From: Aquisphaera giovannonii | GTDB lineage: Bacteria > Planctomycetota > Planctomycetia > Isosphaerales > Isosphaeraceae | Length of the DNA: 64,000 nucleotides | Assembly (NCBI RefSeq): GCF_008087625.1 | Contig: NZ_CP042997.1 | Coordinates: 8,928,001-8,992,000, forward strand | Reading direction: 5' to 3' | Part shown: one piece after another, positions 1 through 64,000 of the stretch | Layout: the number at the start of each line of letters is the position of its first letter | How positions within the stretch are numbered: position 1 is the stretch's first letter | Translations under genes and position numbers: made by a program | The notes under the pieces: generated by a model | The model's input: only the letters and a program-made list of their open reading frames with translations | What the model was told of the DNA's origin: nothing | Databases searched by the model: none

Positions 1-1
1 G

Positions 2-2761
2 GATTCGGACCGGGACGGCGTGCCGGACGGGTGGTACAGCGCCCGGGATGCGGTCTGGGAGTCGAGGGGCGGCGTCGTCGGGCCGCATTTCGTCCGGTTC
101 GAGAGCAAGCGGAGGGGGCGGCCGTCGGGGATTTCGCGGGCCTTCGGCGTGGACGGGAGCAAGACGGAGGCCATCGTCATCGGCGTCTGGCTGCGCCTGG
201 GCCACGTCCAGCAGGGCGAGCGGACGGGCCAGGAGCCGGCGCTCATGATCGATCTCCTGGGCGACCAGCTCCGGCAGCTCTCGCGGGGGACGATGGGGCC
301 GTGGACGCACTCGGTCGGCTCCCAGTGGACGCGGGTGGCCAAGCGGATCCCGGTCCCGCCGGGGACGCGCGACGCGATCATGTCCATCGGCCTGATGGGG
401 GCCCGCGGGACGCTCGACTTCGACGGCCTGACGATCGACCTGGTCCCCAGGGCGGACGAGGCGGCGACCTCGACGAACCTCGTCCTCAACGGCGACTTCG
501 AGCTGGGCGACCCGGCGCCGGCGTACTGGATCGCGAACAACGACCCGGCGCGGATCTTCCCGGGGCACCGCTCCGGATCGGCCCTGGAGCTGGGCCGGTC
601 GGACTCGGGCCTGCCGCGGATCCTCACCGGCCTGGCGATGCCGGTCGAGGGCTTCGGCGCCCTCACGGTCAGCGCCTACGTCCAGGCCAAGGGCCTTCGC
701 GGAGGCGGCGGCGCGGGGGCGGAGATGTTCTTCCTGGACGACGCCGGCCGGCCGATCCCCGGCACCGACTCCCCCCTGATGACCTGGGCAGGGAGCTTCG
801 ATTGGCGTCGCGACACCGCCGAGGTCCGCGTGCCGCCGGGCGCGCGGCGGGCCGTGATCCAGTTCGAGAAGATGGACGCGCTCGGCCGGGTCGCGATCGA
901 CGACGTGGTCGTGAGTGCCTCGCCGACGCCCGACGCCGGGGCGTGGACGCCCTTCCACGTGAGCGACGACACGGACGACTGGCTGAAGGTGCCGCCCTCC
1001 ACGAAGATCGTCGCCGGCTCGCCGCTGGACGTCTCGTTCCTGGTCCCCGCCCCGGCGGGCCGCAACGGCTTCGTGACGGCGAAGGACGGCCGGCTCGCCT
1101 TCGAGAAGGGCGGCCGGGCCCGATTCCACGGGGTCAGCCTGCTGGCGCCGGGCGCGTTCCTGGAGCCCGCGCGAGCGGACGAGCTGGCCGATCGGCTCTC
1201 GCGGTCGGGGATCAACCTCGTGCGGCTGGGTGACCTGGACTCGGCGATCGGCCCGGACCGGAGCCTCTTCGACGACACGAGGGACGACACGAAGGCCTTC
1301 GACCCCGGCGCCATGGCGAGGCTCGACCACCTGATCGCGGCGATGAAGTCGCGGGGCATCCACGTGGCGCTCGAGCTCCAGTCCCGGCGGATCTACCGCG
1401 ACGACGACGGCGTCCCCACGGCCGGCCTGCTGCCGCCGGGCGGGGGCCCCGCGGCGCTCTTCGACCCGACGCTGACGAAGCTCGCGATGCGGACCGCGCG
1501 CGACCTGCTGGGCCGCAAGAACCAGGAGACGGGGCTCGCCCCGAAGGACGACCCCGCGATCGCCTGGATCACCCTGCTCGGCGAGGTCTCGCTCTTCGAC
1601 CTCCAGGAGCATCCCGAGGTCGCCCTGCCGGGCGAGTACGGCGCGGCCTTGCGGGCGCTCGGGGCCAAGAGCACCAGCGGCTCGGGCCGGCGGTTCTGGC
1701 AGTCGCTGGAGGCGGCCCATTACAAGGCGATGGTCGAGGCCCTGCGGGCCGAGAAGGTGCGGGTGCCGATCGCCGGATGCTCGCACTGGCGACGCGACGC
1801 GGAGTTCGCCGCCGGCCTGGCCGCCCCGCCGCTGGACCTGGTGGACGACCGGCTCTACTGGTCGCCCTCCACGTTCGTGGCCCCGGAGATCCGCTCGCAG
1901 CTCTGGAGCCTCGACGGGGCCCTGGACGCGGGGGCCCGGAAGAAGCGGCACGCCGGCGTCCCGTACGCGGTCGGCCAATGGTGCCCGCTCTCCCAGGGGG
2001 TCTGGGCGTTCCCGCACGAGGCCGCGGACCAGCTCCTCGCGGCTCAGACCGCCGCGCACGAGGACTGGGACGCGCTGGTGCGCCGGGGCGTCTTCATCTT
2101 CCCGATCGAGTGGGGCGCGGGGCCGGCCGGGACCTCGGGCGGCGAGGACATCTACCAGCTCGCGGAGGTCGCCAACGCGAGCCCCCACGTGTATGCCCTC
2201 TGGCCGCACATGGCCTCGCTCCTGCTCCGGGAGCCGGGCCCCGCGGCGCAGGGGGAGCGCGAGGCCGCGGCCCGGCGGAAGCCCCGCCCGGGGTCGGTTC
2301 CGGGCTGGGACCCGGCGCGGGGGCGGCTGGCGATCGACACCCCGTTCACGCAGGGGATCGCCGGCTGGTACGGCGGGGAGCTGACCTCGCTCGCCGCCGT
2401 GGACATCGTCGAGGACAACCCGTTCGCGGTCGTCGTGGCGACGTCGGTGGGGGCGGAGCCCATCGCCTCGGCGAAGCGGCTGCTCGTCACGGCCATCGCC
2501 CGGGTGGAGCCCACCGGCTTCGCCTGGACCGACCGCTTCCGGCGCGAGGCCGCCGACCCGGGCCGCCCGCCGCTCCTCCAGGAGCCCGTCAGCGCGCGGG
2601 TGTCGTGGCGGCGCAAGGGGACCATCAGGGCCTACGCCCTGGACAACGACGGCGGGCGGATCGGCGAGGCGAAGGTCGAGCCGCTCGCCGACGGCGCTGG
2701 CGCGACGCTCGTCATCGACGGCAAGACGCCGGCCTTCCACTGGGAGCTCGCGGCGGACTGA
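2..2761 (+). CDS. Secreted glycoside hydrolase-like protein with carbohydrate-binding-type N-terminal modules (5' partial)
   Basis: The frame is open at the left edge, where it reads DSDRDGVPDGW, so the gene starts outside the window; the GTG at position 20 is probably internal. The N-terminal third looks like two beta-sandwich modules of the type that bind sugars: each contains an NGDFELG-like or FDGLTID-like stretch and ends in a VxPGxR segment. From about residue 340 the protein has features of a TIM-barrel glycosidase, with a HGVSLLAPG stretch, a 'GINLVRLGD' strand and a 'MKSRGIHVALEL' strand, as in GH5-like cellulases and mannanases. I could not place a catalytic acid pair with certainty; the segment 'AWITLLGEVSLF' may carry one acid. 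It is followed by a strong hairpin terminator. The family is inferred from strand patterns, so the substrate is unknown. Confidence 0.7.
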   Translation, partial: DSDRDGVPDGWYSARDAVWESRGGVVGPHFVRFESKRRGRPSGISRAFGVDGSKTEAIVIGVWLRLGHVQQGERTGQEPALMIDLLGDQLRQLSRGTMGPWTHSVGSQWTRVAKRIPVPPGTRDAIMSIGLMGARGTLDFDGLTIDLVPRADEAATSTNLVLNGDFELGDPAPAYWIANNDPARIFPGHRSGSALELGRSDSGLPRILTGLAMPVEGFGALTVSAYVQAKGLRGGGGAGAEMFFLDDAGRPIPGTDSPLMTWAGSFDWRRDTAEVRVPPGARRAVIQFEKMDALGRVAIDDVVVSASPTPDAGAWTPFHVSDDTDDWLKVPPSTKIVAGSPLDVSFLVPAPAGRNGFVTAKDGRLAFEKGGRARFHGVSLLAPGAFLEPARADELADRLSRSGINLVRLGDLDSAIGPDRSLFDDTRDDTKAFDPGAMARLDHLIAAMKSRGIHVALELQSRRIYRDDDGVPTAGLLPPGGGPAALFDPTLTKLAMRTARDLLGRKNQETGLAPKDDPAIAWITLLGEVSLFDLQEHPEVALPGEYGAALRALGAKSTSGSGRRFWQSLEAAHYKAMVEALRAEKVRVPIAGCSHWRRDAEFAAGLAAPPLDLVDDRLYWSPSTFVAPEIRSQLWSLDGALDAGARKKRHAGVPYAVGQWCPLSQGVWAFPHEAADQLLAAQTAAHEDWDALVRRGVFIFPIEWGAGPAGTSGGEDIYQLAEVANASPHVYALWPHMASLLLREPGPAAQGEREAAARRKPRPGSVPGWDPARGRLAIDTPFTQGIAGWYGGELTSLAAVDIVEDNPFAVVVATSVGAEPIASAKRLLVTAIARVEPTGFAWTDRFRREAADPGRPPLLQEPVSARVSWRRKGTIRAYALDNDGGRIGEAKVEPLADGAGATLVIDGKTPAFHWELAAD

Positions 2762-2778
2762 GGCTCGCCGCCGGGAAA

Positions 2779-2835
2779 CGAACGACCCGCGCCGCCCGGC
2801 CCCGGCGAGGCCGGGCGGCGGTCGCGGGTCGTTCG
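2779..2835. terminator. Bidirectional hairpin terminator between convergent genes
   Basis: Long inverted repeat: CGAACGACCCGCG and CCGCCCGGCC on the left pair with GGCCGGGCGG and CGCGGGTCGTTCG on the right, around a CCGGCGA loop. It lies between the stop of the plus-strand glycosidase and the stop of the minus-strand HU gene, so it can serve both. There is no T-tract, as is common in high-GC genomes. Confidence 0.7.
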
Positions 2836-2873
2836 GGCCGCCGTGGGCGACGGCACGATCGGGGCGTGCCCGC

Positions 2874-3239
2874 TCAGATCATGTCCTTGAGGGCCTTCAG
2901 CGGGGTGACCTTGACCACCTTGCGGGCGGGCTTGGCCTTGATCGTGATGGCCTCCTTGGTCTGGGGGTTGAACCCCGGGCGGGCAGGGGTCGCCGGCTTG
3001 TTGACGACCTTCACCTTGTAGAGGCCGGGGACCTGGACGATGCCGGGGCCCTTCTTGCCGAGCTCCTTGTTGTGGAACTCGACGAGCGCCTCGAAGACCG
3101 AGGCGACCTGCTTCTTCGACAGGCCGGTCTTCTCCGCGAGGGCGGAATAGAACTCGGTCTTCGTCGCGGGCTTGCTCGCGGCCTTGCTCGGGGCGGCCGC
3201 CTTCGGCTCGGCGGCTTTCGGTGCGGCTTTCTTGGCCAT
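2874..3239 (-). CDS. HU-family DNA-binding protein with a Lys/Ala-rich N-terminal tail
   Basis: The protein has 121 residues; normal HU has about 90. Residues 1-27 are an Ala/Lys/Pro-rich tail of histone H1-like character. The HU fold follows: a helix around 'FYSALAEKTGLSKKQVASVF', the VPGLYKVKVV strand, and the DNA-binding arm 'RPGFNPQTKEAITIKAK', which matches the family signature (R-x-G-x-N-P-x-T). The start is supported by a strong ribosome binding site (AGGAGGGAGA) about 8 bases upstream on the minus strand. It is expected to bind and bend DNA in the nucleoid. The tail probably adds non-specific DNA contacts, as in other lysine-tailed HU proteins; that part is inference. Confidence 0.93.
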   Translation of the reverse strand: MAKKAAPKAAEPKAAAPSKAASKPATKTEFYSALAEKTGLSKKQVASVFEALVEFHNKELGKKGPGIVQVPGLYKVKVVNKPATPARPGFNPQTKEAITIKAKPARKVVKVTPLKALKDMI

Positions 3240-3504
3240 GGACGATTCTCCCTCCTGAAAGAGGTCGCTGCCTTACCTCATGCGAACCAGTCGGTAGCCC
3301 TCCCCTTTGAGGGTGATCACCGAGGCTCCTGGGCTTCGTTTTCGACGATTACCCTGGAAATATCCAGAGAAATTCGCGGTCCGCCCGCATATTACCCGGT
3401 TTTTCCCGGGATTTCCGTCGCGCGAAGTCGCGGGGGCCCGTTTTTCGGCCGATTTTCCCGCGGCCCGGGCACGCGGCAAGGGCGGGCCGAGTGGCGGCCC
3501 GCGG

Positions 3505-5244
3505 TCAATCGCCGCGGGCGGCCGAGGTGGTCCGGCGGAGGTCCGCGACGCCGTGGATCGGGCCCGGCCCCTCGCCCACGACGATCGTGTTCGCCGTGCC
3601 GATGGCCCGCGTCGGCAGCCGGGAATGGCCGCGGGCGGCCAGGCCGTCCAGGGTCGCCTGCGGCCACTTGCCGGCCTCGAACAGGATGACGTCCGGGAAC
3701 CACTGGTGATGCGACCGGCCGGCGGCCACGGCCTCGCGCGGGGGCATGCCGAACTCGAGGAGGTTGAGCACGACCCAGAGCGTCGTGTTGGGGATCGTCC
3801 GCCCGCCCGGCGAGCCGGTGACGACGCGGACCTTGCCCCCCTCGAGGACCAGGGTCGGCGACATCGAGCTGAGCATCCGCTTGCCCGGGGCGATCCGGTT
3901 GGGCTCCGTCCCGATCCGCCCGGCGGCGTCGGTCCGGCCCGGGATCAGGTTGAAGTCGCCCATCTCGTTGTTCAGCAGGAACCCCGCGCCGGCGACGACG
4001 GCCTTGGAGCCGTAGCTCTCCTCCAGCGTGTAGGTCAGGGCCGCGGCGTTGCCCGCCGCGTCGAGCGTCGAGAGGTGCGTCGTGTGCTCCGGCTCGGCCG
4101 GCAGGATCGGGAACGGGGCCAGCGACGCGCTCGGCGTGGCGCGGTCGCCGATCGTCCGGGCGAGGTCGTCGGCGGCCCGCTTCGAGGTCAGCTCCGCGAC
4201 CGGGATCGCGACGAAGTCCGGGTCGGCCAGCCTGGTTGCCCGGGTGTAGAAGGCCCGCCGCTGGGCCTCGGTCACGCGGTGGACCGTCGCGGGGGATTCG
4301 CGCCCGTCGGCCTTCAGGTCGTACCGCTCCAGGATGTTGAGCATCTGGCAGAGGACGACCCCGCCGGACGAGGGCGGGCCCATCCCGTAGACGTCCTTCC
4401 CGCGGTACGTCGTGTGGACCGGCGGCCGGATCTTCGCCTCGTAGGCCTCCAGGTCTCGCGCCCGGATCTCTCCGCCGTTGGCCTCCATGTAGGCGACGAT
4501 GAGCCCGGCGGTCTTCCCCTTGTAGAATTCGTCCGGGCCGTGCTCGGCGATCCGCTCCAGGGTGGCCGCGAGGTAGGGCTGCACCAGCCGATCCCCCCCC
4601 TGCCAGGCCTTGCCGTCGGGCCTGGCGAAGGCGGCGACCGACGACGGGATGTCGGCGAGGCGGCCGTACGGGCCCCGCGCAGGCTCGGCCCCGGGTTTGC
4701 GCGGGGCGAGCTGCGCGTTGAGCGCCCCGGCCAGCTCGGCGGAGATCGGGAACCCCTCGCGAGCCAGCCTCGCCGCCGGGCGTACGAGGTCCGCCCAGGC
4801 GAGCCTGCCCCACTTCGAATGGGCCAGCGCGAGCCCCCGCACCGTCCCCGGCACGCCGGCCGCCCTGGCCCCCAGCCGGTGCTTCGGGAGCAGCTTGCCG
4901 GCCGCGTCGAGGTACATGCCGGGCGTCGACGAGGCCGGTGCCTCCTCGCGGAAGTCCACGGTCACGACCTCGCGGCGATCGGCGAGGTAGGCGACGAGGA
5001 ACCCGCCGCCGCCGAGGTTCCCCGCCTCCGGGAGGGTGACCGCAAGGGCGAACGCCGTGGCGATCGCCGCATCCACCGCGTTGCCCCCGCGGCGGAGGGC
5101 CTCCGCCCCCGCCTCCGACGCGTGCTCCTCCTGCGACGCCACCGCCTGCCGGGAGAAGACCTCGTCGGACGCCCCGGCCTCGCCCATCGTCAAGCCCATG
5201 ACGGCCGCGCAGGCCGCCAGCCGGGTCCACCTCGGTCGCATCAT
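3505..5244 (-). CDS. ggt: Gamma-glutamyltransferase / glutathione hydrolase
   Basis: The protein has 579 residues, the usual length of a GGT precursor. A signal peptide covers about residues 1-25 (hydrophobic ACAAVMGLTM, then ASDE). The N-terminal part holds the family block 'EEHASEAGAEALRRGGNAVDAA' and 'GNLGGGGFLV'. The autocleavage site and N-terminal nucleophile are at Thr388 in TTHLSTLDAAGNA, and the substrate loop GSPGGRTIPN is near residue 470. GGT proenzymes cut themselves before this Thr to give two subunits, and transfer or hydrolyse the gamma-glutamyl group of glutathione in the periplasm. It is divergent from the gene at 5458, with a 213-base gap between them. All expected catalytic elements are visible. 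Confidence 0.95.
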   Translation of the reverse strand: MMRPRWTRLAACAAVMGLTMGEAGASDEVFSRQAVASQEEHASEAGAEALRRGGNAVDAAIATAFALAVTLPEAGNLGGGGFLVAYLADRREVVTVDFREEAPASSTPGMYLDAAGKLLPKHRLGARAAGVPGTVRGLALAHSKWGRLAWADLVRPAARLAREGFPISAELAGALNAQLAPRKPGAEPARGPYGRLADIPSSVAAFARPDGKAWQGGDRLVQPYLAATLERIAEHGPDEFYKGKTAGLIVAYMEANGGEIRARDLEAYEAKIRPPVHTTYRGKDVYGMGPPSSGGVVLCQMLNILERYDLKADGRESPATVHRVTEAQRRAFYTRATRLADPDFVAIPVAELTSKRAADDLARTIGDRATPSASLAPFPILPAEPEHTTHLSTLDAAGNAAALTYTLEESYGSKAVVAGAGFLLNNEMGDFNLIPGRTDAAGRIGTEPNRIAPGKRMLSSMSPTLVLEGGKVRVVTGSPGGRTIPNTTLWVVLNLLEFGMPPREAVAAGRSHHQWFPDVILFEAGKWPQATLDGLAARGHSRLPTRAIGTANTIVVGEGPGPIHGVADLRRTTSAARGD

Positions 5245-5457
5245 CGCCGTCCTCCGCTCCGCGTGCCGTGCCTTCTTCCCGAATCAATCTACAGCCCAAC
5301 CGCAGGGGAGGGTAAGCCCCCGCGAGGCGGACCGGCGGGACGCCCGGCCCCGCCGCGGCATTACACTTGCTGGTCCAGATCGCCGGGAGACTCCGCCGGG
5401 CCGTTACGACCCTCCGTGGAATCCCGTCACCCCGGATGCAACCAAGAGGGATGGCAT

Positions 5458-6192
5458 ATGTTGAACCACGCGAGGCAACGTGCGGCCGGGGCGATCGTCG
5501 CCGGCGGCCTGACCGTCGTCCTCGGCCTAGCGGCCGACGACTCGAAGGCGCCCCAGGACAAGGCGGCGCCGGCCCAGGCCGCGAAGGCGGGCCGCGGCAG
5601 GATCGCGGGGGTGATCACGAAGGTTGAGCCGCTCGGCGGCGCGGACGCGAGCCATGCCCGCGCCTGGCGACTGACGGTCAACACCGCGGTGGTCTGGCGG
5701 GACTTCGTGCGCGACCAGGCGACCGAGCCGGAGAAGGCCTCCCACACGGGCGTGAACAAGGCCGCCGAGAAGGGCAAGGAGTCCGTCGCGACCGAGGGCC
5801 ACCCCCAGGCCAGCGACCTGCTGGCGACGGCCGAGCTCGACGGCCAGACGAACATCTCCCAGCGATACCGCAGCTCCACCGACTCGGTCAGCGACGGCGC
5901 CCCGACGGCGGAAGGCGCCTCGGCCGTCGAGGACGCCGCGGCTCAGGCCCCGTCGGACCGCGGGATCGCGTCGAAGGCGGAGGCGAAGGACGCGGACAAG
6001 GGCGGGCCCAAGGCCAGGAAGCTCGAGGTCGCGGACCTGAAGCCGGGCCTCTGGGTCGAGGTCGATTCCAGGGTGAATGACCAGTCGGGCCACGCCGTCC
6101 GGATCGTCGTCCTGCGGCCGGTGGGCGGCGCCGACGTCTCGCCCGAGAAGGAGAAGGTCCCCGAGACGAAGGCGGTGACGCCCCGACCCTGA
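5458..6192 (+). CDS. Secreted or periplasmic protein of unknown function
   Basis: The protein has 244 residues. I chose this ATG because AAGAGGG lies 7 bases upstream and a signal-like segment (AAGAIVAGGLTVVLGLAA, about residues 9-26) follows directly. After it come an Ala/Lys/Glu-rich low-complexity part, two beta-strand-rich segments ('GRIAGVITKVEPLGG' near 45-60 and 'LKPGLWVEVDSRVN' near 200) and a charged C-terminus. The paired 'G-x-I-x-x-V' and 'L-x-x-G-x-x-V-x-V' segments resemble a small OB-like or DUF5666-like domain split by a long charged insert. I do not recognise a named family. It is followed after 67 bases by another envelope protein on the same strand. Confidence 0.7.
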   Translation: MLNHARQRAAGAIVAGGLTVVLGLAADDSKAPQDKAAPAQAAKAGRGRIAGVITKVEPLGGADASHARAWRLTVNTAVVWRDFVRDQATEPEKASHTGVNKAAEKGKESVATEGHPQASDLLATAELDGQTNISQRYRSSTDSVSDGAPTAEGASAVEDAAAQAPSDRGIASKAEAKDADKGGPKARKLEVADLKPGLWVEVDSRVNDQSGHAVRIVVLRPVGGADVSPEKEKVPETKAVTPRP

Positions 6193-6259
6193 GCGTCGTC
6201 CGACGTGACGTGGCGTGACGTGGCCCATTCGACATGGTGAAGGAGCCAGGAGAACCAAC

Positions 6260-7360
6260 ATGACACCCCCGGACGAACCCATCTTCGTGAGGCCGGGATC
6301 CGACCAGCCGGACCCGCCCCCGGGCGGCGGACTCGGGCATGACCCGACGAGACGCGAGCCGACCGTGGCCGACGCCCGCCCCGGGTCGCCCGCAATCCAC
6401 CCCGCGGTCGCGCCGGCGACCCCTCCGAGGCCGGCCCCCTCGGCCCATCCGCGCCCCGACTTCGCGGCCCGCCCGGCCCACGACGCCGCGCCGGCCCCCT
6501 TCGGCATGTCCACCGTGCTCGCGTCCGGCGCGCTGGCCCTCGTGATGGGCGGGCTCGGCGCGTGGGGCTACCAGCGCTTCGTCGAGCCGTCGATGGCGAA
6601 GGCCGGGGTCAAGGACTCGGCCGGGCAGGACGGCGAGGCGGGCGGCGCCCCGCAGGCGAAGGTCGACGACCGCCTCAAGGACCTCGCGTCGCAGGTCGAC
6701 GAGATCCGCGACCGCATGGCGAAGATCCCGAAGCAGTCGGCGCCGGATCTCGAGCCGCTCAACCAGCGGATCTCCGCCGTCGAGGACGTCCCCAGGAAGC
6801 TCGCGGCGCTCGAGCTGCGCGTCAGCGAGCTGCCCACGCGGCTGGACGAAGAAGGCAAGAAGCTCGCGGTCATGAGTGCCGACCTGGAGGGGCTCCGCAA
6901 GCAGTTCTCCTCGCTCCAGACGGACGTCGCGAGCGAGAGCAAGCCGGCGAATCCGGGGGCCGCCCGCGACGCGGACGTCGGCCGCGCGGCCAGCACCGCA
7001 CCGGACCCCTTCCGACTCGCGGAGGAGCGGGCCGCGAAGGGCCCGTCGCTGGAGTCGGGCGTCGCCCTGTTCCGGTCGAAGAAGTATGACGAGGCGAGCC
7101 GCACGTTCGAGGAGCTGACGAAGTCCAATCCGGACGACGCCCGCGCCTGGTACTACGCCGCGCTCTCCCGCGGCCTGGCGACGCGCGACTGGAAGGGGGA
7201 CACCGAGGCCCTCGTGCAGCGCGGCGTCGATCGCGAGAAGGCCGGCACGCCGGCGAAGCCCGAGATCGATTCCGCCTTCGCCGGCCTGACCGACGAGACC
7301 GGTCGGGAGTGGCTCGCCTTCTACCGCAATCGGGCCCGCGAAAACAACGCAGGCCGCTGA
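6260..7360 (+). CDS. Single-pass membrane protein with coiled coil and C-terminal TPR-like repeat
   Basis: The protein has 366 residues. The start at 6260 is preferred over an upstream ATG at 6215 because AGGAGCCAGGAGA precedes it. Layout: a Pro-rich cytoplasmic N-terminus (about 1-80), one transmembrane segment (about 82-105, 'STVLASGALALVMGGLGAWGY'), a charged coiled-coil region (about 120-220, rich in Leu/Glu/Lys heptads such as 'LKDLASQVDEIRDRMAKI'), a linker, and a C-terminal TPR-like pair ('GVALFRSKKYDEASRTFEEL' and 'ARAWYYAALSRGLA'). This resembles YbgF/CpoB-type envelope scaffolds, but I cannot name it. A hairpin follows 34 bases after the stop. Confidence 0.75.
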   Translation: MTPPDEPIFVRPGSDQPDPPPGGGLGHDPTRREPTVADARPGSPAIHPAVAPATPPRPAPSAHPRPDFAARPAHDAAPAPFGMSTVLASGALALVMGGLGAWGYQRFVEPSMAKAGVKDSAGQDGEAGGAPQAKVDDRLKDLASQVDEIRDRMAKIPKQSAPDLEPLNQRISAVEDVPRKLAALELRVSELPTRLDEEGKKLAVMSADLEGLRKQFSSLQTDVASESKPANPGAARDADVGRAASTAPDPFRLAEERAAKGPSLESGVALFRSKKYDEASRTFEELTKSNPDDARAWYYAALSRGLATRDWKGDTEALVQRGVDREKAGTPAKPEIDSAFAGLTDETGREWLAFYRNRARENNAGR

Positions 7361-7393
7361 GGCCGACAGCCAACACCGGCTTTTGTAGAGCGT

Positions 7394-7425
7394 ATGGTTG
7401 CGTCGAGGAACCTCGCCGCAACCAT
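7394..7425 (+). terminator. Hairpin terminator downstream of the coiled-coil/TPR gene
   Basis: Inverted repeat ATGGTTGCG-T-CGAGG-AA-CCTCG-C-CGCAACCAT followed by TTTCCT. The stem is almost perfect (14 pairs) and has a 2-base loop, so the real loop must open slightly. The position, 34 bases after a stop codon, suits a terminator. Confidence 0.5.
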
Positions 7426-7539
7426 TTCCTCACTCGGGTTATCAGGCAACTCCGACGCCCTCGGACGCCCGTCATGCCAAGGAATTAGGGGCGTCTCCGA
7501 ACCGTCCGAGGTCATTGGACTTGCGACGACAACCATATC

Positions 7540-7775
7540 AGGGTGCGTCTCGACGCACCGGATCGGCTCGGCCTCGCGCACCGCTGAGGATTCTCCGCGT
7601 GCCGGGGCCTCGCCTCCCGTCATCTCCGCATCGCGCCGCGACGCGCATTCCGATACGTCGAGGCGCACCCTACAAGAGTCGGATTGACGCGTCTGGGCAG
7701 ACGGCCCCACTCACCTCCTACGCAAGGGCATCCCCGTGACGCGGCGATCCGCTGCGTCGGCCCGCCGCCTGACCG
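7540..7775. repeat. Degenerate copy of a GGGTGCGTC-type inverted-repeat element
   Basis: The left end AGGGTGCGTCTCGACGCACC is mirrored by AGGCGCACCCTACAAG near 7659-7674. A further block at 7737-7775 (TGACGCGGCGATCC then GCTGCGTC) matches the right end of the better copy at 49754-49916. The copy looks decayed and perhaps nested. Confidence 0.55.
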
Positions 7776-7815
7776 TCATGGCCTGGGAATCGCCCGGCAG
7801 GGCACGAATTATGGC

Positions 7816-9573
7816 TCAGCCGAATTTCGACGGGTCCGTGGCGGACTCCGCGGGCTCGGCCGGCAGGGTGTATCGCTCCTCGACGGCCTCGCGGATCCGG
7901 GCGCGGCTGTCGGCGGCGGAGAGGCCCGGCTCGGCGGCGATGCGCCCGGCGGCCTCGGCCAGCTCGTCGTTCTTGACCTCCTCGCGGAACCAGCGGGCGT
8001 AATCCCCCTGCTGGAGGTGGTGCAGCCAGGTCGGGTCGTCGACCCCCTCGGCGAGCTGGAGGAAGAGCTGGAGGTTCTGGGCGCGGAGGTTGAACCGCCC
8101 CTCCGGGCCGCGGAAGTAGAAGCTGCGGTCGGGGCCGAGGTTCCCCTCGGCGTACTTGCGGCCGTGGCGGCGGAGCTCGCTCTTGCCGGCCACGGTCTTG
8201 ACGCGGAACGGGGCCCGATCCTCGCGGATGAACCAGGCGAGCGTCTCGCCGCGCCCGAGGTCGACCGGCTCCAGCCCGGCCGGCATGGCGCGGCCGGAGG
8301 CCTCGCAGAAGCGGCGGATGGTCCCTTCGGGGTCCTTGCCCACGGCCAGCAGGATGTCGACGGCCTCGAGCACGCTGCTCGCGACGCTGTCGGGATGTAC
8401 GGTGATGAACAGGGCGCTGCCGAGCCCGCTAGGCAGGGCGGCGGGCGCGAGGGTCCACGCCCTGGGCATCAGGTGGTGCGCCTCGTCGACGACCGTCCAG
8501 TGCGGCCGGCCCGTCTTGGCGAGCAGCTCCTGGAGCCTCGGGAGGAGGCCGTCGGAGAAGGCCGGCCGATCGGCCAGGGGGATGCCCAGCAGGTTGACCG
8601 ACGCGTCCTGGGCCTCCGGCTTCACGAGCAGGTCGACCACGGCGTCGGCCGACGGCGCATTCTTCGGATCGCCGAGGGTCACCGCCAGCTCGAAGTCGGT
8701 GTAGTCGCCCTCCGGGTCGATGATCACGAACTGGTAGCGGGCCTCGGCCAGCCGCTCGAGGAACCCGGTGGTCAGCGTGGACTTGCCGCCGCCGGAGGTG
8801 CCGGCCACCATCACCCGGCGGCCGTAGGGGGCGACCCGGACCTCCCCGCCCTCGTCGTCGTGCCCGAGCAGGATGTGGTGCCGCCCGAGCCTCGGCTCCA
8901 GCTCCGCCAGGTCGTTGGCCTCCAGGGCCTCGATCAGCTCCACCACCCCCTCGCCCCGGGCGCCCGGCGTGGTCCAGTCGGCACGCTCCTTGAGCATGTC
9001 CAGGGCGTTGGAGACCGCCACGGCGCACTCGCACGAGCCGAGGAACGCGTGGTCGTTCTCCGCGTCCCCGACGGCCACCACGTTGTGCGGCGAGAGCATC
9101 AGCTCCCTGAGCGCGGCGTCCAGGCCCGTGGCCTTGTTCACGCCCGAGGGGAGGATCATCACCGCCCCCTTGTTGAAGATGACCTGGAGCTCCAGTCCCA
9201 TCTCGCGGACGACGTCCAGCACCGCGGCCTGGTGCGGCTCCCACGTCGCCACGATCACCCGGCCGACGGAGATCGGGCCGACGCCCCTCTCCTTTAGCCG
9301 CTCCGCGAACTCGGGCGGCGGGGGCGTCGCCAGCGCCTTCTCCTCGCGGCCGTCCGGGCGGTAGAGGAGCGCCCCGTTCTCCGCGACGACCCGGTCGAAC
9401 AGGCCGATCTCCGGGCAGACCTCGAGCAGCTCGTCGAGCTCGCGCCCGGTCACGAGGATCAGCTTCCGCCCCGTCTCCTTGAGCCGCCGGAGCGCCTCCC
9501 GCGTCGGCTCATCGACCCGCCCGTCGTGGGCCAGCGTCCCGTCGTAGTCGGTGGCGAGGGCCAGGTAGCGCAT
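7816..9573 (-). CDS. HAD-family phosphatase fused to a HerA/VirB4-type (DUF87-like) ATPase
   Basis: The protein has 585 residues. I chose the ATG at 9573 because the HAD domain begins directly after it. Residues 1-220 form a complete HAD hydrolase of the Cof/sugar-phosphatase kind: DYDGTL (Asp9, Asp11), LVTGR (Thr42), NKATGL (Lys147) and GDAEND (169-174). Residues 230-530 form a P-loop ATPase: Walker A GTSGGGKST (258-266), IIDPEGDY (284-291) and Walker B with WTVVDEAHH (359-367), all typical of HerA, VirB4 and DUF87 proteins. The C-terminal 90 residues are helical and charged ('DYARWFREEVKNDELAEAAG'). Both active sites look intact. The role is unknown; a nucleotide-driven pump or unwinding engine coupled to a phosphatase is only a guess. 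Confidence 0.85.
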   Translation of the reverse strand: MRYLALATDYDGTLAHDGRVDEPTREALRRLKETGRKLILVTGRELDELLEVCPEIGLFDRVVAENGALLYRPDGREEKALATPPPPEFAERLKERGVGPISVGRVIVATWEPHQAAVLDVVREMGLELQVIFNKGAVMILPSGVNKATGLDAALRELMLSPHNVVAVGDAENDHAFLGSCECAVAVSNALDMLKERADWTTPGARGEGVVELIEALEANDLAELEPRLGRHHILLGHDDEGGEVRVAPYGRRVMVAGTSGGGKSTLTTGFLERLAEARYQFVIIDPEGDYTDFELAVTLGDPKNAPSADAVVDLLVKPEAQDASVNLLGIPLADRPAFSDGLLPRLQELLAKTGRPHWTVVDEAHHLMPRAWTLAPAALPSGLGSALFITVHPDSVASSVLEAVDILLAVGKDPEGTIRRFCEASGRAMPAGLEPVDLGRGETLAWFIREDRAPFRVKTVAGKSELRRHGRKYAEGNLGPDRSFYFRGPEGRFNLRAQNLQLFLQLAEGVDDPTWLHHLQQGDYARWFREEVKNDELAEAAGRIAAEPGLSAADSRARIREAVEERYTLPAEPAESATDPSKFG

Positions 9574-9780
9574 GATGCGGCTCAACCTCGATCGAGGAGG
9601 GGGAGGATCTTTTCCTGAAAGATTCGCAAGTTCGATGCCCCGGTGGTACGGCCGGCGCTTCCCCGGGATCACCGATGGTGTTGTGGTCGATCACACGCGG
9701 TATCCTGGATCCGCCCATCGCGTGTGACGCCGAGTGTCCCACGGCCTGGATCCCCCTCGCAGCCACGGCGGGAAACGGAC

Positions 9781-10359
9781 ATGCGACAGCCTCGCTGGTT
9801 CCTGACGATCCAGGCCTTCATGCTCGGCACGGTTGTGCTCGCGCTGCTGATGGGCGGGTGGGTCACGTCCGCCATGCAGGCGGTGGCGTTGCTCGTGGTA
9901 TGGCAACTCCGACGTCGGACACGCGTGCGTAGCGGCCCGCTCCTGCTGTGCATCTCCCCTCCGGAGCAGAGGCGACGCAACCGGATCGTCCTCGTGCTCG
10001 CGCTCGCTTTCTCCCTCGTGCTGACGGTCGCCCTGGGCAGCGGTCAGCTGGACGACATGGTCGGGTACCTGATGATCATGTCGATCTATTCGTGGCTGAT
10101 TCTAGGATGGGCCGAGCCGGAGTTCACCGAACGGGGGCTGCTTCGCGGCCGGCGATTCCATCCCTGGGCCCAGATCCGGGCATGGTGGTGGGGGGTGGAC
10201 GGCCGGACGCTCCAGATCAAGCTGCCCTTCGAAATCTACGCCGTCCGTGTGGCCATAGCGGACAGGGTGCCGATCCAATCGATCCTCGAGGCGAATCTCG
10301 GAGCCGCCAAAGAATTGAAGCCGGACTTCGCGATCGAGGGTCGCGACGGGGGCGGGTAG
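9781..10359 (+). CDS. Membrane protein of unknown function
   Basis: The protein has 192 residues and three to four predicted transmembrane segments (about 8-26, 30-42, 68-86 and 91-108). A soluble C-terminal domain follows, with 'FTERGLLRGRRFHPWAQIRA' and 'LQIKLPF'. That pattern (a 'GLL...F.PW..I..W.W' strand set) resembles the PH-like domain at the end of DUF5673-type membrane proteins. The start follows only a weak purine stretch (GGGAAACGGAC). It is divergent from the HAD-ATPase gene and is followed by a hairpin terminator shared with the convergent gene. I do not know the function. Confidence 0.7.
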   Translation: MRQPRWFLTIQAFMLGTVVLALLMGGWVTSAMQAVALLVVWQLRRRTRVRSGPLLLCISPPEQRRRNRIVLVLALAFSLVLTVALGSGQLDDMVGYLMIMSIYSWLILGWAEPEFTERGLLRGRRFHPWAQIRAWWWGVDGRTLQIKLPFEIYAVRVAIADRVPIQSILEANLGAAKELKPDFAIEGRDGGG

Positions 10360-10395
10360 CACTCTGGGGGGCGGGTTGGACGCGGGGAAGAAGAA

Positions 10396-10441
10396 AGCCC
10401 CGCCGGCCAGGGCCATCGAGTTGGCCGCGGCGGGCGGGGCT
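10396..10441. terminator. Hairpin terminator between convergent genes
   Basis: AGCCCCGCC and GGCC on the left pair with GGCC and GGCGGGGCT on the right. It sits in the 136-base gap between the plus-strand membrane protein and the minus-strand secreted protein. Confidence 0.6.
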
Positions 10442-10495
10442 GATCCTTGCTGAGCCGGGCTGGGCCGGCGTCGTGGGGGATCCGAGACGATCCGA

Positions 10496-11788
10496 TCACT
10501 TGGGCTGGCGATTCTCCCGGGGCCTGGGCGGGGCGCTGTCGCCCGGTGCGGGCGGCGGGGGAGCGGGCGTGGTGCCGGACCCGCCCTGGGCACCGGGAGC
10601 CGCATTGGCGGCGTCGCCGGTGCCGCCGGGAGCCGCGTCGGTCCCGCCGGCCCCGTTGGCCGTCGGCTGGTCCCGCCTGCGGCCCTGGATCTGGTCGATG
10701 TCCATGGCGGAGAAGAAGTCGTGGAGCCTGCCCTTGCCCGACCCGGACGCGGTCGGCCCGTCGAGCTGGGCATCCTTGATGATGCGGTCGCGGGTCTTGT
10801 CCAGCTCGGGGTAGAGCGCCGCGTAGGCCTGACGCTGGGTGGCGGTGGTCGCCGGCCCGAACCGCAGGTTGAAGGTCTGCATGAAGGACAGGAGGTTGCC
10901 CACCGTCGTCCGGTCGATCTTCGAGAGCTCGCCCAGGACCTTGTCGATGTCCGGCCGCTCGAGCATCCGGGTCAGGGCCGTCGTCGTCTTGACGAAGTTC
11001 ATCGCCTCGCGCTGCTCGGCCTGGCTGCTCAGGGGCATGGCCGTCAACTTGTCCCGGATCCGGTTGTTCACGCCGCGGATGTCCGCGAGCGTCCGCGGCG
11101 AGACCTCGCCCTTCTCCGCGTTCTCCTTGTGGACCTCGTCGACGAGCGTTTCGAAGTCCTTCCGCTCGGGCTCGAATCGCGGTTCCAGGAGGGCGGCCGG
11201 CCATTGCGACGAGGCCTTGAGCTGGGTCAGGCTGAACGTGATCGCCTCGGTGGCGCTGCGGAACGGGAGGTCGCGGATCAGCTTCGCGTCGATCGGCTCG
11301 CTGGCGGTTCGGAGGACCGAGGAGTGGATCCGCGGGTCGGAGAGCTGGTCCAGGGCCGCGTTGAGGGCGTCGCCGGACTCGATGTCGCGGGGGCTGGGGT
11401 CGTCCTGCATACGCTTCATCATGGAATCGTAGGCGGCCTGGTCCCGGGCGATCCCGTCATTCTTGCGGTTGTAGTACGTCCTGTTCGCCTCCCGCTGGGA
11501 CTCGTAGACGTACTGGTTCCACCGCATTGCGGTGTCGGTGTCGATCGAGTTGGCGACGGCGGTGTCCTTGTTGTACTGGCCGGCGCCGATGTTGAAGTAG
11601 CCGAGGCCGCGGGCGATGTCCCCCTGCGCCGTGCCGCCGATGCCGCCGCCCCAGCCCCCCCACCCGTAGCCGCCGTAGCCTTGCGGGTAGTAGCCGTAAC
11701 CGAACTGGGCCCTGGCCTGGCCCGTGAACGCCGCCAGCGAGAGCGCGGCCCCGACGGCCAGGGCGGAGATCTTCCTTCGCATCGTCAT
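10496..11788 (-). CDS. Secreted protein with a Gly/Tyr-rich N-terminus and a Pro-rich tail
   Basis: The protein has 430 residues. A clear signal peptide covers about 1-27 (cut after AQARA or a nearby site). Residues 28-50 are a Gly/Tyr-rich stretch ('FGYGYYPQGYGGYGWGGWGG'). A helical middle follows (about 55-340; 'YNKDTAVANSIDTDTAMRWN'), and then a disordered Pro/Gly/Ala tail from about 360. Secreted proteins that pair a Gly/Tyr-rich start with a helical core are, as I recall, common in planctomycetes, but I cannot name this one. The Gly/Tyr part could self-associate or adhere to the cell surface; that is inference. Confidence 0.8.
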   Translation of the reverse strand: MTMRRKISALAVGAALSLAAFTGQARAQFGYGYYPQGYGGYGWGGWGGGIGGTAQGDIARGLGYFNIGAGQYNKDTAVANSIDTDTAMRWNQYVYESQREANRTYYNRKNDGIARDQAAYDSMMKRMQDDPSPRDIESGDALNAALDQLSDPRIHSSVLRTASEPIDAKLIRDLPFRSATEAITFSLTQLKASSQWPAALLEPRFEPERKDFETLVDEVHKENAEKGEVSPRTLADIRGVNNRIRDKLTAMPLSSQAEQREAMNFVKTTTALTRMLERPDIDKVLGELSKIDRTTVGNLLSFMQTFNLRFGPATTATQRQAYAALYPELDKTRDRIIKDAQLDGPTASGSGKGRLHDFFSAMDIDQIQGRRRDQPTANGAGGTDAAPGGTGDAANAAPGAQGGSGTTPAPPPPAPGDSAPPRPRENRQPK

Positions 11789-12003
11789 CCCCTCACGCGA
11801 TAGACCCTGATGAATTCCCGGGCCGACGGGACGCCGGCCGACCGCGGCGATCGGGGCGGTCCGGGGGTGCCGTCGCGGCCGCCCACCTCGCGTCGGACGG
11901 ACCTTAGGTCTATTTCATGCAGATATCGTTCCGAGGGGCGAGGTCTGCATGATCATCCGCGCGAGCCGCGGCCCGGGGGCCGGCTCGCGCCGCGGGCAGG
12001 CCC

Positions 12004-12390
12004 TCAGGAATCGTCGAGCGGGACCAGGCCGGATTCGTCCAGCTGGGGGGGGAGTGGAGGCGTCGGCGGGGCCTGGGGCGGCGCGGGCCTCGCTGCCTGG
12101 GTGGACTCGGAGGTGAGGCGGTAGATCAACGGGCCGATGGCGATCTCGTCGCCCGGATGGAGCCGCGCCTCCTCCACGACCTGGCCGTTCACCCTCACCC
12201 CGTTTCGACTCCCGAGGTCGCGGATGAGGATCCGGTCGTAGGCGAGGACCACGCAGCAATGGCGGCGGGAAATCTTGGGAAGCGGGATGCGGACGTCACA
12301 TTCCGGATGTCGGCCGATGAGCAGCACGGGCCTCTGGAGCGAGATGGCCGGCTGCGGCCCCGGTTGCGCGGGGACTAGCTGATAGCTCAT
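12004..12390 (-). CDS. FHA-domain protein (second of a tandem pair)
   Basis: The protein has 128 residues. The start is fixed by an ATGA overlap with the stop of the upstream FHA gene (12387-12390), which implies translational coupling. Residues 20-100 form a forkhead-associated domain with the phosphothreonine-binding motifs GRHPECD, 'KISRRHCCVV' and GSRNGVRVNG. The C-terminal 30 residues are Pro-rich and end in an acidic tail. FHA domains bind phosphothreonine peptides made by Ser/Thr kinases. No kinase gene lies next to the pair; the nearest in this window is at 55-58 kb. Confidence 0.87.
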   Translation of the reverse strand: MSYQLVPAQPGPQPAISLQRPVLLIGRHPECDVRIPLPKISRRHCCVVLAYDRILIRDLGSRNGVRVNGQVVEEARLHPGDEIAIGPLIYRLTSESTQAARPAPPQAPPTPPLPPQLDESGLVPLDDS

Positions 12391-13043
12391 CCCGTCGGCT
12401 TCTCCGGCTCGGGCCCCGCCTCCGGCCCGGACGGGGGCGCCGCGGCCGTGCCGTTCCCGGACGACGGATCGCCCGTCATCTGCACGATCACCTGGATCCG
12501 GCACTTCTCGGCGACGGACGAGGGAAGGATCCTGCGCACGGCGGCCGCCAGGGCATTCTCTTCGGGGGGCACGGGGCTGAGCGGGAACGGATCATCCGAG
12601 AGCGAGTTCACGCCGCTGCGACCCGAATCCCCCGAACCCGAGACCGGTATCCGGGGTCCGGCGACCGGCGGGGGCGTCGGCGAATAGGGCCCTCCATCCG
12701 CGAGGGTCTGGTCGTGCCCCTGCCCCGTGTCCAGGCGATAGCGGATATGCGCTATAGAAAGCTCATCATTTGCTTTTAATCGACCCATTTCCACACGCTG
12801 GCCGTTTATTCGAATACCATTCGTGCTACCAAGGTCTCTAACAACAACTTCGCCGTTCTCCTGCATCATGCAACAATGATGGCGTGACACACGGAGGGAG
12901 TCCAGGCGGGCGTCGCACGCGGGATGGCGACCCACGACGACCATGGCACGGTCCAGGAGGATATCCGGACCTTCATCGAGTGCCACGAGTCGTGCGGTCA
13001 TGGATCGTAATCCCGGGGTCAATGCGGATCGCAGCATTTCCAT
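12387..13043 (-). CDS. FHA-domain protein with a disordered C-terminus (first of a tandem pair)
   Basis: The protein has 218 residues from the ATG at 13043, which follows GAAGAAG; an in-frame ATG at 13037 has better spacing from it, and another lies at 13001. A longer start at 13160 is less likely because its extra residues do not resemble the family. The FHA core lies at about residues 25-110: GRHPACDARL, 'SLRVSRHHCCMMQENGE' and GSTNGIRINGQ. The rest is Pro/Ser-rich, with one helical segment ('ENALAAAVRRILPSSVAEKCRIQVIVQ'-like, about 160-185). It overlaps the next FHA gene by 4 bases. The part of the gene from about 12760 to 13040 has clearly lower GC and codons unlike its neighbours (for example Arg, Leu and Asn codons ending in A or T). 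Confidence 0.85.
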   Translation of the reverse strand: MEMLRSALTPGLRSMTARLVALDEGPDILLDRAMVVVGRHPACDARLDSLRVSRHHCCMMQENGEVVVRDLGSTNGIRINGQRVEMGRLKANDELSIAHIRYRLDTGQGHDQTLADGGPYSPTPPPVAGPRIPVSGSGDSGRSGVNSLSDDPFPLSPVPPEENALAAAVRRILPSSVAEKCRIQVIVQMTGDPSSGNGTAAAPPSGPEAGPEPEKPTG

Positions 13044-13775
13044 GACTTCTTCGCCCGGATCATCGGTAATTATAGCCGTAAAGGGTCTGGCCGCACAGAT
13101 CTTAAATCCTCGATCCCGCTCGATCTCGGCCCCCGATCCGGTTCGGCACGGTTCGAACATCGGATCGGGGCTATGGGCGACGCGATGCCTGGATCATGAC
13201 GGGGTGGGCTCAAGAGCCCGCTTTCGAAACTATAAACCGCATTAACCACTCTTGTGCGACAGACGATTCCGATTTGCAAGATCCATACCCGGCCGGACCG
13301 GTTATTCGCCCGAATCCCATGACACTCAGGGGGCGAGTGCCCCGGCATCGGGCTGCATCCCGGGACTCGTTCCCGCCCGACGGGGCACCTCGACCTCGGG
13401 CAACCGAAGCAGCCTTGCAAGGCTCAAGACTACCTAAATAGGCTTCACCGGGATGGGGCCGAGGTGGCCCGCCCGCGGTGGCGCCTGGACGACGGATCGC
13501 CAGTGCCCTCCGCATGGATATAGCCCTGGTACCGCGACTCGGGACATCCTTGAACGAAAGTCGCGGCGCTTTGGTCATCCCGAGGCCACCCTTTCAAGCA
13601 GCATGCGGCGTGGAGCGGCGTGCCGGGCGGTAATTCCTTAGATCAGGCGTATGTAGCAAATCAATAGGCTGAAGGCAAACCCGAACCGACTTCCCGGTTT
13701 TGTTTTCTCTCGTTCAGACCCGGCGGAGGCCCGACGGGCCGGCGGGCGGCCTGCGGGGAGCCCTCGCCGGGAGCT
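13044..13775. other. Long gap without a credible gene; lower GC than its surroundings
   Basis: About 730 bases upstream of the FHA pair. Short open frames exist on both strands, but none has a plausible product. AT-richer stretches lie near 13225-13275 and 13640-13710. TATAGT on the minus strand (13229-13234) could be a -10 element for the FHA genes, but I see no matching -35. I saw no tRNA or repeat. Confidence 0.5.
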
Positions 13776-14783
13776 TCAGGCGGACCGGCCGCGGGGGATC
13801 TGCCCGGTCTCCCTCAGCCAGCCGACGGCATCCGCCAGCGCATCCCGGACGGGGCGAGGCCGGAGGCCCAGGACCGACAGGCTCCGGGACGGGTCGAAGT
13901 GCATGATCCGGCGCGCGAGGCGGACCCCGGTCACGGAGGCGCGCGGAGCCCCGCCGCCCGCCCGGTCGGCCCAGAACTCGCTCGCGTACGCGACGGCCAG
14001 CCCCACGCCGTAGGGGACGCGCCAGCGCGGGGCCGGCACGCCGCAGAGTCCCGACAGGACCTCGAGCAGCCCCGCGAGCGTGAGGTTCTCGCCGGCCAGC
14101 AGGTGCCGCCGTCCCGGCTCGCCCCGCTCCATCGCCAGCACCAGCCCCGCCGCCGCGTCCCGCACGTCGATCAGGTTCAGGGTGCAGTCCATGATCACGG
14201 GCAGCTTGCCGCGGCAGAAGTCCAGGATCAGCCTCGTCGGGGGCGAAAGGCCGCGGTCCCCGGGCCCGACGGGCATCGTGGGGTTCGCCACCACGACCGG
14301 GGCGCCCCGCCGGGCCATGTCCATGGCCGCGTTCTCCGCGCGCAGCTTGGACAGGCAGTACGGGCCCACGGCGTCGGATTCCTTGATGTCCACGTTCTCG
14401 TCGATCGGCCCGCCCCCCCGGTGCCGGGTGAGGATGCTCTCCGTGCTCGTGTGGACGACGCGGTGGGCGCCCGCCTCCAGCGCCAGCTCCAGCACGTTGA
14501 CGGCCCCGCGGTGGTTCACCGCGTCGAATTCCCCCCGGTCCCGCACCCACAGGTTGGGGTTGGCGGCCAGGTGGTAGACCTGCGACGCCCCCCGGAGCGC
14601 CGGCTCGAGCGCGTCGCGGTCGCGGATATCCGCGAAGCGGACCTCGACGCCGGCGGGCAGCCCCCCCACGTCCGCGCCCGGCCGCTCGATCACGCGGACC
14701 TCCCGCCCGGCCTCGACGAGCTGCCTCACCAGGTGCCCGCCGATGAATCCCGCCCCGCCGGTGACGATCGCCAGGCCGCTCAT
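13776..14783 (-). CDS. NAD-dependent sugar epimerase of the HpnA (hopanoid-associated) type
   Basis: The protein has 335 residues and is a classic extended SDR. The NAD-binding motif is TGGAGFIGG (8-16), the catalytic pair is YCLSK (Tyr142, Lys146), and Ser/Thr lies in VVHTSTES (109-116). The segments 'VVVANPTMPVGPGD', 'LNLIDVRDAAAGLVLAMERG' and 'LLAGENLTLAGLLEVL' match HpnA, the hopanoid-associated sugar epimerase. The start overlaps the stop of the glycosyltransferase gene (ATGA, 14780-14783). No other hopanoid genes lie in this window, so a role in hopanoid head-group or other surface sugar chemistry is inference. Confidence 0.88.
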   Translation of the reverse strand: MSGLAIVTGGAGFIGGHLVRQLVEAGREVRVIERPGADVGGLPAGVEVRFADIRDRDALEPALRGASQVYHLAANPNLWVRDRGEFDAVNHRGAVNVLELALEAGAHRVVHTSTESILTRHRGGGPIDENVDIKESDAVGPYCLSKLRAENAAMDMARRGAPVVVANPTMPVGPGDRGLSPPTRLILDFCRGKLPVIMDCTLNLIDVRDAAAGLVLAMERGEPGRRHLLAGENLTLAGLLEVLSGLCGVPAPRWRVPYGVGLAVAYASEFWADRAGGGAPRASVTGVRLARRIMHFDPSRSLSVLGLRPRPVRDALADAVGWLRETGQIPRGRSA

Positions 14784-16921
14784 GGGACCTCGTACAACTC
14801 CTGCTCGGGCCCCACGGCGATCGGCCGGCCGAGCACGCCGGCCCGGGCCCACCCGGCGAACCGCTCGGGGGTGACGAATGCCGTGAAGCCGTAGCCGCCG
14901 GGCGCCCGGTGGCGGCGGACTTCCTTCCAGTCCACGTAGACGTGCGTGATCCCCCGCCCCCGCAGCGCCCGGCGGAAATCGTCGTCGGTGCCGGACGCGA
15001 GGCCCTCGATCGTCTCCGGGTCGAAGACCGTGTTGTAGACCACCTCGTGGCCGACGTGGAAGACCGCGGCCTGGCCGACGAGGAGCACCTTGGCGCCCGG
15101 CGGCAGCTCCCGGTCGATGGCCGCCAGGGGCGGATTGAGCCGCCTCGGCAGGTCGTGGCGGAGCGTCGCCAGGTCCCCGGTCCACTCGTTCAGGCCCGTC
15201 AGCGCCGTCGAACAGTCCACGAAGTTGCAGACGACGCCCGTCGCCAGGATGAAGCCCCGGAGTGCCCGCCAGGCCGAACCCGGCGACCAGTCGCCGCCGA
15301 CGCCGGCGAGGATCGCCAGCCCGGGGAGCAGCGGCAGCCAGAACCGGTCCAGCCGGTGCGTCAAGAGCCACCACGTGAGGAACAGATAGGCCGTGTAGCC
15401 GAGGATCGCCAGCACGAGCCGCCGCGATCGCCGGGCCGCCAGCGCCAGCGGGGCGAACGCCACGTAGAGCGGCGACTGCCAGTCGGACCGGCCGGCGACG
15501 TCCACGACGGATCCGGCCAGGGCGCCGGCCTCGACGGGCCTCGGGCCGTGGGCCCTCGCCCATTGGGCCTCGCGGGATTCATCCCAGGGGTGGCCGCCGA
15601 AGACCCGGTATCCCAGCGGGTACACCGGATTCCCGTGATCGACGACGTTCTTGCCGAGCCAGGGGACCATCACCAGGGCCCAACCGAGCCCGTACGCCAG
15701 CAGCGGCCGGGCCGACCGCCGCCGCCACGAGTCGGCCAGGGCGAGCAGCCCGAAGGGGATCACCGCGGAGATGAGCGCGGGGTACTTGCACGCCATGGCC
15801 CCGCCCGCCAGCAGGCCCAGCAGCCCCCACCACGGCCCGCGGGGTAACTGCGGATCCTCCCACGCCAGGATCGCCGCGGCGAGGAGCGCCGCGTGGTAAT
15901 AGCAGAGCGGGCCCTCCACGTAGGCGATCACCGCCAGCCGGTAGATCCAGGGCGTGGACAGGTAGACGACCGCCGAGAGCCAGGCGGCCCTCGGCGACGC
16001 GACCCGCCCGGCCGCGCCGGCGATCAGGACCGCGGCCATGGGCGCGAAGAGCGCGACGAGGAGCTGGCCCGCGAGCGCCCCCCACCACCAGTCCCCCATC
16101 ACCTCCATCGCCAGGAGGTGGAGCATCTCGACGCCGAACGGCATGTTCGTGTAGACGTTGTGCGGCAGGTCCGCGATCCGCCCGGCGAGGTAGTACTCCT
16201 TGGGCCCCTGGATGTGATACTCCAGGACGTCGAAGTCCACGGAGGGCAGCATCGCGCCGAGGGCCATGATGATCACGAACGGGACGGCGATCGCCGCCGG
16301 CGGCCAGAGTCCCGGCGGCCAGATGCCGCCCCCCTCCCCGCTCGCTGCCCGCCGCCTCCAGCTCACCGCCAGGCCCGCCGCGGCGACCGCCGCCAGCCCG
16401 ATGCGGACGGGCGGGGGCGACAACAGGCCGAGCCGCCCGGCCAGGAGCGTCAGCACCCCGAGCCCGGAAGCCCCCACCCCGAAGGCGACCGCCACCCGCT
16501 CCGCGGCCCGGAAAGGCCCGCGGATCCTCAGGGCGGCGAGGGCCAGCTCGCCCAGGCCGACGGCCGCGAGGGCGATGAGGCCGGCCGCGGCCGCGATCGG
16601 CAGCCGCTGCGGCAGGTTCTCGACGTGGCTCAATTCCTCCGCGGCCTTGCCCAGCAGCGACTCCGACCAGGGCGTATCCGGGACGACGTGCGGGAAGGCC
16701 TTCAGCAGCAGGAGCCCCCGCCGCAGCGTCCCCTGCTCGCGGGGGAAGTTGGGCATCGGGACGATGAGGAACCAGGCCAGCCAGGCGAGCTCGAGCGCGA
16801 CCAGGGCGACCATCGCCGCGGCCGGCACGCCGCCGCGGGCCCTCCCCGGCGCCCCCGGGGCGGTCGCCGGGCCTCGCCCCTTCGCCGCGTCCCTCGGCGA
16901 GGTGCGTCCGGTCGCGCTCAC
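14780..16921 (-). CDS. Multi-pass membrane glycosyltransferase (GT-C fold, ArnT/PMT-like)
   Basis: The protein has 713 residues and about 11-13 transmembrane segments. The GTG start at 16921 overlaps the stop of the upstream dehydratase gene (GTGA), which fixes it better than any ATG. A first membrane segment ('MVALVALELAWLAWFLIVP') is followed by more in the first half. A loop 'MPSVDFDVLEYHIQGPKEYY' carries the acidic pattern (D..EYH) of GT-C enzymes that use lipid-linked sugars. The last 130 residues form a soluble outer domain ('PPGAKVLLVGQAAVFHVGHE'). It probably transfers a sugar from a polyprenyl-phosphate donor onto a lipid, protein or glycan outside the membrane. The acceptor is unknown. 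Confidence 0.82.
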   Translation of the reverse strand: MSATGRTSPRDAAKGRGPATAPGAPGRARGGVPAAAMVALVALELAWLAWFLIVPMPNFPREQGTLRRGLLLLKAFPHVVPDTPWSESLLGKAAEELSHVENLPQRLPIAAAAGLIALAAVGLGELALAALRIRGPFRAAERVAVAFGVGASGLGVLTLLAGRLGLLSPPPVRIGLAAVAAAGLAVSWRRRAASGEGGGIWPPGLWPPAAIAVPFVIIMALGAMLPSVDFDVLEYHIQGPKEYYLAGRIADLPHNVYTNMPFGVEMLHLLAMEVMGDWWWGALAGQLLVALFAPMAAVLIAGAAGRVASPRAAWLSAVVYLSTPWIYRLAVIAYVEGPLCYYHAALLAAAILAWEDPQLPRGPWWGLLGLLAGGAMACKYPALISAVIPFGLLALADSWRRRSARPLLAYGLGWALVMVPWLGKNVVDHGNPVYPLGYRVFGGHPWDESREAQWARAHGPRPVEAGALAGSVVDVAGRSDWQSPLYVAFAPLALAARRSRRLVLAILGYTAYLFLTWWLLTHRLDRFWLPLLPGLAILAGVGGDWSPGSAWRALRGFILATGVVCNFVDCSTALTGLNEWTGDLATLRHDLPRRLNPPLAAIDRELPPGAKVLLVGQAAVFHVGHEVVYNTVFDPETIEGLASGTDDDFRRALRGRGITHVYVDWKEVRRHRAPGGYGFTAFVTPERFAGWARAGVLGRPIAVGPEQELYEVP

Positions 16922-18492
16922 AGCGTCGGCCCGATCGTCCAGGGGGCGAACTCCTCCTCGCCGACCCCCAGGCGCTCGCTCTTCGTCGGCTCGCCGCCGG
17001 CCACCTCGAGGATGCGATCGAAGAGCCGACGTCCGACGGCCTCCACGGGCTCGCCGTCGAGGATCGTCCCGGCGTCCATGTCCATGTCGTCGGCCATCCG
17101 CTCGTACATCGGCGTGTTCGTCGCCAGCTTGATGCAGGGGGTGGGCCTCAGCCCCAGCACGCTGCCCCGGCCCGTCGTGAACACCAGCACGTTGGCGCCC
17201 GAGGCGACCAGGCCGGTCGTGCACGGCGGATCATAGCCGGGCGTGTCCATGAAGACGAGGCCGGGCTTCGTCACCGGCGCCGCGTACTCGACGACGTCCA
17301 CCATCGGGGTGGAGCCGGCCTTGGCGAGGGCCCCGAGCGACTTCTCGTAGATCGTCGTCAGGCCGCCGGCCTTGTTCCCCGGGGACGGGTTGTTGTCGAT
17401 CTTCGCGCCGAAGACGCCCGTGTACCACTCCCACCACTTGATCCTCCGGACGAGCTTCTCCCCGACCTCCCGGGAGACGGCCCGGCGGGTCAGCAGGTGC
17501 TCGGCGCCGTAGATCTCCGTGGTCTCGCCGAGGACGGCCGAGCCCCCGTGGGAGATCAGCAGGTCCGCCGCGGCCCCGAGCGCCGGGTTGGCCGTGACGC
17601 CGGAGTTGCCGTCGGACCCGCCGCATTCCATCGCCAGGCAGATCTTCGAGGCCGGCTGCTCGGTCCGCTCCCAGGCGTTGGCCGCGGGGAGCAGGTCGCG
17701 GACGGCCCTCACCGCCGCCTCCACCGTCCGGGTGATGCCGCCTTCCTCCTGGATATTGAGCACGGTCGGGGCCGGGCCGCCGTCGTGACGGCCCTTCGCC
17801 CCCCCCGCCCCCGGAGGCGGCAGGAGGGTGAGCTGCCGGGTCTCGACCAGGTGCTGGGCGTAGGCCCCCTCGCAGCCGAGACCGACGATCACGTACGCGG
17901 CCACGTTGGGATGCCGGGCGAAGCCGGCCAGCACGCGCTCGAGGATCCCGTGGTCCTCGCCCTCGAAGGGCAGCCCGCAGCCCCCCTTGTGCGTGATCGC
18001 GAAGACGCCGTCCACGTTGGGGAACTCGTCCCGCAGGCGGGAGTCCCGGAAGCGGTCGGCGATCAGCCGCGAGGCGCTCGCCGAGCAATTCACGGTGCTG
18101 ATCACGGCGATGTAGTTCCGCGTCCCGACCCGGCCGTCGGGCCGGAGGAACCCGCGGAAGGTCCGGGGGCGGTCCGGCGCGGGGACCGTCGGCCTCTCCG
18201 CGGCGTAGGCGTAGTCCCGCTCGAACAGGTCCGCCCGCAGGTTGTGGACGTGGACCAGCGCCCCCGCGGCGACCGGCCGCGAGGCGAAGCCGATGATCTG
18301 GCCGTACTTCCGCACGGGCCGGCCCTCGCCGATGTCCCGCACGGCGACCTTGTGGCCGAGGCCGATGGGCTCCCGGGCCGTCACCCGACCCCCGGGCAGC
18401 TCGATCGTCGCGCCCGCCGGGATCGGCCTCGCGGCCACCGCCACGTCATCCTCCGCCCGCAGCAGCACACCCCGCGGATCGTCGCTCGACAT
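16918..18492 (-). CDS. uxaA: UxaA-family altronate / galactarate-type dehydratase
   Basis: The protein has 524 residues, slightly longer than typical UxaA (about 495). The N-terminal SAF domain (about 8-95) is followed by the catalytic domain: 'FLRPDGRVGTRNYIAVISTVNCS', 'ITHKGGCGLPFEGEDH', GLGCEG, 'AMECGGSDGNSGVTANPALG' and 'GLVASGANVLVFTTGRGSVLG'. The family removes water from hexonates such as D-altronate or galactarate, using a metal ion. Which sugar acid is used cannot be told from sequence. It overlaps the glycosyltransferase gene by 4 bases, so the three genes on this strand are probably one transcript. Confidence 0.88.
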   Translation of the reverse strand: MSSDDPRGVLLRAEDDVAVAARPIPAGATIELPGGRVTAREPIGLGHKVAVRDIGEGRPVRKYGQIIGFASRPVAAGALVHVHNLRADLFERDYAYAAERPTVPAPDRPRTFRGFLRPDGRVGTRNYIAVISTVNCSASASRLIADRFRDSRLRDEFPNVDGVFAITHKGGCGLPFEGEDHGILERVLAGFARHPNVAAYVIVGLGCEGAYAQHLVETRQLTLLPPPGAGGAKGRHDGGPAPTVLNIQEEGGITRTVEAAVRAVRDLLPAANAWERTEQPASKICLAMECGGSDGNSGVTANPALGAAADLLISHGGSAVLGETTEIYGAEHLLTRRAVSREVGEKLVRRIKWWEWYTGVFGAKIDNNPSPGNKAGGLTTIYEKSLGALAKAGSTPMVDVVEYAAPVTKPGLVFMDTPGYDPPCTTGLVASGANVLVFTTGRGSVLGLRPTPCIKLATNTPMYERMADDMDMDAGTILDGEPVEAVGRRLFDRILEVAGGEPTKSERLGVGEEEFAPWTIGPTL

Positions 18493-18958
18493 CGCCTGCC
18501 CCCGCTATTGCCCCTCGAATCCGACCGTGCCTCCAGGATACCGCCGCCGGGGCCGGCGGGTGAAGCGGCGGGGAGGAACGACCGCGGATCGCGGTGGAAC
18601 CGCGAGGGGCCCCCGGGCGTCGCACATGATAGGGACTCCCCCGCGCGAGGAAGCAAGTGGCGGGCCGCGGGCGTGAATCGCGGGTGGATTCTTGCTTGAA
18701 ATTCAGGTAGGTGGTAGTTTTAAGTTTCTCGGAGAGGGCGCAGGACCCGTCCCATCGCACGACGTGCAACGCCCCTTGACGCATCGTCCCTTGTCACGTT
18801 CGCGATCGTCCCCCGGTATATTCCGTTACGGATTTTTCTCGCGCGGTACGGTCGTGCCGCGATCGCAGCCCGAAGCCCACCTCGCGGCCGGCGCCCTCGC
18901 CCCGGGGCGTGGCGGCCTGCTCGCTCAATGTCAGTGTTCCGCCAGGGAGCTCAAGACC
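18493..18958. other. Divergent promoter region between uxaA and the T2SS-like locus
   Basis: 466 bases between divergent genes. The stretch at 18680-18740 is much more AT-rich than its surroundings and holds a candidate promoter for the plus strand. A TATATT hexamer near 18816 could be a second -10, but its possible -35 (TTGTCA) is 20 bases away. I see no gene. Confidence 0.5.
18696..18724 (+). promoter_or_regulatory. Candidate sigma-70-type promoter upstream of gspE1
   Basis: TTGAAA, 17 bases, TTTAAG. The -35 matches the consensus at five of six positions and the -10 at four of six. It lies in an AT-rich island 235 bases upstream of the gspE1 start. Confidence 0.35.
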
Positions 18959-20710
18959 ATGGCCAAGAGTCGCGATTGGACCGAGATCCTGATCCGCCGC
19001 GGGATCATCGGCCCGGATCAGCTCAAGGAAGCTCAGCGGTCCGGCGCCGCCGTCGAGGACGCGCTGGTGAAGCTCGGATACGCCGAGATGGACGACATCG
19101 TCAAGGCGAAGGCGGAGCAGCACGGCCTCCCGTTCATCGAGCTCCGCGAAGTCGAGATCCCCCCCTCCGTCATCGGCCTCGTGAACGAGTCGCTCGCCCG
19201 CGAGAACATCGTCATGCCCCTCGCCGAGGGGAACGGATCCATCAAGGTCATCATGCATGACCCGATGGGATTCGAGACGATCGAGAAGCTGCGGTTCGTC
19301 CTCAACCGCGAGATCGAGGTCGCCCTCGCGCCCAAGGAGGCGATCGTCGAGGCGATCAACAAGTACTACGGGGCGTCCGGGACGGAGACCGAGTCCGTGG
19401 ACTCGATGCTCCAGGAGTTCACCGACACCCAGATCGACTTCGCGGAGGACGGGGGGACCGGGTCGAAGCCCGGCACCACCAATACGCTGGAGGAAGGCGA
19501 CGCCCCGGTCATCAAGCTGGTGCACCTGATCATCCAGGAGGCGGTCACGAACCGGGCCTCCGACATCCACATCGAGCCCTTCGCCGACCGCGTCCGGATC
19601 CGGTACCGGATCGACGGCGTCCTCATGGAACGCGACTCCGCGCCCCGTCGGCTCCTGGGGGCGATCGTCAGCCGCCTCAAGATCATGGGCCAGATCGACA
19701 TCGCCGAGAAGCGACGGCCCCAGGACGGCCGGATCAAGATCCTGGTCGCCGGGAAGGACATTGACCTCCGTGTGAGCATCCTCCCAACCACCCACGGCCA
19801 GTCGGTCGTGATGCGGATCCTCGACCGCGAGAACATCAAGGTCGGGCTCCAGGACCTCGGGTTCGGCGACGAGGACTTCGCCAAGTTCAAGAGCCTGGTC
19901 AAGCGCCCCAACGGCATCCTCCTGGTGACCGGGCCGACCGGCTCGGGCAAGACGACGACCCTCTACGCCGCGCTCAACGAGCTGAACCGGCCGGACGTGA
20001 AGATCATCACGGCCGAGGATCCCGTGGAGTACTACCTGCCGGGAGTGAACCAATGTGAGGTGAAGGCCAAGATCGGGATGACCTTCGCCCGGATCATCCG
20101 CGCCATGCTCCGGCAGAACCCGAACATCCTCCTCGTCGGCGAAATCCGCGATTTGGAGACGGCGGAGACGGCGATCCAGGCCAGTCTGACAGGACACCTG
20201 GTTTTCAGTACTCTACACACGAACGATGCGCCCAGTGCCGTTACACGTCTGGTGGACATCGGCATCCAGCCGTTCCTCGTCGCCAGCTCCGTGCTTGCGA
20301 TCATGGCACAACGCCTCGTCAGGAAAGTTTGTCCCAAGTGCAAGGTGAGGTATGAGCCGCCTGCACACATCCTCGCGGGCCTCGGGCTGCGTCCGGAGCT
20401 GGCGAAGAAGGCCAACTTCATGAAGGGGAAGGGTTGCAGCCATTGCAACAAGAAGGGCTACCGCGGCCGCATGGGCATCTACGAGCTGATGACGATGACC
20501 ACCGGCATCCGCGAGCTCGCGTTCAAGGGCGAATCCACGATGGCGCTCCGTAAACTCGCCCGCAAGCAGGGGATGCGGACGCTCTTCGAGGACGGCATCA
20601 TCAAGGCCATCAAGGGGCTGACCACGCTCGACGAGGTCCTCCGGATCACGAAGAACGACGTCTCGACCGACCCGGTCCCGGCGGCGAAGAAGGAAGTCAA
20701 GCCGGCGTGA
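18959..20710 (+). CDS. gspE: Type II secretion / type IV pilus assembly ATPase (first GspE/PilB)
   Basis: The protein has 583 residues. The ATG at 18959 follows CAGGGAG at a good distance. The N-terminal MshEN/T2SSE-N domain spans about 1-140. The ATPase core holds Walker A GPTGSGKTTT (325-334), the Asp box ITAEDPVEY (350-358), Walker B NPNILLVGEIRD (387-398) and the His box STLHTND (417-423). A zinc site has the cysteine pairs CPKC (458, 461) and CSHC (493, 496). It drives pseudopilus extension from the cytoplasmic face. It is followed by pilT and by a second GspE gene. All catalytic parts are intact. Confidence 0.95.
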   Translation: MAKSRDWTEILIRRGIIGPDQLKEAQRSGAAVEDALVKLGYAEMDDIVKAKAEQHGLPFIELREVEIPPSVIGLVNESLARENIVMPLAEGNGSIKVIMHDPMGFETIEKLRFVLNREIEVALAPKEAIVEAINKYYGASGTETESVDSMLQEFTDTQIDFAEDGGTGSKPGTTNTLEEGDAPVIKLVHLIIQEAVTNRASDIHIEPFADRVRIRYRIDGVLMERDSAPRRLLGAIVSRLKIMGQIDIAEKRRPQDGRIKILVAGKDIDLRVSILPTTHGQSVVMRILDRENIKVGLQDLGFGDEDFAKFKSLVKRPNGILLVTGPTGSGKTTTLYAALNELNRPDVKIITAEDPVEYYLPGVNQCEVKAKIGMTFARIIRAMLRQNPNILLVGEIRDLETAETAIQASLTGHLVFSTLHTNDAPSAVTRLVDIGIQPFLVASSVLAIMAQRLVRKVCPKCKVRYEPPAHILAGLGLRPELAKKANFMKGKGCSHCNKKGYRGRMGIYELMTMTTGIRELAFKGESTMALRKLARKQGMRTLFEDGIIKAIKGLTTLDEVLRITKNDVSTDPVPAAKKEVKPA

Positions 20711-20720
20711 CCCGACGGCG

Positions 20721-20739
20721 CCCCGGCATGGCACCGGGG
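20721..20739 (+). terminator. Short hairpin after gspE1
   Basis: CCCCGG-7-CCGGGG followed by TT, 11 bases after the gspE1 stop. It is a weak terminator at best; transcription may continue into pilT. Confidence 0.35.
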
Positions 20740-20858
20740 TTCGGCCGGGGGACGTTTGGAAGGAAGGGCCGGGCTTCGACCGCCCGGATCGCTGTAAGCG
20801 GAAGTCCCAGCGAGCCGTCGGGTCCCTTGATTCTGGTCCGCCGTCCCCGAATTAATGA

Positions 20859-20897
20859 AGAGGACTAAGGAGCGAAGGGTCTTCTCCTAAGTCCTCT
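20859..20897 (+). promoter_or_regulatory. Long hairpin in the leader of pilT
   Basis: AGAGGACTAAGGAG pairs with CTCCTAAGTCCTCT with one mismatch in 14 positions, around an 11-base loop. It is 113 bases upstream of the pilT start and not followed by a T-tract, so it could be an mRNA structure, a processing site or an operator. Confidence 0.4.
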
Positions 20898-20969
20898 CAG
20901 CGATTCCGGGATTCGCCGGACACCTGGTCTCCAGGACAAAGTCAATACCCCTCGGATGAACAGGTAGAA

Positions 20970-20988
20970 GGATCCTCGCCGAGGATCC
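20970..20988 (+). promoter_or_regulatory. Perfect inverted repeat directly before the pilT ribosome binding site
   Basis: GGATCCTCG-C-CGAGGATCC, ending 2 bases before GGGGAGG (20991-20997). A structure here would sit next to the Shine-Dalgarno site and could modulate pilT translation. Chance is possible in GC-rich DNA. Confidence 0.35.
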
Positions 20989-21009
20989 CAGGGGAGGCGG
21001 GTGAAGGCG

Positions 21010-22122
21010 ATGGGAACGCTGCTGATCGATAAGTTGCTCCAGACGGTCTGCACGCAGAAGGCGAGCGACCTGCACCTGACCGTGGGGAGCCAGCCGGTCG
21101 TGCGCCTCCACGGGCACATGAGGCCGCTCGCGACGAAGGTGCTGGAGCCGCCGGACACCGTGGCGCTCATGAAGAGCATCACGCCGGAGCGGTGCCAGCA
21201 GGAATTGCAGGAGCTCGGGGGGACGGACTTCGGCTTCGCCTTCGGCGAGATGGCCCGGTTCCGCGTCGCCGTGTTCAAGCAGCGCGGCAACGTGGGGATG
21301 GTGCTGCGGCGGATCCCCAACGAATTCCTCACGTTCGAGCAGCTCGGCCTGCCGACGGTGATGGGCGAGCTGATCCAGCGGCCGCGGGGCCTGATCCTGG
21401 TGACCGGCCCCACGGGGTCGGGCAAGACCACCAGCCTGGCCTCGATGATCAACTGGATCAACAACAACATGGACCGGCACATCATCACCATCGAGGACCC
21501 GATCGAGTACTTCCACAAGCACCAGAAGTCGCTCGTGAACCAGCGCGAGATCGGGATCGACGTGCCGGACTTCCCGGAGGCCATCCGCCGCGCCTTGCGG
21601 ATGGACCCCGACATCATCCTCGTCGGCGAGATGCGGGACCTCGCCACCATCTCCGCGGCGATCACGGCCGCCGAGACGGGCCACATCGTCTTCGGCACCC
21701 TGCACACGAACTCCGCCGAAGGGACCGTCAACCGGATCATCGACGTCTTCCCGAAGGAGCAGCAGGACCAGATCCGCACCCAGCTCTCCGTCGCGATCAT
21801 CGGCGTCCTGGCCCAGGCGCTCCTGCCCCGCAAGCCGAAGGGCCTGGTGGCCGCCTACGAGATGCTCGTCGTCACGCCGGCCATCTCCAACCTGATCCGC
21901 GAGAACAAGACGTACCGCATCGACTCCTCGATCCAGACCGGCCGCAAGCACGGCATGATCCTCCTGGACGACAGCCTCTTCAACCTCTGGCGCCAGGGGC
22001 TGGTGGAGGAGCAGGAGGTGATCTACAAGTCCCGCAAGCCCAAGGACCTGCAGGACCGGATCGAGAACGCGAAGAAGGGCATCTTCGACGACGACGAGGA
22101 GGGGGGCGACGAGGAGGAATGA
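21010..22122 (+). CDS. pilT: Pilus retraction ATPase PilT
   Basis: The protein has 370 residues, typical for PilT. The start is either the ATG at 21010 or the in-frame GTG at 21001; GGGGAGG at 20991-20997 lies between their best spacings, and I prefer the ATG. Family blocks: 'ASDLHLTVGSQPVVRLHG', Walker A GPTGSGKTTS, Asp box TIEDPIEYFH, 'QREIGIDVPDF', Walker B ILVGEMRD and His box 'ETGHIVFGTLHTNSAEGT'. The C-terminus ends in a very acidic run (DDDEEGGDEEE), which is unusual for PilT. PilT disassembles pili for twitching and is not part of a standard T2SS, so this locus mixes T2SS and type IV pilus traits. Confidence 0.95.
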   Translation: MGTLLIDKLLQTVCTQKASDLHLTVGSQPVVRLHGHMRPLATKVLEPPDTVALMKSITPERCQQELQELGGTDFGFAFGEMARFRVAVFKQRGNVGMVLRRIPNEFLTFEQLGLPTVMGELIQRPRGLILVTGPTGSGKTTSLASMINWINNNMDRHIITIEDPIEYFHKHQKSLVNQREIGIDVPDFPEAIRRALRMDPDIILVGEMRDLATISAAITAAETGHIVFGTLHTNSAEGTVNRIIDVFPKEQQDQIRTQLSVAIIGVLAQALLPRKPKGLVAAYEMLVVTPAISNLIRENKTYRIDSSIQTGRKHGMILLDDSLFNLWRQGLVEEQEVIYKSRKPKDLQDRIENAKKGIFDDDEEGGDEEE

Positions 22123-22154
22123 GCCGGCGGCGGCGTCACGCCGCGGCCCGGCTC
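22121..22154 (+). terminator. Hairpin overlapping the pilT stop codon
   Basis: GAGCCGGCGGCGGCG and CGCCGCGGCCCGGCTC pair with small bulges around a TCA loop. It begins inside the pilT stop codon. A terminator or 3'-end stabiliser is likely. Confidence 0.5.
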
Positions 22155-22400
22155 GCGTAAACGGTGGGGGAATCTTTCAGAACTTGATCCGCTGAATCCG
22201 ACTCACGATTCGATGGGCCCCGCGCCGCCCCGGCCCTCGGGGCGGCCCGCCCGCTCGACCCTCGCCCGGCCCGCTCGGCGCCGTGGCATGCAGATTCTTT
22301 CTCTTTCTTACGCGACAGCTCGACCGGCTTTCTTTGACCCGCGCAGGGTGCGGACCGCTCCCCGCGCCCGCCCCACCATCAGACAGACTGGGACGCAGGC

Positions 22401-24116
22401 ATGGCGCGACGACTCGGCACGATCATGGTGGACATGGGCTACCTCGACGAGGAAGGCCTGTGGAAGGCCCTCGAGGAGCAGAAGCGCTCGAGCAACGAGC
22501 TCCTCGGCAAGGTGGCGGTGCGGCTGGGCCTGGTGAAGGAGGAGCAGGTCCTCAAGGCGCTCGGCGAGCAGCTGGGCATGAAGGTGATGAAGCTCGCCGA
22601 CACCACGATCCCGGCGGAGATGACGGAGCTGGTCAACGAGAGCATGGCGACGGCCTACAAGGTCGTGCCGGTCTCGCAGAACAAGAAAGACAAGAGCGTC
22701 ACGGTGGCGATGGCGGAGCCGCAGAACCCCTCCACCATCGACAGCCTGCGGATGTTCCTGGGGGTGGACGTCAAGGGGGCGATCGCCTCCGAGGCCGACG
22801 TCATGTCGGCGATCGAGCGGCTCTACGCCGGCCACCAGGAGTCGATCCAGGACGTCGTCAAGCAGATCGAGTCCGACAAGGGGCTCTCCGCGTTCGCCAA
22901 CCGCAACCAGAACACGATCGACCTCGAGGCGATCGAGGAGATGGCCGAGGCCGCGCCGGTGCGGAAGCTCCTGAACATGGTGCTCCTGCTGGCGATCAAG
23001 GACAAGGCCTCGGACATCCACTTCGAGCCGTTCGAGGAAGAGTACAAGATGCGGTACCGCGTGGACGGCATCCTGTACGAGCTCGTCCCGCCGCCGCGGC
23101 ACCTGGCGCCGGCGATCTCCAGCCGCATCAAGGTCATGTCGAACCTGGACATCGCCGAGCGGCGGCTGCCCCAGGACGGCAAGATCCAGCTCGCCCTGGG
23201 CGGCAACAACGTGGACATCCGCGTCTCCACCCTGCCGACGATGTTCGGCGAGAGCGTGGTGCTGCGGATCCTGGACCGCTCGGTCGTGCAGCTCGACCTC
23301 CGCAAGCTGGGCATGCCGGAGGACACGCTGGCGACCTGGATGCAGGTGATCCACAAGCCCAACGGCATCATCCTGGTCACCGGGCCGACGTCCTCCGGCA
23401 AGACGACCACCCTCTACGCGACGCTCAACGAGCTGAACAAGATCGAGGACAAGATCATCACCACGGAGGAGCCCGTCGAGTACGAGATCGAGGGCCTCAT
23501 CCAGGTGCCGATCAACCCCGAGATCGGCGTCACCTTCGCCAACTGCCTGCGGGCCATCCTGCGGCAGGATCCGGACAAGATCCTCGTGGGCGAGACCCGC
23601 GACCTGGAGACGGCCGAGATCTCGATCCAGGCGTCGCTCACCGGGCACATCGTCTTCACGACGCTGCACACCAACGACGCCCCCTCGGCGGTCACCCGGC
23701 TCCGCGACATGGGGCTGCCGACGTTCCTCATCACGGCCACGGTCGAGGCCGTGCTGGCGCAGCGGCTCGTCCGCAAGCTCTGCGTCAACTGCAAGACCGA
23801 GTTCACCCCCAGCCCCGAGGTCATCATGGAGCTGGGCCTCACGCCCGAGCAGGGGGCGGCCCAGAAGTGGTTCTACGGCAAGGGCTGCGACCGCTGCAAC
23901 AACACCGGCTACAAGGGCCGCATGGGCGTCTACGAGCTCGTCGTGATGAACGACGTCCTCCGCGACATGGTCGTCTCCGAGGTCTCGCTCGACGAGTTCA
24001 AGGACGCCTGCCGCAAGTACGGCATGCGGACCCTCCGCGAGTCCGGACTCCAGGCCATCCACGAGGGCCGGACCAGCATCGACGAGATCATGCGCGAGAC
24101 CATGACGGAAATCTGA
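22401..24116 (+). CDS. gspE: Type II secretion / type IV pilus assembly ATPase (second GspE/PilB)
   Basis: The protein has 571 residues. The N-terminal MshEN-like domain starts 'MARRLGTIMVDMGYLDEEGL' and spans about 1-150. The ATPase core has Walker A GPTSSGKTTT (the usual second Gly is Ser), the box TTEEPVEYE (Glu in place of the usual first Asp), Walker B ILVGETRD and His box TTLHTND. Cysteine pairs CVNC and CDRC form the zinc site. The changes in the Walker and Asp boxes are conservative, so it is probably active. It directly precedes gspF, so it is the likelier partner of that platform protein, and gspE1 may serve another machine. Confidence 0.95.
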   Translation: MARRLGTIMVDMGYLDEEGLWKALEEQKRSSNELLGKVAVRLGLVKEEQVLKALGEQLGMKVMKLADTTIPAEMTELVNESMATAYKVVPVSQNKKDKSVTVAMAEPQNPSTIDSLRMFLGVDVKGAIASEADVMSAIERLYAGHQESIQDVVKQIESDKGLSAFANRNQNTIDLEAIEEMAEAAPVRKLLNMVLLLAIKDKASDIHFEPFEEEYKMRYRVDGILYELVPPPRHLAPAISSRIKVMSNLDIAERRLPQDGKIQLALGGNNVDIRVSTLPTMFGESVVLRILDRSVVQLDLRKLGMPEDTLATWMQVIHKPNGIILVTGPTSSGKTTTLYATLNELNKIEDKIITTEEPVEYEIEGLIQVPINPEIGVTFANCLRAILRQDPDKILVGETRDLETAEISIQASLTGHIVFTTLHTNDAPSAVTRLRDMGLPTFLITATVEAVLAQRLVRKLCVNCKTEFTPSPEVIMELGLTPEQGAAQKWFYGKGCDRCNNTGYKGRMGVYELVVMNDVLRDMVVSEVSLDEFKDACRKYGMRTLRESGLQAIHEGRTSIDEIMRETMTEI

Positions 24117-24250
24117 GCCCGCGGGCCGCCCCGGCCCGCCGGGGCCCGGGGCGCGACGATACGACGCCACGCGACCAGGACACGCACGAGACCCGACCCG
24201 CACCCGAGACGCCCACGGGCCCCGGCCCTTCCCGGAGGGAGCGAGAGACG

Positions 24251-25495
24251 ATGCCGACGTATCAGTACGAGGCGATGGACCACACCGGCCGCGAGGTCAA
24301 GGACTCGATCGACGCCTCCACCCAGGAGGAGGCCGCCCAGCTCATCCGCCAGAAGGGCTTCTTCGTCACCAAGATCTCGGAGAAGGCCAAGAAGTCGGCC
24401 CGCAAGTCGGCGGCCAAGAAGGGCGGGCGGAAGAAGAAGAAGTCGTTCACGATCGGCCGGATCTCGACCAAGCAGCTCTGCACGTTCACCCGCCAGCTCT
24501 CCACGCTCCAGGACGCCGGCCTGCCGATCCTCCGGAGCCTGAAGATCCTGGAGGGCCAGTGCCGCCCCGGCGTGCTCAAGAACTCCCTCGGCGACGTGGT
24601 CGAGGACATCGAGAGCGGCATGACGCTCTCGGAGGCGTTCGCCAAGCACCCCAAGGCGTTCGACCGGCTCTACTGCAACATGATCAAGGCCGGCGAGGCC
24701 GGCGGCGCCCTGGAGGCCATCCTCCAGCGCCTGGCGGACTTCAAGGAGAAGTCCCAGAGCCTGAAGCGGCGGATCAAGTCGGCGATGGTCTACCCGCTCG
24801 TCGTGATCTCGGTCGCGTGCATCATCGTCGGCTTCATCCTCTACTTCATCATCCCGAAGTTCGAGGCCATCTTCAAGGACTTCGGCGTGCCCCTGCCGGG
24901 CATGACGACGTTCCTGATCGCCGCCAGCCACTTCGTGATCAAGTACTTCTATCTATGCTTCCTGGCGCCCCTGTTCTTCTGGATCTTCATCAAGCTCCTG
25001 TACCGGAATCGGACGGGTGCCTACGTCTGCGACCGAATATTACTCATGATCCCCGTCATGGGGACCATCGTGGAGAAGTCCACGGTGGCCCGGACCATGC
25101 GGACGTTGGGGACGCTCGTGCAGTCGGGCGTGCCGATCCTGGAGTCGCTGAACATCGTCCGCGACACGGCGGGCAACGCGGTCTTCGAGCGGGCGTTCAC
25201 GCGCATTTATGAGAGCATCCGCGAGGGCGAGACGATCGCCCAGCCGCTCCGCGAGTCGCGGATCGTGGACGACATCGTCGTGAACATGATCGACGTCGGC
25301 GAGGAGACGGGCGAGCTGGACACGATGCTCAACAAGATCGCCGACAACTACGACGAGGAGGTGGAGACGGCCGTGGAGTCGCTCGTGAGCCTCCTGGAGC
25401 CGATCATGATCGTCGTCCTGGGCGGCATCATCGGCTTCATCGTCATCGCCCTGTTCCTGCCGCTGATCACCCTGATCACCAAGCTGTCCGGCTGA
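24251..25495 (+). CDS. gspF: Inner-membrane platform protein GspF/PilC
   Basis: The protein has 414 residues, the usual length. GGAGGGA lies 10 bases before the ATG. Two T2SSF domains are visible (about 75-200 and 285-405), each with the block FTRQLSTLQDAGLPIL or ARTMRTLGTLVQSGVPIL. Three transmembrane segments lie near 185-207, 222-245 and 380-405. Between residues 45 and 65 there is a Lys-rich insert ('KKSARKSAAKKGGRKKKK'). GspF anchors the rotating ATPase under the growing pseudopilus. A strong hairpin follows the gene. Confidence 0.95.
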   Translation: MPTYQYEAMDHTGREVKDSIDASTQEEAAQLIRQKGFFVTKISEKAKKSARKSAAKKGGRKKKKSFTIGRISTKQLCTFTRQLSTLQDAGLPILRSLKILEGQCRPGVLKNSLGDVVEDIESGMTLSEAFAKHPKAFDRLYCNMIKAGEAGGALEAILQRLADFKEKSQSLKRRIKSAMVYPLVVISVACIIVGFILYFIIPKFEAIFKDFGVPLPGMTTFLIAASHFVIKYFYLCFLAPLFFWIFIKLLYRNRTGAYVCDRILLMIPVMGTIVEKSTVARTMRTLGTLVQSGVPILESLNIVRDTAGNAVFERAFTRIYESIREGETIAQPLRESRIVDDIVVNMIDVGEETGELDTMLNKIADNYDEEVETAVESLVSLLEPIMIVVLGGIIGFIVIALFLPLITLITKLSG

Positions 25496-25511
25496 GGCCA
25501 TCGCCGGTCCG

Positions 25512-25552
25512 GCCGCGGGGCGGGGCGATCCCACATCGCCCCGCCCCGCGGC
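25512..25552 (+). terminator. Perfect 18-bp hairpin between gspF and gspG1
   Basis: GCCGCGGGGCGGGGCGAT-CCCAC-ATCGCCCCGCCCCGCGGC, a perfect stem with a 5-base loop, 17 bases after the gspF stop. It would separate an E-T-E-F transcript from the pseudopilin genes, or tune the ratio between them. Confidence 0.6.
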
Positions 25553-25669
25553 ACCCTTGAAACGACGCGTGAGATTCGTACTTCCAGGGATGATGACCAC
25601 CTGATCCACGGGCGGCGCGGCGGGCCGCAGCGATCGCCCCGCCCCCCGGCCCTTCGGAGACCCGGACCG

Positions 25670-26911
25670 ATGACCCGCCCCCGCCCCACCCACGACCGGC
25701 CCGACCCGACCCGCCGCGGCGGCTTCACGCTTGTGGAATTGCTGATGGTGATCGCCATCCTCGGCCTCCTGATCGCGCTCCTGCTGCCGGCCATCAACTC
25801 GGCCGTCAGGACCAGCCGGAAGGCCGCGATCGGGGCCGAGATCAACACGCTGGCCCAGGGCCTCAACGCCTTCAAGGCCCAGTACGGCGACTACCCGCCC
25901 AGCCGGGTCTACCTGGCCGAGAACGGCGACTTCGGCTCGGCCCAGGCCATCCAGATCGCCCCCGGCGACATCACCTTCGCACAGCTGTCCCAGCGTACCG
26001 TATCGTATCTCCGCAGATTCTTCCCGCGCGCCGTCCTGAACACCAGTGGCGGCAACGTCTGGGGCGCCTTGGGCTCGTCGCCGAAGGTCTGGTACGATTT
26101 CAACGGCAACGGGGTGATGGATCCCCCCTACATCCTGGAGGGCCACGAGTGCCTCGTCTTCTTCCTGGGGGGCATCCCGCTGAACAACGGGACGAGCTTC
26201 TCCATGACGGGGTTCGGCAAGGATCCGACCAACCCGTTCACGAACAACGGGGGCGTCATCAACTCCAGCGACAACCGCACGTCGCCGATGTTCGAGTTCG
26301 CCGCCAACCGGCTGGTCCTCGACCCGCTCCAGATACGCCGCTATCAGGGCGACGTCCCGCACTATCAGGCGGTCGCCTGGAACAGCCCCGCCTACGTCGA
26401 TAATTCGGGCAACGCGATCAACGATGTGGCCAGCGCGCAGATCAATTTCTACGCCTATTTCAGCGCCTACGGGAAGGGCGGCTACGACCCGAACGACGTG
26501 AACTTCCAGCTCGCCATCTCCTCGAACGAGGTCTACGGCGAGAAGGACGCCAATCTCGCCATCCCCATCCAGAAATTCCGGGTCGCCTATCCGATCCCGA
26601 CCACGGCGATCACGGGGGTGGCCAACGTCGCCGCATCGGCGCCGCCGAACCCGTACACGAGCAGCTCCACCGTCCCCGCGACCGGGACGGCGGTCCAGGC
26701 GCCGACGTTCCTCAACCCGCAGAGCTTCCAGATCATCTCGTCGGGCCCGGACGGCCAGTACGGGCTGGGCGGCATCTACCTGCCGGACTCCACCGGCGCG
26801 ACGGTCCTCCCCCTCGACCCCAATGCGGCCACCATCGGCACCTCGGACACGAGCATCCGGACCCGCGAGCGGGACAACGTGACGAACTTCCACAACGGCT
26901 CGCTCGATTGA
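25670..26911 (+). CDS. gspG: GspG-like pseudopilin, enlarged (first copy)
   Basis: The protein has 413 residues; ordinary GspG has about 140. A class III signal is cut after GG in 'RRGGFTLVELLMVIAILG', with Glu5 of the mature protein present and a hydrophobic helix behind it. The C-terminal block 'IISSGPDGQYGLGG' followed by RDNVTNF matches the calcium loop at the end of GspG. The added 270 residues between helix and loop are rich in Asn, Ser and Pro and look like an extra beta-domain. GspG polymerises into the pseudopilus shaft. It is the first gene after the hairpin that follows gspF. Confidence 0.88.
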   Translation: MTRPRPTHDRPDPTRRGGFTLVELLMVIAILGLLIALLLPAINSAVRTSRKAAIGAEINTLAQGLNAFKAQYGDYPPSRVYLAENGDFGSAQAIQIAPGDITFAQLSQRTVSYLRRFFPRAVLNTSGGNVWGALGSSPKVWYDFNGNGVMDPPYILEGHECLVFFLGGIPLNNGTSFSMTGFGKDPTNPFTNNGGVINSSDNRTSPMFEFAANRLVLDPLQIRRYQGDVPHYQAVAWNSPAYVDNSGNAINDVASAQINFYAYFSAYGKGGYDPNDVNFQLAISSNEVYGEKDANLAIPIQKFRVAYPIPTTAITGVANVAASAPPNPYTSSSTVPATGTAVQAPTFLNPQSFQIISSGPDGQYGLGGIYLPDSTGATVLPLDPNAATIGTSDTSIRTRERDNVTNFHNGSLD

Positions 26912-26969
26912 TCGTCGACGGCAACGGCAGGTGACAACCCGAGGGCCCGGAAAGGCGAGGCGTCGGACC

Positions 26970-28583
26970 ATGCGAAATCAGAGACCGAGAGCGACCCCGC
27001 GAAGCCGGCAGGCCGGCGGGGACGGGACGCCGCCGGGGGGGTGCGAATCCCACCGGGCCGCTCGACGGGCGGCCTTCACCCTGGTCGAGCTGCTGACCGT
27101 GATCGCGATCATCGGGATCATCATAACCCTGATCCTGATCGCGGCCAGTGGCGCCCAGCGGCAGGCGGAGATGGCCGCCACCCAGTCGCTGATCGCCAAG
27201 CTCGACTCCGCGATGAACGACCGCCTCGACGCCCTGCTCCAGACGCGGCCCGATTACAACCTGACGCACCGCTACATGGCGAGCGTGTACTACACCGACA
27301 GCAACGGCGTCTCCCGCCAGAGCGAGAGCCAGGCCAGGGCCCAGGTCATCGCCTGGTACGACTTCATCAAGGCGGAGATGCCCGACGTCTTCTACGTCTA
27401 CAACACGACCGGGCCGTACCCGCTCAACTTCGCCTTCCCGGAGAGCGGCCTGCCCGGCACCCCGATCGATTCCCAGGGGCTCGGGCACGTCATGCTGCCC
27501 CTCGGCAATTCGCTCCGGAACAACCCGTCCGGCAATAGCTTCGGGGACTCCAACTTCTCGAACACCGTGGGGACGGGGATCTACGGGGCGTCCTACTTCG
27601 CGGCCGCGGGGGTCTACAAGAACCTCGGATACCTGCCCGCGGGGTGGGACGGGGCGGACAACAGCACGTCCAGCGTCTCGGGCGGCGCCGGGCTGGTGGA
27701 CGAGTGGGGGGAGGGGGTGAATTCGACCAACTCCGCCCAGGTGGTGGCGAACCTCACCAACCACAAGCACCACACGGCCCGCGCCGAGATGCTCTATGCC
27801 CTCCTCGTCGAGGGGGTGGGGCCGCTCGGTTCCGCCTTCAGCCGCGACGACTTCACCGACAGGGAGGTCCGCGACACCGACGGCGACGGCCTCCCCGAGT
27901 TCGTGGACGCCTGGGGCAACCCGCTCCAGTTCTTCCGCTGGCCCATCCTCTACCCGACGGACGTGCAACGGGGGCAGTCGGAGGTCGTGGACTCCGGGAC
28001 GGGCCTGCTTACGCTGCTGCCCCCCTACTACTCGACGTCCGCCACGGCGGCGACGTTCCTCCCGCGCGAGAACTCCCCCCTCGATCCGAACAACCTGCTC
28101 GTGGCCCCCGCCTGGTGGTCGGCGACCCAGAATCCGATGTCCCCCTTCGGCATGGGCGCGACGTCGCAGAACGGCAGCCCGGCGGTGACCCTGTTCGAGA
28201 ATTTCTTCCACCGCCTCACCGAGCCGCTCCAGCACACGGGGAGCGTGATGGACTACTGGGACCGGGGCGGGAGCGCGGACTTCGGCTACCGCAGGGCCTT
28301 CTACACGAGGCCCCTGATCCTCTCCTCCGGCCCCGACGGGGCGCCCGGGGTCTACCTGATCCCCGACGGCGGAACCTCCTCCATGCCCCTCAACGCCGCG
28401 CACCTCATCCGCTTCGAGAACAACGCGCTGATCTTCGACCCGGTCGAGGCGGGGTTCAACGGCGAGGTGCTGGGGATCCAGAGCTTCGGGGCCGCCTCCA
28501 AGAGCTATGCGATCTGGCAGGCCGGCAAGGACGACATCACCAATCAGAACCGCCAGACCGCCGGCGGCGGGGGAGGGTCCTGA
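26970..28583 (+). CDS. GspG-like pseudopilin, enlarged (second copy)
   Basis: The protein has 537 residues from the ATG at 26970, which follows GAGGCG; a GTG at 26931 is a weaker option. The class III signal has an unusual Ala before the cut: RRAAFTLVELLTVIAIIG. Glu5 is kept. The C-terminal part repeats the GspG-like pattern: 'ILSSGPDGAPGVYLI' and KDDITNQN. The long middle domain is Asn/Ser/Tyr-rich and holds a short DTDGDGLPEFVD loop, which resembles a calcium-binding loop. It follows gspG1 directly and is followed by gspH after 2 bases. It may be a second shaft subunit or a shaft cap. Confidence 0.85.
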   Translation: MRNQRPRATPRSRQAGGDGTPPGGCESHRAARRAAFTLVELLTVIAIIGIIITLILIAASGAQRQAEMAATQSLIAKLDSAMNDRLDALLQTRPDYNLTHRYMASVYYTDSNGVSRQSESQARAQVIAWYDFIKAEMPDVFYVYNTTGPYPLNFAFPESGLPGTPIDSQGLGHVMLPLGNSLRNNPSGNSFGDSNFSNTVGTGIYGASYFAAAGVYKNLGYLPAGWDGADNSTSSVSGGAGLVDEWGEGVNSTNSAQVVANLTNHKHHTARAEMLYALLVEGVGPLGSAFSRDDFTDREVRDTDGDGLPEFVDAWGNPLQFFRWPILYPTDVQRGQSEVVDSGTGLLTLLPPYYSTSATAATFLPRENSPLDPNNLLVAPAWWSATQNPMSPFGMGATSQNGSPAVTLFENFFHRLTEPLQHTGSVMDYWDRGGSADFGYRRAFYTRPLILSSGPDGAPGVYLIPDGGTSSMPLNAAHLIRFENNALIFDPVEAGFNGEVLGIQSFGAASKSYAIWQAGKDDITNQNRQTAGGGGGS

Positions 28584-28585
28584 CC

Positions 28586-29998
28586 ATGGGCGCCAGAGCC
28601 GCACGCGGCCGCCGATCGGGCTTCACGCTCATCGAGCTGCTGATCGTCATCTCGATCATCCTGCTGGTGAGCGCGGCGACCCTGCCCGCCGTGGTGTCCG
28701 CCTACAACCATCGCCAGGTGAGCGAGGCGGCGCGGATCATCCAGGCGGCGCTCGTGGGGGCCCGCGACGCGGCGACGAAGAACGGCGCCCCGGCCGGGCT
28801 CCGCTTCCTGCCCGACCCGGCCCTCAACGTCTTCGACGGCACGACCCTGCGCATGGATCCGACGAAGATCCTGGCGGCCGATCGATTCGTCCCGATCCAG
28901 CTCGCGCCCGATTACACCGAGGGGCGGATCAGGATGATCGCGAGCGGCTCGACCCTCAACTACGACACCTCCGCCATAAACCCATACACTTACTTCATCT
29001 ATCCTCCGTCCAAGAGCCCCACGGGCGTGACGACCTACTATCCCGCCCTGTCGAACCGCCTGCTCTACGTCGAGCAGGAGGTCTTCGACAAGGACGGCCT
29101 GCTGAACCCGCCGACCTCGTGGTACTGGAACGTCCGCATCGGCGACAAGATCCAGATCAACAACACGGGCGTCTTCTACACGGTGGTGGGCCCGATGCAG
29201 GTGAACAACCCCGAGCTGTTCGTCAACGTGGGCGTGCCCGGCACCGTCCCGCCGATGAAAGCCGTGACGTCGGCCCAGGTGAGCGGGAACCACTATCCCG
29301 AGTTCCTCTTCCTGGTCAACGGCGTGGACGACGACCGCGACGGCTTCGTGGACAACGGGTGGGATGGCGTGGACAACGACCTCGACGGGGTGACCGACCG
29401 TGCCCCCGTCATCAGCTCCGCCGGCGTGGTCTCCTCCTACTGGGAATGGACGGAGACGGAGACCTGGCAGAGTTCGTCGACCAGTTATCTCACCCAGGGT
29501 CAGCTCCCCTACACGCTGGTCCGCCGGCCGGTGATCGCGCCCGGGGCCAGGGAGACCGGGCTGCCGTCGAACGTGGTCGTGGACCTGACGACGTGGAACG
29601 CGGCCGTCCCCGAGCGGTCCCGGGTGCCCCTCGACGCGACCAACGGCACCTTCGACATCCTGATCACCCCCGACGGCAGCGTCGTGCCGACGACCACGTA
29701 CTCGTCGCCGACGTCGTTCGGCATGGGCGCGTCGTTCTTCCACCTCTGGCTGGCGGAGCGGGGCGACCTGTACGACCCGATCACGCCGACCAGCCCGGCG
29801 GTCAATTACCTGCCGCAGGTGGCCAACGCCAACACGCCGGCGGGCGAGACCCGGTTCCTCAAGGGCGACCGGATGCTGCTGACGCTCTTCACGCGCAGCG
29901 GCCAGCTCGTCACGAACCCGATCGAGTCCTTCGACGCCCACAACGTGAACCTGCCGTTCGTGCTCCCGCAGCAGGGGATCAGGGGGGACAACCGATGA
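28586..29998 (+). CDS. gspH: GspH-like minor pseudopilin, enlarged
   Basis: The protein has 470 residues; usual GspH has about 170. The signal is [16 protein letters not shown], cut before Phe with Glu5 present. The next helix carries the GspH/FimT pattern 'ARIIQAALVGARDAATKNG'. The middle has 'PPTSWYWNVRIGDKIQIN' and a run of acidic loops around DDDRDGFVDNGWDGVDNDLDG that looks like calcium-binding type 3 repeats. The same parts recur in the paralogue at 41732-43060. The next gene starts in the stop codon of this one (ATGA, 29995-29998). Confidence 0.88.
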   Translation: MGARAARGRRSGFTLIELLIVISIILLVSAATLPAVVSAYNHRQVSEAARIIQAALVGARDAATKNGAPAGLRFLPDPALNVFDGTTLRMDPTKILAADRFVPIQLAPDYTEGRIRMIASGSTLNYDTSAINPYTYFIYPPSKSPTGVTTYYPALSNRLLYVEQEVFDKDGLLNPPTSWYWNVRIGDKIQINNTGVFYTVVGPMQVNNPELFVNVGVPGTVPPMKAVTSAQVSGNHYPEFLFLVNGVDDDRDGFVDNGWDGVDNDLDGVTDRAPVISSAGVVSSYWEWTETETWQSSSTSYLTQGQLPYTLVRRPVIAPGARETGLPSNVVVDLTTWNAAVPERSRVPLDATNGTFDILITPDGSVVPTTTYSSPTSFGMGASFFHLWLAERGDLYDPITPTSPAVNYLPQVANANTPAGETRFLKGDRMLLTLFTRSGQLVTNPIESFDAHNVNLPFVLPQQGIRGDNR

Positions 29999-31422
29999 AG
30001 ATCCGCACGACGGCCGGCCGAGCAGCCCCGAAGGGCCGGGCGGGCATCACGCTCACCGAGATCCTGATCGCGATCATGATCCTGGGCATCGGCCTGATCT
30101 CGCTGGCCACGCTCTTCCCGATCGGCCTGCTCCGGCTCCGCGAGGCCCAGCGGCAGACGCGGTCGTCGCTCCTCTTCGAGTCGGCCGCCTGCGACGTCGC
30201 CGCGCGGACGCTCTTCGACCGGAACTCGTTCCTCTACGTGGACCTGGTCAACAACAACTACGGCTGGCCCTTCTGGTACATCTCCGGCGGCGCCCGCTTC
30301 GACCCGCTCGTCCACGACACGCCCTACTACGGCGGGGCGCCGACCGGCGACGGCGCGGGCAACGGGGCCAGCTCCACGAGCTATGGCCTGCCGTTCGCTT
30401 ATGACCCGCTCTGGCGGCAGATCACGGTGCACCCGGTGACCGGGACGCCCGGGATCTACCTCGACCCGGTGAACCAGGACACCGCGGAATTCCGCTTCGC
30501 CGACGGCACCGGCCTGCTCCCCAACGACCCCGGCGGCGGCATCCCCAGCGCGCACGGCCTCCAGAGGCTGACCAACTTCAACCGGCCGGGCTTCGCCGGG
30601 ACCGGGCCGTCGGCCTTCGTGCCCTCGATCTTCGTGTCGCCGGAGGACGTCGTCTGGCAGGACTCGACGATCAACACGTACAACGTCGCATTTAACCCCA
30701 CCGTCGGGGTGGGGCCCTCCCCCAGCTCGGTCGTCCCCGACCTGAGCATGACCTACGACGCGGCGGGTAACCAGACTTATCAGCCGGTGAATGACTTCCG
30801 ATTCAGCTGGATGCTCACCGCCCACCAGGCCAACGGCTCCGCCGGCGCGGCGTTCGACGGGAACGTGGTCATCTTCGAGAACCGGATCTTCGGCACCGAG
30901 CCCGCCCCCGCCCCGGCCAACTTCCGCGCGGCCGGCGAGTTCGTCTGCGAGGGCGTCTTCGGCGCCAGCAAGAACGTCCAGCTGGCGGCCAACGCCGCGA
31001 CCATCGGCAGCTACGGTTACGGCATGGGCGCGGATCGGACCGTCCTCATCCGCTGGTCGAACACCCTCGCCGACCCCGTCGTGAAGGTGGGCGACTGGAT
31101 CGCCGACGTGACCTACGAGCGGAATCAGCTGGTGGTCGCCAAGCGTTTCCTGTTCAACTCGGGCGTCGGCGCGGCGAGGGCCTCCACCCTCGAGTGGGAC
31201 AACATGCCGGCCCAGCGCTGCTACTGGTATCAGGTCCAGAAGGTGACCCCCGCCCAGGACGACACCACGAAGGCCGGCTTCCGATCCATGACGGTCTACA
31301 CGAACAGGAAGCTCGAGGCGCGGACGGTGCTGAATACCGCCGGCAACCCGCTCTACCAGAACGCCGTGCTGATCTGCCCCCAGGTCGTCAACGTGATCCC
31401 GCAGACCTTCTTCCTCCGCTGA
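29995..31422 (+). CDS. gspI: GspI/PilV-like minor pseudopilin, enlarged
   Basis: The protein has 475 residues; usual GspI has about 125. It has a strong ribosome binding site AGGGGGG and an ATGA overlap with gspH. The signal is 'KGRAGITLTEILIAIMILGIG', cut after Gly with Glu5 present. 'IGLISLATLFPIGLLRLREAQ' after it is the PilV/GspI pattern. The rest is a long Asn/Gly/Pro-rich globular region with no domain that I recognise. In the standard T2SS, GspI forms the core of the pseudopilus tip with GspJ and GspK. Its position between H and J supports the call. Confidence 0.83.
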   Translation: MKIRTTAGRAAPKGRAGITLTEILIAIMILGIGLISLATLFPIGLLRLREAQRQTRSSLLFESAACDVAARTLFDRNSFLYVDLVNNNYGWPFWYISGGARFDPLVHDTPYYGGAPTGDGAGNGASSTSYGLPFAYDPLWRQITVHPVTGTPGIYLDPVNQDTAEFRFADGTGLLPNDPGGGIPSAHGLQRLTNFNRPGFAGTGPSAFVPSIFVSPEDVVWQDSTINTYNVAFNPTVGVGPSPSSVVPDLSMTYDAAGNQTYQPVNDFRFSWMLTAHQANGSAGAAFDGNVVIFENRIFGTEPAPAPANFRAAGEFVCEGVFGASKNVQLAANAATIGSYGYGMGADRTVLIRWSNTLADPVVKVGDWIADVTYERNQLVVAKRFLFNSGVGAARASTLEWDNMPAQRCYWYQVQKVTPAQDDTTKAGFRSMTVYTNRKLEARTVLNTAGNPLYQNAVLICPQVVNVIPQTFFLR

Positions 31423-31477
31423 GCTCGGGGATGTCCACCGAAACGCATCGCTCGCCGTCCTTTGCAGGGGCCTTGCC

Positions 31478-33736
31478 GTGAGACAACGCCGACACAACCC
31501 GGATGCCCGCCGAGCCGCGAACGCCAGGGCGAATCGCCGCGGCGTCACGCTCATCGAGATGCTGGTGACGCTGGCGGTGCTGCTGGTCATGATGACGCTC
31601 GTCGTCCGGATCTTCCAGGCGGCCACCGGCTCGCTGAACGCGGCCCAGGTGTACCAGGAGATCGACGGCCAGTTCCGACGGCTGGACAGCGTCATCCGCT
31701 CGGACCTCGCCGGCGCCACCGCGAAGATGACGCCGCCCAACGACCCGCAGAACCACACGGGCTACTTCGAGTACATCGAGAACGAGTTCGCCGACATCCA
31801 GGGCGAGGACTGCGACGACGCCATCCGGATGACCGTCAAGGCCCCCGCCGGCCGCCCCTTCACCGGCCGCGTCTGGCTGCCGCCGCCGAATCCCTCCACC
31901 CTGACCGCCGTCGAGGCGAGCAACTACTTCAGCTCGACGGCCAGCTTCCAGCCCATCACCGTCACCAGCGACTTCGCCGAGGTCATCTACTTCCTCCGCA
32001 ACGGCAACCTCTACCGGCGAGTCCTCCTGGTCGCCCCGGAGCGGCAGGCCTCGATCGTGCCGACGCTCAACAACACCGCCACCATCATGGTCGGCACGCC
32101 GTCCACGCCCGCCACGATGCCCACGTCGCCGCCCTCGCCGTTCCTGTCCTCGTTCATGCCGACGGGCCTGAATTCCCTCCAGGTGAGCTGGCAGTCGATG
32201 AACGACCTGTCGGCCCACCCGGCCCCCCGGGGCACGCCCTACAACGGCAACGTGGTGATACTCAACACCCTGAGCGACCTGACCGACCGGGAGAATCGCT
32301 GGCCCAACCAGCGCTTCGCCGACGACTTCCTGAATCTCTCCGGCGTCGATGCCCCCGACGGCCTGGCGGACGATTTCAATCAGGACAACGTCCCGGACTA
32401 TTACCCGACGCTCTACCCGACGGTCATCAGCGCCCCGGTCAACAACACGCTCGTCTGGGAGCCGGTCCCTTATCCCCGTACGCACATGCCGGCCATGGCC
32501 TTCCCGTTCGTGTTCCCGGGGATGTACTCGAGGCCGCAGGTCTGGAACACGGGCGGCCTGAATCCCGGCTGGATCCACTCGCCGGAGCCCCTGGCCGGCG
32601 CGGCCCTCAATCAGTACGACCAGGCCCCCCTGGCCTATCTCAACAGCATCAACCACGCCCCGATCGACATCGGCGACAACCTCCCGGTGCCGATCACGGG
32701 GGCGACCGGCGGCAGCAGCGAATATCAGACGTGGTGGGGCTTCCCGACCTGGCGGGAGACCCTCTCGCCATTCTGGACCGACCCGACCTACCCGGTGCAG
32801 GGCGTGACCAGCATCGGCCTGGCTCCCGGGCAGCCGCGGGGCCTGGCCTACCAGGATGCGTCCGCGACGGTCGTCTCGGATAGCGGGAACCTGCTCCCGG
32901 CGATGAACGGGAACTATCGCGTCATCCCGCAGCCCTTCACCGACGGGATGGGGACGGGCGTGGACGGTGCGGGGAACGGATTCTTCGTGTCCACCAACGC
33001 CGCGACCAACACGGCGCTCTCGAACCTGTGGAACTCGGGCTGGGAGGACGACCTCGTCATGACGGGCGTCCGCAGCTTCGACATCAAGGCCTATGACAAC
33101 AGCCTGGGGACGTACGCGGACCTCGGCTGGGGCGACGACCCCAGGCTGACCACCACGCTCGTCGGGGGCAGCACCACGGCCGGAGGCGTCACCACCCCCA
33201 CCCCCATGGGTACGACGCTCTTCACGCCGTACCTGTACGGCAACTACGACGCGTACAACGGAGCCTACGCCTTCCCGGCCTACGCCAACGTCAACGGCGG
33301 CTTCTTCGACGTGGTGAATCAGACCTTCGCCCACGAGGGACGCATGCCGCCGCTGGTCAACGACAATCGACTGGATGCCTCGAACCCGAACCCGACGTAC
33401 GTCAGCCCCACGAGTTACACGCCAGCGTATCCCGCCGTGCCGACTTACTCGAGCAACGTCGGGGACGACAACGTGAGCATCTTCCGCCTGCGGCGGACGT
33501 GGGACTCGTGGTCCACCGCCTACACCAAGGCCCCGGCCACGGGCATCAACCCACCGAGGTCTCCCCTGCCGGGCTTCCCGGCCGGGCCGCCGTTCTCGCC
33601 GCCGATCTACCCGTCGTACCCGGCGCCCTACCCGGCGCCGCTGCGGGGGATCCAGATCCAGGTGCGGGTCACGGACCCGACCAGCCAGCGTATCAAGACG
33701 TTGACGATTCGACAGGATTTCACGGATAAGCTGTGA
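31478..33736 (+). CDS. gspJ: GspJ-like minor pseudopilin, enlarged
   Basis: The protein has 752 residues; usual GspJ has about 200. The start is a GTG at 31478. The signal is 'NRRGVTLIEMLVTLAVLLVM', cut after Gly with Glu5 present. 'IDGQFRRLDSVIRSDLAGAT' after the helix fits GspJ. The middle and C-terminal parts are Asn, Tyr and Pro-rich with many short repeats of the form 'PNP..YVSP'. The last 60 residues return to a GspJ-like strand set ('LRGIQIQVRVTDPTSQRIKTL'). So the family core appears split by an insert of about 500 residues. Confidence 0.83.
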   Translation: MRQRRHNPDARRAANARANRRGVTLIEMLVTLAVLLVMMTLVVRIFQAATGSLNAAQVYQEIDGQFRRLDSVIRSDLAGATAKMTPPNDPQNHTGYFEYIENEFADIQGEDCDDAIRMTVKAPAGRPFTGRVWLPPPNPSTLTAVEASNYFSSTASFQPITVTSDFAEVIYFLRNGNLYRRVLLVAPERQASIVPTLNNTATIMVGTPSTPATMPTSPPSPFLSSFMPTGLNSLQVSWQSMNDLSAHPAPRGTPYNGNVVILNTLSDLTDRENRWPNQRFADDFLNLSGVDAPDGLADDFNQDNVPDYYPTLYPTVISAPVNNTLVWEPVPYPRTHMPAMAFPFVFPGMYSRPQVWNTGGLNPGWIHSPEPLAGAALNQYDQAPLAYLNSINHAPIDIGDNLPVPITGATGGSSEYQTWWGFPTWRETLSPFWTDPTYPVQGVTSIGLAPGQPRGLAYQDASATVVSDSGNLLPAMNGNYRVIPQPFTDGMGTGVDGAGNGFFVSTNAATNTALSNLWNSGWEDDLVMTGVRSFDIKAYDNSLGTYADLGWGDDPRLTTTLVGGSTTAGGVTTPTPMGTTLFTPYLYGNYDAYNGAYAFPAYANVNGGFFDVVNQTFAHEGRMPPLVNDNRLDASNPNPTYVSPTSYTPAYPAVPTYSSNVGDDNVSIFRLRRTWDSWSTAYTKAPATGINPPRSPLPGFPAGPPFSPPIYPSYPAPYPAPLRGIQIQVRVTDPTSQRIKTLTIRQDFTDKL

Positions 33737-33833
33737 GCTTGGCCCGCCGAGCGACTCGACGCGGGCATCATCCATAGCGTGATTGGGAGCAGGCCCGGGC
33801 CCGGGGCGGCCCGCTGCCAGGGGAGGTTCGACC

Positions 33834-36800
33834 ATGTTGGCCGGAACGAGGACTCGCCGCGGACGCCGGCGCGGGGTCATCCTGATCCTGGTGCTCGGCA
33901 TCCTGGGGCTCATGGCCGTCATCGGCATCACCTTCGCGACCCTGTCGGGCCAGGCGAGGGTGGGGGCCCGGCAGAACGCCCAGGCCATGCAGCAGCCCCA
34001 GCGGGACGAGCTCTTCGACTACGCCCTCTCGCAGCTCATCAGCGACACGGCGGACATCCGCTCGGCGATCCGCGGCCACGGCATGGCCCGCGACATGTTC
34101 GGCAACGACGCCAACCGCAACGGGTACCTCACCCAGAGGCCCGACGGCCTGCGGATGGCCCCCAACAACGACGCCTTCTTCTACATCACGGCGGTCGCCT
34201 CGGCGGGCGGCACGCTCTACGACCTGACCACGAACATCCCGACCGCGGACAACGCGTTCTACGGGTACGACTTCACGCGATGGACCCTCCGGGTGGCCAT
34301 GCTCACCGCCCCGACGAGCCCCGCCACGGGCGTCGTCAACCAGTCGCTCGAGGTGCTCATCGACAACACGTCGGGGGCCAACCACGTCTTCCGCGTGAAC
34401 ATCGCCCCGACCGACGCCGCCACGACGCTCCTCAACCCGACCGTCACCCCGACGCACGCCGCGGGCTACACGACGCAGCTGCCCGGCGATTACCTGGTCG
34501 CGGCCGCGGGCGGCGGTGCGGTGGGCACCCAGCAATTCATCCTCGACGGCCGCTGGCTGCACGCCTTCAATGGGCCGGGGATGGGGAGCAACGCCTACAA
34601 GGGCAACTTCCGGTTCAACGGCGTGGACCCGAACTCGGCCGGCATGGACGAGGACTACGACGCCGCCGACCTGGAGAACTGGTTCCTCGCCCTCCAGAGC
34701 GCCGACGGCACCGTGATGGTCCCCTCGTTCCACCGGCCCGGCATCGTCCGCTACGACATCTCCGCCACGACGACCACGCCGATCAACGACTGGGATGCCG
34801 ACTACTACGTCTCCGGCCCCGCCGCCTGGCGGGAGGCGGCCCAGCGCGTCCTCCGGCCGCGGAGGGTCGACGGCCACGACGGGACCACCTTCCCCGACCT
34901 GATCCCCGACGAGACCGGCCGGCTCACCTTCGACGTGGACAACGACAGCGACGGCAAGACCGATTCCGTGTGGGTGGACCTCGGCTACCCGGCTAGGACC
35001 AACGCCCAGGGGCAGCTCTACAAGCCCCTCTTCGCCTTCATGGTCGTCGGGCTCAACGGCCGGATCCCGCTGAACACCGCCGGCAACCTCGCGGGCAACG
35101 GCTCGACGCACGCCGCCCACCTGGGCAACTCGGTCAGCGAGGTGGACCCGACCTACGGCCTCCAGAACGGGGTCACCCCGACCACCAATCAGAGCGACAA
35201 CTCGGGCCAGGACGTGCGCCTGACCCAGCTCCGCAACCTGCTGGCCGGCACCCGCACCTTCGACAACGACAGCCCGACCTCCTACCCCTACGCCCCCGTG
35301 CCGGGCCTCTCCCAGACCAACGGCGACGCCAACTGGGTCCAGGTGGGATTCGACGCGGCCACCGGCTCGCCGATCCCCATCTACATGCCGAACGGGAAGG
35401 TCGATGCGGGCGTCGATTATCGCGCCGACGTCGCGGCGACCATCGTCAGCGATCCGGCCAACCAGGCCGTGATGCGGAGCACCGAGCCGATCGCGGGCCG
35501 CTGGGGCGAGGCCCAGGCCGTGCCGGGCAACCCGACGCTCAACCCGAACACCGGGACGCCCATGAACCTCCTGGGCCAGGGCTACAACAACCAGGTCCGG
35601 GCCGGCTACTCGCTGGATCCGACCGACCAGGTCAGCGGCCAGGCCCGGGACGCGGCCGACGACAACTTCAACTCCTTCGACCCCTACCCGCCGCTGTCCG
35701 CCCGCACGGGCGAGGTGGACGACCTGGATTTCCTCGACCCCGCCGGCGGCTACCTGATGCCCGTCGAGCGGATGCGGCGGTTCGTCACGCCGCCGGACAT
35801 CAACGGCTCGGGTGCGGTCGTCCAGTGGGACGGCATCGCGACCTCCGCCGGGGCCAACCGCGGTGCGGACCAGTGGGGGCGGGTGGAATTCAGCAGCTAC
35901 TTCCGCCCGCCGGGCCTCCCCGGGACCATCGCCCCCGGGGCCGGCGCGACGGCGATCGGCTTCCCCTGGGCCGACACCGACCCCTACCCCGCGACGATGG
36001 TGTCGAACACGACGGGCAACTCCCTCCTCAACAACAACAACCCGCTCCACGGCTTCCTGGCCCAGTGCTTCCCGAACCTGAATTACACCGGCGGATTCAC
36101 CCCCCAGCGCGTGGGCGGCGTCCCCGTGGACCTGAACACCAAGGCGGCCCCGCTCAGGTACCTCCCCAACACGCTGCCGACCTATGACATGGGGGCGAAC
36201 GCGCGGCAGAGGTCCGACGGCCTCAACGAGGCCGACGAGATGAACCTCTACGCGCCCAACGCCCAGCTCGACGCCCCCTTCGGCTACGCCGACCTCGAGT
36301 GGCTCTACCGCGGGCATGACGTGGACGGCACCTCCCTGACGTCCCGCCTGTCGAAGCTCGCCCCGGTCAGCTTCCGGAACCCGGTGGACAGCACCCGCCA
36401 CCGCCGCCTCTTCTCGGTCGACACGTGGGAGACGACCAACTTCTCCTGGGCGAGCGACCGCCCCGTGAACACCTTCAACCCGGCCAGCCCCGGCCTGAAT
36501 TTCACGAACAACAGCCGCTTCGCGTCGGGCAACGCCGGCTTCAGGAACATCCCCGTCGTCCCCGCCACCACGCCCCCGACGTCCGTGCCGACCGCGTCGC
36601 TGATGCACCGGGATCGCAAGATCAACCTGAACTACCCGCTGCCGGTCTCGAACGACCCGAATGAGTCCGTCCGCCAGAAGTGGATCGCGGACGCGTACTA
36701 CACGCTCAAGGCCATCCTCCCGCCGCGATCGGTGGACTCGCCCGAGGAGCTGGCCCAGCTGAGCCAGTTCGTGATCAACATCGTCGACTTCCGCGACACC

Positions 36801-39800
36801 GACGCGACGATGACCCACTGGCGGAACCCGGACGTCTGGCTCCGCCCCGGCACGACGGTCGCGCCGTATGTCGTCCTCACGGCCAACAAACTGGCGACGG
36901 ACATGCCGCTGGACCAGTACGGGATGGAGCACAACCCGGTCGCCATCAACGAGGTCCTGGCCTACTGCTTCAACCGCAAGACCGGCACCGGCGGCGGCAA
37001 TACCCCCACGCCCCGGTTCTTCATCGAGCTGGTGAACACCCTCAGCGCCCCGGAGCTCGGCAACAACACGAATGCCGGGCTGGGGACGCCGCTCAACAAT
37101 GCCAGCGTCCTGGACCTCGCCGGGTTCCTCTCCAACTCGACCCCGGCCCCGCCGACCCCGTGGGACGGGGCCTGCTGGGACCTCGTGTTCACGGCCGACA
37201 ACCCGGTCAGCCGGCCCGACCCGATCCTCGGGCAGTTGCAGCCGGGGGGGACGTTCTATTCGCTCTTCCCGTTCTCCCAGTCGAGCGTCATGGCGGCCAC
37301 GCCCGCGATGACCCCGACGCCGCCCCCGACCGGCGATCCGGTGCTCCTGCCCCTGCCCCAGGCGCCCAGCCCGAAGAATACCAGCATGTACATGGGCGAC
37401 CCCGCGAAGACGGCCACGGCGGGGGGCACGGGCGCGGCGGCCACGCTGAGCCACAACCTCTACTTCATGACCATCGGCAACGCGGCGCCGGCCGGCGGCG
37501 CGGAGTCCGCCCCGCCGGTGACGTCCTACCAGTTCCAGGCCTCCTGGGATCCCGTCACCGGGTCGGCCCCGACGGGCGCGATCCCGGCGGGCGTCCTGCC
37601 GCCGCCCGCGGTGGGGGGCACGGTGCCGACCGTCTACCCGGCGGCCAAGCTCCCCCAACCCGCCGCGGGGAGGTCCGCCTTCTACTGGGTCTGCCTGCGG
37701 AGGCCGGCGAACCCGTTCGCCCCGGTCTCGGCCACCAATCCGATGATCGTCGTCGACTGCATGCGGTTCCCCTACACGGAGGCCGGCGGCACGGGCACCA
37801 CGTCCGGGGGCATGGACACCGCCACGACGGGCAGCAACAACATCTATTCGTACCAGCGGTTCCAACCCTATCGCGGCGGCCAGGCCGTGCCCTACGGCAC
37901 GAGCACGGGCATCTCGGACCCCAGGTATGGGTACAGCGAGCAGATCGCGCCCCCCGCCACCAATTCGGGGAACGTCGGCAAGTACGGCACCGCCACGAAC
38001 AACATCACCCAGCCGATCTACCACACCCTGGGCGCCCCCAACGACTACACCTGGGATAACCTCACGACCAACCCCTCGATCTACGAGGCGTGGGACTACT
38101 TCCCCTTCAACGACCGCGACTTCACCAGCGTCGCCGAGCTGATGATGGTCCCCGGCTGCCCGCCCGGCCTGTTCACCAAGCAGTTCGTCGAGTTCGCCCC
38201 GTCGTCCGCGACCGCGAACAACCTGAAGTCGGTGACGCCCCTGAGGACGCCGACGCCCGCGACGCTGCCGACCTACGGCGACTTCTCCAAGAGCTCCACC
38301 GCGCTGGATTACCCGGCCGCCCCCGCGGCCGCGCCGGCCACCCCGTTGACGCCGCACACGTTCCCCTACCTGGTGGACAAGTTCTTCTACACCGCCGCGT
38401 CCCCGGCCACCGTGCCGCCGAACGGGAGGTTTGGCGACCAGACCGGCGACGGCTGGTTCAAGATGTTCGAGTTCTTCGAGGTCCCCAGCCAGGTGAACGG
38501 CTCGATCGGCTCGGTGGCCCAGGGGATGAACTTCGACTGGGCGCGCCAGGACACCAGGCCCGGCCAGATCAACCTCAACCTGGTCGTGGACGAGGAGGTC
38601 TTCTTCAGCGTCTTCGGCAAGCAGGACGGGAGCTTCCAGCAGAACCTGCTGAACTTCGCCGAGCTCACCCCGCCGACGTGGACGGGCGGCATCTGGCCCC
38701 CGCAGATCGGCAGCACGACCCCGTACCCCCCGCTGCCGGTGGGCACGCCCCCGGTCCCGCTCGTGGTCAGCGCCCAGAATGCATTCGGGGCACCGAGCTA
38801 CGCCTACCCGATGCCCAATGTGGGGATGGGCTACCTGGACCCGATCACCAACACGTATCTGAACCACATGAAGGCGTCGTTCGCGCAGTTCCTCACGCTC
38901 CGCCACGGCGGCTCGGGGTTCGTCTTCGGCTACGGCAAGGGGGCGCCGGGGCAGAATTACGCGGTGCAGCTCGCCGCCGCCAACCCGAACGCCCCGACCT
39001 TCGCCAACCTGCCCCGCAACCCGATCCCGGCCGACCGCCCGTTCCGCTCGCTCTCGTACCCGGACATCAACTACACGGTGATGCGGCCCGCGGCGCTGCC
39101 GCTGTCGCCGTACACCGATCCGAAGCCGAGCACCGCCGCGGTCGCCTGGCCGCCGACCGGCTACACGGGGAACTATGCGGGCGACCCGGGCCTGCGGAAC
39201 CCGTCGATCCATCACGCCTACATCACGAGCGTGCCCGGCGCGACGCCGACGCCGCCCAACGGCCCCGCGAGCACCCCCGGGAGTCGGCTCCATCTCCCCC
39301 CGCCGATCCCGGCGCGGCGGCTCTTCCAGCCGGCCGACCGGAGCACGGCCAGCAACGCGAACGTGGCCGGCGACCCCTACGTCAACAACACGAAGCCGGT
39401 CACCGCCACCGTGGCCACCGGCGCCCTGCCCCCCTGGGGCGGCGTGGGCATCAACGACGGCGTGCCCTCGATCTACTGGCCCACGACCGAGACGCTCCCC
39501 TATGCCGCGGGCACGCTCGGCAACGACAACAGCACCGCGACCGTCCCCTGGAAGATCGATCGCCGGCAGCACCCGTACTTCCGGTCCGAGCAGCTCCAGA
39601 AGGCCATGAACCTGACCACCGTGCGGACGCACCAGTATGCGGTCTGGATCACGGTCGGGTTCTTCGAGGTCACGCGGACGGGGGACCTGGGGATGCTGGC
39701 CGCCCCGTCGGTCTCGCCGACCCTGGCCTTCGACATCCTCGGCCCGGAGATCGGGGCGGCGACCGGCCAGGCGGGCCGCTATCGCGGCTTCTTCATCGTG

Positions 39801-39884
39801 GACCGCCTCAAGCTCACCGGCTTCGACCCCAACACGCCGGGGAGCTTCCGCCCGGCGGTGATGTATCGCCAGACGATCGAATGA
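33834..39884 (+). CDS. gspK: Giant GspK-like minor pseudopilin (2016 residues)
   Basis: Usual GspK has about 330 residues. The ATG at 33834 follows GGGGAGG; an upstream in-frame GTG at 33783 has no such site. The N-terminus 'RRRGVILILVLGILGLMAVIG' is a class III signal without Glu5, as in GspK. 'ARVGARQNAQAMQQPQRDELF' after it also fits GspK. A loop DVDNDSDGKTDSVWVDLGYP lies near residue 370. The rest is Pro, Asn, Thr and Gly-rich with many short strand segments and no domain that I can name. It may form a very large pseudopilus tip. The frame is unbroken over 6 kb with normal codon use, so its size is real. It is the last gene of the G-H-I-J-K order. Confidence 0.85.
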   Translation: MLAGTRTRRGRRRGVILILVLGILGLMAVIGITFATLSGQARVGARQNAQAMQQPQRDELFDYALSQLISDTADIRSAIRGHGMARDMFGNDANRNGYLTQRPDGLRMAPNNDAFFYITAVASAGGTLYDLTTNIPTADNAFYGYDFTRWTLRVAMLTAPTSPATGVVNQSLEVLIDNTSGANHVFRVNIAPTDAATTLLNPTVTPTHAAGYTTQLPGDYLVAAAGGGAVGTQQFILDGRWLHAFNGPGMGSNAYKGNFRFNGVDPNSAGMDEDYDAADLENWFLALQSADGTVMVPSFHRPGIVRYDISATTTTPINDWDADYYVSGPAAWREAAQRVLRPRRVDGHDGTTFPDLIPDETGRLTFDVDNDSDGKTDSVWVDLGYPARTNAQGQLYKPLFAFMVVGLNGRIPLNTAGNLAGNGSTHAAHLGNSVSEVDPTYGLQNGVTPTTNQSDNSGQDVRLTQLRNLLAGTRTFDNDSPTSYPYAPVPGLSQTNGDANWVQVGFDAATGSPIPIYMPNGKVDAGVDYRADVAATIVSDPANQAVMRSTEPIAGRWGEAQAVPGNPTLNPNTGTPMNLLGQGYNNQVRAGYSLDPTDQVSGQARDAADDNFNSFDPYPPLSARTGEVDDLDFLDPAGGYLMPVERMRRFVTPPDINGSGAVVQWDGIATSAGANRGADQWGRVEFSSYFRPPGLPGTIAPGAGATAIGFPWADTDPYPATMVSNTTGNSLLNNNNPLHGFLAQCFPNLNYTGGFTPQRVGGVPVDLNTKAAPLRYLPNTLPTYDMGANARQRSDGLNEADEMNLYAPNAQLDAPFGYADLEWLYRGHDVDGTSLTSRLSKLAPVSFRNPVDSTRHRRLFSVDTWETTNFSWASDRPVNTFNPASPGLNFTNNSRFASGNAGFRNIPVVPATTPPTSVPTASLMHRDRKINLNYPLPVSNDPNESVRQKWIADAYYTLKAILPPRSVDSPEELAQLSQFVINIVDFRDTDATMTHWRNPDVWLRPGTTVAPYVVLTANKLATDMPLDQYGMEHNPVAINEVLAYCFNRKTGTGGGNTPTPRFFIELVNTLSAPELGNNTNAGLGTPLNNASVLDLAGFLSNSTPAPPTPWDGACWDLVFTADNPVSRPDPILGQLQPGGTFYSLFPFSQSSVMAATPAMTPTPPPTGDPVLLPLPQAPSPKNTSMYMGDPAKTATAGGTGAAATLSHNLYFMTIGNAAPAGGAESAPPVTSYQFQASWDPVTGSAPTGAIPAGVLPPPAVGGTVPTVYPAAKLPQPAAGRSAFYWVCLRRPANPFAPVSATNPMIVVDCMRFPYTEAGGTGTTSGGMDTATTGSNNIYSYQRFQPYRGGQAVPYGTSTGISDPRYGYSEQIAPPATNSGNVGKYGTATNNITQPIYHTLGAPNDYTWDNLTTNPSIYEAWDYFPFNDRDFTSVAELMMVPGCPPGLFTKQFVEFAPSSATANNLKSVTPLRTPTPATLPTYGDFSKSSTALDYPAAPAAAPATPLTPHTFPYLVDKFFYTAASPATVPPNGRFGDQTGDGWFKMFEFFEVPSQVNGSIGSVAQGMNFDWARQDTRPGQINLNLVVDEEVFFSVFGKQDGSFQQNLLNFAELTPPTWTGGIWPPQIGSTTPYPPLPVGTPPVPLVVSAQNAFGAPSYAYPMPNVGMGYLDPITNTYLNHMKASFAQFLTLRHGGSGFVFGYGKGAPGQNYAVQLAAANPNAPTFANLPRNPIPADRPFRSLSYPDINYTVMRPAALPLSPYTDPKPSTAAVAWPPTGYTGNYAGDPGLRNPSIHHAYITSVPGATPTPPNGPASTPGSRLHLPPPIPARRLFQPADRSTASNANVAGDPYVNNTKPVTATVATGALPPWGGVGINDGVPSIYWPTTETLPYAAGTLGNDNSTATVPWKIDRRQHPYFRSEQLQKAMNLTTVRTHQYAVWITVGFFEVTRTGDLGMLAAPSVSPTLAFDILGPEIGAATGQAGRYRGFFIVDRLKLTGFDPNTPGSFRPAVMYRQTIE

Positions 39885-40075
39885 GCGATCGATGGGCGAA
39901 AATATCGGAGGACCTCCGCAAATCCGAGTACCCTTTGATCGACGGCCGCCGCGGGGCCTCTCCCCGCGCGGCGAAGCACGCAGGAGAGGGCCGGCCCCTC
40001 GGAGTCTTGTCCGGGGCGCCGAGGACCGGATAGAATCGACCTGATCCCGTCGTCAAACCCACGAAAGGACCGCTC

Positions 40076-41377
40076 ATGAACCCCCGTCGTCGAGGCTTCA
40101 CCCTAATCGAACTGCTGGTGGTGATCAGCATCATCGGCGTGCTCGTCGGCCTGCTCCTGCCGGCGATCAACTCCGCCCGCGAGGCCGGCCGCCGCGCCCA
40201 ATGCCAGAACAATCTCAAGAACGTCGGGCTGGCACTCACCCAGTTCTCCACGGCCAAGAACTCGTTCCCGAACTCGGGCGTCTTCTTCGAGGACGCGACG
40301 AAAGTCAACCCGCAGAATCCCACCACCTCCTCGATCTACCTGGCGACCAGCCTGCAGAGCGCCCCCTCCGGCCTCTCCGCCTCGTCCCTGGTCTACACGT
40401 GGGGGAGGAGCTGGGTCGTCTCGATCCTGCCCTACCTGGACCAGCAGGACCTGGCGAATGCCTGGGACAACGATGGGAATTACCTCGAGACGGCCACGAC
40501 CGGCACGGCGCTCCAGGCCAGCAACTACACGATCGGCAGCACGGCGCTGGCGATCCTGCGGTGCCCGGATGACCTTAATGCCCAGGACGGCAAGGGCAAC
40601 CTGAGCTACGTGGTCAACGGTGGCTTCTCCCGCTTCCCGACCGTTCCGATCGCCTGGCAGGGCACCGTGGCCAACGGGCAGAATGCCGGGTTCACCCTCC
40701 AGTGGCTGACCTCCGCCGACGGGCCGGCCACCGCGCAGAGCATCGGCGTGAGGCTCGGCGTCATGTTCCCGGGTGCTGTCGTTCACAGCGGGCAGACGGC
40801 CGGCACGGGCCTCGGGACCACCAAGTTCTCCTGGAATACCAACACGACCCTCAGCAGCATCCAGGACGGGCTGAGCAACACGATCCTCGTCAGCGAGAGC
40901 ACCACCGCGGGCTACGCGGCCCAGGGCCAGGGTATCTTCTCGGACGTCGAGACGAACTGGGCCTGCCCGCACCCGAACTTCACCTCGTTCATGGCGTCGG
41001 ACAACGTCTGCGGCGGGGCTGACGGTCAGGGCACGACCGGAGCTTGCTACAACGCGGGGCTCGGCCCCAAGAATGCTACGGGCGGGCAGGTTGATGGCGG
41101 CAACTGGGATTTCGCCAACAAGCTGGGCACGTTCGAGAATATCGGCTACGGCTTGAGCGGCGCCCTCAAAGGCGGCTTCCCCTACATCAACAGCGGCCAT
41201 CCGGGTGGATTCAACGTCACGATGTGCGACGGGTCGGTCCACTACGTGAAGAACCAGATCAGCGGCACGGTCTTCTCCAAGATCGTGACCTCCGCCGGCA
41301 GCAAACTGCCCCCGGCCGCCGCGGGCTTTGGCGGCCTGCTGCAGCTCCCCGTGAATCAGGACGAGTATGCCCAGTAA
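40076..41377 (+). CDS. DUF1559 / H-X9-DG pseudopilin-like protein
   Basis: The protein has 433 residues. GAAAGGA precedes the ATG. N-terminus [20 protein letters not shown] is a class III signal. Then comes the family block '[23 protein letters not shown]'. The C-terminal motif [12 protein letters not shown] is the H-X9-DG signature. DUF1559 proteins are very abundant in planctomycetes and have an N-terminus like pseudopilins, but their role is not established. It lies 191 bases after the giant GspK gene and is followed by a good terminator, so it may be an extra pilus-like subunit or an independent gene. Confidence 0.93.
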
Positions 41378-41731
41378 ACTGCCCTAGCTTCGGCCGTATC
41401 TCTCGGGATCGCATCATTGACTGGGTTTGACGAAGCCCGCTCATCTTGGCCTCGACGGCCAGATGAGCGGGCTTTTGCTTTTCCAGCCGCCGTTCCGACT
41501 TCTTGCTCATCGAAAGACGGCCAGGCATGGCACCGGGGTTTCGACGCAATTCCAGGGGCATCGCACGCGATGATGGTGATCGCCCCGCTCGGATCGAATT
41601 GCAGAACGGCGATGGTGCCGGGTTGGTTTCTTCGTTCTCGGTCGTCGTCGTCGTGTTGTAGCTTTCTCCCAGGAAGATGGCCCTGGGAAGCGCCGGTCCG
41701 CTGATGCGCCGGCTTAGGAGAGAGCCTCATC
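41378..41731. other. Gap with terminator; no gene seen
   Basis: 354 bases between the DUF1559 gene and the second gspH. It holds the hairpin at 41433-41480 and the leader of the next gene (TAGGAGAGAG about 9 bases before its ATG). No credible coding frame. Confidence 0.55.
41433..41480 (+). terminator. Rho-independent terminator after the DUF1559 gene
   Basis: AAGCCCGCTCATC-TT-GGCC-TCGAC-GGCC-A-GATGAGCGGGCTT followed by TTGCTTTT. Long GC-rich stem plus T-tract, 56 bases after the stop. Confidence 0.85.
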
Positions 41732-43060
41732 ATGCGCATCCGCCGTCGCGTGCGCCCCGGCCGGGGTGCGGGAGCATTCACCCTCGTCGAGCTGCTGGTC
41801 GTGATCGCGATCGTCGGCCTGGTCTCGGTCGCGGCGTTCGCCGTGTTATCGCACGCCTCGGTGGCGGCGTCCGGGGCGGCGCGGGAGCTCCAGGCGGCGC
41901 TCGTGGCGGCGAGGGACGCCGCGATGGCGACGGGGCGGCCGCACGGCATCCGCCTGCTCCCGGACCCGGCGTTCCCCGTCTCGAGGCTGGCCGACGGCTC
42001 CATCGACCCGTCGAAGCCGCTCTGCGCCAGCCGATTCATCCCCATCGAGACGGCGCCCGACTATGCCGAGGGGTTCGTCGTCCTCAACATCGACCCGGGG
42101 CCGGGGCTGCAGGGGTTCCCGGGGAAGTATCCCCGGTCGTCGACCGAATCCTATCCGTACCCGGGCAAGGTCCTGATGATCGAGGAGAGCCCGGTGGACA
42201 TCTTCACGAATCTGGTCCACCCCCCGACGAGCTGGTTCTGGAACGTCCGGATCGGCGACCGGATCCGGATCGACGGGTCGGGGACGTGGTATACGGTCGT
42301 CGGCCCGATGACCACGCCGAACCCCGAGATGTTCGTGAACTGCGGCACGCCCGGCGTGGACTTCCAGGGGACGAAGAGCCCGCTCATCCGCTACTTCGAC
42401 TCCTGGGTGGAGGCCGAGTACCTCTTCCTCGTCGACGGCCGCGACGACAACGGCGACGGGTTCGTGGACGAGGGGTTCGACGGCATCGACAACAACGCCA
42501 ACGGCCTCGTGGACGAGATCGGCGAGTGGGAGCAGGAGGCCTGGAGCGACGCCCAGGCCCAGGCCTTCTTCCAGAGCCGCCGCTACGTGATCTCCCGGCG
42601 CCCGGTGCCCTCGCCCGGCGGCGTGCCGGTGACGCTGCCCTCGAGCACGGTGATCGACCTCTCGACCTGGAGCACGACCCGCGAGCGCTCGAGGCTGCCG
42701 GTCAACGCCTACTCGGGCGAGGCGGACATCCTGATCGGCCCACGCGGCGACGTCATGCCGACCACCGTCTACTCGACCCCGGCGAGCACGCCCTTCGGCG
42801 CCCCGTTCCTCCACTTCTGGATCGCCGACCGCTCCGACGTCTTCGACCCGGACCTCTCCGCGACGCCCCGCCTGCCGGTCCTCGGCGACGAAGACCCGGG
42901 CAACGGGCGGGCCCTGAGAGGCTCGCCGTTCCTGGTCTCCATGAACGCCCGCTCGGGCCGGATCGAGTCCACCACCCCGACGCCGATCGGCTCCTCGACG
43001 GCCGGCGCCGGCCGCGACCCCGGATTCCCCTTCCGGGCCGTCGAGCAGGGCGGCCGCTGA
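41732..43060 (+). CDS. Second GspH-like pseudopilin (paralogue of 28586-29998)
   Basis: The protein has 442 residues. TAGGAGAGAG is a strong ribosome binding site. The signal is [18 protein letters not shown], with Ala before the cut and Glu5 present. It aligns over most of its length with the gspH product: 'AALVAARDAAMATGRPHGIRL', 'PPTSWFWNVRIGDRIRID', YTVVGPM, DDNGDGFVDEGFDGIDNNANG and, near the end, VDLTTWNAAVPERSR versus IDLSTWSTTRERSR. It lies outside the G-K run, after a terminator, so it probably has its own control. Gene duplication followed by relocation or by insertion of the DUF1559 gene would explain this. Confidence 0.87.
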   Translation: MRIRRRVRPGRGAGAFTLVELLVVIAIVGLVSVAAFAVLSHASVAASGAARELQAALVAARDAAMATGRPHGIRLLPDPAFPVSRLADGSIDPSKPLCASRFIPIETAPDYAEGFVVLNIDPGPGLQGFPGKYPRSSTESYPYPGKVLMIEESPVDIFTNLVHPPTSWFWNVRIGDRIRIDGSGTWYTVVGPMTTPNPEMFVNCGTPGVDFQGTKSPLIRYFDSWVEAEYLFLVDGRDDNGDGFVDEGFDGIDNNANGLVDEIGEWEQEAWSDAQAQAFFQSRRYVISRRPVPSPGGVPVTLPSSTVIDLSTWSTTRERSRLPVNAYSGEADILIGPRGDVMPTTVYSTPASTPFGAPFLHFWIADRSDVFDPDLSATPRLPVLGDEDPGNGRALRGSPFLVSMNARSGRIESTTPTPIGSSTAGAGRDPGFPFRAVEQGGR

Positions 43061-43124
43061 GGGCCGACCCATCGATCCGGCACGGCGCGGCGATGACTCC
43101 CCTTCGTCTCGGCCCTGGCCAATC

Positions 43125-43275
43125 CACCCCCTCTGACTCCTCCTTGGTAAGGGGGAGAACGAGATCGATCTTCCCCCCTTACGAAGGGGGGATGCAGGGG
43201 GGTCCTTCGATCGCCCCGGCCCGACTCAAGACACCCCCTCTAACTCCCCCTTCGTAAGGGGGAGAACCGGATCGG
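43125..43275. repeat. Cluster of CCCCCTCTAACTCCCCCTTCGTAAGGGGGAGAA-type repeats
   Basis: Three units: direct at 43126-43165 (ACCCCCTCTGACTCC, GTAAGGGGGAGAAC), inverted at 43173-43204 (CCCCCCTTACGAAGGGGGG, GCAGGGGGGT) and direct at 43232-43268 (ACCCCCTCTAACTCC, CGTAAGGGGGAGAAC). Each carries its own stem between CCCCC and GGGGG. The pair at the left is a large hairpin. Confidence 0.7.
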
Positions 43276-43441
43276 CCTCCGATGGTTCGAGGGGGTTCCA
43301 GGAGGCTTCCTCGATGGGCAGACTCCGAGCCTCCGCACCCGCGAAGGCTCGACTGCCGGATTCCGTCCTCGGCCCTGAAAGTGGCGTCTCCCTGCCTCGG
43401 ACCCTGCTTGATGATAGGGGAGATTCCGCGCGTTGGGAAAC

Positions 43442-43498
43442 GAGGAGGGCGAGATGCCCGAAGGACCCCGACCGGCTCTGCTGGAGCCTCGCCCTCAC
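43442..43498. repeat. Small inverted-repeat element
   Basis: GAGGGCGAG at the left end and CTCGCCCTC at the right end, about 55 bases in all. One reading frame gives TGSAGASPS, a peptide that I recall as common in translated intergenic repeats of GC-rich bacteria; that part is from memory. Confidence 0.4.
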
Positions 43499-43738
43499 CG
43501 GTCCACCACGCCGGCCGTGGGCCTGCCCGGAGGTCACGCCGTGATGACGCCTCGATCCAACCCGATGGCGGCCCGCCGGGCTCGTTCGCCGGGTGGGGAG
43601 CGAAGGCGAAAATCGAAAAACACGACCATCAAAGCCAATCTGTAAATCCCGAAAGGACAGGGATTATCGCGGTTTTCGCGGTCCGAGCGGCCGACGATCA
43701 GGGCCGATTCGAGGGCCCGGCGCCGGGGGCCGGCCGGG

Positions 43739-45544
43739 TCACAGGCCGGGCTTGTGGTCCTCGGCGGGGAGGGCCAGGGTCCGGCGGACGAGGGCCGGGA
43801 GGTGCTTGACGGGGATGGTCCCGTGGGAGAGGGCCGCCTCGTGGTAGCGGGCCAGGTCGAAGGACTCGCCCTGCTGGGCCTGGATCGCCTGGCGGAGGCG
43901 GTAGAAGGCCATCCGGCCGACGAAGTAGGTGGAGAGCTGGCAGGACGACTGCTTGGACCGGATGATCTTGCCGACGGCCTCGCCCTCGGTCTGGTAGGCC
44001 CGGTTCATCAGGAGGTCCAGCGCCTGGTCGTCGGTCATGGTGCCGGCGTGCATCTCGTGGTCGAGGATCGCGTTGACGACGGCCCGCAGGTAGAACTTGA
44101 GCTGGTTCAGCCGCAGGCCGAGGTCGCCGTCGCCGAAGCCCTGGTCGAGCATCATCTGCTCGGTGTAGACGGCCCAGCCCTCGGCGAAGGTGCCCGAGGA
44201 GAGGACCTTGCGGACCAGGGACGGGCAGCGGTTGCTGTACTCGAGCTGGACGTAGTGGCCCGGGTAGGCCTCGTGGATGGTCAGGATCTTGAGCATCGCC
44301 CGGTTGTACTCGCGGAGCAGGCTGTCGGCCCTGGCCTTCGACCAGTCGGCCGGCGGGGGGCTGATGGCGTACTCGCTGGAGCCGCGGGCGTCCAGCGGCG
44401 GGGCGGGGTTCAGATAGGCGACGCTGTTGCCCCGCATGAACTCCGGCATGGCGATGATCCGGCACTGGTCGGGCTCGGGCAGGGCCAGGATCTTGCGGTC
44501 GCGGATGAAGGCCTTGATGTCGCCGACGGTGGCGCGGGCCTCGTCCACGAGGGTCTCCGCGGTGCCGTGGTCGTCGGCCACCTTCTCCAGGACGCGGCGG
44601 ACGAGCTCGCGGCGGCCGGCCGGGTCGTCGGTCGGGATCACCTTGCCGGGGAAGAGCGTGCCCCAGGCCTGCCGGGCGATGACCTCCATCTCGCGCTGGA
44701 CGCGGTTGGCCTCGCGGCGGGCCTCGGCGAGGACCTCATCGGCGCCGAGCCCGGAGTCGAGCTCCATCTCCAGCTTCCGGGCGAACTTCTCCCGGCCGAT
44801 CCGCCAGTTCTCGCCGGCGCGGGGGAGGACCTCCTTCTTGAGGAACTCGACGTGGGCCTTGATCGCCGGCACCAGCGCGGCGGCCTTCGCGCCGAGCGGC
44901 CCCTCGCCGGGCTTCTGGCCGGCCAGCTCGAAGAGCTCGGTCGTGTAGAAGGCGACGGCGCCCTCGGCCTGGCGGATGGCCGTCTCCGTGACCACCTTCG
45001 GCGGGCTGGTGATCGTCCTGCGGGCGACCGAGAGGATCCGCGGGATCTGCTCCATCCGGGCCATCGCGTGGGCGAGGTTGGCGTCCTTCGGCAGCGACGA
45101 CTGCGTGAGCAGCAGGTAGACGCTGCCCGTGGTGTAGTCGCCGTAGACCCGGGGGTCTTCCTCGAAGGGCTTGAAGTTCTCGGCCAGCCAGATGTCGCGC
45201 GTCAGGGCGTTCCGGAAGATGTCCAGGTCCACCCGGCCGTCGGCCGAGAGCGTCGCCGGGTCGATCTCGCGGGAGAGCGTCTCGAGGGTGGCCCGCTTGA
45301 AGTCGAGCGTGGCCTTCCGCGCGGCGGGCTCGATGTCGTCGAGCCGGTCGTCGTGCGAGTGGTCGCCGAGGGACGTGGCCGTCAGGGGCTCGCGGCGGAA
45401 GAGCTCGTTGAGGTAGTCGCGGAAGGTGGCCTGGAGGCGCTCGTCCCCGCCGGGCCGGGCCGGGCCGTCGCCCGAGGCGATCGGGGCGATCATCATGAGG
45501 GTCACCAAGGAAAGGGAAGCGGTCGCGACGAGGGGCAGGCGCAT
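43739..45544 (-). CDS. DUF885-family zinc peptidase-like protein, exported
   Basis: The protein has 601 residues. A signal peptide covers about 1-25 (LPLVATASLSLVTLMMIAPIAS). The DUF885 core spans about 35-590. It holds the zinc motif HEAYPGH (424-430) and the downstream Glu ligand motif EGWAVYTE (455-462). The family is related to M32-like and other metallopeptidases and shows the DRLxDxS-like start 'HSHDDRLDDIEP'. Expected to act in the periplasm on small peptides. The gene is divergent from the phosphatase-like gene at 45842, with 297 bases between. Exact substrate unknown. Confidence 0.9.
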   Translation of the reverse strand: MRLPLVATASLSLVTLMMIAPIASGDGPARPGGDERLQATFRDYLNELFRREPLTATSLGDHSHDDRLDDIEPAARKATLDFKRATLETLSREIDPATLSADGRVDLDIFRNALTRDIWLAENFKPFEEDPRVYGDYTTGSVYLLLTQSSLPKDANLAHAMARMEQIPRILSVARRTITSPPKVVTETAIRQAEGAVAFYTTELFELAGQKPGEGPLGAKAAALVPAIKAHVEFLKKEVLPRAGENWRIGREKFARKLEMELDSGLGADEVLAEARREANRVQREMEVIARQAWGTLFPGKVIPTDDPAGRRELVRRVLEKVADDHGTAETLVDEARATVGDIKAFIRDRKILALPEPDQCRIIAMPEFMRGNSVAYLNPAPPLDARGSSEYAISPPPADWSKARADSLLREYNRAMLKILTIHEAYPGHYVQLEYSNRCPSLVRKVLSSGTFAEGWAVYTEQMMLDQGFGDGDLGLRLNQLKFYLRAVVNAILDHEMHAGTMTDDQALDLLMNRAYQTEGEAVGKIIRSKQSSCQLSTYFVGRMAFYRLRQAIQAQQGESFDLARYHEAALSHGTIPVKHLPALVRRTLALPAEDHKPGL

Positions 45545-45841
45545 CGAGGGGCACTCCGCGGGGTTCTCGGGCGGGTGGGCGGCGTCCGCCCTGGCCGGCC
45601 GGGACGCCGGCAGCCGATTCTACAGGCGAGGGACTCGTCGCGACACGGCCTGGCGGCCCCGCCGCGGTGTGGCCCCCGGGCCTCGATGAGTCCGCCTGGA
45701 GACATGGAGGCATCGACCGTCGGGTTGCGCGTTGCCGAAATCGGCGAGGTTTGGGAAAATGGGCTCCCGGACGCGGACCCGACCTCGGCGACTCTCGAGC
45801 CAGGGGGGCGACATGCCGGCGCCGCGCGATCTGGGAGACCG

Positions 45842-46450
45842 ATGGCCGCTTCGATGGCACAAGTACTATTGATCCGCCCGGGCGCGACGATCTACGACGA
45901 GCAGAATCGCGTCCAGGGGATCCTGGACATCCCGTTGAGCGAGGGGGGCCGGGCGCGGGTCTCGCGCCTGGCCGAGGAGCTGGCGGGGACGCCGGACGGC
46001 GAGGCGATCACCGCCCTGTACTGCGGGCCCGGCGAGAGCGTGATGCGGTCGGCCGAGATCATCGGCCGGGCGCTGGGCCTGAGGCCCCGCCGGATCGACG
46101 AGCTGAGGAACCTGGACCAGGGGCTCTGGCAGGGCCTCCAGGTCGAGGAGATCAAGCGGCGGAACACCAAGCTCTTCCGCCAGTGGATCGAGGATCCCCG
46201 GACGATCTGCCCTCCGCAGGGGGAGACGGTCGAGGACGCCCTGGACCGCGTGAAGGCGGCCTTCCGGCCGCTGATCCGGAGGCACCAGGACGGGGAGCTG
46301 ATCGGCCTGGTCGTGGGCGAGCCGCTGGCGCGGCTGGTGTCTTGCTTCCTGCGGAAGACCTCGCGGTTCCAGCTCGACGAGCAGCTCCCCTGCTGCGGGT
46401 GCGAGCGGATCGACGTCCCCGCGGACCTGCTGGCCAACGGTTCCTCTTGA
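45842..46450 (+). CDS. Histidine-phosphatase-fold protein lacking both catalytic histidines
   Basis: The protein has 202 residues from the ATG at 45842, which follows GGGAG; an ATG at 45854 is an alternative. The fold is clear: '[28 protein letters not shown]' mirrors the phosphoglycerate-mutase start LVRHGET..N..R.QG..D.PLT..G. The RHG triad is RPG here (Arg12, Pro13, Gly14), so the nucleophile is gone. The second conserved His region, normally VVSHG, reads VVGEP (Glu160). '[15 protein letters not shown]' replaces YSSPL.RA..TAE. It is probably a catalytically dead member with a binding or regulatory role. Directly upstream of accD on the same strand. Confidence 0.85.
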
Positions 46451-46550
46451 GGCTGCATTGACAATCGCCCGGGAGAACGGGAGTGTGTGGGCTCGCGCCG
46501 GGCGAGACCAGGGACGGGGCGGCCGGGGCCGCCGGGAGACGAAGCGAGCC

Positions 46551-47396
46551 ATGGCCAAGATGGGCGGATCGGCGAATGCCTGGCAGGGGCACTCGGAGTC
46601 CAAGCGGGTGCCCGAGGGCGTCTGGATGCGCTGCGACGGGTGCAGCGCGACGCTCTTCCGGAAGCAGGTGGAGCAGAACGACAAGGTCTGCCCCGAGTGC
46701 AACTTCCACTTCCCGGTGACGGCCAAGGAGCGGATCCGCCAGCTCCTCGACGAGGACACGTACGAGGAGTGGTTCTCCGAGCTCCAGCCGGCGGATCCCC
46801 TGGGCTTCGACGACCGCCGGCCGTACCCGGAGCGGATCAAGGCTGAGCAGGCGAGGACCGGCCTGAAGGAGGCGGCCCTGGTGGGCCAGGGCTTCATCAA
46901 GGGCATCCGCCTGATCCTGGGGATCACGGACAGCAGCTTCATCATGGGCTCGATGGGCTCCGTCGTCGGCGAGAAGCTGACCCGGGCCGTCGAGGAGGCC
47001 ATGCGGCAGAAGCTCCCCCTGGTGATCGTCTCCGGCTCCGGCGGCGGGGCGCGGATGCACGAGGGGATCTTCTCCCTGATGCAGATGGCGAAGATCTCCA
47101 CGGCCCTGGGCCGCTACCGGGCCGCCGGCGGCCTGTTCATCAGCGTCCTGACCCACCCGACCATGGGCGGCGTGGCCGCCAGCTTCGCCTCGCTCGGGGA
47201 CATCATCCTGGCCGAGCCCAAGGCCCTGATCGGCTTCGCCGGCCCCCGGATCATCGAGCAGACCGTCCGCGTCCAGTTGCCCGAAGGCTTCCAGACCAGC
47301 GAGTTCCTCCTGGAGCACGGCTTCGTCGACCGGATCGTCCACCGCCGCGACCTGCGGAGCATGATCGCCCAGCTCATCAACTTCGCGGCCCCGTGA
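46551..47396 (+). CDS. accD: Acetyl-CoA carboxylase carboxyltransferase subunit beta
   Basis: The protein has 281 residues, typical for AccD. The ATG at 46551 follows a purine-rich stretch (GGGAGACGAAGCGAG). The N-terminal zinc ribbon has Cys28, Cys31, Cys47 and Cys50 (MRCDGC and CPEC). The carboxyltransferase core shows '[21 protein letters not shown]', '[20 protein letters not shown]' and '[15 protein letters not shown]'. AccD works with AccA to move the carboxyl group from biotin to acetyl-CoA, the first step of fatty-acid synthesis. accA is not in this window. Confidence 0.96.
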
Positions 47397-47432
47397 GCCG
47401 TCGCCGCAAGAGCCGGCCCGAGGTCGTCCCTC

Positions 47433-48212
47433 TCACGCGACGGCCCCGCCGCGGCCGTCCTGGCGGAGGAGCTTGAGCAGCAGGTTGTCCTGCGGGTAGG
47501 CGTGCCCCCGATACTGGCGGAAGCCCTCCGCCCGCTCGACGCCGATCTCCGCCCCGCGGTGGGCCGCCCACTTGGCCTGGCTGTCCAGGTACTCATCGAT
47601 CCCGTGCTGGCGGAGCAGCCAGTCCCGCTGGCTGGCGTGGCAGGCGAGCATCCGCCGCTTGACCTCGAAGACCCGAGAGATGTCCACGTGGAAGTCCACC
47701 GGCGCCGGGCGGCCGTCGCGATCGGTCCCCTCGAGTGCATCCACGAAGTAGAGGTGAGGGATCCGCGCCAGGGCACCCGCCGGATCCCACTGCCGCGTCG
47801 CGTAGTTCGGGCAAGGTGCCGCGAAGCAGGCGTCGCGGACGAGGAGGCTGGTCATCTCGTGGTCGCACAGGTAGTCCACCGGCGGGGCGGTCAGGATCAC
47901 GTCGGGGCGGGCCCGGCGGACGGCCTCGGTGACCCGGCGGCGGGCGTCGTCGTCGTTGAAGATCGCCAGGTCGCGGAACTCCAGGCAGACGTACCGGGCC
48001 CCGATCAGGGCCGCCGCCTTCGCGGCCTCCTCGCGGCGGATCGCGGCGATGGACTCGCTGTCATGCTCGGCGCTGCCGCAGTCGCCGGGGGTCATGGTCG
48101 CGATCGTCACGGCGCAGCCGGCCTCGCGGAGCAGCGCGAGAGTCCCCGCGCACTGGAACTCCACGTCGTCGGGATGAGCATGGATGGCCAGGATGCGCAC
48201 GTCGGTCGACAT
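47433..48212 (-). CDS. PIG-L / LmbE-family N-acetylglucosamine deacetylase-like protein
   Basis: The protein has 259 residues. The zinc motif HPDD (13-16, in AIHAHPDDVEF) and the second site 'PVDYLCDHEMTS' (D-H-x-x-T) are both present, as are 'IRREEAAKAAALIGARY' and 'RPDVILTAPP'. The family removes acetyl groups from GlcNAc-containing glycolipids and thiols, using zinc. The exact substrate cannot be told; bacillithiol and mycothiol enzymes have this fold, but no partner genes are here. It converges with accD. Confidence 0.9.
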   Translation of the reverse strand: MSTDVRILAIHAHPDDVEFQCAGTLALLREAGCAVTIATMTPGDCGSAEHDSESIAAIRREEAAKAAALIGARYVCLEFRDLAIFNDDDARRRVTEAVRRARPDVILTAPPVDYLCDHEMTSLLVRDACFAAPCPNYATRQWDPAGALARIPHLYFVDALEGTDRDGRPAPVDFHVDISRVFEVKRRMLACHASQRDWLLRQHGIDEYLDSQAKWAAHRGAEIGVERAEGFRQYRGHAYPQDNLLLKLLRQDGRGGAVA

Positions 48213-48429
48213 CGGGGGGCTCCTCCAACCGGCAGGGATCGGCGGTCGTCCGCCCCAGATTACGCCCGGGCCGGCCCGACGCTCAACCCCCCGTCACGCC
48301 CCTCACACGCCGCAAATCCGTACCGGGCCGGTGAAAAAATCGAACGGCCGGAAAAATGTTCTCGCGTGCGCTAGACGACCTGTGTACATTAGCCACCAAA
48401 GGGCCACCTACTGTTCGTCCGTGTGCTGG

Positions 48430-48457
48430 CATCCGCATGCAGGGGCACATGCGGATG
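48430..48457 (+). promoter_or_regulatory. Perfect inverted repeat upstream of lexA; candidate LexA operator
   Basis: CATCCGCATG, 8 bases, CATGCGGATG: 10-base arms without a mismatch, ending 38 bases before the lexA start. LexA genes commonly repress themselves, so an operator is expected here. The sequence is unlike the E. coli, Gram-positive or alphaproteobacterial SOS boxes. Other possible half-sites nearby are less symmetrical. Confidence 0.45.
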
Positions 48458-48495
48458 AAATCACATGACACATGGTTAGATTGAGGAGTCCTCGA

Positions 48496-49107
48496 ATGGC
48501 CAATCTGGAGGTCCTCACGCCGAAGCAGCGTGAGATCTACGCGTTCATCCGCAGCAAGATCCAGGGCCGCGGCTACGGCCCGACGGTCCGCGAGATCGGC
48601 GTGCATTTCCAGATCAAGAGCCCCAACGGGGTGATGTGCCACCTCAAGGCGCTGCAGAAGAAGGGCCTGATCCATCGCGAGCCGAACATGTCGCGGGCGA
48701 TCCAGCTGCTGGAGGATCCGCCGACCGCCGCGGGCCCGGCGGCGGGGGTGAAGCTGATCGGGCGGATCGCGGCCGGGCAGCCGATCGAGGCGATCGAGCA
48801 GCAGGACGAGCTGACGTTCTCGGAATGGACCGACAGCAGCGACCGGTTCGCGCTGAAGGTCTCCGGGGACTCGATGATCGAGGAGCACATCGCCGACGGC
48901 GACTTCGTGATCATCAAGAAGCAGGAGCAGGCGCGGGACGGGCAGATCGTGGCGGTCCGCGACGACGAGGGCGAGGCCACGCTGAAGAAGCTGTATCGCG
49001 ACAAGAACCGGTTCCGCCTCGAGCCCGCGAACCGGGCGATGAAGCCGATCTTCCGCGACCACGTGAACATCCTGGGCGTGCTCGTCGGGGTCGTCCGCAA
49101 GTACTGA
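48496..49107 (+). CDS. lexA: SOS repressor LexA
   Basis: The protein has 203 residues, the usual length. GAGGAG lies 8 bases upstream of the ATG. The winged-helix DNA-binding domain spans 1-70 ('LTPKQREIYAFIRSKIQGRG' and 'SPNGVMCHLKALQKKGLI'). The cleavage site is Ala93-Gly94 (IAAGQP). The serine protease dyad is Ser126 (SGDSM) and Lys164 (ATLKKLY). It represses DNA-repair genes until RecA triggers self-cleavage. A perfect inverted repeat lies upstream. rnhA follows on the same strand after a hairpin. Confidence 0.96.
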   Translation: MANLEVLTPKQREIYAFIRSKIQGRGYGPTVREIGVHFQIKSPNGVMCHLKALQKKGLIHREPNMSRAIQLLEDPPTAAGPAAGVKLIGRIAAGQPIEAIEQQDELTFSEWTDSSDRFALKVSGDSMIEEHIADGDFVIIKKQEQARDGQIVAVRDDEGEATLKKLYRDKNRFRLEPANRAMKPIFRDHVNILGVLVGVVRKY

Positions 49108-49166
49108 GGATCGCTTGACGGCCCGACCGGCCGGGTCCATCATGGGCACCGCGATTGACGGCAAGA

Positions 49167-49197
49167 GCGACCGCCGGATGGCCCCGGCGGTCGTCGC
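49167..49197 (+). terminator. Hairpin between lexA and rnhA
   Basis: GACCGCCGG-ATGGCC-CCGGCGGTC, extended by GC and CGC at the ends. It lies 60 bases after the lexA stop; no T-tract. Confidence 0.55.
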
Positions 49198-49249
49198 TGT
49201 CCGGGGCGGGGCGGGGCACGCTCGCCCTCGCCCGTAGAGGACCCGGACC

Positions 49250-49735
49250 ATGGAAGCGGATCCGTCGGCCCCGGCCGACCTCGTCAGGCTGTTCACCGAC
49301 GGCGCCTGCAGCGGCAACCCGGGCCCCGGCGGCTGGGCGTACATCCTCCAGCACCCCGCCACGGGCAGGGAGCAGAACGCTTCCGGCGCGGAGTGGGACA
49401 CGACCAACAACCGCATGGAGCTCACCGGGCCCATCGAGGGCCTGGCGTCCCTGAAACGGCGATGCCGCGTCGAGCTCGTGACCGACAGCCAGTACGTCGC
49501 CAAGGGGATCACCGAGTGGATGGCGAACTGGAAGCGGCAGGGCTGGAAGCGCAAGGAGAAGGGCCAGCTCAAGCCGGTCATGAACGCCGACCTCTGGATG
49601 CGGCTCGATGAGCTCCTCTCCGGCCACGACGTGAAGGTCACGCACGTCCTCGGCCATAAGGGCCACATCGAGAACGAGGCGTGCGACCGGATGGCCGTCG
49701 AGGCCTACAAGGAGCTGAAGCGGAACGGGCGGTAG
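49250..49735 (+). CDS. rnhA: Ribonuclease HI
   Basis: The protein has 161 residues. The catalytic carboxylates are Asp17 (FTDGACSGNPGPGG), Glu57 (NRMEL), Asp79 (TDSQYV) and Asp146 (NEACDRMA), with His136 in the loop GHKGH. The basic handle region 'WMANWKRQGWKRKEKGQ' (90-106) is present. It degrades RNA in RNA-DNA hybrids during replication. AGAGGACCC precedes the start. It lies downstream of lexA, separated by a hairpin. Confidence 0.96.
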   Translation: MEADPSAPADLVRLFTDGACSGNPGPGGWAYILQHPATGREQNASGAEWDTTNNRMELTGPIEGLASLKRRCRVELVTDSQYVAKGITEWMANWKRQGWKRKEKGQLKPVMNADLWMRLDELLSGHDVKVTHVLGHKGHIENEACDRMAVEAYKELKRNGR

Positions 49736-49753
49736 CCTCGCGGGGATGCTCTC

Positions 49754-49916
49754 TTGCAGGGTGCGTCATGCGGGGCGCGGACGCACCGGATCGGCTCGTC
49801 ATCACGGGCGGCTCGCGATCCACCCGCACGCGAGGCCCGCTTGCCTCCTCGTCCCGACTTGCCCCACATGACGCGGCGATCCGGTGCGTCCGCGCCGCGC
49901 TTGACGCACCCTACAA
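49754..49916. repeat. MITE-like element with about 40-bp terminal inverted repeats
   Basis: The left end TTGCAGGGTGCGTC, then GGGGCGCGGACGCACCGGATCG, is mirrored at the right end by CGATCCGGTGCGTC, then CGCGCCGCGCTTGACGCACC and CTACAA. A core of about 80 bases separates them. There is no coding capacity for a transposase. A degenerate relative lies at 7540-7775. Target-site duplication is not obvious. Confidence 0.7.
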
Positions 49917-49933
49917 ATTCATCAGCATTGATA

Positions 49934-51469
49934 TCAGGTCGCCTTGGCGATCGCCTCGCGGGCGCGGGTCATGAGCGGGCTGTCGCCGGCGGAGGGGCCG
50001 GGGACGTGCTGGAGGGCGGCGGCGGCCAGCGGGGGACGCCACCTCGAGTCGGAGGCCGCCAGGCATTCCTCCCAGATCGCCGCGCCGAACTTGTAGTCGT
50101 GGCTGTCCGAGGCCCGGTGGAGGATGACCTTGCGGACCCCGGCGAACAGCCGCATGGATGAGCCGCCGCGGGCGAGGAATTCCACGGCCTTCGTCACGGC
50201 CTGGCCGCGGTGGCCGTCGAGGGAGCCGAGGATCTCGGCGATCGCCTCGTCGGCCTTCGCGCGGTCGGTCGCCTCGGGCCCGGCGGGCGTGCCGGTCGGG
50301 GCCAGCGTGTCGATCTCGACGGGGTTATTGGCCTTCGAGCGGTCGCGGTAGAGGGGCTGCCAGCCGACGGCCTGGAGGAGGGCGAGCTTCCGCGTGGTCT
50401 CGTCGCCGCTGGCCTCGTAGATGTAGTGGAGCGCGTTCGTCGCGGTGGTCGCGTGCAGGCTGATGATGCCCGGGTTGCGCATCATCAGCTCGCCCGCGGA
50501 GAGGGCCGCCGCGTCCCAGACGGCCCGCGGCGAGATCCCCTGATTCAGGAGCTTCGCGGCCTCGGCCGCGGCCGCCTCGGGGGTCGCCTGGCGGAGGGCC
50601 TGGACGAGCGACCGCGTCGCCGCGGGGTCGGCCCGGCCGACCTGCCAGTCGTCGCGGACCTTGGCGGCGAGCTCGAGGCTCGTCTCGTACGGGCCGATCG
50701 GGCCGGGCCGGTCGCCCTGGAGGTCCAGCAGGCCGAAGGTGAGCGAGCGGAGGACGGGCTCGGCGTGCTCCCAGCCGATCGCCTGGAGGGTCCGCCAGCT
50801 CTGGGCGGCGAAGATCGCCTTGTGGCCGATGTTCCGCTGGTCGCGGACGGCCATCCGCCAGATCGGCTCCATGGTCTCGGCCGCGCCCGAGGTCCGGCAG
50901 AGCCCGGCCACCGCGGCGTCGGCCGCGTCGGCATCCCAGGCCTCCATCGCGCGGACGTACTCGGCCCTGGCCCTGCGGGGAGGCGGCACGCGGGACTCGT
51001 CCACCAGGCCGAGGGTCCAGTCCCCTTCCCTCACGTCGGCCGCCTGCGACGACTTGAAGTTGTCCAGCGCCCAGAACATGGGTAGCAGCCGCTCCGCCAT
51101 GGGCGAGGTCTGCGCCAGGAGATGGGCGGAGTTGATGACCATGACCGCGTGGAACTTGAAGCCCACGGGCCGGGGCTTGATGTTGCGGATACCGGCGAGG
51201 AAGAGGGCCGCCATCAGCGGCCGATAGCCGAGGCCCCCCTTCAGCTCCGCGGCCGCGCGGTCGAAGACCTGCTCGCGCGGGGTCTCCTCGATCCAGCGGA
51301 CGACCGGCTCGATCTCGGGGCGGAATCGGACGATCTCGGGATCGACCTTCGCCTCGGCGGCCGTCGCGGGGGTCATCGCCCGCAGCGTCTCGATGGGGCC
51401 GAGCCCCGCGCCCAGGCCGAAGGCGGAGGCCGCGTGGAGGAAGTCTCGCCGCGGGAGCTTGTGGCCCAT
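49934..51469 (-). CDS. Tat-exported protein of unknown function
   Basis: The protein has 511 residues. I chose the ATG at 51469 because AAGGGA lies 7 bases upstream and a twin-arginine signal follows (PRRDFLHAASAFGLGAGLG). The mature part is almost all helical; conspicuous stretches are 'MVINSAHLLAQTSPMAERLL', 'FWALDNFKSSQAADVREGDW', 'HKAIFAAQSWRTLQAIGWEHAE' and 'ISLHATTATNALHYIYEA'. Several His residues in helices ('NSAHLL', 'NIGHKAIF', 'SLHATT', 'NALHYI') could bind a metal or cofactor, which would fit export by Tat in folded form. I do not recognise a family. Confidence 0.75.
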   Translation of the reverse strand: MGHKLPRRDFLHAASAFGLGAGLGPIETLRAMTPATAAEAKVDPEIVRFRPEIEPVVRWIEETPREQVFDRAAAELKGGLGYRPLMAALFLAGIRNIKPRPVGFKFHAVMVINSAHLLAQTSPMAERLLPMFWALDNFKSSQAADVREGDWTLGLVDESRVPPPRRARAEYVRAMEAWDADAADAAVAGLCRTSGAAETMEPIWRMAVRDQRNIGHKAIFAAQSWRTLQAIGWEHAEPVLRSLTFGLLDLQGDRPGPIGPYETSLELAAKVRDDWQVGRADPAATRSLVQALRQATPEAAAAEAAKLLNQGISPRAVWDAAALSAGELMMRNPGIISLHATTATNALHYIYEASGDETTRKLALLQAVGWQPLYRDRSKANNPVEIDTLAPTGTPAGPEATDRAKADEAIAEILGSLDGHRGQAVTKAVEFLARGGSSMRLFAGVRKVILHRASDSHDYKFGAAIWEECLAASDSRWRPPLAAAALQHVPGPSAGDSPLMTRAREAIAKAT

Positions 51470-51739
51470 GATGGCGTCCCTTCGCGTGGAGGAGAGGGCA
51501 CGGAGGAAGGCGTGCCGGGGACGGCGGCCCCCGAGCATGGCCGTCTCCCCGATTCTAGCGCGACGCGACGCCCGCGGATACCCCCAACACGACGGGGCGG
51601 CGCCGGGTGCTGCAAGGACGCGGAGCCTCCCGGAGGAGATCGACTCCGGCCGGCAGCGTCGCCGCCCGGAGTCGGCCGATCGCCGGCCGGGCCAACGACC
51701 GGGGTTCAACCCCCGCACGCCACCCGACCGCGATCCGAC

Positions 51740-52801
51740 CTAGCGGGCCGGCGAGGGGGCGTGCAGGTAGCGGGGCAGGACCTCGGCCAGGCGGTCGTGG
51801 GCGTCGAGCTCGGCGACGTTGCCGGCCCGGTCGATCACGACGAGGGCGGGGATGGCGCGGACGCCGAGCCGCTCGACGAGGGGCGACTCCCAGCCCTTGC
51901 CGTCGTGGTGCTGGGGCCAGGGCAGGCCGTTCCTGGCGACGAACGCCGCCATCTTCTCGCGGCCCTCGTCCCCCTCGTCCATGTTCACGCCCAGGACGGA
52001 GAGGCCCTCGTCCTTGTACTTCTCGTTCAGCGCCTTCAGGGCGGGCATGCTGGCGACGCAGGGGCCGCACCAGGTCGCCCAGAAGTCGAGGACGACGACC
52101 CGGCCCTTCAGGGACTTCAGCGAGACGGGTTTCTTGCCGACCGCGTCGACGAAGTCGAGGTCGAGCGGCTTGCCGACCAGGTCGAGCGCCGCGAGGGCCG
52201 TCGCGGCGGACTCCGCCAGGGGCGAGTCCGGGAACTCGGCGGCCAGCCGCTTGAGGAGCGTCCTCTTCAGGTCGGGATCCTTGATCGACAGCGCGAAGCC
52301 GTTGAGCAGGTTGGCGCCGAGCGGGTCCTTCGGGTAGTCCGACAGGAAGCGATCGACCTCGGGGAGGGCGGCCTTCGGGTCGTCGGGGTGGGAGACGACG
52401 GTCGCGATCGCCTTCATCTGGCGGGCGACCTTGCGGCGGGCCGGGTCCTTGAAGTGCTTCAGCGTCCCGTCGATCTCGGCGACGGTCGCCCCGGCCGTCG
52501 CCGGGCTCATCATCGTCTGCACCCATCGTTCGATGAGCATGTCGGGGACCCTGGGGTTGTCGGGCGCGACGCGGGAGAGCTCGAGCGCGAGCCCGGCCTT
52601 GCGGGCCGAGGCGCGGGCGGCCTCCTCGCGGTAGGCGTTGATGGCCGCCGCGTCCCCCGCCCTGGAGCGGTCGGGCGTCGGCACCTTGACGGCGTCGTAC
52701 TCGGCGAGGATCGCGGCCGGCGTGCGGGCGGGCCCGTCGGCAACCGCGATGCAGCCGAGGCAGTGGCAGAGGACGGCGAGGCGGGCGATCGGGGATGTCA
52801 C
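51740..52801 (-). CDS. Exported TlpA-like thioredoxin-fold protein
   Basis: The protein has 353 residues from the GTG at 52801. A TTG at 52837 that overlaps the stop of the upstream gene (TTGA) is an alternative. A signal-like segment spans residues 4-20. A helical domain (about 30-200) is followed by the AhpC/TlpA thioredoxin domain with 'VVVLDFWATWCGPCVASMPA' (redox pair C-G-P-C), then 'LSVLGVNMDEGDEGREKM' and the cis-Pro region 'LGVRAIPALVVIDRAG'. It probably reduces or forms disulfides in the periplasm. It is the last gene of the ECF-lipoprotein-DUF1559 group. Confidence 0.88.
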   Translation of the reverse strand: MTSPIARLAVLCHCLGCIAVADGPARTPAAILAEYDAVKVPTPDRSRAGDAAAINAYREEAARASARKAGLALELSRVAPDNPRVPDMLIERWVQTMMSPATAGATVAEIDGTLKHFKDPARRKVARQMKAIATVVSHPDDPKAALPEVDRFLSDYPKDPLGANLLNGFALSIKDPDLKRTLLKRLAAEFPDSPLAESAATALAALDLVGKPLDLDFVDAVGKKPVSLKSLKGRVVVLDFWATWCGPCVASMPALKALNEKYKDEGLSVLGVNMDEGDEGREKMAAFVARNGLPWPQHHDGKGWESPLVERLGVRAIPALVVIDRAGNVAELDAHDRLAEVLPRYLHAPSPAR

Positions 52802-52833
52802 GGGAAGGAGGCTCCGGGGGCGGCGGGGACGGA

Positions 52834-53886
52834 TCAATACTGGTCGGCGCTGATGACCTCGCCGCCGTTCCGCGTCGACAGCTTCTGCCAGACGCCCATG
52901 TAGGCGCCGTTCTGCAGGGTGAAGCCGTAATCGCCGGGGCCGACGTTGGAGTACATCTCCGGGTTGGCCCCGACGGGCAGGCCGTTGGAGGCGGGCGGGG
53001 CGATCGTCCAGGAGTCGATCGTGTCCTTGATGTAGCGGACGGAGCCGTCGGCGAACGCGACGTTCACGCCGCCGGGGTGGAAGCTCATCGGGTTGCAGAT
53101 GATCCAGTAGCTGGGCAGCCCCTGGTACTTCTTCCAGCTATTGGGCGGGAAGCGGGTCTCGGAGACGCCGACGCTCGGATCCCCGTCGTTCCAGGAGTGG
53201 TAGTAGTCCGCCGTCTTGGGGTTGATGAAGCCGTGGCCGTTCTCGGTGAACGCCATGGTGTTGCTCGTGCCGTCGGTGATCGAGGCGATCTTGACGGAGC
53301 CCTGGTCGACGATCACGCCCTTCTGATACTGCGAGAGCGCCGGGTCCGCCCCGAGGGTGCCGACGACCTGGAAGCCGTTCGCGTTCCAGGGGCCGCCGCA
53401 GCCGGAATAGTACGTGCGGGCCTGCAGGATCGTCGTGCCCGAGAAGCCGTAGATGGCGGCGTCGACGCTCGAGGGATTGCCGGCCGTGGGGTCGCTCGGG
53501 CAGAGCAGCATCGCGAGGCTGACCGAGGCGAGCGTGCTGTTGCAGGGGGCCGCGTAGCTCCAGTTGAAGTTCGCGGAGTTGAAGACCGCCCCCTGCTCGA
53601 TGAAGGGCGCCATGCGGACGAACTCGGAGAATCCGAACTGGGAGTTCCCGCTGAAGGTGTAGATGTTGGCCGGGGGGTAGGCGCCGTTGGACGACTCGTA
53701 GTTGGCCGCGGCCAGGCCGATCTGCTTGAGGTTGTTGGTGCACTGCATGCGCCGAGCGGCCTCGCGGGCCGACTGCACCGCCGGCAGCAGCAGGGCGATG
53801 AGCACGGCGATGATGGCGATCACCACCAGCAGCTCGATCAGGGTGAACCCGCGGCGGCGCGGCTTCGGGGGCGTGCGGAAGGGCAT
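52834..53886 (-). CDS. DUF1559 / H-X9-DG pseudopilin-like protein
   Basis: The protein has 350 residues. Class III signal in '[20 protein letters not shown]', followed by '[22 protein letters not shown]'. The C-terminal signature is [12 protein letters not shown] (H-X9-DG). It lies 97 bases downstream of a small lipoprotein gene, a pairing I recall as common in planctomycetes. Its upstream neighbours include an ECF sigma factor, and a TlpA-like protein follows, so it may be made under control of that sigma factor. Confidence 0.94.
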
Positions 53887-53983
53887 GGGGAAACTCCATC
53901 CGAGGTCGAAGGGGCGGGGTGGGAAGCGACGTCGCCCCGGAGAGGCGGGGCGACGGGGAGGTGGTGTCCGGGAGGTCGTGTCG

Positions 53984-54220
53984 TCAATGGGCCTGCGAGG
54001 CGGGCTTGCCGGCCTTCGCGGCCTTCGCCCTGGCCTTCGCGTCGGCGGCGGCCTGCTTGAAGTCGGGCTTGGCGGCGTTGCGTTCGGGGAGGTCGATCGT
54101 GCCCGCCATCCGCGAGGCTTCGTCGCCGCAGCCGGCGATCGCGCCGAGGACCAGGGAGAGGCAGAGGGCGGGGGCCATGGTGATGGCGGCCGTCGGCTTG
54201 CTGGGTCGTTCGGGTTTCAT
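53984..54220 (-). CDS. Small lipoprotein
   Basis: The protein has 78 residues. A lipoprotein signal ends in LGAIAGC, so the modified Cys is residue 31; a hydrophobic segment '[18 protein letters not shown]' precedes it. The mature part (about 48 residues) is Ala/Lys-rich with '[15 protein letters not shown]' and may be a short helix. The start overlaps the stop of the orphan domain gene (ATGA, 54217-54220). Located directly upstream of DUF1559, to which it may be functionally tied. Confidence 0.8.
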
Positions 54221-54531
54221 CGGGCGGCGTGGGCTCCTGCTTCGCGATTCGGGGGGTCGTCCGGGTTCCCGGCTCGGGCGGCGGGCGGATCGGGGGGCCG
54301 GCCGGCGTCGAGGCGGCGGCCGGGATGCTTCGTGTACGCGCCGCGGGCCAGCTCCGCGAGTCGGCCCAGGGTCGGCAGCATCGCCCGGAGGGCCCCGGCC
54401 TGGGCCGGGTGGCGTTCCAGGATGGCCTCGACGGCCCCCGCCCCGCCCCGCTGCAGGTGGGCGGTGATCTGCTCGGCCAGGCCGGCCAGCGTGGGGTCCA
54501 CGGCCTCCTCCGGCGGGCCGGCATCGGTCAT
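54217..54531 (-). CDS. Orphan copy of the N-terminal domain of planctomycete Ser/Thr kinases
   Basis: The protein has 104 residues. Residues 10-64 align without gaps to residues 27-81 of the nearby Ser/Thr kinase, with 26 of 55 positions identical (D-P-x-L-A-G-L, L-Q, V-E-A, H-P-A, M-x-P-x-L). There is no kinase domain; the C-terminal 40 residues are Pro/Arg/Ala-rich. It overlaps the ECF sigma gene (ATGA, 54528-54531) and the lipoprotein gene (ATGA), so it is translationally coupled to both. It could be a regulator of the sigma factor; I cannot confirm this. Confidence 0.75.
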   Translation of the reverse strand: MTDAGPPEEAVDPTLAGLAEQITAHLQRGGAGAVEAILERHPAQAGALRAMLPTLGRLAELARGAYTKHPGRRLDAGRPPDPPAARAGNPDDPPNREAGAHAAR

Positions 54532-55148
54532 GCGTCGAGCCCCTCCAGGCAGCCGCGGAGGCGGACCAGGGCGCGGTAGATGCGGGCCTCCGCGGCGCCG
54601 ACGGTGCAGCCCAGGGTCTCGGCGATCCGGGCGGCGGGGAGCTGCTCGATGTGGCGCATCACCAGGATCTCCCGGTCCTTCTCCGGCATGGCCTGGAGCG
54701 CGGCCATCACCCGGTCGAGCCGCTCCTGGAGGGCCATCCGGCCGCTCGGGCTGGTGTCGTTCGCGACCAGGTGATTCCCCAGCGCGGAGGCCGAGTCGTC
54801 CCAGGAGAGCGGCCCGGGGGCCTCGCGGCGGACGCTCCGCGTCTGGGCGGTGACGTGCCGCCGATGCGCGTCCACCACGCGCTCGGCCGTGAGCTGGCGG
54901 AGCCAGCCGAGGAACGGCAAGGGCCGGTCGCGGAGGTAGTCGTCCAGGCGCTGGGACGCCTCCGCCAGCGCGTCCTGGACGACGTCCGACGGGTCGATCC
55001 GCGAGGCCAGGCGGCGGTTCAGCCTCGCCCGGACCATCCGCCGCAGGTCGTCGCGATGCCGCTCCAGCAGCTCGCGGCGTGCGGAAGCATCCCCGGCCAG
55101 GCTCCGCTCCAGCAACGCGTCCAAGGTCGGTGCCCCCTCGGTGGTCAT
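54528..55148 (-). CDS. ECF-type RNA polymerase sigma factor
   Basis: The protein has 206 residues. Sigma region 2 lies at about 20-95 ('IDPSDVVQDALAEASQRLDDY' and 'FLGWLRQLTAERVVDAHRRH'). Region 4 lies at about 140-200 ('MPEKDREILVMRHIEQLPAARIAETLGCTVGAAEARIYRALVRL'-type helix-turn-helix). The sequence is of the planctomycete group that occurs beside Ser/Thr kinases. It directs RNA polymerase to a small gene set. It lies 89 bases after the kinase gene and overlaps the orphan-domain gene. Confidence 0.93.
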   Translation of the reverse strand: MTTEGAPTLDALLERSLAGDASARRELLERHRDDLRRMVRARLNRRLASRIDPSDVVQDALAEASQRLDDYLRDRPLPFLGWLRQLTAERVVDAHRRHVTAQTRSVRREAPGPLSWDDSASALGNHLVANDTSPSGRMALQERLDRVMAALQAMPEKDREILVMRHIEQLPAARIAETLGCTVGAAEARIYRALVRLRGCLEGLDA

Positions 55149-55237
55149 CGTCCTCTCCTAACGCTTACCCCGCGGGCCGGCGCTCCCCCTTACGAGATTC
55201 TTCGAAATTTCCCGGGGGGAAGTAGGGCGACACGGAC

Positions 55238-57772
55238 TCAGGGCCGCAACGAACGGGGCGGTGTGGATGTAACGCGTTCGTCTAGCAGGGACTTGAGGCG
55301 GCCGGAGGTCAGTCGGGTGGCGGGATGCTCGGGGCCAAGGATCCGGCGCTGGACTTCCAGGGTGGTTCGCAGGAGCGGCTCGGCCTCGGCGGCCCGCCCC
55401 GTGGTCCGCAGGAAGTCGCCCAGGCCGCTGGCGACGTACAGGCTGGACGGGTGGTCCGCGCCGAAGACGCGGCGATGCGCGTCCAGGACGCGGCGGAAGG
55501 CCGCCTCGGCCTCGCCGTCCCGGTGCCGCTTGGCCAGGACGTGGGCCAGGTTGTACTCGCAGGTCAGCGTGCCGGCGTGATCCGGGCCGAGGACCTCCCG
55601 GTTGACATCCAGGCACTCGCGGAAGATCCGCTCGGCCTCCTCAACCTTGCCCCGCTTCTCGAGCACGGCGGCCAGGTTGTTCAGGGCGGAGAGGGCCGCC
55701 GGGTGCTTGCGCCCGCGGAGCCTCGTCGCGTCGTCGATGGTGCGGCGGAGCGTCGCCTCGGCCTCGTCGAGCCGCCCCCGGCCCCTCAGCAGGTCCCCGA
55801 GGTCGTTGCGTGCCGAGAGGACGACCTCGGGCGCGGCGTCCGGCGCGGCGTCGGCGGCAGCGAGGATCCGGCGAAACTCGTCCTCCGCCTCGTCGTTCCG
55901 GCCCCGGAGCGACAGGAATTCGGCGAGATACCCGGCCGCCTGCATCGCGACCCGCGAGTCGGGGCCGAGCCGCCGTCGGGAGCGGTCGGTGGCGTCGATC
56001 AGGAGCGGCTCGGCCTCGTCGAGGCGGGCCAGGTGGCCCAGGACGTGGCCGAGCTCGGCCTCCGCCTCCATCGCCTCCGGGGCCGGATCGCCCGGGCGGG
56101 AACCGAAGAGGGCATGGGCGATGCGGAGGTGCCGCTCGGCGGTCGCGTAGTCTCCCATCCCGTGGTACGCCTTGCCGATCGCCAGGCGCACGGCGGCCTC
56201 GACCTCGGGCTGGCCGGCGAAGGCCGGGCCCACGTCCGCCGAGGCCCGGTCGAGCGCCTCGCGGATCGTCGAGCGGCCGCCGTCGGGGTTGATCTCCGGC
56301 GAGGCCTGGCCGAGCAGGCGATCGATGAGGAAGCGGTGGACCGCCGCGAGCTTGGCCGCCTCGACGCGGGTGGCCCGCTCGGACGCCTCGAGCAGCCGTC
56401 CCTGCCGGGCGGACCGCTGCCACCCCCAGGTCGCGGCGGCGAGGCCCAGGACCAGGGACGCGGCCAGCGCCGCGACCAGGGAGGCGGTGATCGGCTTGCG
56501 GCGGCACCATCGCCAGGCCCTGGCCGCGGGGCCGACCGGCCTGGCCGCGATCGGGCGGCCGTCGAGGAACCGGCGGAGGTCCTCGGCCAGGCGGCCGGCC
56601 GTCTCGTAGCGGTCGGCCGGATCCCTGGCCATCGCCTTGGCCACGACCGTCGCCAGGTCCGCCGGCACGCCCGGATTGGCGCGCCGGATCGGCTCCGGCA
56701 CCTCCTCGACGATCCGCCGGAGGATCTCCTGCCGATCCGCCCCGCCGACGGCCGGGCGCAGCGTCAGCAGCTCGTGGAGCGTCGCCCCCAGGGCGTAGAT
56801 GTCGGCCCGGCGGTCCACCAGCGCCCGGCGGCCCAGGGCCTGCTCCGGGCTCATGTAGCGGAGCGTCCCGGGGAGGTCCCCGGTCCTCGTCAGGCCCGCC
56901 TCCCCCTGGACGTCGGCCATGCCGAAGTCGACGACCCAGACGTCCCCGCGCCGGTCCAGGAGCAGGTTCGCCGGCTTGATGTCGCGATGCGTCACCCCCC
57001 GGTCGTGGGCGTAGGCCAGCGCCTCGGCGATCTCGATGCCGAGCCTCGCCACGGTGCGGACGTACGAGCGCGATCGCAGCGAGCCGGGGGCGGCCACCGG
57101 CCGGGCCGGGTCGCCGTCCCTGCTCGGCGCGAACCGGCCCGAGAGCATGCCCTCGGCCAGGGCGTCGAGGTCCGAGCCGTCGGGGCCGCCGCCCCGGCCG
57201 GCGCGGCCCCGCATCGCCGCGATCAGGTCGGCGAGGCTGCCGCCGTCCACGAGCTGCATGGCGTAGTAGGGCACGCCCTCCGCGATCCCGACGTCGTACA
57301 CCGGGACGATCCGGGGATGCTGGAGGAGCCCGGCGACCTGGGCCTCGAGCTGGAACCGCCGCAGGGCGTTGGCGTCCAGGGACGCCGCGGTGAGCAGCAC
57401 CTTGAGGGCCACGCGACGCCCGATCGCCAGCTGCTCCGCCTCGTAGACGACCCCCATGCCGCCCCGGCCGATCTCGCGGTCGATCCGGTATCCGCCGAAC
57501 GGCCGGCCGCCCGGGAGGCCGGCCGGCTCGCCCCGGCCGAGCATCGCCAGGTCGAGCAGCACCGGGGCCATGCGGCGGATCTCGGCGGCCCAGGCCGGGT
57601 GCCCGGCCGCGACGGCCTCGACGTCGATCTCGGCCCCGCCCTGGAGGCGCTTCAGGAGGTCCTCGAAGAGCCCGGCCAGGCCGGGGTCGATGTCCCCCGA
57701 CGGGGGCGCGGCGCGGGCCGTCGCCGCGGCGTCCGCGTCCGGGACCTCGCCCTCGGGCACCCGCTCCGGCAT
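55238..57772 (-). CDS. Ser/Thr protein kinase with membrane segment and C-terminal TPR repeats
   Basis: The protein has 844 residues from the ATG at 57772, which follows GAGG; the ATG at 57838 is a less likely option. Layout: an N-terminal domain (about 27-81) shared with the orphan protein at 54217; a kinase domain with the glycine loop IGRGGMGVVYEAE, VALKVL, the catalytic loop HRDIKPANLLL and DFG; one transmembrane segment after 'RKPITASLVAALAASLVLGL'; then a periplasmic TPR array of about seven repeats ('ARNDLGDLLRGRGRLDEAEATL' and 'ALNNLAAVLEKRGKVEEAERIF'). It phosphorylates Ser/Thr inside the cell and may sense something outside. The ECF sigma factor is just downstream. Confidence 0.93.
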   Translation of the reverse strand: MPERVPEGEVPDADAAATARAAPPSGDIDPGLAGLFEDLLKRLQGGAEIDVEAVAAGHPAWAAEIRRMAPVLLDLAMLGRGEPAGLPGGRPFGGYRIDREIGRGGMGVVYEAEQLAIGRRVALKVLLTAASLDANALRRFQLEAQVAGLLQHPRIVPVYDVGIAEGVPYYAMQLVDGGSLADLIAAMRGRAGRGGGPDGSDLDALAEGMLSGRFAPSRDGDPARPVAAPGSLRSRSYVRTVARLGIEIAEALAYAHDRGVTHRDIKPANLLLDRRGDVWVVDFGMADVQGEAGLTRTGDLPGTLRYMSPEQALGRRALVDRRADIYALGATLHELLTLRPAVGGADRQEILRRIVEEVPEPIRRANPGVPADLATVVAKAMARDPADRYETAGRLAEDLRRFLDGRPIAARPVGPAARAWRWCRRKPITASLVAALAASLVLGLAAATWGWQRSARQGRLLEASERATRVEAAKLAAVHRFLIDRLLGQASPEINPDGGRSTIREALDRASADVGPAFAGQPEVEAAVRLAIGKAYHGMGDYATAERHLRIAHALFGSRPGDPAPEAMEAEAELGHVLGHLARLDEAEPLLIDATDRSRRRLGPDSRVAMQAAGYLAEFLSLRGRNDEAEDEFRRILAAADAAPDAAPEVVLSARNDLGDLLRGRGRLDEAEATLRRTIDDATRLRGRKHPAALSALNNLAAVLEKRGKVEEAERIFRECLDVNREVLGPDHAGTLTCEYNLAHVLAKRHRDGEAEAAFRRVLDAHRRVFGADHPSSLYVASGLGDFLRTTGRAAEAEPLLRTTLEVQRRILGPEHPATRLTSGRLKSLLDERVTSTPPRSLRP

Positions 57773-57952
57773 CGCCTGGACCTCGAGAGCAACCCCGGGC
57801 GCCTCCCCCGGACGCCCCGCCGCGCGGCGTCCCGGCATGCGACGCGATGGGGCCGGCCCGCCGGCGTCCCGAGGGCATCCGCGGCGGGCCGATCCCAGCT
57901 TACCGGAGAGCCCCGGCTCCCATCCAGGCCGCCATCGGGGCGGGCGGCGTGC

Positions 57953-59392
57953 TCAGGCCGGCTCGGGCCGGCCCCCGGCGGCGCCGGTCTGCTGGAGCTG
58001 GTTGATCTTGTTGTAGAGCGTCTTCAGGCTGATGCCGAGCTCCTTGTGGGCGGCCACCTTGTTGCCGTTGTGCTTCTCCAGGACCGCCTGGATGTAGCTC
58101 ATCTCGACGTCCCGCAGGGTCGGAGAGCCCTCCGGGATGGCGAAGTGGGGCGAGCCGATCGCGGCGTGGGCCGCCGCGGGCTGCGAGGCGCGGGCGCCCC
58201 GCGCGGGGAGCTGGGTGGGCAGGTGCTCGGGGCGGATCGGCCCGGCGCCGGCGAGGATCGCCGCCCGCTCGATCGCGTTGGCCAGCTCGCGGATGTTCCC
58301 CGGCCAGTCGTGGGCGGCGAGGATCTCCAGGGCCTCGGGGCTGATCGCGATCTCCCCGCCCCCGCGTCGGGCGGTGTAGCGCTTCAGGAGATGGCGGCAG
58401 AGCGCCGGCAGGTCGGCCCTCCGCTCGCGGAGCGGCGGCAGGATGATCTCGAACGTGTTCAGCCGGAAGAAGAGGTCCTCGCGGAACTGGTCGTTCTTGA
58501 CCATCTCGCGGAGGTCGCGGTTGGTCGCGCAGAGGACCCGCACGTCCACCCGGAACGGCTCGTTCTCGCCGACGCGGCGGATCTCGCCGGACTCGAGGAA
58601 GCGGAGGAGCTTGACCTGCACGCTCTTGTCCAGCTCGCCGACCTCGTCCAGGAACAGGGTGCCGCCGTTGGCGACCTCGAAGAGGCCCTTGCGGTTGGCC
58701 TCGGCGCCGGTGAAGGCGCCCTTGCGGTGGCCGAACAGCTCGCTCTCCACGAGGTTCTCCGGCAGGGCGCCGCAGTTCACCGGGATGAAGGTGCGGGAGG
58801 CCCGATCGCTCTTGTCGTGAAGGTTCCGCGCCACGAGCTCCTTGCCGGTGCCGGTGTCGCCCAGGATCATCACGGTGGCCTCGGTGGGCGCGATCGTGTC
58901 GATCAGGCGGTGGACCTGCTGCATGGAGGGCGTGTCTCCGATCAGCAGGGGCGTCCCCTCGGCGATCTTCAGCCGGGTCTCCAGCGCGGCGGTCTTGTTC
59001 GTCAGGTCGCGCCTCTCGACGATCCGCTGGAGCAGGACCTCGAGCTCCGCCCACTTGCAGGGCTTGGTGAGGTAGTCGAAGGCGCCCAGGCGGAGGGCCT
59101 GGACGGCCGTGTCCACGGTGGCGTGGCCGGTGAGGATGATCACCTGGGTGTCCGGGCTGACCTGCTTGACCTGGTTGAGGACCTCGATGCCGGTGATGCC
59201 GGGCATGCGGATGTCCAGCAGGGCGGCGTCGAAGGATCCCCGCTCCAGGGCCTTCAGCGCGGCGGCCCCGTCGGGGCAGACGACGACCTCGTGGCCCAGC
59301 CTCGGGAGCTCCATCTGCATCAGGTCCCGGAGGTGCGCCTCGTCGTCGGCGAACAGGATCCGCAAGCCTCCCTGGCGCGACTTCTCGATCAT
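57953..59392 (-). CDS. Sigma-54-dependent response regulator (NtrC type)
   Basis: The protein has 479 residues. Receiver domain 10-125: acidic pair Asp16 and Asp17, phosphorylation site Asp60 (LLDIRMP), and LTKP with the conserved Lys near 110. AAA+ domain about 145-390: Walker A GDTGTGKE, the sigma-54 contact loop GAFTGA, and LFLDEVGEL. The C-terminal Fis-type helix-turn-helix ('EKHNGNKVAAHKELGISLKTLYNKI') ends at about 465. It activates sigma-54 promoters after phosphorylation. It lies 139 bases downstream of the histidine kinase gene, and the two form a two-component system. Confidence 0.95.
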   Translation of the reverse strand: MIEKSRQGGLRILFADDEAHLRDLMQMELPRLGHEVVVCPDGAAALKALERGSFDAALLDIRMPGITGIEVLNQVKQVSPDTQVIILTGHATVDTAVQALRLGAFDYLTKPCKWAELEVLLQRIVERRDLTNKTAALETRLKIAEGTPLLIGDTPSMQQVHRLIDTIAPTEATVMILGDTGTGKELVARNLHDKSDRASRTFIPVNCGALPENLVESELFGHRKGAFTGAEANRKGLFEVANGGTLFLDEVGELDKSVQVKLLRFLESGEIRRVGENEPFRVDVRVLCATNRDLREMVKNDQFREDLFFRLNTFEIILPPLRERRADLPALCRHLLKRYTARRGGGEIAISPEALEILAAHDWPGNIRELANAIERAAILAGAGPIRPEHLPTQLPARGARASQPAAAHAAIGSPHFAIPEGSPTLRDVEMSYIQAVLEKHNGNKVAAHKELGISLKTLYNKINQLQQTGAAGGRPEPA

Positions 59393-59531
59393 CGATCCCT
59401 CCCTGAATCGGCCCGCGTCCCTCGCCGGGGCCCGCCCCGACGCCCCGGCCCCGGCGCCCGCCTCCGGCGGGCCCCGGCCGTCCGATCCGCACGCAGAGAT
59501 ACCATCATGACTTCGTATTCAAACGGCCGGG

Positions 59532-61163
59532 TCACCCGGCGAACGCCAGCCCGGCCGCCCGGGGCGCGGTCGCCTCGCGGGCGGCCCTGCCCTCGTCCAC
59601 CTCGGACGGGTGGATGGGCAGGCGTACCTTGAAGGTCGAGCCCATGCCCTCGCCCGGGCTGCTCGCCATGATCTCGCCGTGATGCTGGCTGACGATCCGG
59701 TGGGTGATCGACAGGCCCAGCCCCGTCCCCTTGCCCACTCGCCGCCGCGTGAAGAACGGCTCGAAGATGTTCTCCAGCACGTCCGGCGGCATCCCGCAGC
59801 CGCCGTCGGCGAAGACCATCTCCGCCATCCCGTGGCTGTACCGGGCCTCGATCCTCAGCACCCCGCCGACCTCCATGGAGTCCAGGGCGTTGACGACCAG
59901 GTTGAGCACCACCTGCTTGATCTCCTGGCCGTCCACGTGGGCCATCACCGCCTCCTTCGGGTGGAAGGCGATCGCCTTGCCCCGGTACTTGCCGATGTGG
60001 CGGATCATGTCCACCACGCCCTGGATCAGGCCCGCGAGGTCCGTGCGCTCCCGCTGGATGTCGTTGCAGCGGGAGAAGTCCAGGAGCTTCTCGGTGATGT
60101 TCTTGCAGCGGAAGGCCTCCTCCTGGATCATCTTCAGGTAGTTCTGGATGACCCGATGGTCGGGGTGGTCCGACGCGCCCATGAGGCCCCCCACGCGGCT
60201 CTCCAGCGCCTCGGAGCAGAAGGCGATGGAGGCCAGCGGGTTGTTGATCTCGTGGGCGACGCCCGCGGCCAGGAACCCCACGCCGGCCAGCCGCTCCGAG
60301 CGGACGAGCTGCCGGCTCCGCTCGTTGACCTGCTGCTCGAGGTCGGCGTAGGTCAGGCTGATCTTCGCCGTCATGTCGTTGAAGGCCTCGGCCAGGTCCT
60401 GCATCTCGTCGCCGGTCTTCAGCTCGATCTTGTAGTCGAACGAGCCCCGCGCCACCCGCCGCACCCCGCGCTGGAGGAGGCGGACCGGGTAGAGCACCCA
60501 GTGGTGGAACAGCATCATCAGGCCGCCGAGCATCGCCATCACCATCAGGGCCGACGTCCAGACGATCGCCCGGCTCGTCAGGTACTGGCCCTTGGAGAGG
60601 ACCAGGACGTCGTTGAAGTCGCCGAAGAGCTCCTTGGGCAGGAGCATCACGCTCCGGTTGAGCCGGGCCAGCCGCGACTTCAGGTCCGCGGCGGGCTCCA
60701 TCTGCGGGAGCAGGTCCGGCCGCTTGTTCACGTAGTAGCTCGTCCCCGGCAGCACCGGGTCGGCCGTCTTCTCGGGCGAGAGCTCGGCGAGGACCGCCGT
60801 CAGGTCGTCGTCGATCCGGAAGGCCAGCCCCAGCTCGTCCAGGCCGCTGTTGGCCCGGTTGCCCCGCACCGTGTTCTCCTTCAGGAGCCGGAAATACGTC
60901 AGCAGCGCGTCGCGAGCCTCCAGCACGCGGACGACCAGCACCTGGCGCTCCTCGGGCGTCCCCTCGCCGTGGAGCTGGAGCCGGAAGACGCGGTCGATCA
61001 GGTCCACCGAGGCGCCCATCTCGTGGAGCTGGTCGGACTGGGTGAGGTAGCTGATGTGGAAGCAGTGGAGGCCGAAGGCGGAGCCACCCAGGAGGATGAG
61101 CATCATCCCGACCACCACGCTCAGCCCGGCGACGAGCTTGACGCGAATGGGCCACCGGACCAT
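59532..61163 (-). CDS. Membrane histidine kinase (NtrB-like)
   Basis: The protein has 543 residues. Transmembrane segments lie at about 8-32 and 199-222, with a periplasmic sensor of about 165 residues between them. Then HAMP (about 222-275), HisKA with the phosphorylated His304 in GVAHEINNPL, and HATPase with 'LNLVVNALDSM' (N box), ADGGCGM (G1) and GKGTGLGLSI (G2). It has the shape of an NtrB/AtoS kinase. It pairs with the sigma-54 response regulator directly downstream. The sensor part contains no domain that I recognise. Confidence 0.95.
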   Translation of the reverse strand: MVRWPIRVKLVAGLSVVVGMMLILLGGSAFGLHCFHISYLTQSDQLHEMGASVDLIDRVFRLQLHGEGTPEERQVLVVRVLEARDALLTYFRLLKENTVRGNRANSGLDELGLAFRIDDDLTAVLAELSPEKTADPVLPGTSYYVNKRPDLLPQMEPAADLKSRLARLNRSVMLLPKELFGDFNDVLVLSKGQYLTSRAIVWTSALMVMAMLGGLMMLFHHWVLYPVRLLQRGVRRVARGSFDYKIELKTGDEMQDLAEAFNDMTAKISLTYADLEQQVNERSRQLVRSERLAGVGFLAAGVAHEINNPLASIAFCSEALESRVGGLMGASDHPDHRVIQNYLKMIQEEAFRCKNITEKLLDFSRCNDIQRERTDLAGLIQGVVDMIRHIGKYRGKAIAFHPKEAVMAHVDGQEIKQVVLNLVVNALDSMEVGGVLRIEARYSHGMAEMVFADGGCGMPPDVLENIFEPFFTRRRVGKGTGLGLSITHRIVSQHHGEIMASSPGEGMGSTFKVRLPIHPSEVDEGRAAREATAPRAAGLAFAG

Positions 61164-61299
61164 GACGACCTCCCTGTCGTTCGGTAGGACTGCGGGCGGA
61201 GCAACGGGCGGGGGCCCGGGACGGGGCGTCTCCGGGCGGCCGCCGTGCTTATACCAGAAGTCGCCGAAGGGCTCAAACCGACTCGGGCGGATTCCGCCG

Positions 61300-62783
61300 C
61301 TAGGGGAGCATCTCCCACGAGTGGCTGAGCACGGCCAGGGCGAAGGTCGCCAGGAGGAAGGCGCCGAGCGACGCGCGGAGGATGCGGACCCGCCGCTGGA
61401 AAGCGGGCTCGCCGCGGGGGTCCGCCTGGAGCCCGCGGAGGAAGGCGATCCGGCCGGCGATGCTCCCGTGCCGCCAGGAGCGGGACCGGATGTCCATGCC
61501 GTTGTGCCTCGCCACGCACGAGAGCGCGTCCGTGAAGACCTCGATGCCGACCGGGCAGAGCCCCTCGACCGCCCGGGGACGCCCGCCGGCCGGCGCCGGC
61601 GCGGCCTCCTCGTCGTAGTCGAAGTGCGGGGGGCACTCCGGGTCGCCGCACGAGACGACCTTGCAGCCGAACACGTCCGCCTGCCGCTCGAACCGCCGGG
61701 AGAGGTGCCCGAAGACCAGCCAGAAATACGCCGCGGCCCCGGCCAGGAGCACGCCCGCCTCGGCGATCTCGGTCGCCCGGGGCACCTCGTCGGGCGGGAT
61801 CCACGGCAGCGACGCGACCCAGGCCTCGGGCACGGTCACCACGCCGGCCGCGAGCGACATCAATGCCAGGCTCCCCATGAAGAAGAAGCCGAAGTACGGC
61901 AGGTGCCGGTGCGCCACGTGGCCGACCTCGTGCCCGAAGACCGCGGCGACCTCGGCGGGGCTGAGCGACTCGATCAGGGCGTCGCTCAGGAGGACGTAGC
62001 GGAACCAGGGCAGCACCCCGGTGACGCACGCGTTGACCATCATCCCGCCGGTGTCCCACACGAGGAAGTCCGTGATCCGGAAGCCGACCCGGCCCGCCAC
62101 GCGCTCCAGCCGGCGGCGGAGGGGCCCGTCGGGGAGCCTCCGCGTGGGCCAGGCCAGGCGGATGAACAGCGGCGAGGCGAAGAGGATCCCGAACCCCAGG
62201 CAGGCCAGCTCCACGGGCTCGGCCGCGGGGTGCTCGTGCCAGCCGGGCCAGAGTCGGCCGAAGACGTCGTGGCGGAGCACGAAGATCAGGATCACCGGCA
62301 GCGTCAGCCCGGCCGCCTGGCGCGTCTTCAGCGTCAGGTAGGTGTGCCAGGGGGGGCAGTTGCGGGCGTCGTGGAGCGCCCGCTCCGCCAGGTAGAGGCC
62401 GCTCCAGGTGACGAGCTGGATCACGATGTACGGGGCGAAGATCGCCAGGTCGTCCAGCAGGATCGACCCCTCGAGCTTCCAGTTGGACAGGACCAGGTCC
62501 GACCAGCCGACGCCGTGGACGATCCAGGCGTAGATCCCCAGCCCCGCCAGCGTCAGGAGCCGCGAGCCCTGGACGTACCGCCGGAAGACCCGGCCGGATG
62601 CGTAGCCCGCCCTCGCCACCCGGGACGCCACCCAGCCCCCCAGGCCGAACGACAGGGCGGCGACCAGGAGCACCCCCCGGCGGCCTCCAGCAGGCGGAAC
62701 GGCACGAGCGCCCCCGGGACCTCGGGCCCGCGCAGGTCGAGCCCGAAGGCGATCATCAGCGCGATCAGCAGGGGAATCGGCAT
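61300..62783 (-). CDS. M48-family membrane metallopeptidase, interrupted by a probable frameshift
   Basis: The main frame (61300-62673, 457 residues from a GTG) carries five to six transmembrane segments and the zinc motif HEVGH in 'VFGHEVGHVAHRHL', with 'RRFERQADVFGCK' (Glu ligand) downstream. This matches membrane M48/HtpX-like peptidases. Upstream, in a second frame, 62783 begins with MPIPLLIALMIAFGLDL, a good first membrane helix, which then leaves the frame at a run of six C (62673-62678, six G on the coding strand). One extra G would join the two frames as 'LLEAAGGVLLVAAL'. Either a true frameshift or a sequence error. The start of the joined gene would be at 62783. Confidence 0.82.
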
Positions 62784-62881
62784 GGGCTCTCGTGCTCGGC
62801 TCGGCTCGGTACGGATCGGCCCGGCGGCGGGCCGGCCCCGGTCGCGGCTCGCGGCCCGGGGTTCGCGCCCGGGGCCTCGGC

Positions 62882-63571
62882 TCAGGCGCCCTCGGACGCC
62901 CCGACGAGGATGATGGAGACCGGATAGGGCGACGGCTTCGCCTCCCCTTTGACCGCCAGGCTCAGGGGCACGACCACCCGCCAGGTGTTCTTCTCCCCGT
63001 CGTGGATCATCGACGGCGCCTTGGCGTCGGCCGAGGCGGAGAGCATGAACAGGATCCCCGGATGGCTCGTGCCGGCCGCCTCGGCGCTCTGGGTCTCGAG
63101 CTGCTTCTTGGGCAGCACGCCGACCGTCTTGTCCTTGGCCGCCGGCAGCAGCATGGAGTAATCCCGGAAGGGGCTCACGCCGAGGTGATCGCCGTTGACC
63201 GGCTGGAGGCCGTAGCGGAGCGTGTAGAGGCCCTTGGGGATCGCCTGGTCGCGATAGTCGTGCCCCTCGCCGTCGAAGCGGATGACGCCGAGCAGCTCGC
63301 TGGATGCCAGGAACGGGAACTGGATCACCCCCTGCGGCGCGCCGGGCTTCGAGGCCGCCGGGACCTCCTTGCGCAGCCAGAGGCTGGCCAGCGGCTTGCC
63401 CTCGGCGTCGGTGATCCGATATCCGTGCGGATTCAGGGCCGAGGAGACCTCGGGGGCGAATCCCGACGGGGCCGCCTCCTTCAGCTCCTCGACCTTGTAC
63501 TCCTGCGCGGCCGCGAGGCCGGTCGCGAGGACGGTGACGGACAGGAACGACCCGTAGCGGAGCAATCGCAT
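62882..63571 (-). CDS. Exported protein of unknown function
   Basis: The protein has 229 residues. A signal peptide covers about 1-22 (ATGLAAAQ). The mature part is beta-rich: 'SSALNPHGYRITDAEGKPLASLWL', 'LGVIRFDGEGHDYRDQAIPKG', LYTLRYGLQPVNGDH and 'HPGILFMLSASADAKAPSMI'. The 'IPKGLYTLR..LQP..G.H' pattern resembles DUF2911-like beta-sandwich proteins, but the match is loose. It lies 98 bases upstream of the M48 peptidase gene on the same strand. No function can be given. Confidence 0.75.
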   Translation of the reverse strand: MRLLRYGSFLSVTVLATGLAAAQEYKVEELKEAAPSGFAPEVSSALNPHGYRITDAEGKPLASLWLRKEVPAASKPGAPQGVIQFPFLASSELLGVIRFDGEGHDYRDQAIPKGLYTLRYGLQPVNGDHLGVSPFRDYSMLLPAAKDKTVGVLPKKQLETQSAEAAGTSHPGILFMLSASADAKAPSMIHDGEKNTWRVVVPLSLAVKGEAKPSPYPVSIILVGASEGA

Positions 63572-63833
63572 CGAAGAACGCCTCTGTGGCTGCGGAAAGG
63601 CCGTGCGACGCGGGGAAGTCCCCGCGCTTCGGGCCGATCGGGGACGGGCGCGTCCCCCGGGCTAAGGACGCGGACCTGCCGCGTCCCGGGGGGGTCGCAC
63701 CACTGAATATTGTACAAGCACGGGAAGGGCGTGAGGAAAGGCAGTCCGGCCCCGCGAGGCGGCGGGGAGGCCGCGCCCATCTCGAGGAGGGGGCCGCGGC
63801 GGCGCCTGCGGGCCGGCGGATCGGGCCGCGGAA

Positions 63834-64000
63834 TCAGAGGGCGAAGCGGCCGACGAAGCTGCTGCGGCAGTTCGGGTCGCTCCACCGCGAGGGCAGGCCC
63901 TCGCCCTTGAATTCGTGCCCGAGCGTGTAGGCCGGCTTCGCGACCACACCCTGCGAAAGCGGCTGGTACGCGATCACCTCATTGCCGCAGAAATGGTCAT
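63834..64000 (-). CDS. 3' end of a gene that extends beyond the window
   Basis: An open frame enters from the right edge and ends at a TGA at 63834-63836. It encodes 54 residues from 63998: it reads CGNEVIAYQPLSQGVVAKPAY and ends SDPNCRSSFVGRFAL. The distinct composition and a stop at a proper distance from the next gene suggest a real C-terminus. I do not recognise the family. Cys residues and the Asn-Cys-Arg end may matter. Confidence 0.6.
   Translation of the reverse strand, partial: DHFCGNEVIAYQPLSQGVVAKPAYTLGHEFKGEGLPSRWSDPNCRSSFVGRFAL

Follow-up and report, generated by a model that had tools for sequence, protein, structure and literature searches.

Six consecutive genes in a 64,000-nucleotide stretch of Aquisphaera giovannonii DNA (contig NZ_CP042997.1, positions 8,928,001 to 8,992,000; hereafter the window) are read here as the minor-pilin (tip-initiation) set of a planctomycete type IV filament machine, in which the last protein, K, would be a GspK-type tip subunit; we put the probability of this reading at about 0.58. 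The six genes are arranged head to tail at 25670-39884, between four motor and platform genes and a DUF1559 prepilin gene, as follows (window coordinates):

18692..20710, + strand: PilB-type assembly ATPase with an MshEN (c-di-GMP-binding type) domain, 672 aa (Pfam T2SSE 455 bits, MshEN 74.9 bits)
21001..22122, + strand: PilT-type retraction ATPase, 373 aa (TIGR01420 449.8 bits, above the cut-off of 319.1)
22401..24116, + strand: second PilB-type ATPase with a c-di-GMP-binding domain, 571 aa (Pfam T2SSE, MshEN)
24251..25495, + strand: PilC/GspF inner-membrane platform, 414 aa (Pfam T2SSF 2.2e-69)
25670..26911, + strand: G1, GspG-like prepilin, 413 aa, Glu5 kept (N_methyl 28.7 bits; GspG 8.7e-12 over residues 18-79)
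26970..28583, + strand: G2, GspG/GspH-like prepilin, 537 aa, leader ending in Ala, C-terminal S-x-G-P-D loop
28586..29998, + strand: H, GspH-like prepilin, 470 aa (N_methyl 29.4 bits; GspH 2.2e-9 over residues 11-75)
29995..31422, + strand: I, PilV/GspI-like prepilin, 475 aa (PilV 5.4e-5)
31478..33736, + strand: J, prepilin in the GspJ position, 752 aa, GTG start (N_methyl 26.1 bits; named from gene position)
33834..39884, + strand: K, giant GspK-type prepilin, 2,016 aa, without Glu5
40076..41377, + strand: DUF1559 prepilin adjoining K, 433 aa (PF07596 131.5 bits; N_methyl 35 bits; H-X9-DG), possibly a shaft pilin or cargo

By sequence, all six are class III prepilins, that is, type IV filament subunits: each protein has a class III prepilin segment with a short basic leader, Gly or Ala at -1 (the cleavage site follows Gly in five and Ala in G2) and a hydrophobic helix, and Glu5 is present in G1, G2, H, I and J, with Leu at position 5 of K. 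Frames and N-termini agree with the six lengths and the pattern of Glu5 given in the original prediction, and its assignment of these proteins as minor pilins or pseudopilins is borne out by the class III segments and by Pfam N_methyl matches in five of the six (G2 lies exactly at the 21.2-bit cut-off and I, at 21.0, just below it). A crude pattern finds Glu at residue 5 in 53 of 62 G1, 50 of 59 G2, 39 of 48 H, 31 of 40 I and 37 of 40 J orthologs, and in 0 of the 56 readable orthologs of K. (The minima and the K row of our ortholog length table are artefacts of the crude start and label rule, and medians were used for the other genes.) Assignment to individual families is less secure: G2 matches GspH best (3.3e-5), no specific family model is matched by J, K is without a Pfam or NCBIfam match at E 0.1, and the window prepilins are all either under the curated cut-offs of the T2SS pseudopilin models (GspG/H/I/K) or unmatched by them. 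The predicted G-G-H-I-J-K naming is based on N-terminal matches only, with J placed by position. The motif S-x-G-[PADS]-D occurs in 38 of 59 G2 orthologs, 9 of 62 G1 orthologs and 7 of 128 H, I and J orthologs together; its form at the C-terminus of G2, S-x-G-P-D, presumably resembles a loop of GspG. G2 also has an upstream GTG at 26931 as an alternative start, which would give 550 aa, and the I gene overlaps the H gene by 4 bases. J is invariant at 111 of the 686 columns that follow the helix in ten Isosphaeraceae, the window included.

The unusual length of K was first argued from its uninterrupted frame, but is that length real? The argument is weak, because the antisense strand also carries an open frame of 1,954 aa and the DNA is 70% G+C; the size itself is supported by orthologous long frames across the class Planctomycetia, where open frames of 1,433 to about 2,620 aa lie behind PilC wherever the region was fetched. 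K is single-copy. Among 80 K loci, 56 gave an intact frame of at least 1,400 aa with a recognised helix (truncated, split and unread loci were dropped, and L089, L092 and L095 were excluded from A4 and A5). Identity reaches 85% or more at 126 of the 2,016 positions in an alignment of 57 K proteins, and 37 columns are invariant among 21 class members; since 122 of the 126 lie beyond residue 70, the added mass, which lies outside the N-terminal helix as predicted, is not the disordered, unconserved filler that would have refuted the original prediction. Part of K may nevertheless be flexible: its structure models are of middling confidence, with pLDDT below 50 in 466 of 1,140 and 374 of 1,007 modelled residues (131 residues are shared by the two models), and occupancy falls to 0.42-0.52 in some stretches of the 57-protein alignment. 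Its regions are these (hhalign values are against K proteins of other planctomycete classes):

33834..34043, + strand: K 1-70, leader and long N-terminal helix (AF2 helices 15-53 and 57-70; hhalign against the N-terminus 97.5%, 7.4e-12)
34122..34553, + strand: K 97-240, predicted beta barrel (best VIA Z 6.7, unspecific), without counterpart in other-class K
34614..35168, + strand: K 261-445, conserved core 1 (33 positions at least 85% identical in 57; hhalign 98.2%, 4.3e-14)
36234..36869, + strand: K 801-1012, conserved core 2 (25 positions at least 85% identical; hhalign 90.5%, 1.4e-6)
36930..37772, + strand: K 1033-1313, probable lamin-tail (Ig-like) domain (VIA, and hhalign 79.3%, 1.6e-5)
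38514..38993, + strand: K 1561-1720, RxPGxINLN segment (hhalign against the GspK-matching segment 28.4%, 6.1e-4, weak)
39534..39881, + strand: K 1901-2016, C-terminal strand domain (hhalign against the C-terminus 95.7%, 9.2e-9)

Core 1 carries the motifs DEDYDAxD, PSFHRP, DVDNDGDGxxDSVWxDLG and NLNTAGN, and core 2 the motifs INLN and QxAVNIVDFRDPDxxMT; there is no support for reading the three NLN motifs of K as an internal repeat (best probability 2.8%). Comparison of window K with other-class K by region gave six colinear cells with E of 6e-4 to 4e-14, the remaining 74 of 80 cells having E of at least 0.002, and four of the ten regions compared (97-260, 446-800, 1331-1560 and 1721-1900) lack a counterpart there. 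Window K itself matches neither T2SSK (PF03934) nor T2SS_GspK (NF037980), and the link to GspK runs through these shorter orthologs: that of locus L164 scores 39.4 bits against Pfam T2SSK (cut-off 24.2) and 9e-17 against NF037980, there at 61.6 bits and so under the cut-off of 130, and its residues 854-976 align to GspK profile positions 200-286. The others of the seven scanned were L161 (2.4e-6, 27.3 bits), L163 (0.0017), L158 (0.14) and three without a match. From these sequence comparisons the best reading of K is that of a GspK-type tip subunit enlarged by insertion and colinear with shorter orthologs across the phylum, in which K 1901-2016 would be the counterpart of the GspK C-terminus and K 1561-1720 possibly that of its helix-hairpin-helix part; the GspK-like last subunit of the original prediction is in this way supported. 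The lamin-tail assignment of K 1033-1313 is probable: VIA aligned it to Lamin-B1 (3umn; Z 6.5, 3.1 A, 104 residues aligned, target 116), and Pfam LTD was matched under its cut-off in two of seven other-class K proteins and in one of 21 class K proteins (E 0.03), with no match in window K. All VIA matches of K have Z below 8, values that according to the tool can reflect a common arrangement; GspK is absent among the VIA matches listed for the K models, which given the limits of the tool is no test of likeness. Foldseek searches of the K models against the PDB gave no match at E 0.001, and sequence profiles of K, of the L164 protein and of other-class K gave nothing useful there. A Pfam T2SSK search of 59 genomes, our own included, found matches at E of at most 0.01 in 45 and over the cut-off in 29; the two matches in the A. 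giovannonii genome, at 6.23 and 1.44 Mb, were ruled out as K.

The gene set is widespread in the phylum: the PilB-PilT-PilB-PilC-prepilin arrangement recurs in the class Planctomycetia, with shorter forms in other planctomycete classes. In 20 regions from each side, hand-picked from genomes with matches, so that the synteny counts are not those of a random sample, the second PilB gene, PilC, the prepilin genes and K lie on one strand in all 20 class regions, and all four motor and platform genes are visible in 12 of these (the other eight regions stop before the first gene or genes); PilB, PilC and K are together in 10 of the 20 other-class regions, with PilT too in eight of the ten. In the other two, L161 and L170, there is no PilT within the fetched stretch. 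A single-sequence search for K left 10 of 59 genomes without a match; such absences are unreliable, because a profile then recovered K in two of them (G042 and G055). Outside the class many matches to the K profile are limited to the N-terminal helix.

Other parts of such a machine are encoded elsewhere in the genome. A distant locus has a PilM of 865 aa (PilM_2 121.5 bits) together with a secretin of 1,495 aa (Secretin 87.5 bits), and beside this PilM are proteins of 598 and 688 aa without a Pfam match, the former with a hydrophobic N-terminal stretch; Pfam recognised no PilN or PilO there. Searches with this PilM gave matches in 56 of 59 genomes, our own included (43 of the 43 good ones), and those with a C-terminal piece of the secretin also in 56 of 59 (42 of the 43 good ones); the secretin is about 1,200-1,770 residues long in many class members. 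Three secretins are over the cut-off in the A. giovannonii genome, and we infer that the 1,495-aa one pairs with the six-prepilin set because it adjoins PilM. The motor ATPases and the platform are of normal size, and it is the envelope-facing parts (prepilins, PilM and secretin) that are enlarged. Neither the enlargement of PilM and the secretin nor the spread of the gene set through the phylum figured in the original prediction.

In this reading, judging from family membership, PilB and PilC would polymerise a filament and PilT would retract it. K, with a pilin frame at both ends (the N-terminal helix without Glu5 and the C-terminal strand domain) and between them some 1,700 residues beyond the 307-position GspK model, among them the probable lamin-tail domain, would sit at the tip, and H, I and J would form a complex beneath it as in GspH-I-J-K. 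The shaft might be built from G1 and G2 or from DUF1559 prepilins, of which there are about a hundred in the genome (110 matches), and the filament would pass through the enlarged PilM-secretin complex. Its task would likely be for the tip to bind surfaces or polysaccharides, with extension regulated by c-di-GMP and retraction driven by PilT. Planctomycete fibres do bind dextran (PMC5394234), and pilus genes including PilT are upregulated in Singulisphaera on chitin (PMC11279305).

Is this machine a pilus or a secretion system? A true T2SS, in which a short periplasmic pseudopilus pushes enzymes through the secretin and the size of its parts serves the cargo or a wide periplasm, is a rather unlikely reading with real points in its favour: the best match of three prepilins is GspG or GspH, the last gene is GspK-like, the platform scores higher against GspF (404.3 bits, cut-off 424) than against PilC (381.8 bits, cut-off 700), both under cut-off, the two other-class clusters without PilT in the fetched stretch include one (L161) with a GspK match, and the authors of a transposon study of Planctopirus limnophila describe functions of the probable counterpart locus as "related to secretion" (PMC10632474). 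Against it, the window cluster contains PilT, which is reported to have been lost in T2SS (PMC6668835), the secretin adjoins PilM, and the pseudopilin models are all under cut-off. With PilT in the cluster and PilM and the secretin at one distant locus, the machine appears to resemble a retractile type IV pilus more than a T2SS, and the label "standard T2SS" of the original prediction is not supported.

It is improbable, in our estimation, that these are large but functionally ordinary pilins of a simple type IV pilus serving adhesion or motility, with inserts that are lineage-specific linkers or decorations. The low confidence of about 40% of modelled K residues, the poorly occupied stretches and the commonness of modular pilins (PMC8179133) would fit this, but K is strongly conserved in cores distant from the helix, its size is retained class-wide, and the enlargement extends to PilM and the secretin. 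We consider very improbable an envelope-spanning structural element that ties the inner to the outer membrane without an external filament; in its favour, the membranes of planctomycetes are fastened like press studs where crateriform structures lie (PMC5394234), and the transposon paper takes up the probable P. limnophila locus next to conserved and essential regions (PMC10632474), yet a static tie would have no need of extension and retraction motor ATPases. A bolder form of the filament reading, which we regard as doubtful, is that this machine, with its giant K tip set, 865-aa PilM, large secretin and DUF1559 shaft pilins, is what forms the crateriform structures and the 12-nm fibres that bind dextran. 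A type IV pilus on this larger scale would catch polysaccharide on its giant tip and PilT would pull the polysaccharide toward the wide periplasm, the envelope-facing parts having been enlarged together while the motors stayed normal.

How does the proposed filament machine compare with known systems? K resembles GspK of the GspH-I-J-K tip complex in being last of the prepilin run, in its missing Glu5 and, via the shorter planctomycete orthologs, in a homologous C-terminal part, and differs from it in size, in being unmatched by GspK models, in its probable lamin-tail insert and in a cluster with PilT. PilB-type, PilT, PilC-type, PilM and secretin proteins of a type IVa pilus machine are all found in the genome; unlike that machine, the prepilins, PilM and secretin are about 2 to 6.6 times the size of the models or of the 757-residue Thermus PilQ, and a six-gene prepilin set lies right behind the motors with PilM and the secretin at a separate locus. 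Modular pilins are widespread (examples are PilB of Streptococcus sanguinis, CofB and ComZ), and a pilin module plus an extra folded module has also been argued for GspK (PMC8179133); the most extreme multi-domain modular pilin named there has 860 residues, in contrast to 2,016 in K, which also is without the N_methyl-type match on which that survey relied. Among the literature matches listed (titles and abstract openings) we found no report of giant planctomycete prepilins.

A matching ten-gene locus, with frames of 352-566 and 1,611 aa, is present in genome G231, which we take to be P. limnophila. The locus Plim_0410-Plim_0401 of that species, given as four T2S-annotated genes and then six planctomycete-restricted unknowns (PMC10632474), is probably of the same kind as the window cluster; the part of that paper on the locus does not call the six genes prepilins or note a giant tip subunit. 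By sequence these six would thereby gain a concrete identity as the prepilins of a filament machine. A type IV filament of unusual size would result if the large tip, PilM and secretin work jointly. The gene set is also a molecular candidate for two open planctomycete questions, the crateriform structures with pili-like fibres and macromolecule uptake.

Several scores bear on the naming of the motors. The first and second PilB-type ATPases score 627.2 and 620.4 bits against TIGR02538, under its cut-off of 675.65, and the second matches the c-di-GMP motif model NF053729 at 48 bits (cut-off 38); the window PilB and PilC score nearly as well against GspE and GspF, all four models being under cut-off. 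Codon scoring suggests that the true start of the first ATPase is perhaps 18959, giving 583 aa. The prepilins also recall the Verru_Chthon proteins A-D (TIGR02596-TIGR02600), which presumably form one cassette and are likewise prepilin-like with one long member (A, 1,296 positions). We found no paper on that cassette, and it was rejected as the family of these genes: TIGR02600 misses K of our own genome, and its lone hit in a relative spans residues 8-53. H, I and J weakly match Verru_Chthon D, B and C, respectively, at their N-termini, all below cut-off.

The features of the window used here are the following:

25670-39884, plus strand: six prepilin genes head to tail (G1, G2, H, I, J and K), encoding 413, 537, 470, 475, 752 and 2,016 residues
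40076-41377: DUF1559 prepilin, adjoining K downstream
41732-43060: 442-aa N_methyl protein with no other Pfam match, downstream of the DUF1559 gene
52834-53886, minus strand: second DUF1559 copy in the window

Six oversized prepilins had originally been predicted, and their frames and N-termini confirm this: five of the six have the N_methyl signature and Glu5 (two at or just below the N_methyl cut-off), and K, the last and largest, has the prepilin helix and lacks Glu5. Open frames are by themselves weak proof in this DNA, because it is 70% G+C and an antisense frame of 1,954 aa (minus strand, 33768-39632) spans most of K; that frame presumably stems from the G+C-rich codon usage and gives no sign of being a gene. 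The real evidence is conservation. In an alignment of 57 K proteins (56 plus that of the window), identity is at least 85% at 126 of 2,016 positions, 122 of which lie past residue 70. Conservation is strongest in blocks 261-445, 801-1012 and 1901-2016, and smaller blocks lie near 1030-1130, 1288-1308, 1428-1440 and 1577-1582; variable stretches include 446-800 and 1721-1900. K as the sole query has a match in 49 of 59 genomes, its own included (E 0.001), and within its own genome it matches only itself. A profile of K residues 1-1080 has matches in 62 of 195 phylum genomes, own included, comprising 25 of the 26 genomes of the same class (Planctomycetia) among those listed and 36 genomes of other classes; the listing does not extend to 113 genomes that lack a match. 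Outside the class, many matches score weakly (E 1e-5 to 1e-10) and are confined to the N-terminal helix, where any prepilin might match, and the matched frames vary widely in length, up to 2,060 aa. A named genome collection gave 125 K relatives, of which 80 were retained; the titles that give a group point to Isosphaeraceae, Pirellulales, Gemmata, Planctomycetaceae or similar. Two relatives come from MAGs titled Kuenenia stuttgartiensis and Nealsonbacteria, whose contigs may be planctomycete ones that were misbinned.

The relationship of K to GspK was approached through shorter syntenic orthologs from other classes ("other-class" K). The window K has no match to Pfam or NCBIfam families at E 0.1 and none to the GspK models, and two of 21 class K proteins have GspK matches with E no higher than 1 (lowest 0.0017). 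Among seven other-class K proteins scanned, three lack a GspK/T2SSK match; the 1,010-aa protein of locus L164 matches T2SS_GspK at 9e-17 (its residues 854-976 align with profile positions 200-286) and also Pfam T2SSK above cut-off, that of L161 matches T2SS_GspK at 2.4e-6, and those of L163 (0.0017) and L158 (0.14) match weakly in other parts of the protein. When the window K was compared region by region with ten other-class K proteins (80 cells), six colinear cells gave E values of 7e-12, 4e-14, 1e-6, 2e-5, 6e-4 and 9e-9, the other 74 gave 0.002 or worse, and four window K regions had no counterpart in the ten. When whole profiles were compared, the alignment was confined to the two ends, with 70 N-terminal columns (99.3%) and 52 C-terminal ones (84.4%, E 7e-6). 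The other-class proteins thus appear to bridge K and GspK, and we read K as a putative GspK-type subunit that insertions have enlarged; the GspK models themselves do not certify it as a member. GspK binds calcium. K residues 367-377 (window 34932-34964) form a DxDxDG-type loop, DVDNDGDGxxD, that is strongly kept in class K, has the other-class counterpart DADGDGxxD and, by its sequence, resembles a calcium-binding loop.

AlphaFold2 models of K have mean pLDDT values of 58.9 (1-1140) and 61.2 (1010-2016). The best VIA row for the latter is 4q1z (DUF4876; Z 7.7, 193 aligned, 4.9 Å) and the second is the Lamin-B1 tail 3umn (Z 6.5, 104 aligned, 3.1 Å), spanning K 1033-1313, after which Z drops to 4.1. 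The 1033-1313 region is colinear with the place where two of seven other-class K proteins match Pfam LTD (1.8e-4 and 1.8e-3, both below cut-off). A lamin-tail domain within K is probable, not proven; a VIA Z below 8 can reflect a common arrangement. K 97-240 is modelled as a beta barrel with no specific relative.

Directly upstream lie genes for a PilB-type ATPase with an MshEN domain, a PilT-type ATPase above the family cut-off, a second PilB-type ATPase (PilB2) with a c-di-GMP-binding motif above cut-off, and a PilC/GspF platform. In hand-chosen, non-random sets of 20 class and 20 other-class regions, PilB2-PilC-prepilins-K lie on a single strand in all 20 class regions, and all four motor and platform genes are visible in 12, the remaining regions ending too early. 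PilB, PilC and K occur together in ten other-class regions, eight of them also with PilT; the remaining ten have a K-like frame or helix match, with the motors not in reach.

These observed features (the N-termini of the prepilins, the genes for motors and platform, the conservation of K and its colinearity with GspK-like orthologs) are the basis for reading the locus as a type IV filament machine whose tip is a giant GspK-type subunit and whose envelope parts are enlarged, a reading to which we assign a probability of about 0.58. The original prediction had instead taken the genes for type II secretion pseudopilins; the GspK-like relatedness of K, reached through its other-class orthologs, partly supports this, and the PilT-type ATPase in the cluster speaks against it. 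The odds are nudged toward a true T2SS by two other-class clusters (L161 and L170) that have no PilT within the fetched stretch, and we regard such a system as unlikely. In the same two clusters K is at its shortest (862 aa) and follows PilB-PilB-PilC, and the prepilins have only 164-234 aa; these clusters are possibly close to the state preceding enlargement.

In the type IV filament machine, H, I, J and K would assemble a tip-priming complex, PilB would extend the filament under c-di-GMP control, PilT would retract it, and it would leave through a large secretin; the shaft could be built from G1/G2 or from DUF1559 proteins. DUF1559 (PF07596) has 110 matches in this genome, some of which share one frame so that the genes are fewer, and none in 14 control genomes.

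Genome G231, which we take to be the strain of the Plim_0410-Plim_0401 locus, Planctopirus limnophila, has the order PilB, PilT, PilB, PilC and then prepilin frames of 352, 384, 363, 468, 566 and 1,611 aa. The published passages on that locus describe four T2S-annotated genes and six planctomycete-restricted proteins, do not name the six as prepilins, and discuss the locus beside conserved and essential regions with no per-gene verdict in those passages; the same paper counts 68 paralogs of DUF1559, of which two are essential (PMC10632474). A modular-pilin survey was built on the N-terminal prepilin motif and may have missed K, which has no match to that motif (PMC8179133). Dextran is bound by planctomycete pili-like fibres, 12 nm wide, that are attached to large crateriform structures (PMC5394234), pilus genes, mostly Tad with PilT among them, are up in Singulisphaera on chitin (PMC11279305), and salt stress induces pilT, pilB and pilM in Rhodopirellula baltica (PMC2754498). 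By analogy with these reports, the task of the tip is most likely binding of sugar or a surface. Lineage and size hypothetically link the machine to the crateriform structures.

Median intact lengths in the fetched loci are 354 (G1, n=62), 386 (G2, 59), 407 (H, 48), 461 (I, 40) and 674 (J, 40) for prepilins, and 573 (PilB2, 55), 375 (PilT, 36) and 434 (PilC, 68) for motors and platform; the family models have 134 (GspG), 169 (GspH), 101 (GspI), 307 (GspK), 564 (PilB), 343 (PilT) and 401 (GspF) positions. In the window, prepilin lengths are about 3 to 6.6 times those of the models, and the motors and platform are about normal. Distant from the window lies one further locus:

G000:C1:7315307-7326761 (own genome): PilM-secretin locus

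The sole PilM_2 match in the genome is there, inside a protein of 865 aa (domain model 340). Next come a 598-aa protein with Gly-Met-rich stretches, a 688-aa protein and a secretin of 1,495 aa that matches STN and TPR weakly. The PilM protein has matches in 56 of 59 genomes, its own among them, and in all 43 of the good ones; the listed frames are mostly about 720-980 aa, some longer and some partial or stop-interrupted. For the secretin, a C-terminal piece of 586 residues likewise finds matches in 56 of 59 genomes and in 42 of the 43 good ones. Many of the frames listed measure 1,214-1,773 aa and one reaches 2,206; the rest are shorter, in some cases where a contig ends, and in G029 the match is divided over two frames. 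Thermus PilQ has 757 residues (PMC5745081). The envelope-facing parts are enlarged and the cytoplasmic motors are not, and we infer that the enlarged prepilins, PilM and secretin act jointly. Two more secretins above cut-off are present in the genome, at C1:5877521 (1,262-aa frame) and C1:6566674 (687-aa frame), and the host may also have other machines built on secretins, such as Tad.

What the first reader, a model, noticed from the sequence alone, without database searches (positions are those of the whole stretch)
33834..39884. The GspK-like protein is one of the largest single genes expected in such a locus and has no recognisable domain after the N-terminus
About 1950 residues follow the signal and first helix without a family I can name. 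Short acidic loops such as DVDNDSDGKTD may bind calcium. In the T2SS, GspK caps the tip, so an enlarged cap could be a binding or adhesion head.
Basis: partly seen in the sequence, partly recalled or inferred. Interest (0 to 1): 0.6.

Follow-up and report, generated by a model that had tools for sequence, protein, structure and literature searches.

The report
Giant planctomycete pilus-tip protein (GspK-like)
This 2016-residue protein is most likely the enlarged tip subunit of a pilus/secretion machine found throughout the Planctomycetia; its body, which plain searches cannot name, keeps weak but ordered traces of the tip protein GspK and carries a probable lamin-tail-like (immunoglobulin-type) domain.

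Summary
The ORF is real: 2016 aa from ATG 33834 to 39884, with a Shine-Dalgarno. Plain profile and PDB sequence searches give no hit. The body still has recognisable structure. (1) The gene is the last of a 4+6 operon (GspE-type ATPase, PilT, GspE-type ATPase, GspF, then six pilin-type genes) conserved across the class Planctomycetia. Profile search finds the protein in 74 of 79 good genomes, usually at 1450-2900 aa, so its size is the rule here. (2) Profile-profile comparison with canonical GspK gives hits in GspK's own order: prepilin helix without Glu5, INLN...VDFRDxD at ~930-990, NLN...R at ~1577-1690, C-terminal strands at ~1925-2016. None of 120 column shuffles reaches the two body scores. 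(3) Residues ~1033-1318 look like a lamin-tail domain: the motif was noticed first, then lamin tails ranked first and second in the structural comparison (Z 5.3, moderate). (4) One acidic loop, 369-377, is about 97% conserved in the class and fits a DxDxDGxxD calcium loop. No internal repeats and no adhesin or enzyme match were found. Best reading: a giant GspK-type tip pseudopilin with inserted domains. A binding or adhesion role is plausible but unshown.

The parts
33834..39884 (+). K: giant GspK-type pseudopilin, 2016 aa
33834..34043 (+). residues 1-70: prepilin leader RRRG, hydrophobic N-terminal helix without Glu5, and second helix
   Evidence: hhalign to canonical GspK E 7e-7 to 1e-6; AF2 helices 16-52 and 57-70
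34170..34553 (+). residues ~113-240: predicted six-stranded beta-barrel
   Evidence: AF2; Foldseek E 0.013, prob 0.97, and VIA Z 8.2 to the FAD-binding barrel of siderophore-interacting proteins; fold likeness only
34623..34739 (+). residues 264-302: class-wide motif GMDEDYDAxDLxNWFLA...PSFHRP
34932..34964 (+). residues 367-377 DVDNDSDGKTD: probable calcium-binding loop (DxDxDGxxD at 369-377)
   Evidence: conservation in 64 sequences
35022..35084 (+). residues 397-417 KPLFAFMVVGLNGRIPLNTAG: strand plus first NLN-type motif
   Evidence: only weak hhalign to GspK (P 0.0055)
36615..36821 (+). residues 928-996 RKINLN...QFVINIVDFRDTDATMT: match to GspK first helical (SAM-like) region
   Evidence: hhalign A3 vs GspK score 41.5, 0 of 120 shuffles, GspK columns 104-169
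36930..37787 (+). residues ~1033-1318: probable lamin-tail (Ig-like) domain, INEVLA...RFFIELVN...LRRPANP...NPMIVVD
   Evidence: VIA-align rank 1 and 2 = lamin B1 (Z 5.3, 106 aligned) and lamin A/C; Pfam LTD E 0.0018 in one relative, below cut-off
38556..39089 (+). residues 1575-1752 PGQINLNLVVDEEVF...R...RPFRS...DINYT: match to GspK second helical (helix-hairpin-helix) region
   Evidence: hhalign A9 (same block of relatives) vs GspK score 45.2, E 1.3e-5, 0 of 120 shuffles
39606..39881 (+). residues 1925-2016 NLTTVRTHQYAVWITVGFFEV...DR...IE: C-terminal strands, match to the GspK last strands
   Evidence: same alignment, GspK columns to 310; AF2 strands
18692..20710 (+). GspE/PilB-type ATPase (E1)
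   Evidence: Pfam T2SSE 1.4e-136, MshEN
21001..22122 (+). PilT-type (retraction) ATPase
   Evidence: Pfam T2SSE 5e-52; the PilT label rests on sequence and knowledge of the family
22401..24116 (+). GspE/PilB-type ATPase (E2)
   Evidence: Pfam T2SSE 2.5e-136
24251..25495 (+). GspF/PilC inner-membrane platform
   Evidence: Pfam T2SSF 2.8e-69
25670..26911 (+). GspG-like pseudopilin, 413 aa
   Evidence: N_methyl; TIGR01710 8.7e-12 over the N-terminus, below its cut-off
26970..28583 (+). second pilin-type protein
   Evidence: N_methyl
28610..29998 (+). GspH-like pilin-type protein, about 462 aa (start approximate)
   Evidence: N_methyl; TIGR01708 6.1e-9, below its cut-off
29995..31422 (+). GspI-position pilin-type protein, about 474 aa
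   Evidence: prepilin motif (N_methyl E 2.3e-4), gene order
31478..33736 (+). GspJ-position pilin-type protein, 752 aa
   Evidence: N_methyl, gene order
40076..41377 (+). DUF1559 pilin-type protein, follows K in most Isosphaeraceae examined
   Evidence: Pfam PF07596 7.7e-38

Best explanation
The protein is the GspK-position tip (cap) pseudopilin of a probably retractable type IV pilus/T2SS-like machine conserved in the class Planctomycetia. Like canonical GspK it would be cut by the prepilin peptidase, lack Glu5, and sit above I and J at the tip, where it starts and caps the filament (inferred). Its fold would be a GspK fold pulled apart: the prepilin helix, then GspK's two helical-region motifs and its last strands, in GspK order. 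Extra domains are placed between them, including a beta-barrel near the N-terminus and a lamin-tail-type Ig domain between the first and second helical regions. The filament would present a head roughly six times GspK size, which probably recognises a secreted or imported ligand or anchors the filament to the envelope (inferred). A conserved DxDxDGxxD loop probably binds calcium structurally (inferred).
For: Shown: the 4+6 gene order in Isosphaeraceae and, over the parts held, in other families, complete in three of the four f2 genomes examined. End-to-end family in the class; profile of the first half found in 87 of 99 Planctomycetia genomes, 74 of 79 good ones. Single copy in this genome. 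Helix profile match to GspK (E 7e-7). Body matches at GspK columns 104-169 (score 41.5) and 226-310 (45.2, E 1.3e-5), with highest shuffle scores 19.9 and 20.8. A GspK HMM run over 94 relatives hits at median relative positions 0.01, 0.46, 0.84, 0.88, with 85/22/45/19 sequences against 9/2/2/0 for reversed sequences. Lamin-tail motif noted before the structural comparison, which ranked lamin tails first and second of 437 chains. Loop conservation. Secretins elsewhere in the genome. Precedent: GspK and ComZ carry domains inserted in the pilin sheet, and modular pilins are common (PMC8179133).
Against: Pfam T2SSK does not hit P0001, and per-sequence GspK body hits are weak (best 0.012). HHalign probabilities are 56-81% for the body blocks. 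Adding distant relatives to the middle block weakened its match (P 0.008). Foldseek finds no PDB match at E<=0.001; the models are moderate (pLDDT 64-66) and cover halves only, so the split pilin sheet is not seen in one model. The lamin-tail Z of 5.3 is below the level that rules out a common arrangement. Tip location and function are untested.
Confidence: 0.7

Rival explanations
1. The enlarged body is a dedicated adhesin or ligand-binding head for surfaces or polysaccharides, used in attachment or in capture for uptake. This is a use of the tip-pseudopilin identity rather than a different identity.
For: Modular pilins with binding modules are common (PMC8179133). Dextran binds pili-like fibres of P. 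limnophila and Gemmata (PMC5394234). A PilT-type gene is in the operon. The variable loops lie in the body.
Against: No adhesin or carbohydrate-binding family is matched. About 950-1230 residues of the protein are conserved class-wide, unlike fast-evolving adhesins. No link between this operon and those fibres has been shown; in Singulisphaera the pili genes reported up on chitin are largely Tad-type, with PilT among them (PMC11279305).
Confidence: 0.35
2. The head is a structural or substrate-gating element of a secretion machine (true T2SS-like use), for example docking into the secretin or recognising exoproteins, with no contact to the outside. Also a use of the tip-pseudopilin identity.
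For: GspK caps the T2SS pseudopilus and minor pseudopilins are implicated in substrate binding (PMC7248040). High conservation of the body. A P. limnophila locus of the same 4+6 make-up is discussed as secretion-related (PMC10632474). Lamin-tail domain as a proposed anchor in another planctomycete protein (PMC6461901).
Against: A PilT-type ATPase, usual in pili and not in T2SS (PMC7248040), is in the operon. No GspC, GspL or GspM was seen among the annotated operon genes (not searched genome-wide).
Confidence: 0.4
3. The protein is only N-terminally a pilin: a prepilin-type signal joined to an unrelated giant domain, with no GspK descent in the body.
For: Only the N-terminus matches strongly. 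No Pfam body hit.
Against: Two body blocks match GspK in the correct order, above all 120 shuffles and reversed controls.
Confidence: 0.15
4. Frame artefact or chance long ORF in GC-rich DNA.
For: A 1954-aa antisense ORF exists at the same place, showing that long chance frames occur.
Against: Conserved protein in the + frame in dozens of genomes, ribosome-binding site, codon GC pattern.
Confidence: 0.01

Closest known systems
GspK, T2SS minor pseudopilin (PF03934 family; E. coli gspK b3332)
   Same: Prepilin helix without Glu5; position after I and J; two NLN-started helical-region motifs and last strands in the same order
   Different: 2016 aa against 327 aa; large inserts; lamin-tail-like and beta-barrel domains; below the Pfam cut-off; operon with PilT
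Plim_0410-Plim_0401 locus of Planctopirus limnophila (PMC10632474)
   Same: 4 T2SS-type genes followed by 6 Planctomycetes-restricted unknown proteins, the same count and order as here
   Different: Published as of unknown function; its sequences were not held here, so the identity is inferred from layout in related genomes
Verru_Chthon cassette protein A (TIGR02600)
   Same: Large protein with a GspK-like N-terminus in a pilin gene set (the latter from memory)
   Different: No NCBIfam hit to P0001; relatives ring almost only at the first ~80 positions, never over the cut-off
Lamin tail domain (PF00932)
   Same: Motif order and fold rank for residues 1033-1318
   Different: Below the Pfam cut-off; longer, with inserted loops
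Modular pilins (S. sanguinis PilB, T. thermophilus ComZ, ETEC CofB)
   Same: Extra domain grafted onto or inserted into a (mostly tip-located) pilin (PMC8179133)
   Different: Different added domains; the largest modular pilin singled out in that survey is an 860-residue protein

Membership tests
GspK (T2SS minor pseudopilin) | Prepilin-type N-terminus, hydrophobic helix, no Glu at +5 | tested here: met
   RRG|VILILVL; position +5 is V, L or F in most relatives; hhalign E 7e-7
GspK (T2SS minor pseudopilin) | Encoded right after the H, I, J-type genes of the same operon | tested here: met
GspK (T2SS minor pseudopilin) | Pfam T2SSK (PF03934) over the gathering score | tested here: not met
   0 hits to P0001; the only genome hit is a ComEA-like protein
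GspK (T2SS minor pseudopilin) | Two SAM/helix-hairpin-helix regions inserted before the last pilin strands | tested here: inconclusive
   Significant, ordered profile-profile matches, but no structural match in PDB searches
GspK (T2SS minor pseudopilin) | Forms the I-J-K tip complex | not testable with these tools
   needs biochemistry or complex prediction
Verru_Chthon cassette protein A (TIGR02600) | Score over 332.3 bits across 1296 positions | tested here: not met
Lamin tail domain (PF00932) | Pfam gathering score | tested here: not met
   best 19.1 bits in a relative, cut-off 34.3
Lamin tail domain (PF00932) | Ig-like LTD fold | tested here: inconclusive
   rank 1 and 2 lamin tails, Z 5.3 and 3.7
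Type II secretion system | Secretin present in the genome | tested here: met
   3 secretins, none in the window operon
Type II secretion system | GspC, GspL, GspM present | not tested
   not searched genome-wide

The most novel reading that the evidence does not exclude
The giant K protein is the ligand-capturing tip of the planctomycete-specific retractile fibre system that takes up macromolecules (the fibres of the crateriform structures), and is important for growth, as the Planctopirus limnophila locus may imply.
Probability: 0.15. Interest if true: 0.85.

Novelty: new variant of a known kind. Interest (0 to 1): 0.55.

Why it matters
Planctomycetes take up whole macromolecules by an unknown route and bear unexplained fibres and outer-membrane craters (PMC5394234). 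A class-wide pilus/secretion operon whose pilin-type proteins are about 2.5 to 6 times the size of the E. coli T2SS counterparts, ending in a giant tip protein with a probable lamin-tail domain, is a concrete candidate part. It also gives Plim_0406-0401, reported as Planctomycetes-restricted unknowns in a published essentiality study, a testable identity as pseudopilins.

Tried and rejected
Pfam, NCBIfam, PHROGs and PDB sequence searches with the single protein and with block alignments: no body family over a cut-off. Single-sequence E. coli GspK against the family profiles: only the helix; a 20-member GspK alignment was needed. Verru_Chthon A: almost only the N-terminus. Internal repeats: none by TRF, self-blastp or block-against-block hhalign; the one strong pair is two overlapping blocks. 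GspK identity of the one Pfam T2SSK hit in the genome: it is ComEA-like. FAD-barrel likeness of residues 113-240 taken as fold only, because no nucleotide-binding partner domain was seen. Foldseek searches of both half models gave nothing at E<=0.001, and no pilin or GspK chain appears among the listed rows.

Full report
What is there. Window 33834-39884 (+) encodes a 2016-aa protein with a ribosome-binding site and coding-type codon composition. The window lies in a 10.5-Mb genome. The named relatives found by the genome scan include Aquisphaera, Paludisphaera and Singulisphaera, so the host is most likely an Isosphaeraceae-type planctomycete (inference). The protein is single-copy there.

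Pfam, NCBIfam, PHROGs and the PDB sequences give nothing, and neither do block alignments, apart from chance-level rows and one lamin-tail hit in a relative.

Family. Protein search found homologues in 49 of 59 relatives; a profile of the first half found them in 87 of 99 Planctomycetia genomes, 74 of 79 of good quality. Most are 1450-2900 aa. In the wider phylum sample, genomes outside the class match mostly at the N-terminal helix only. A genome scan returned end-to-end relatives in Isosphaeraceae, Pirellulales, Thermoguttaceae and others. Conservation is in blocks; about 950-1230 of 2016 positions are occupied class-wide and the rest are variable loops.

Operon. The order is E1, PilT, E2, F, then six pilin-type genes G, p2, H, I, J, K. 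The same order holds across Isosphaeraceae (the 5' ATPase genes lie beyond the held flank in many of those loci). In Pirellulales and allies E1/PilT-E2-F precede the weakly matching pilin genes. It is complete in three of four f2 genomes examined; the fourth has the six pilin genes without the ATPase genes in the held stretch. The other pilin-type genes are about 413-752 aa and K is 2016 aa, where E. coli T2SS genes G-K are 125-327 aa. A Tn-seq paper describes a P. [quoted passage not shown] The layout match makes it very likely the same operon. The main text does not state essentiality gene by gene, and the supplement could not be read.

GspK in the body. A 20-member alignment of canonical GspK was built from planctomycete genomes and E. 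coli. Against it the N-terminus scores E ~7e-7. The middle block A3 (residues 630-1085) aligns RKINLN...IVDFRDTD with GspK columns 104-169, score 41.5. The C-terminal block of relatives (A9) aligns PGxINLNT...R...NLVTTRSNVYAVW with columns 226-310, score 45.2, E 1.3e-5. The best of 120 column shuffles scored 19.9 and 20.8, and the reversed profiles about 12. These two alignments were chosen after several block choices had been tried, and some other block choices gave weaker matches in the same places (P 0.001-0.008), so the E-values should be read with that in mind. A GspK HMM over 94 full-length relatives finds the four regions at median relative positions 0.01, 0.46, 0.84 and 0.88; reversed sequences almost never match the body regions. 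The simplest reading is a GspK fold with long inserts. The single hits are weak, so this is strong as a pattern and not as a Pfam membership.

Lamin-tail domain. The motif INEVLA...RFFIELVN...LDLxG was read in residues 1025-1310 and noted. Pfam LTD then hit one relative of 32 at E 0.0018, below its cut-off, and none of 39 more distant ones. AlphaFold2 on residues 890-2016 (pLDDT 66, pTM 0.78), compared by VIA-align, ranked lamin B1 first (Z 5.3, rmsd 3.9, 106 aligned of 118) and lamin A/C second. Foldseek itself had no match at E<=0.001. I rate the domain probable.

N-terminal half. AlphaFold2 on residues 1-1085 (pLDDT 64, pTM 0.57) shows the long helix and a beta-barrel at 113-240 like the FAD-binding barrel of siderophore-interacting proteins (VIA Z 8.2; Foldseek E 0.013). 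This is a common barrel and shows no function.

Calcium. The loop at 367-377 has D369, D373, G374 and D377 at about 97% in 64 sequences. It fits DxDxDGxxD. Binding is inferred.

Function. GspK caps the T2SS pseudopilus (PMC7248040). Pilins with inserted or grafted domains are widespread and often bind ligands (PMC8179133). Planctomycete fibres bind dextran (PMC5394234). None of this has been tied to this operon. I therefore commit to the tip-pseudopilin identity (0.7) and leave secretion, uptake and attachment as open uses.

Noticed in passing
window 25670-33736: The other pilin-type genes of the operon are also about 2.5-4 times longer than their E. coli T2SS counterparts, so enlargement is not special to K.
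   Followed up: partly
window 18692-20710 and 22401-24116: Two GspE/PilB-type ATPases with MshEN domains in one operon, on either side of a PilT-type gene.
   Followed up: partly
L168, L190: Some planctomycete contigs carry two neighbouring K-type genes of about 1570-1660 aa (the second in L190 is cut by the stored stretch).
   Followed up: no
genomes of other planctomycete classes, e.g. L100, L103, L119: Many other long (900-1900 aa) proteins with GspK-like N-termini, some with a helix-hairpin-helix hit, that are not clear members of this family.
   Followed up: partly
G123: One small genome with ten such GspK-like N-termini, mostly on separate long ORFs.
   Followed up: no
L001 (G000:C1:6225481): The genome's only Pfam T2SSK hit is a ComEA-like helix-hairpin-helix protein.
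   Followed up: yes
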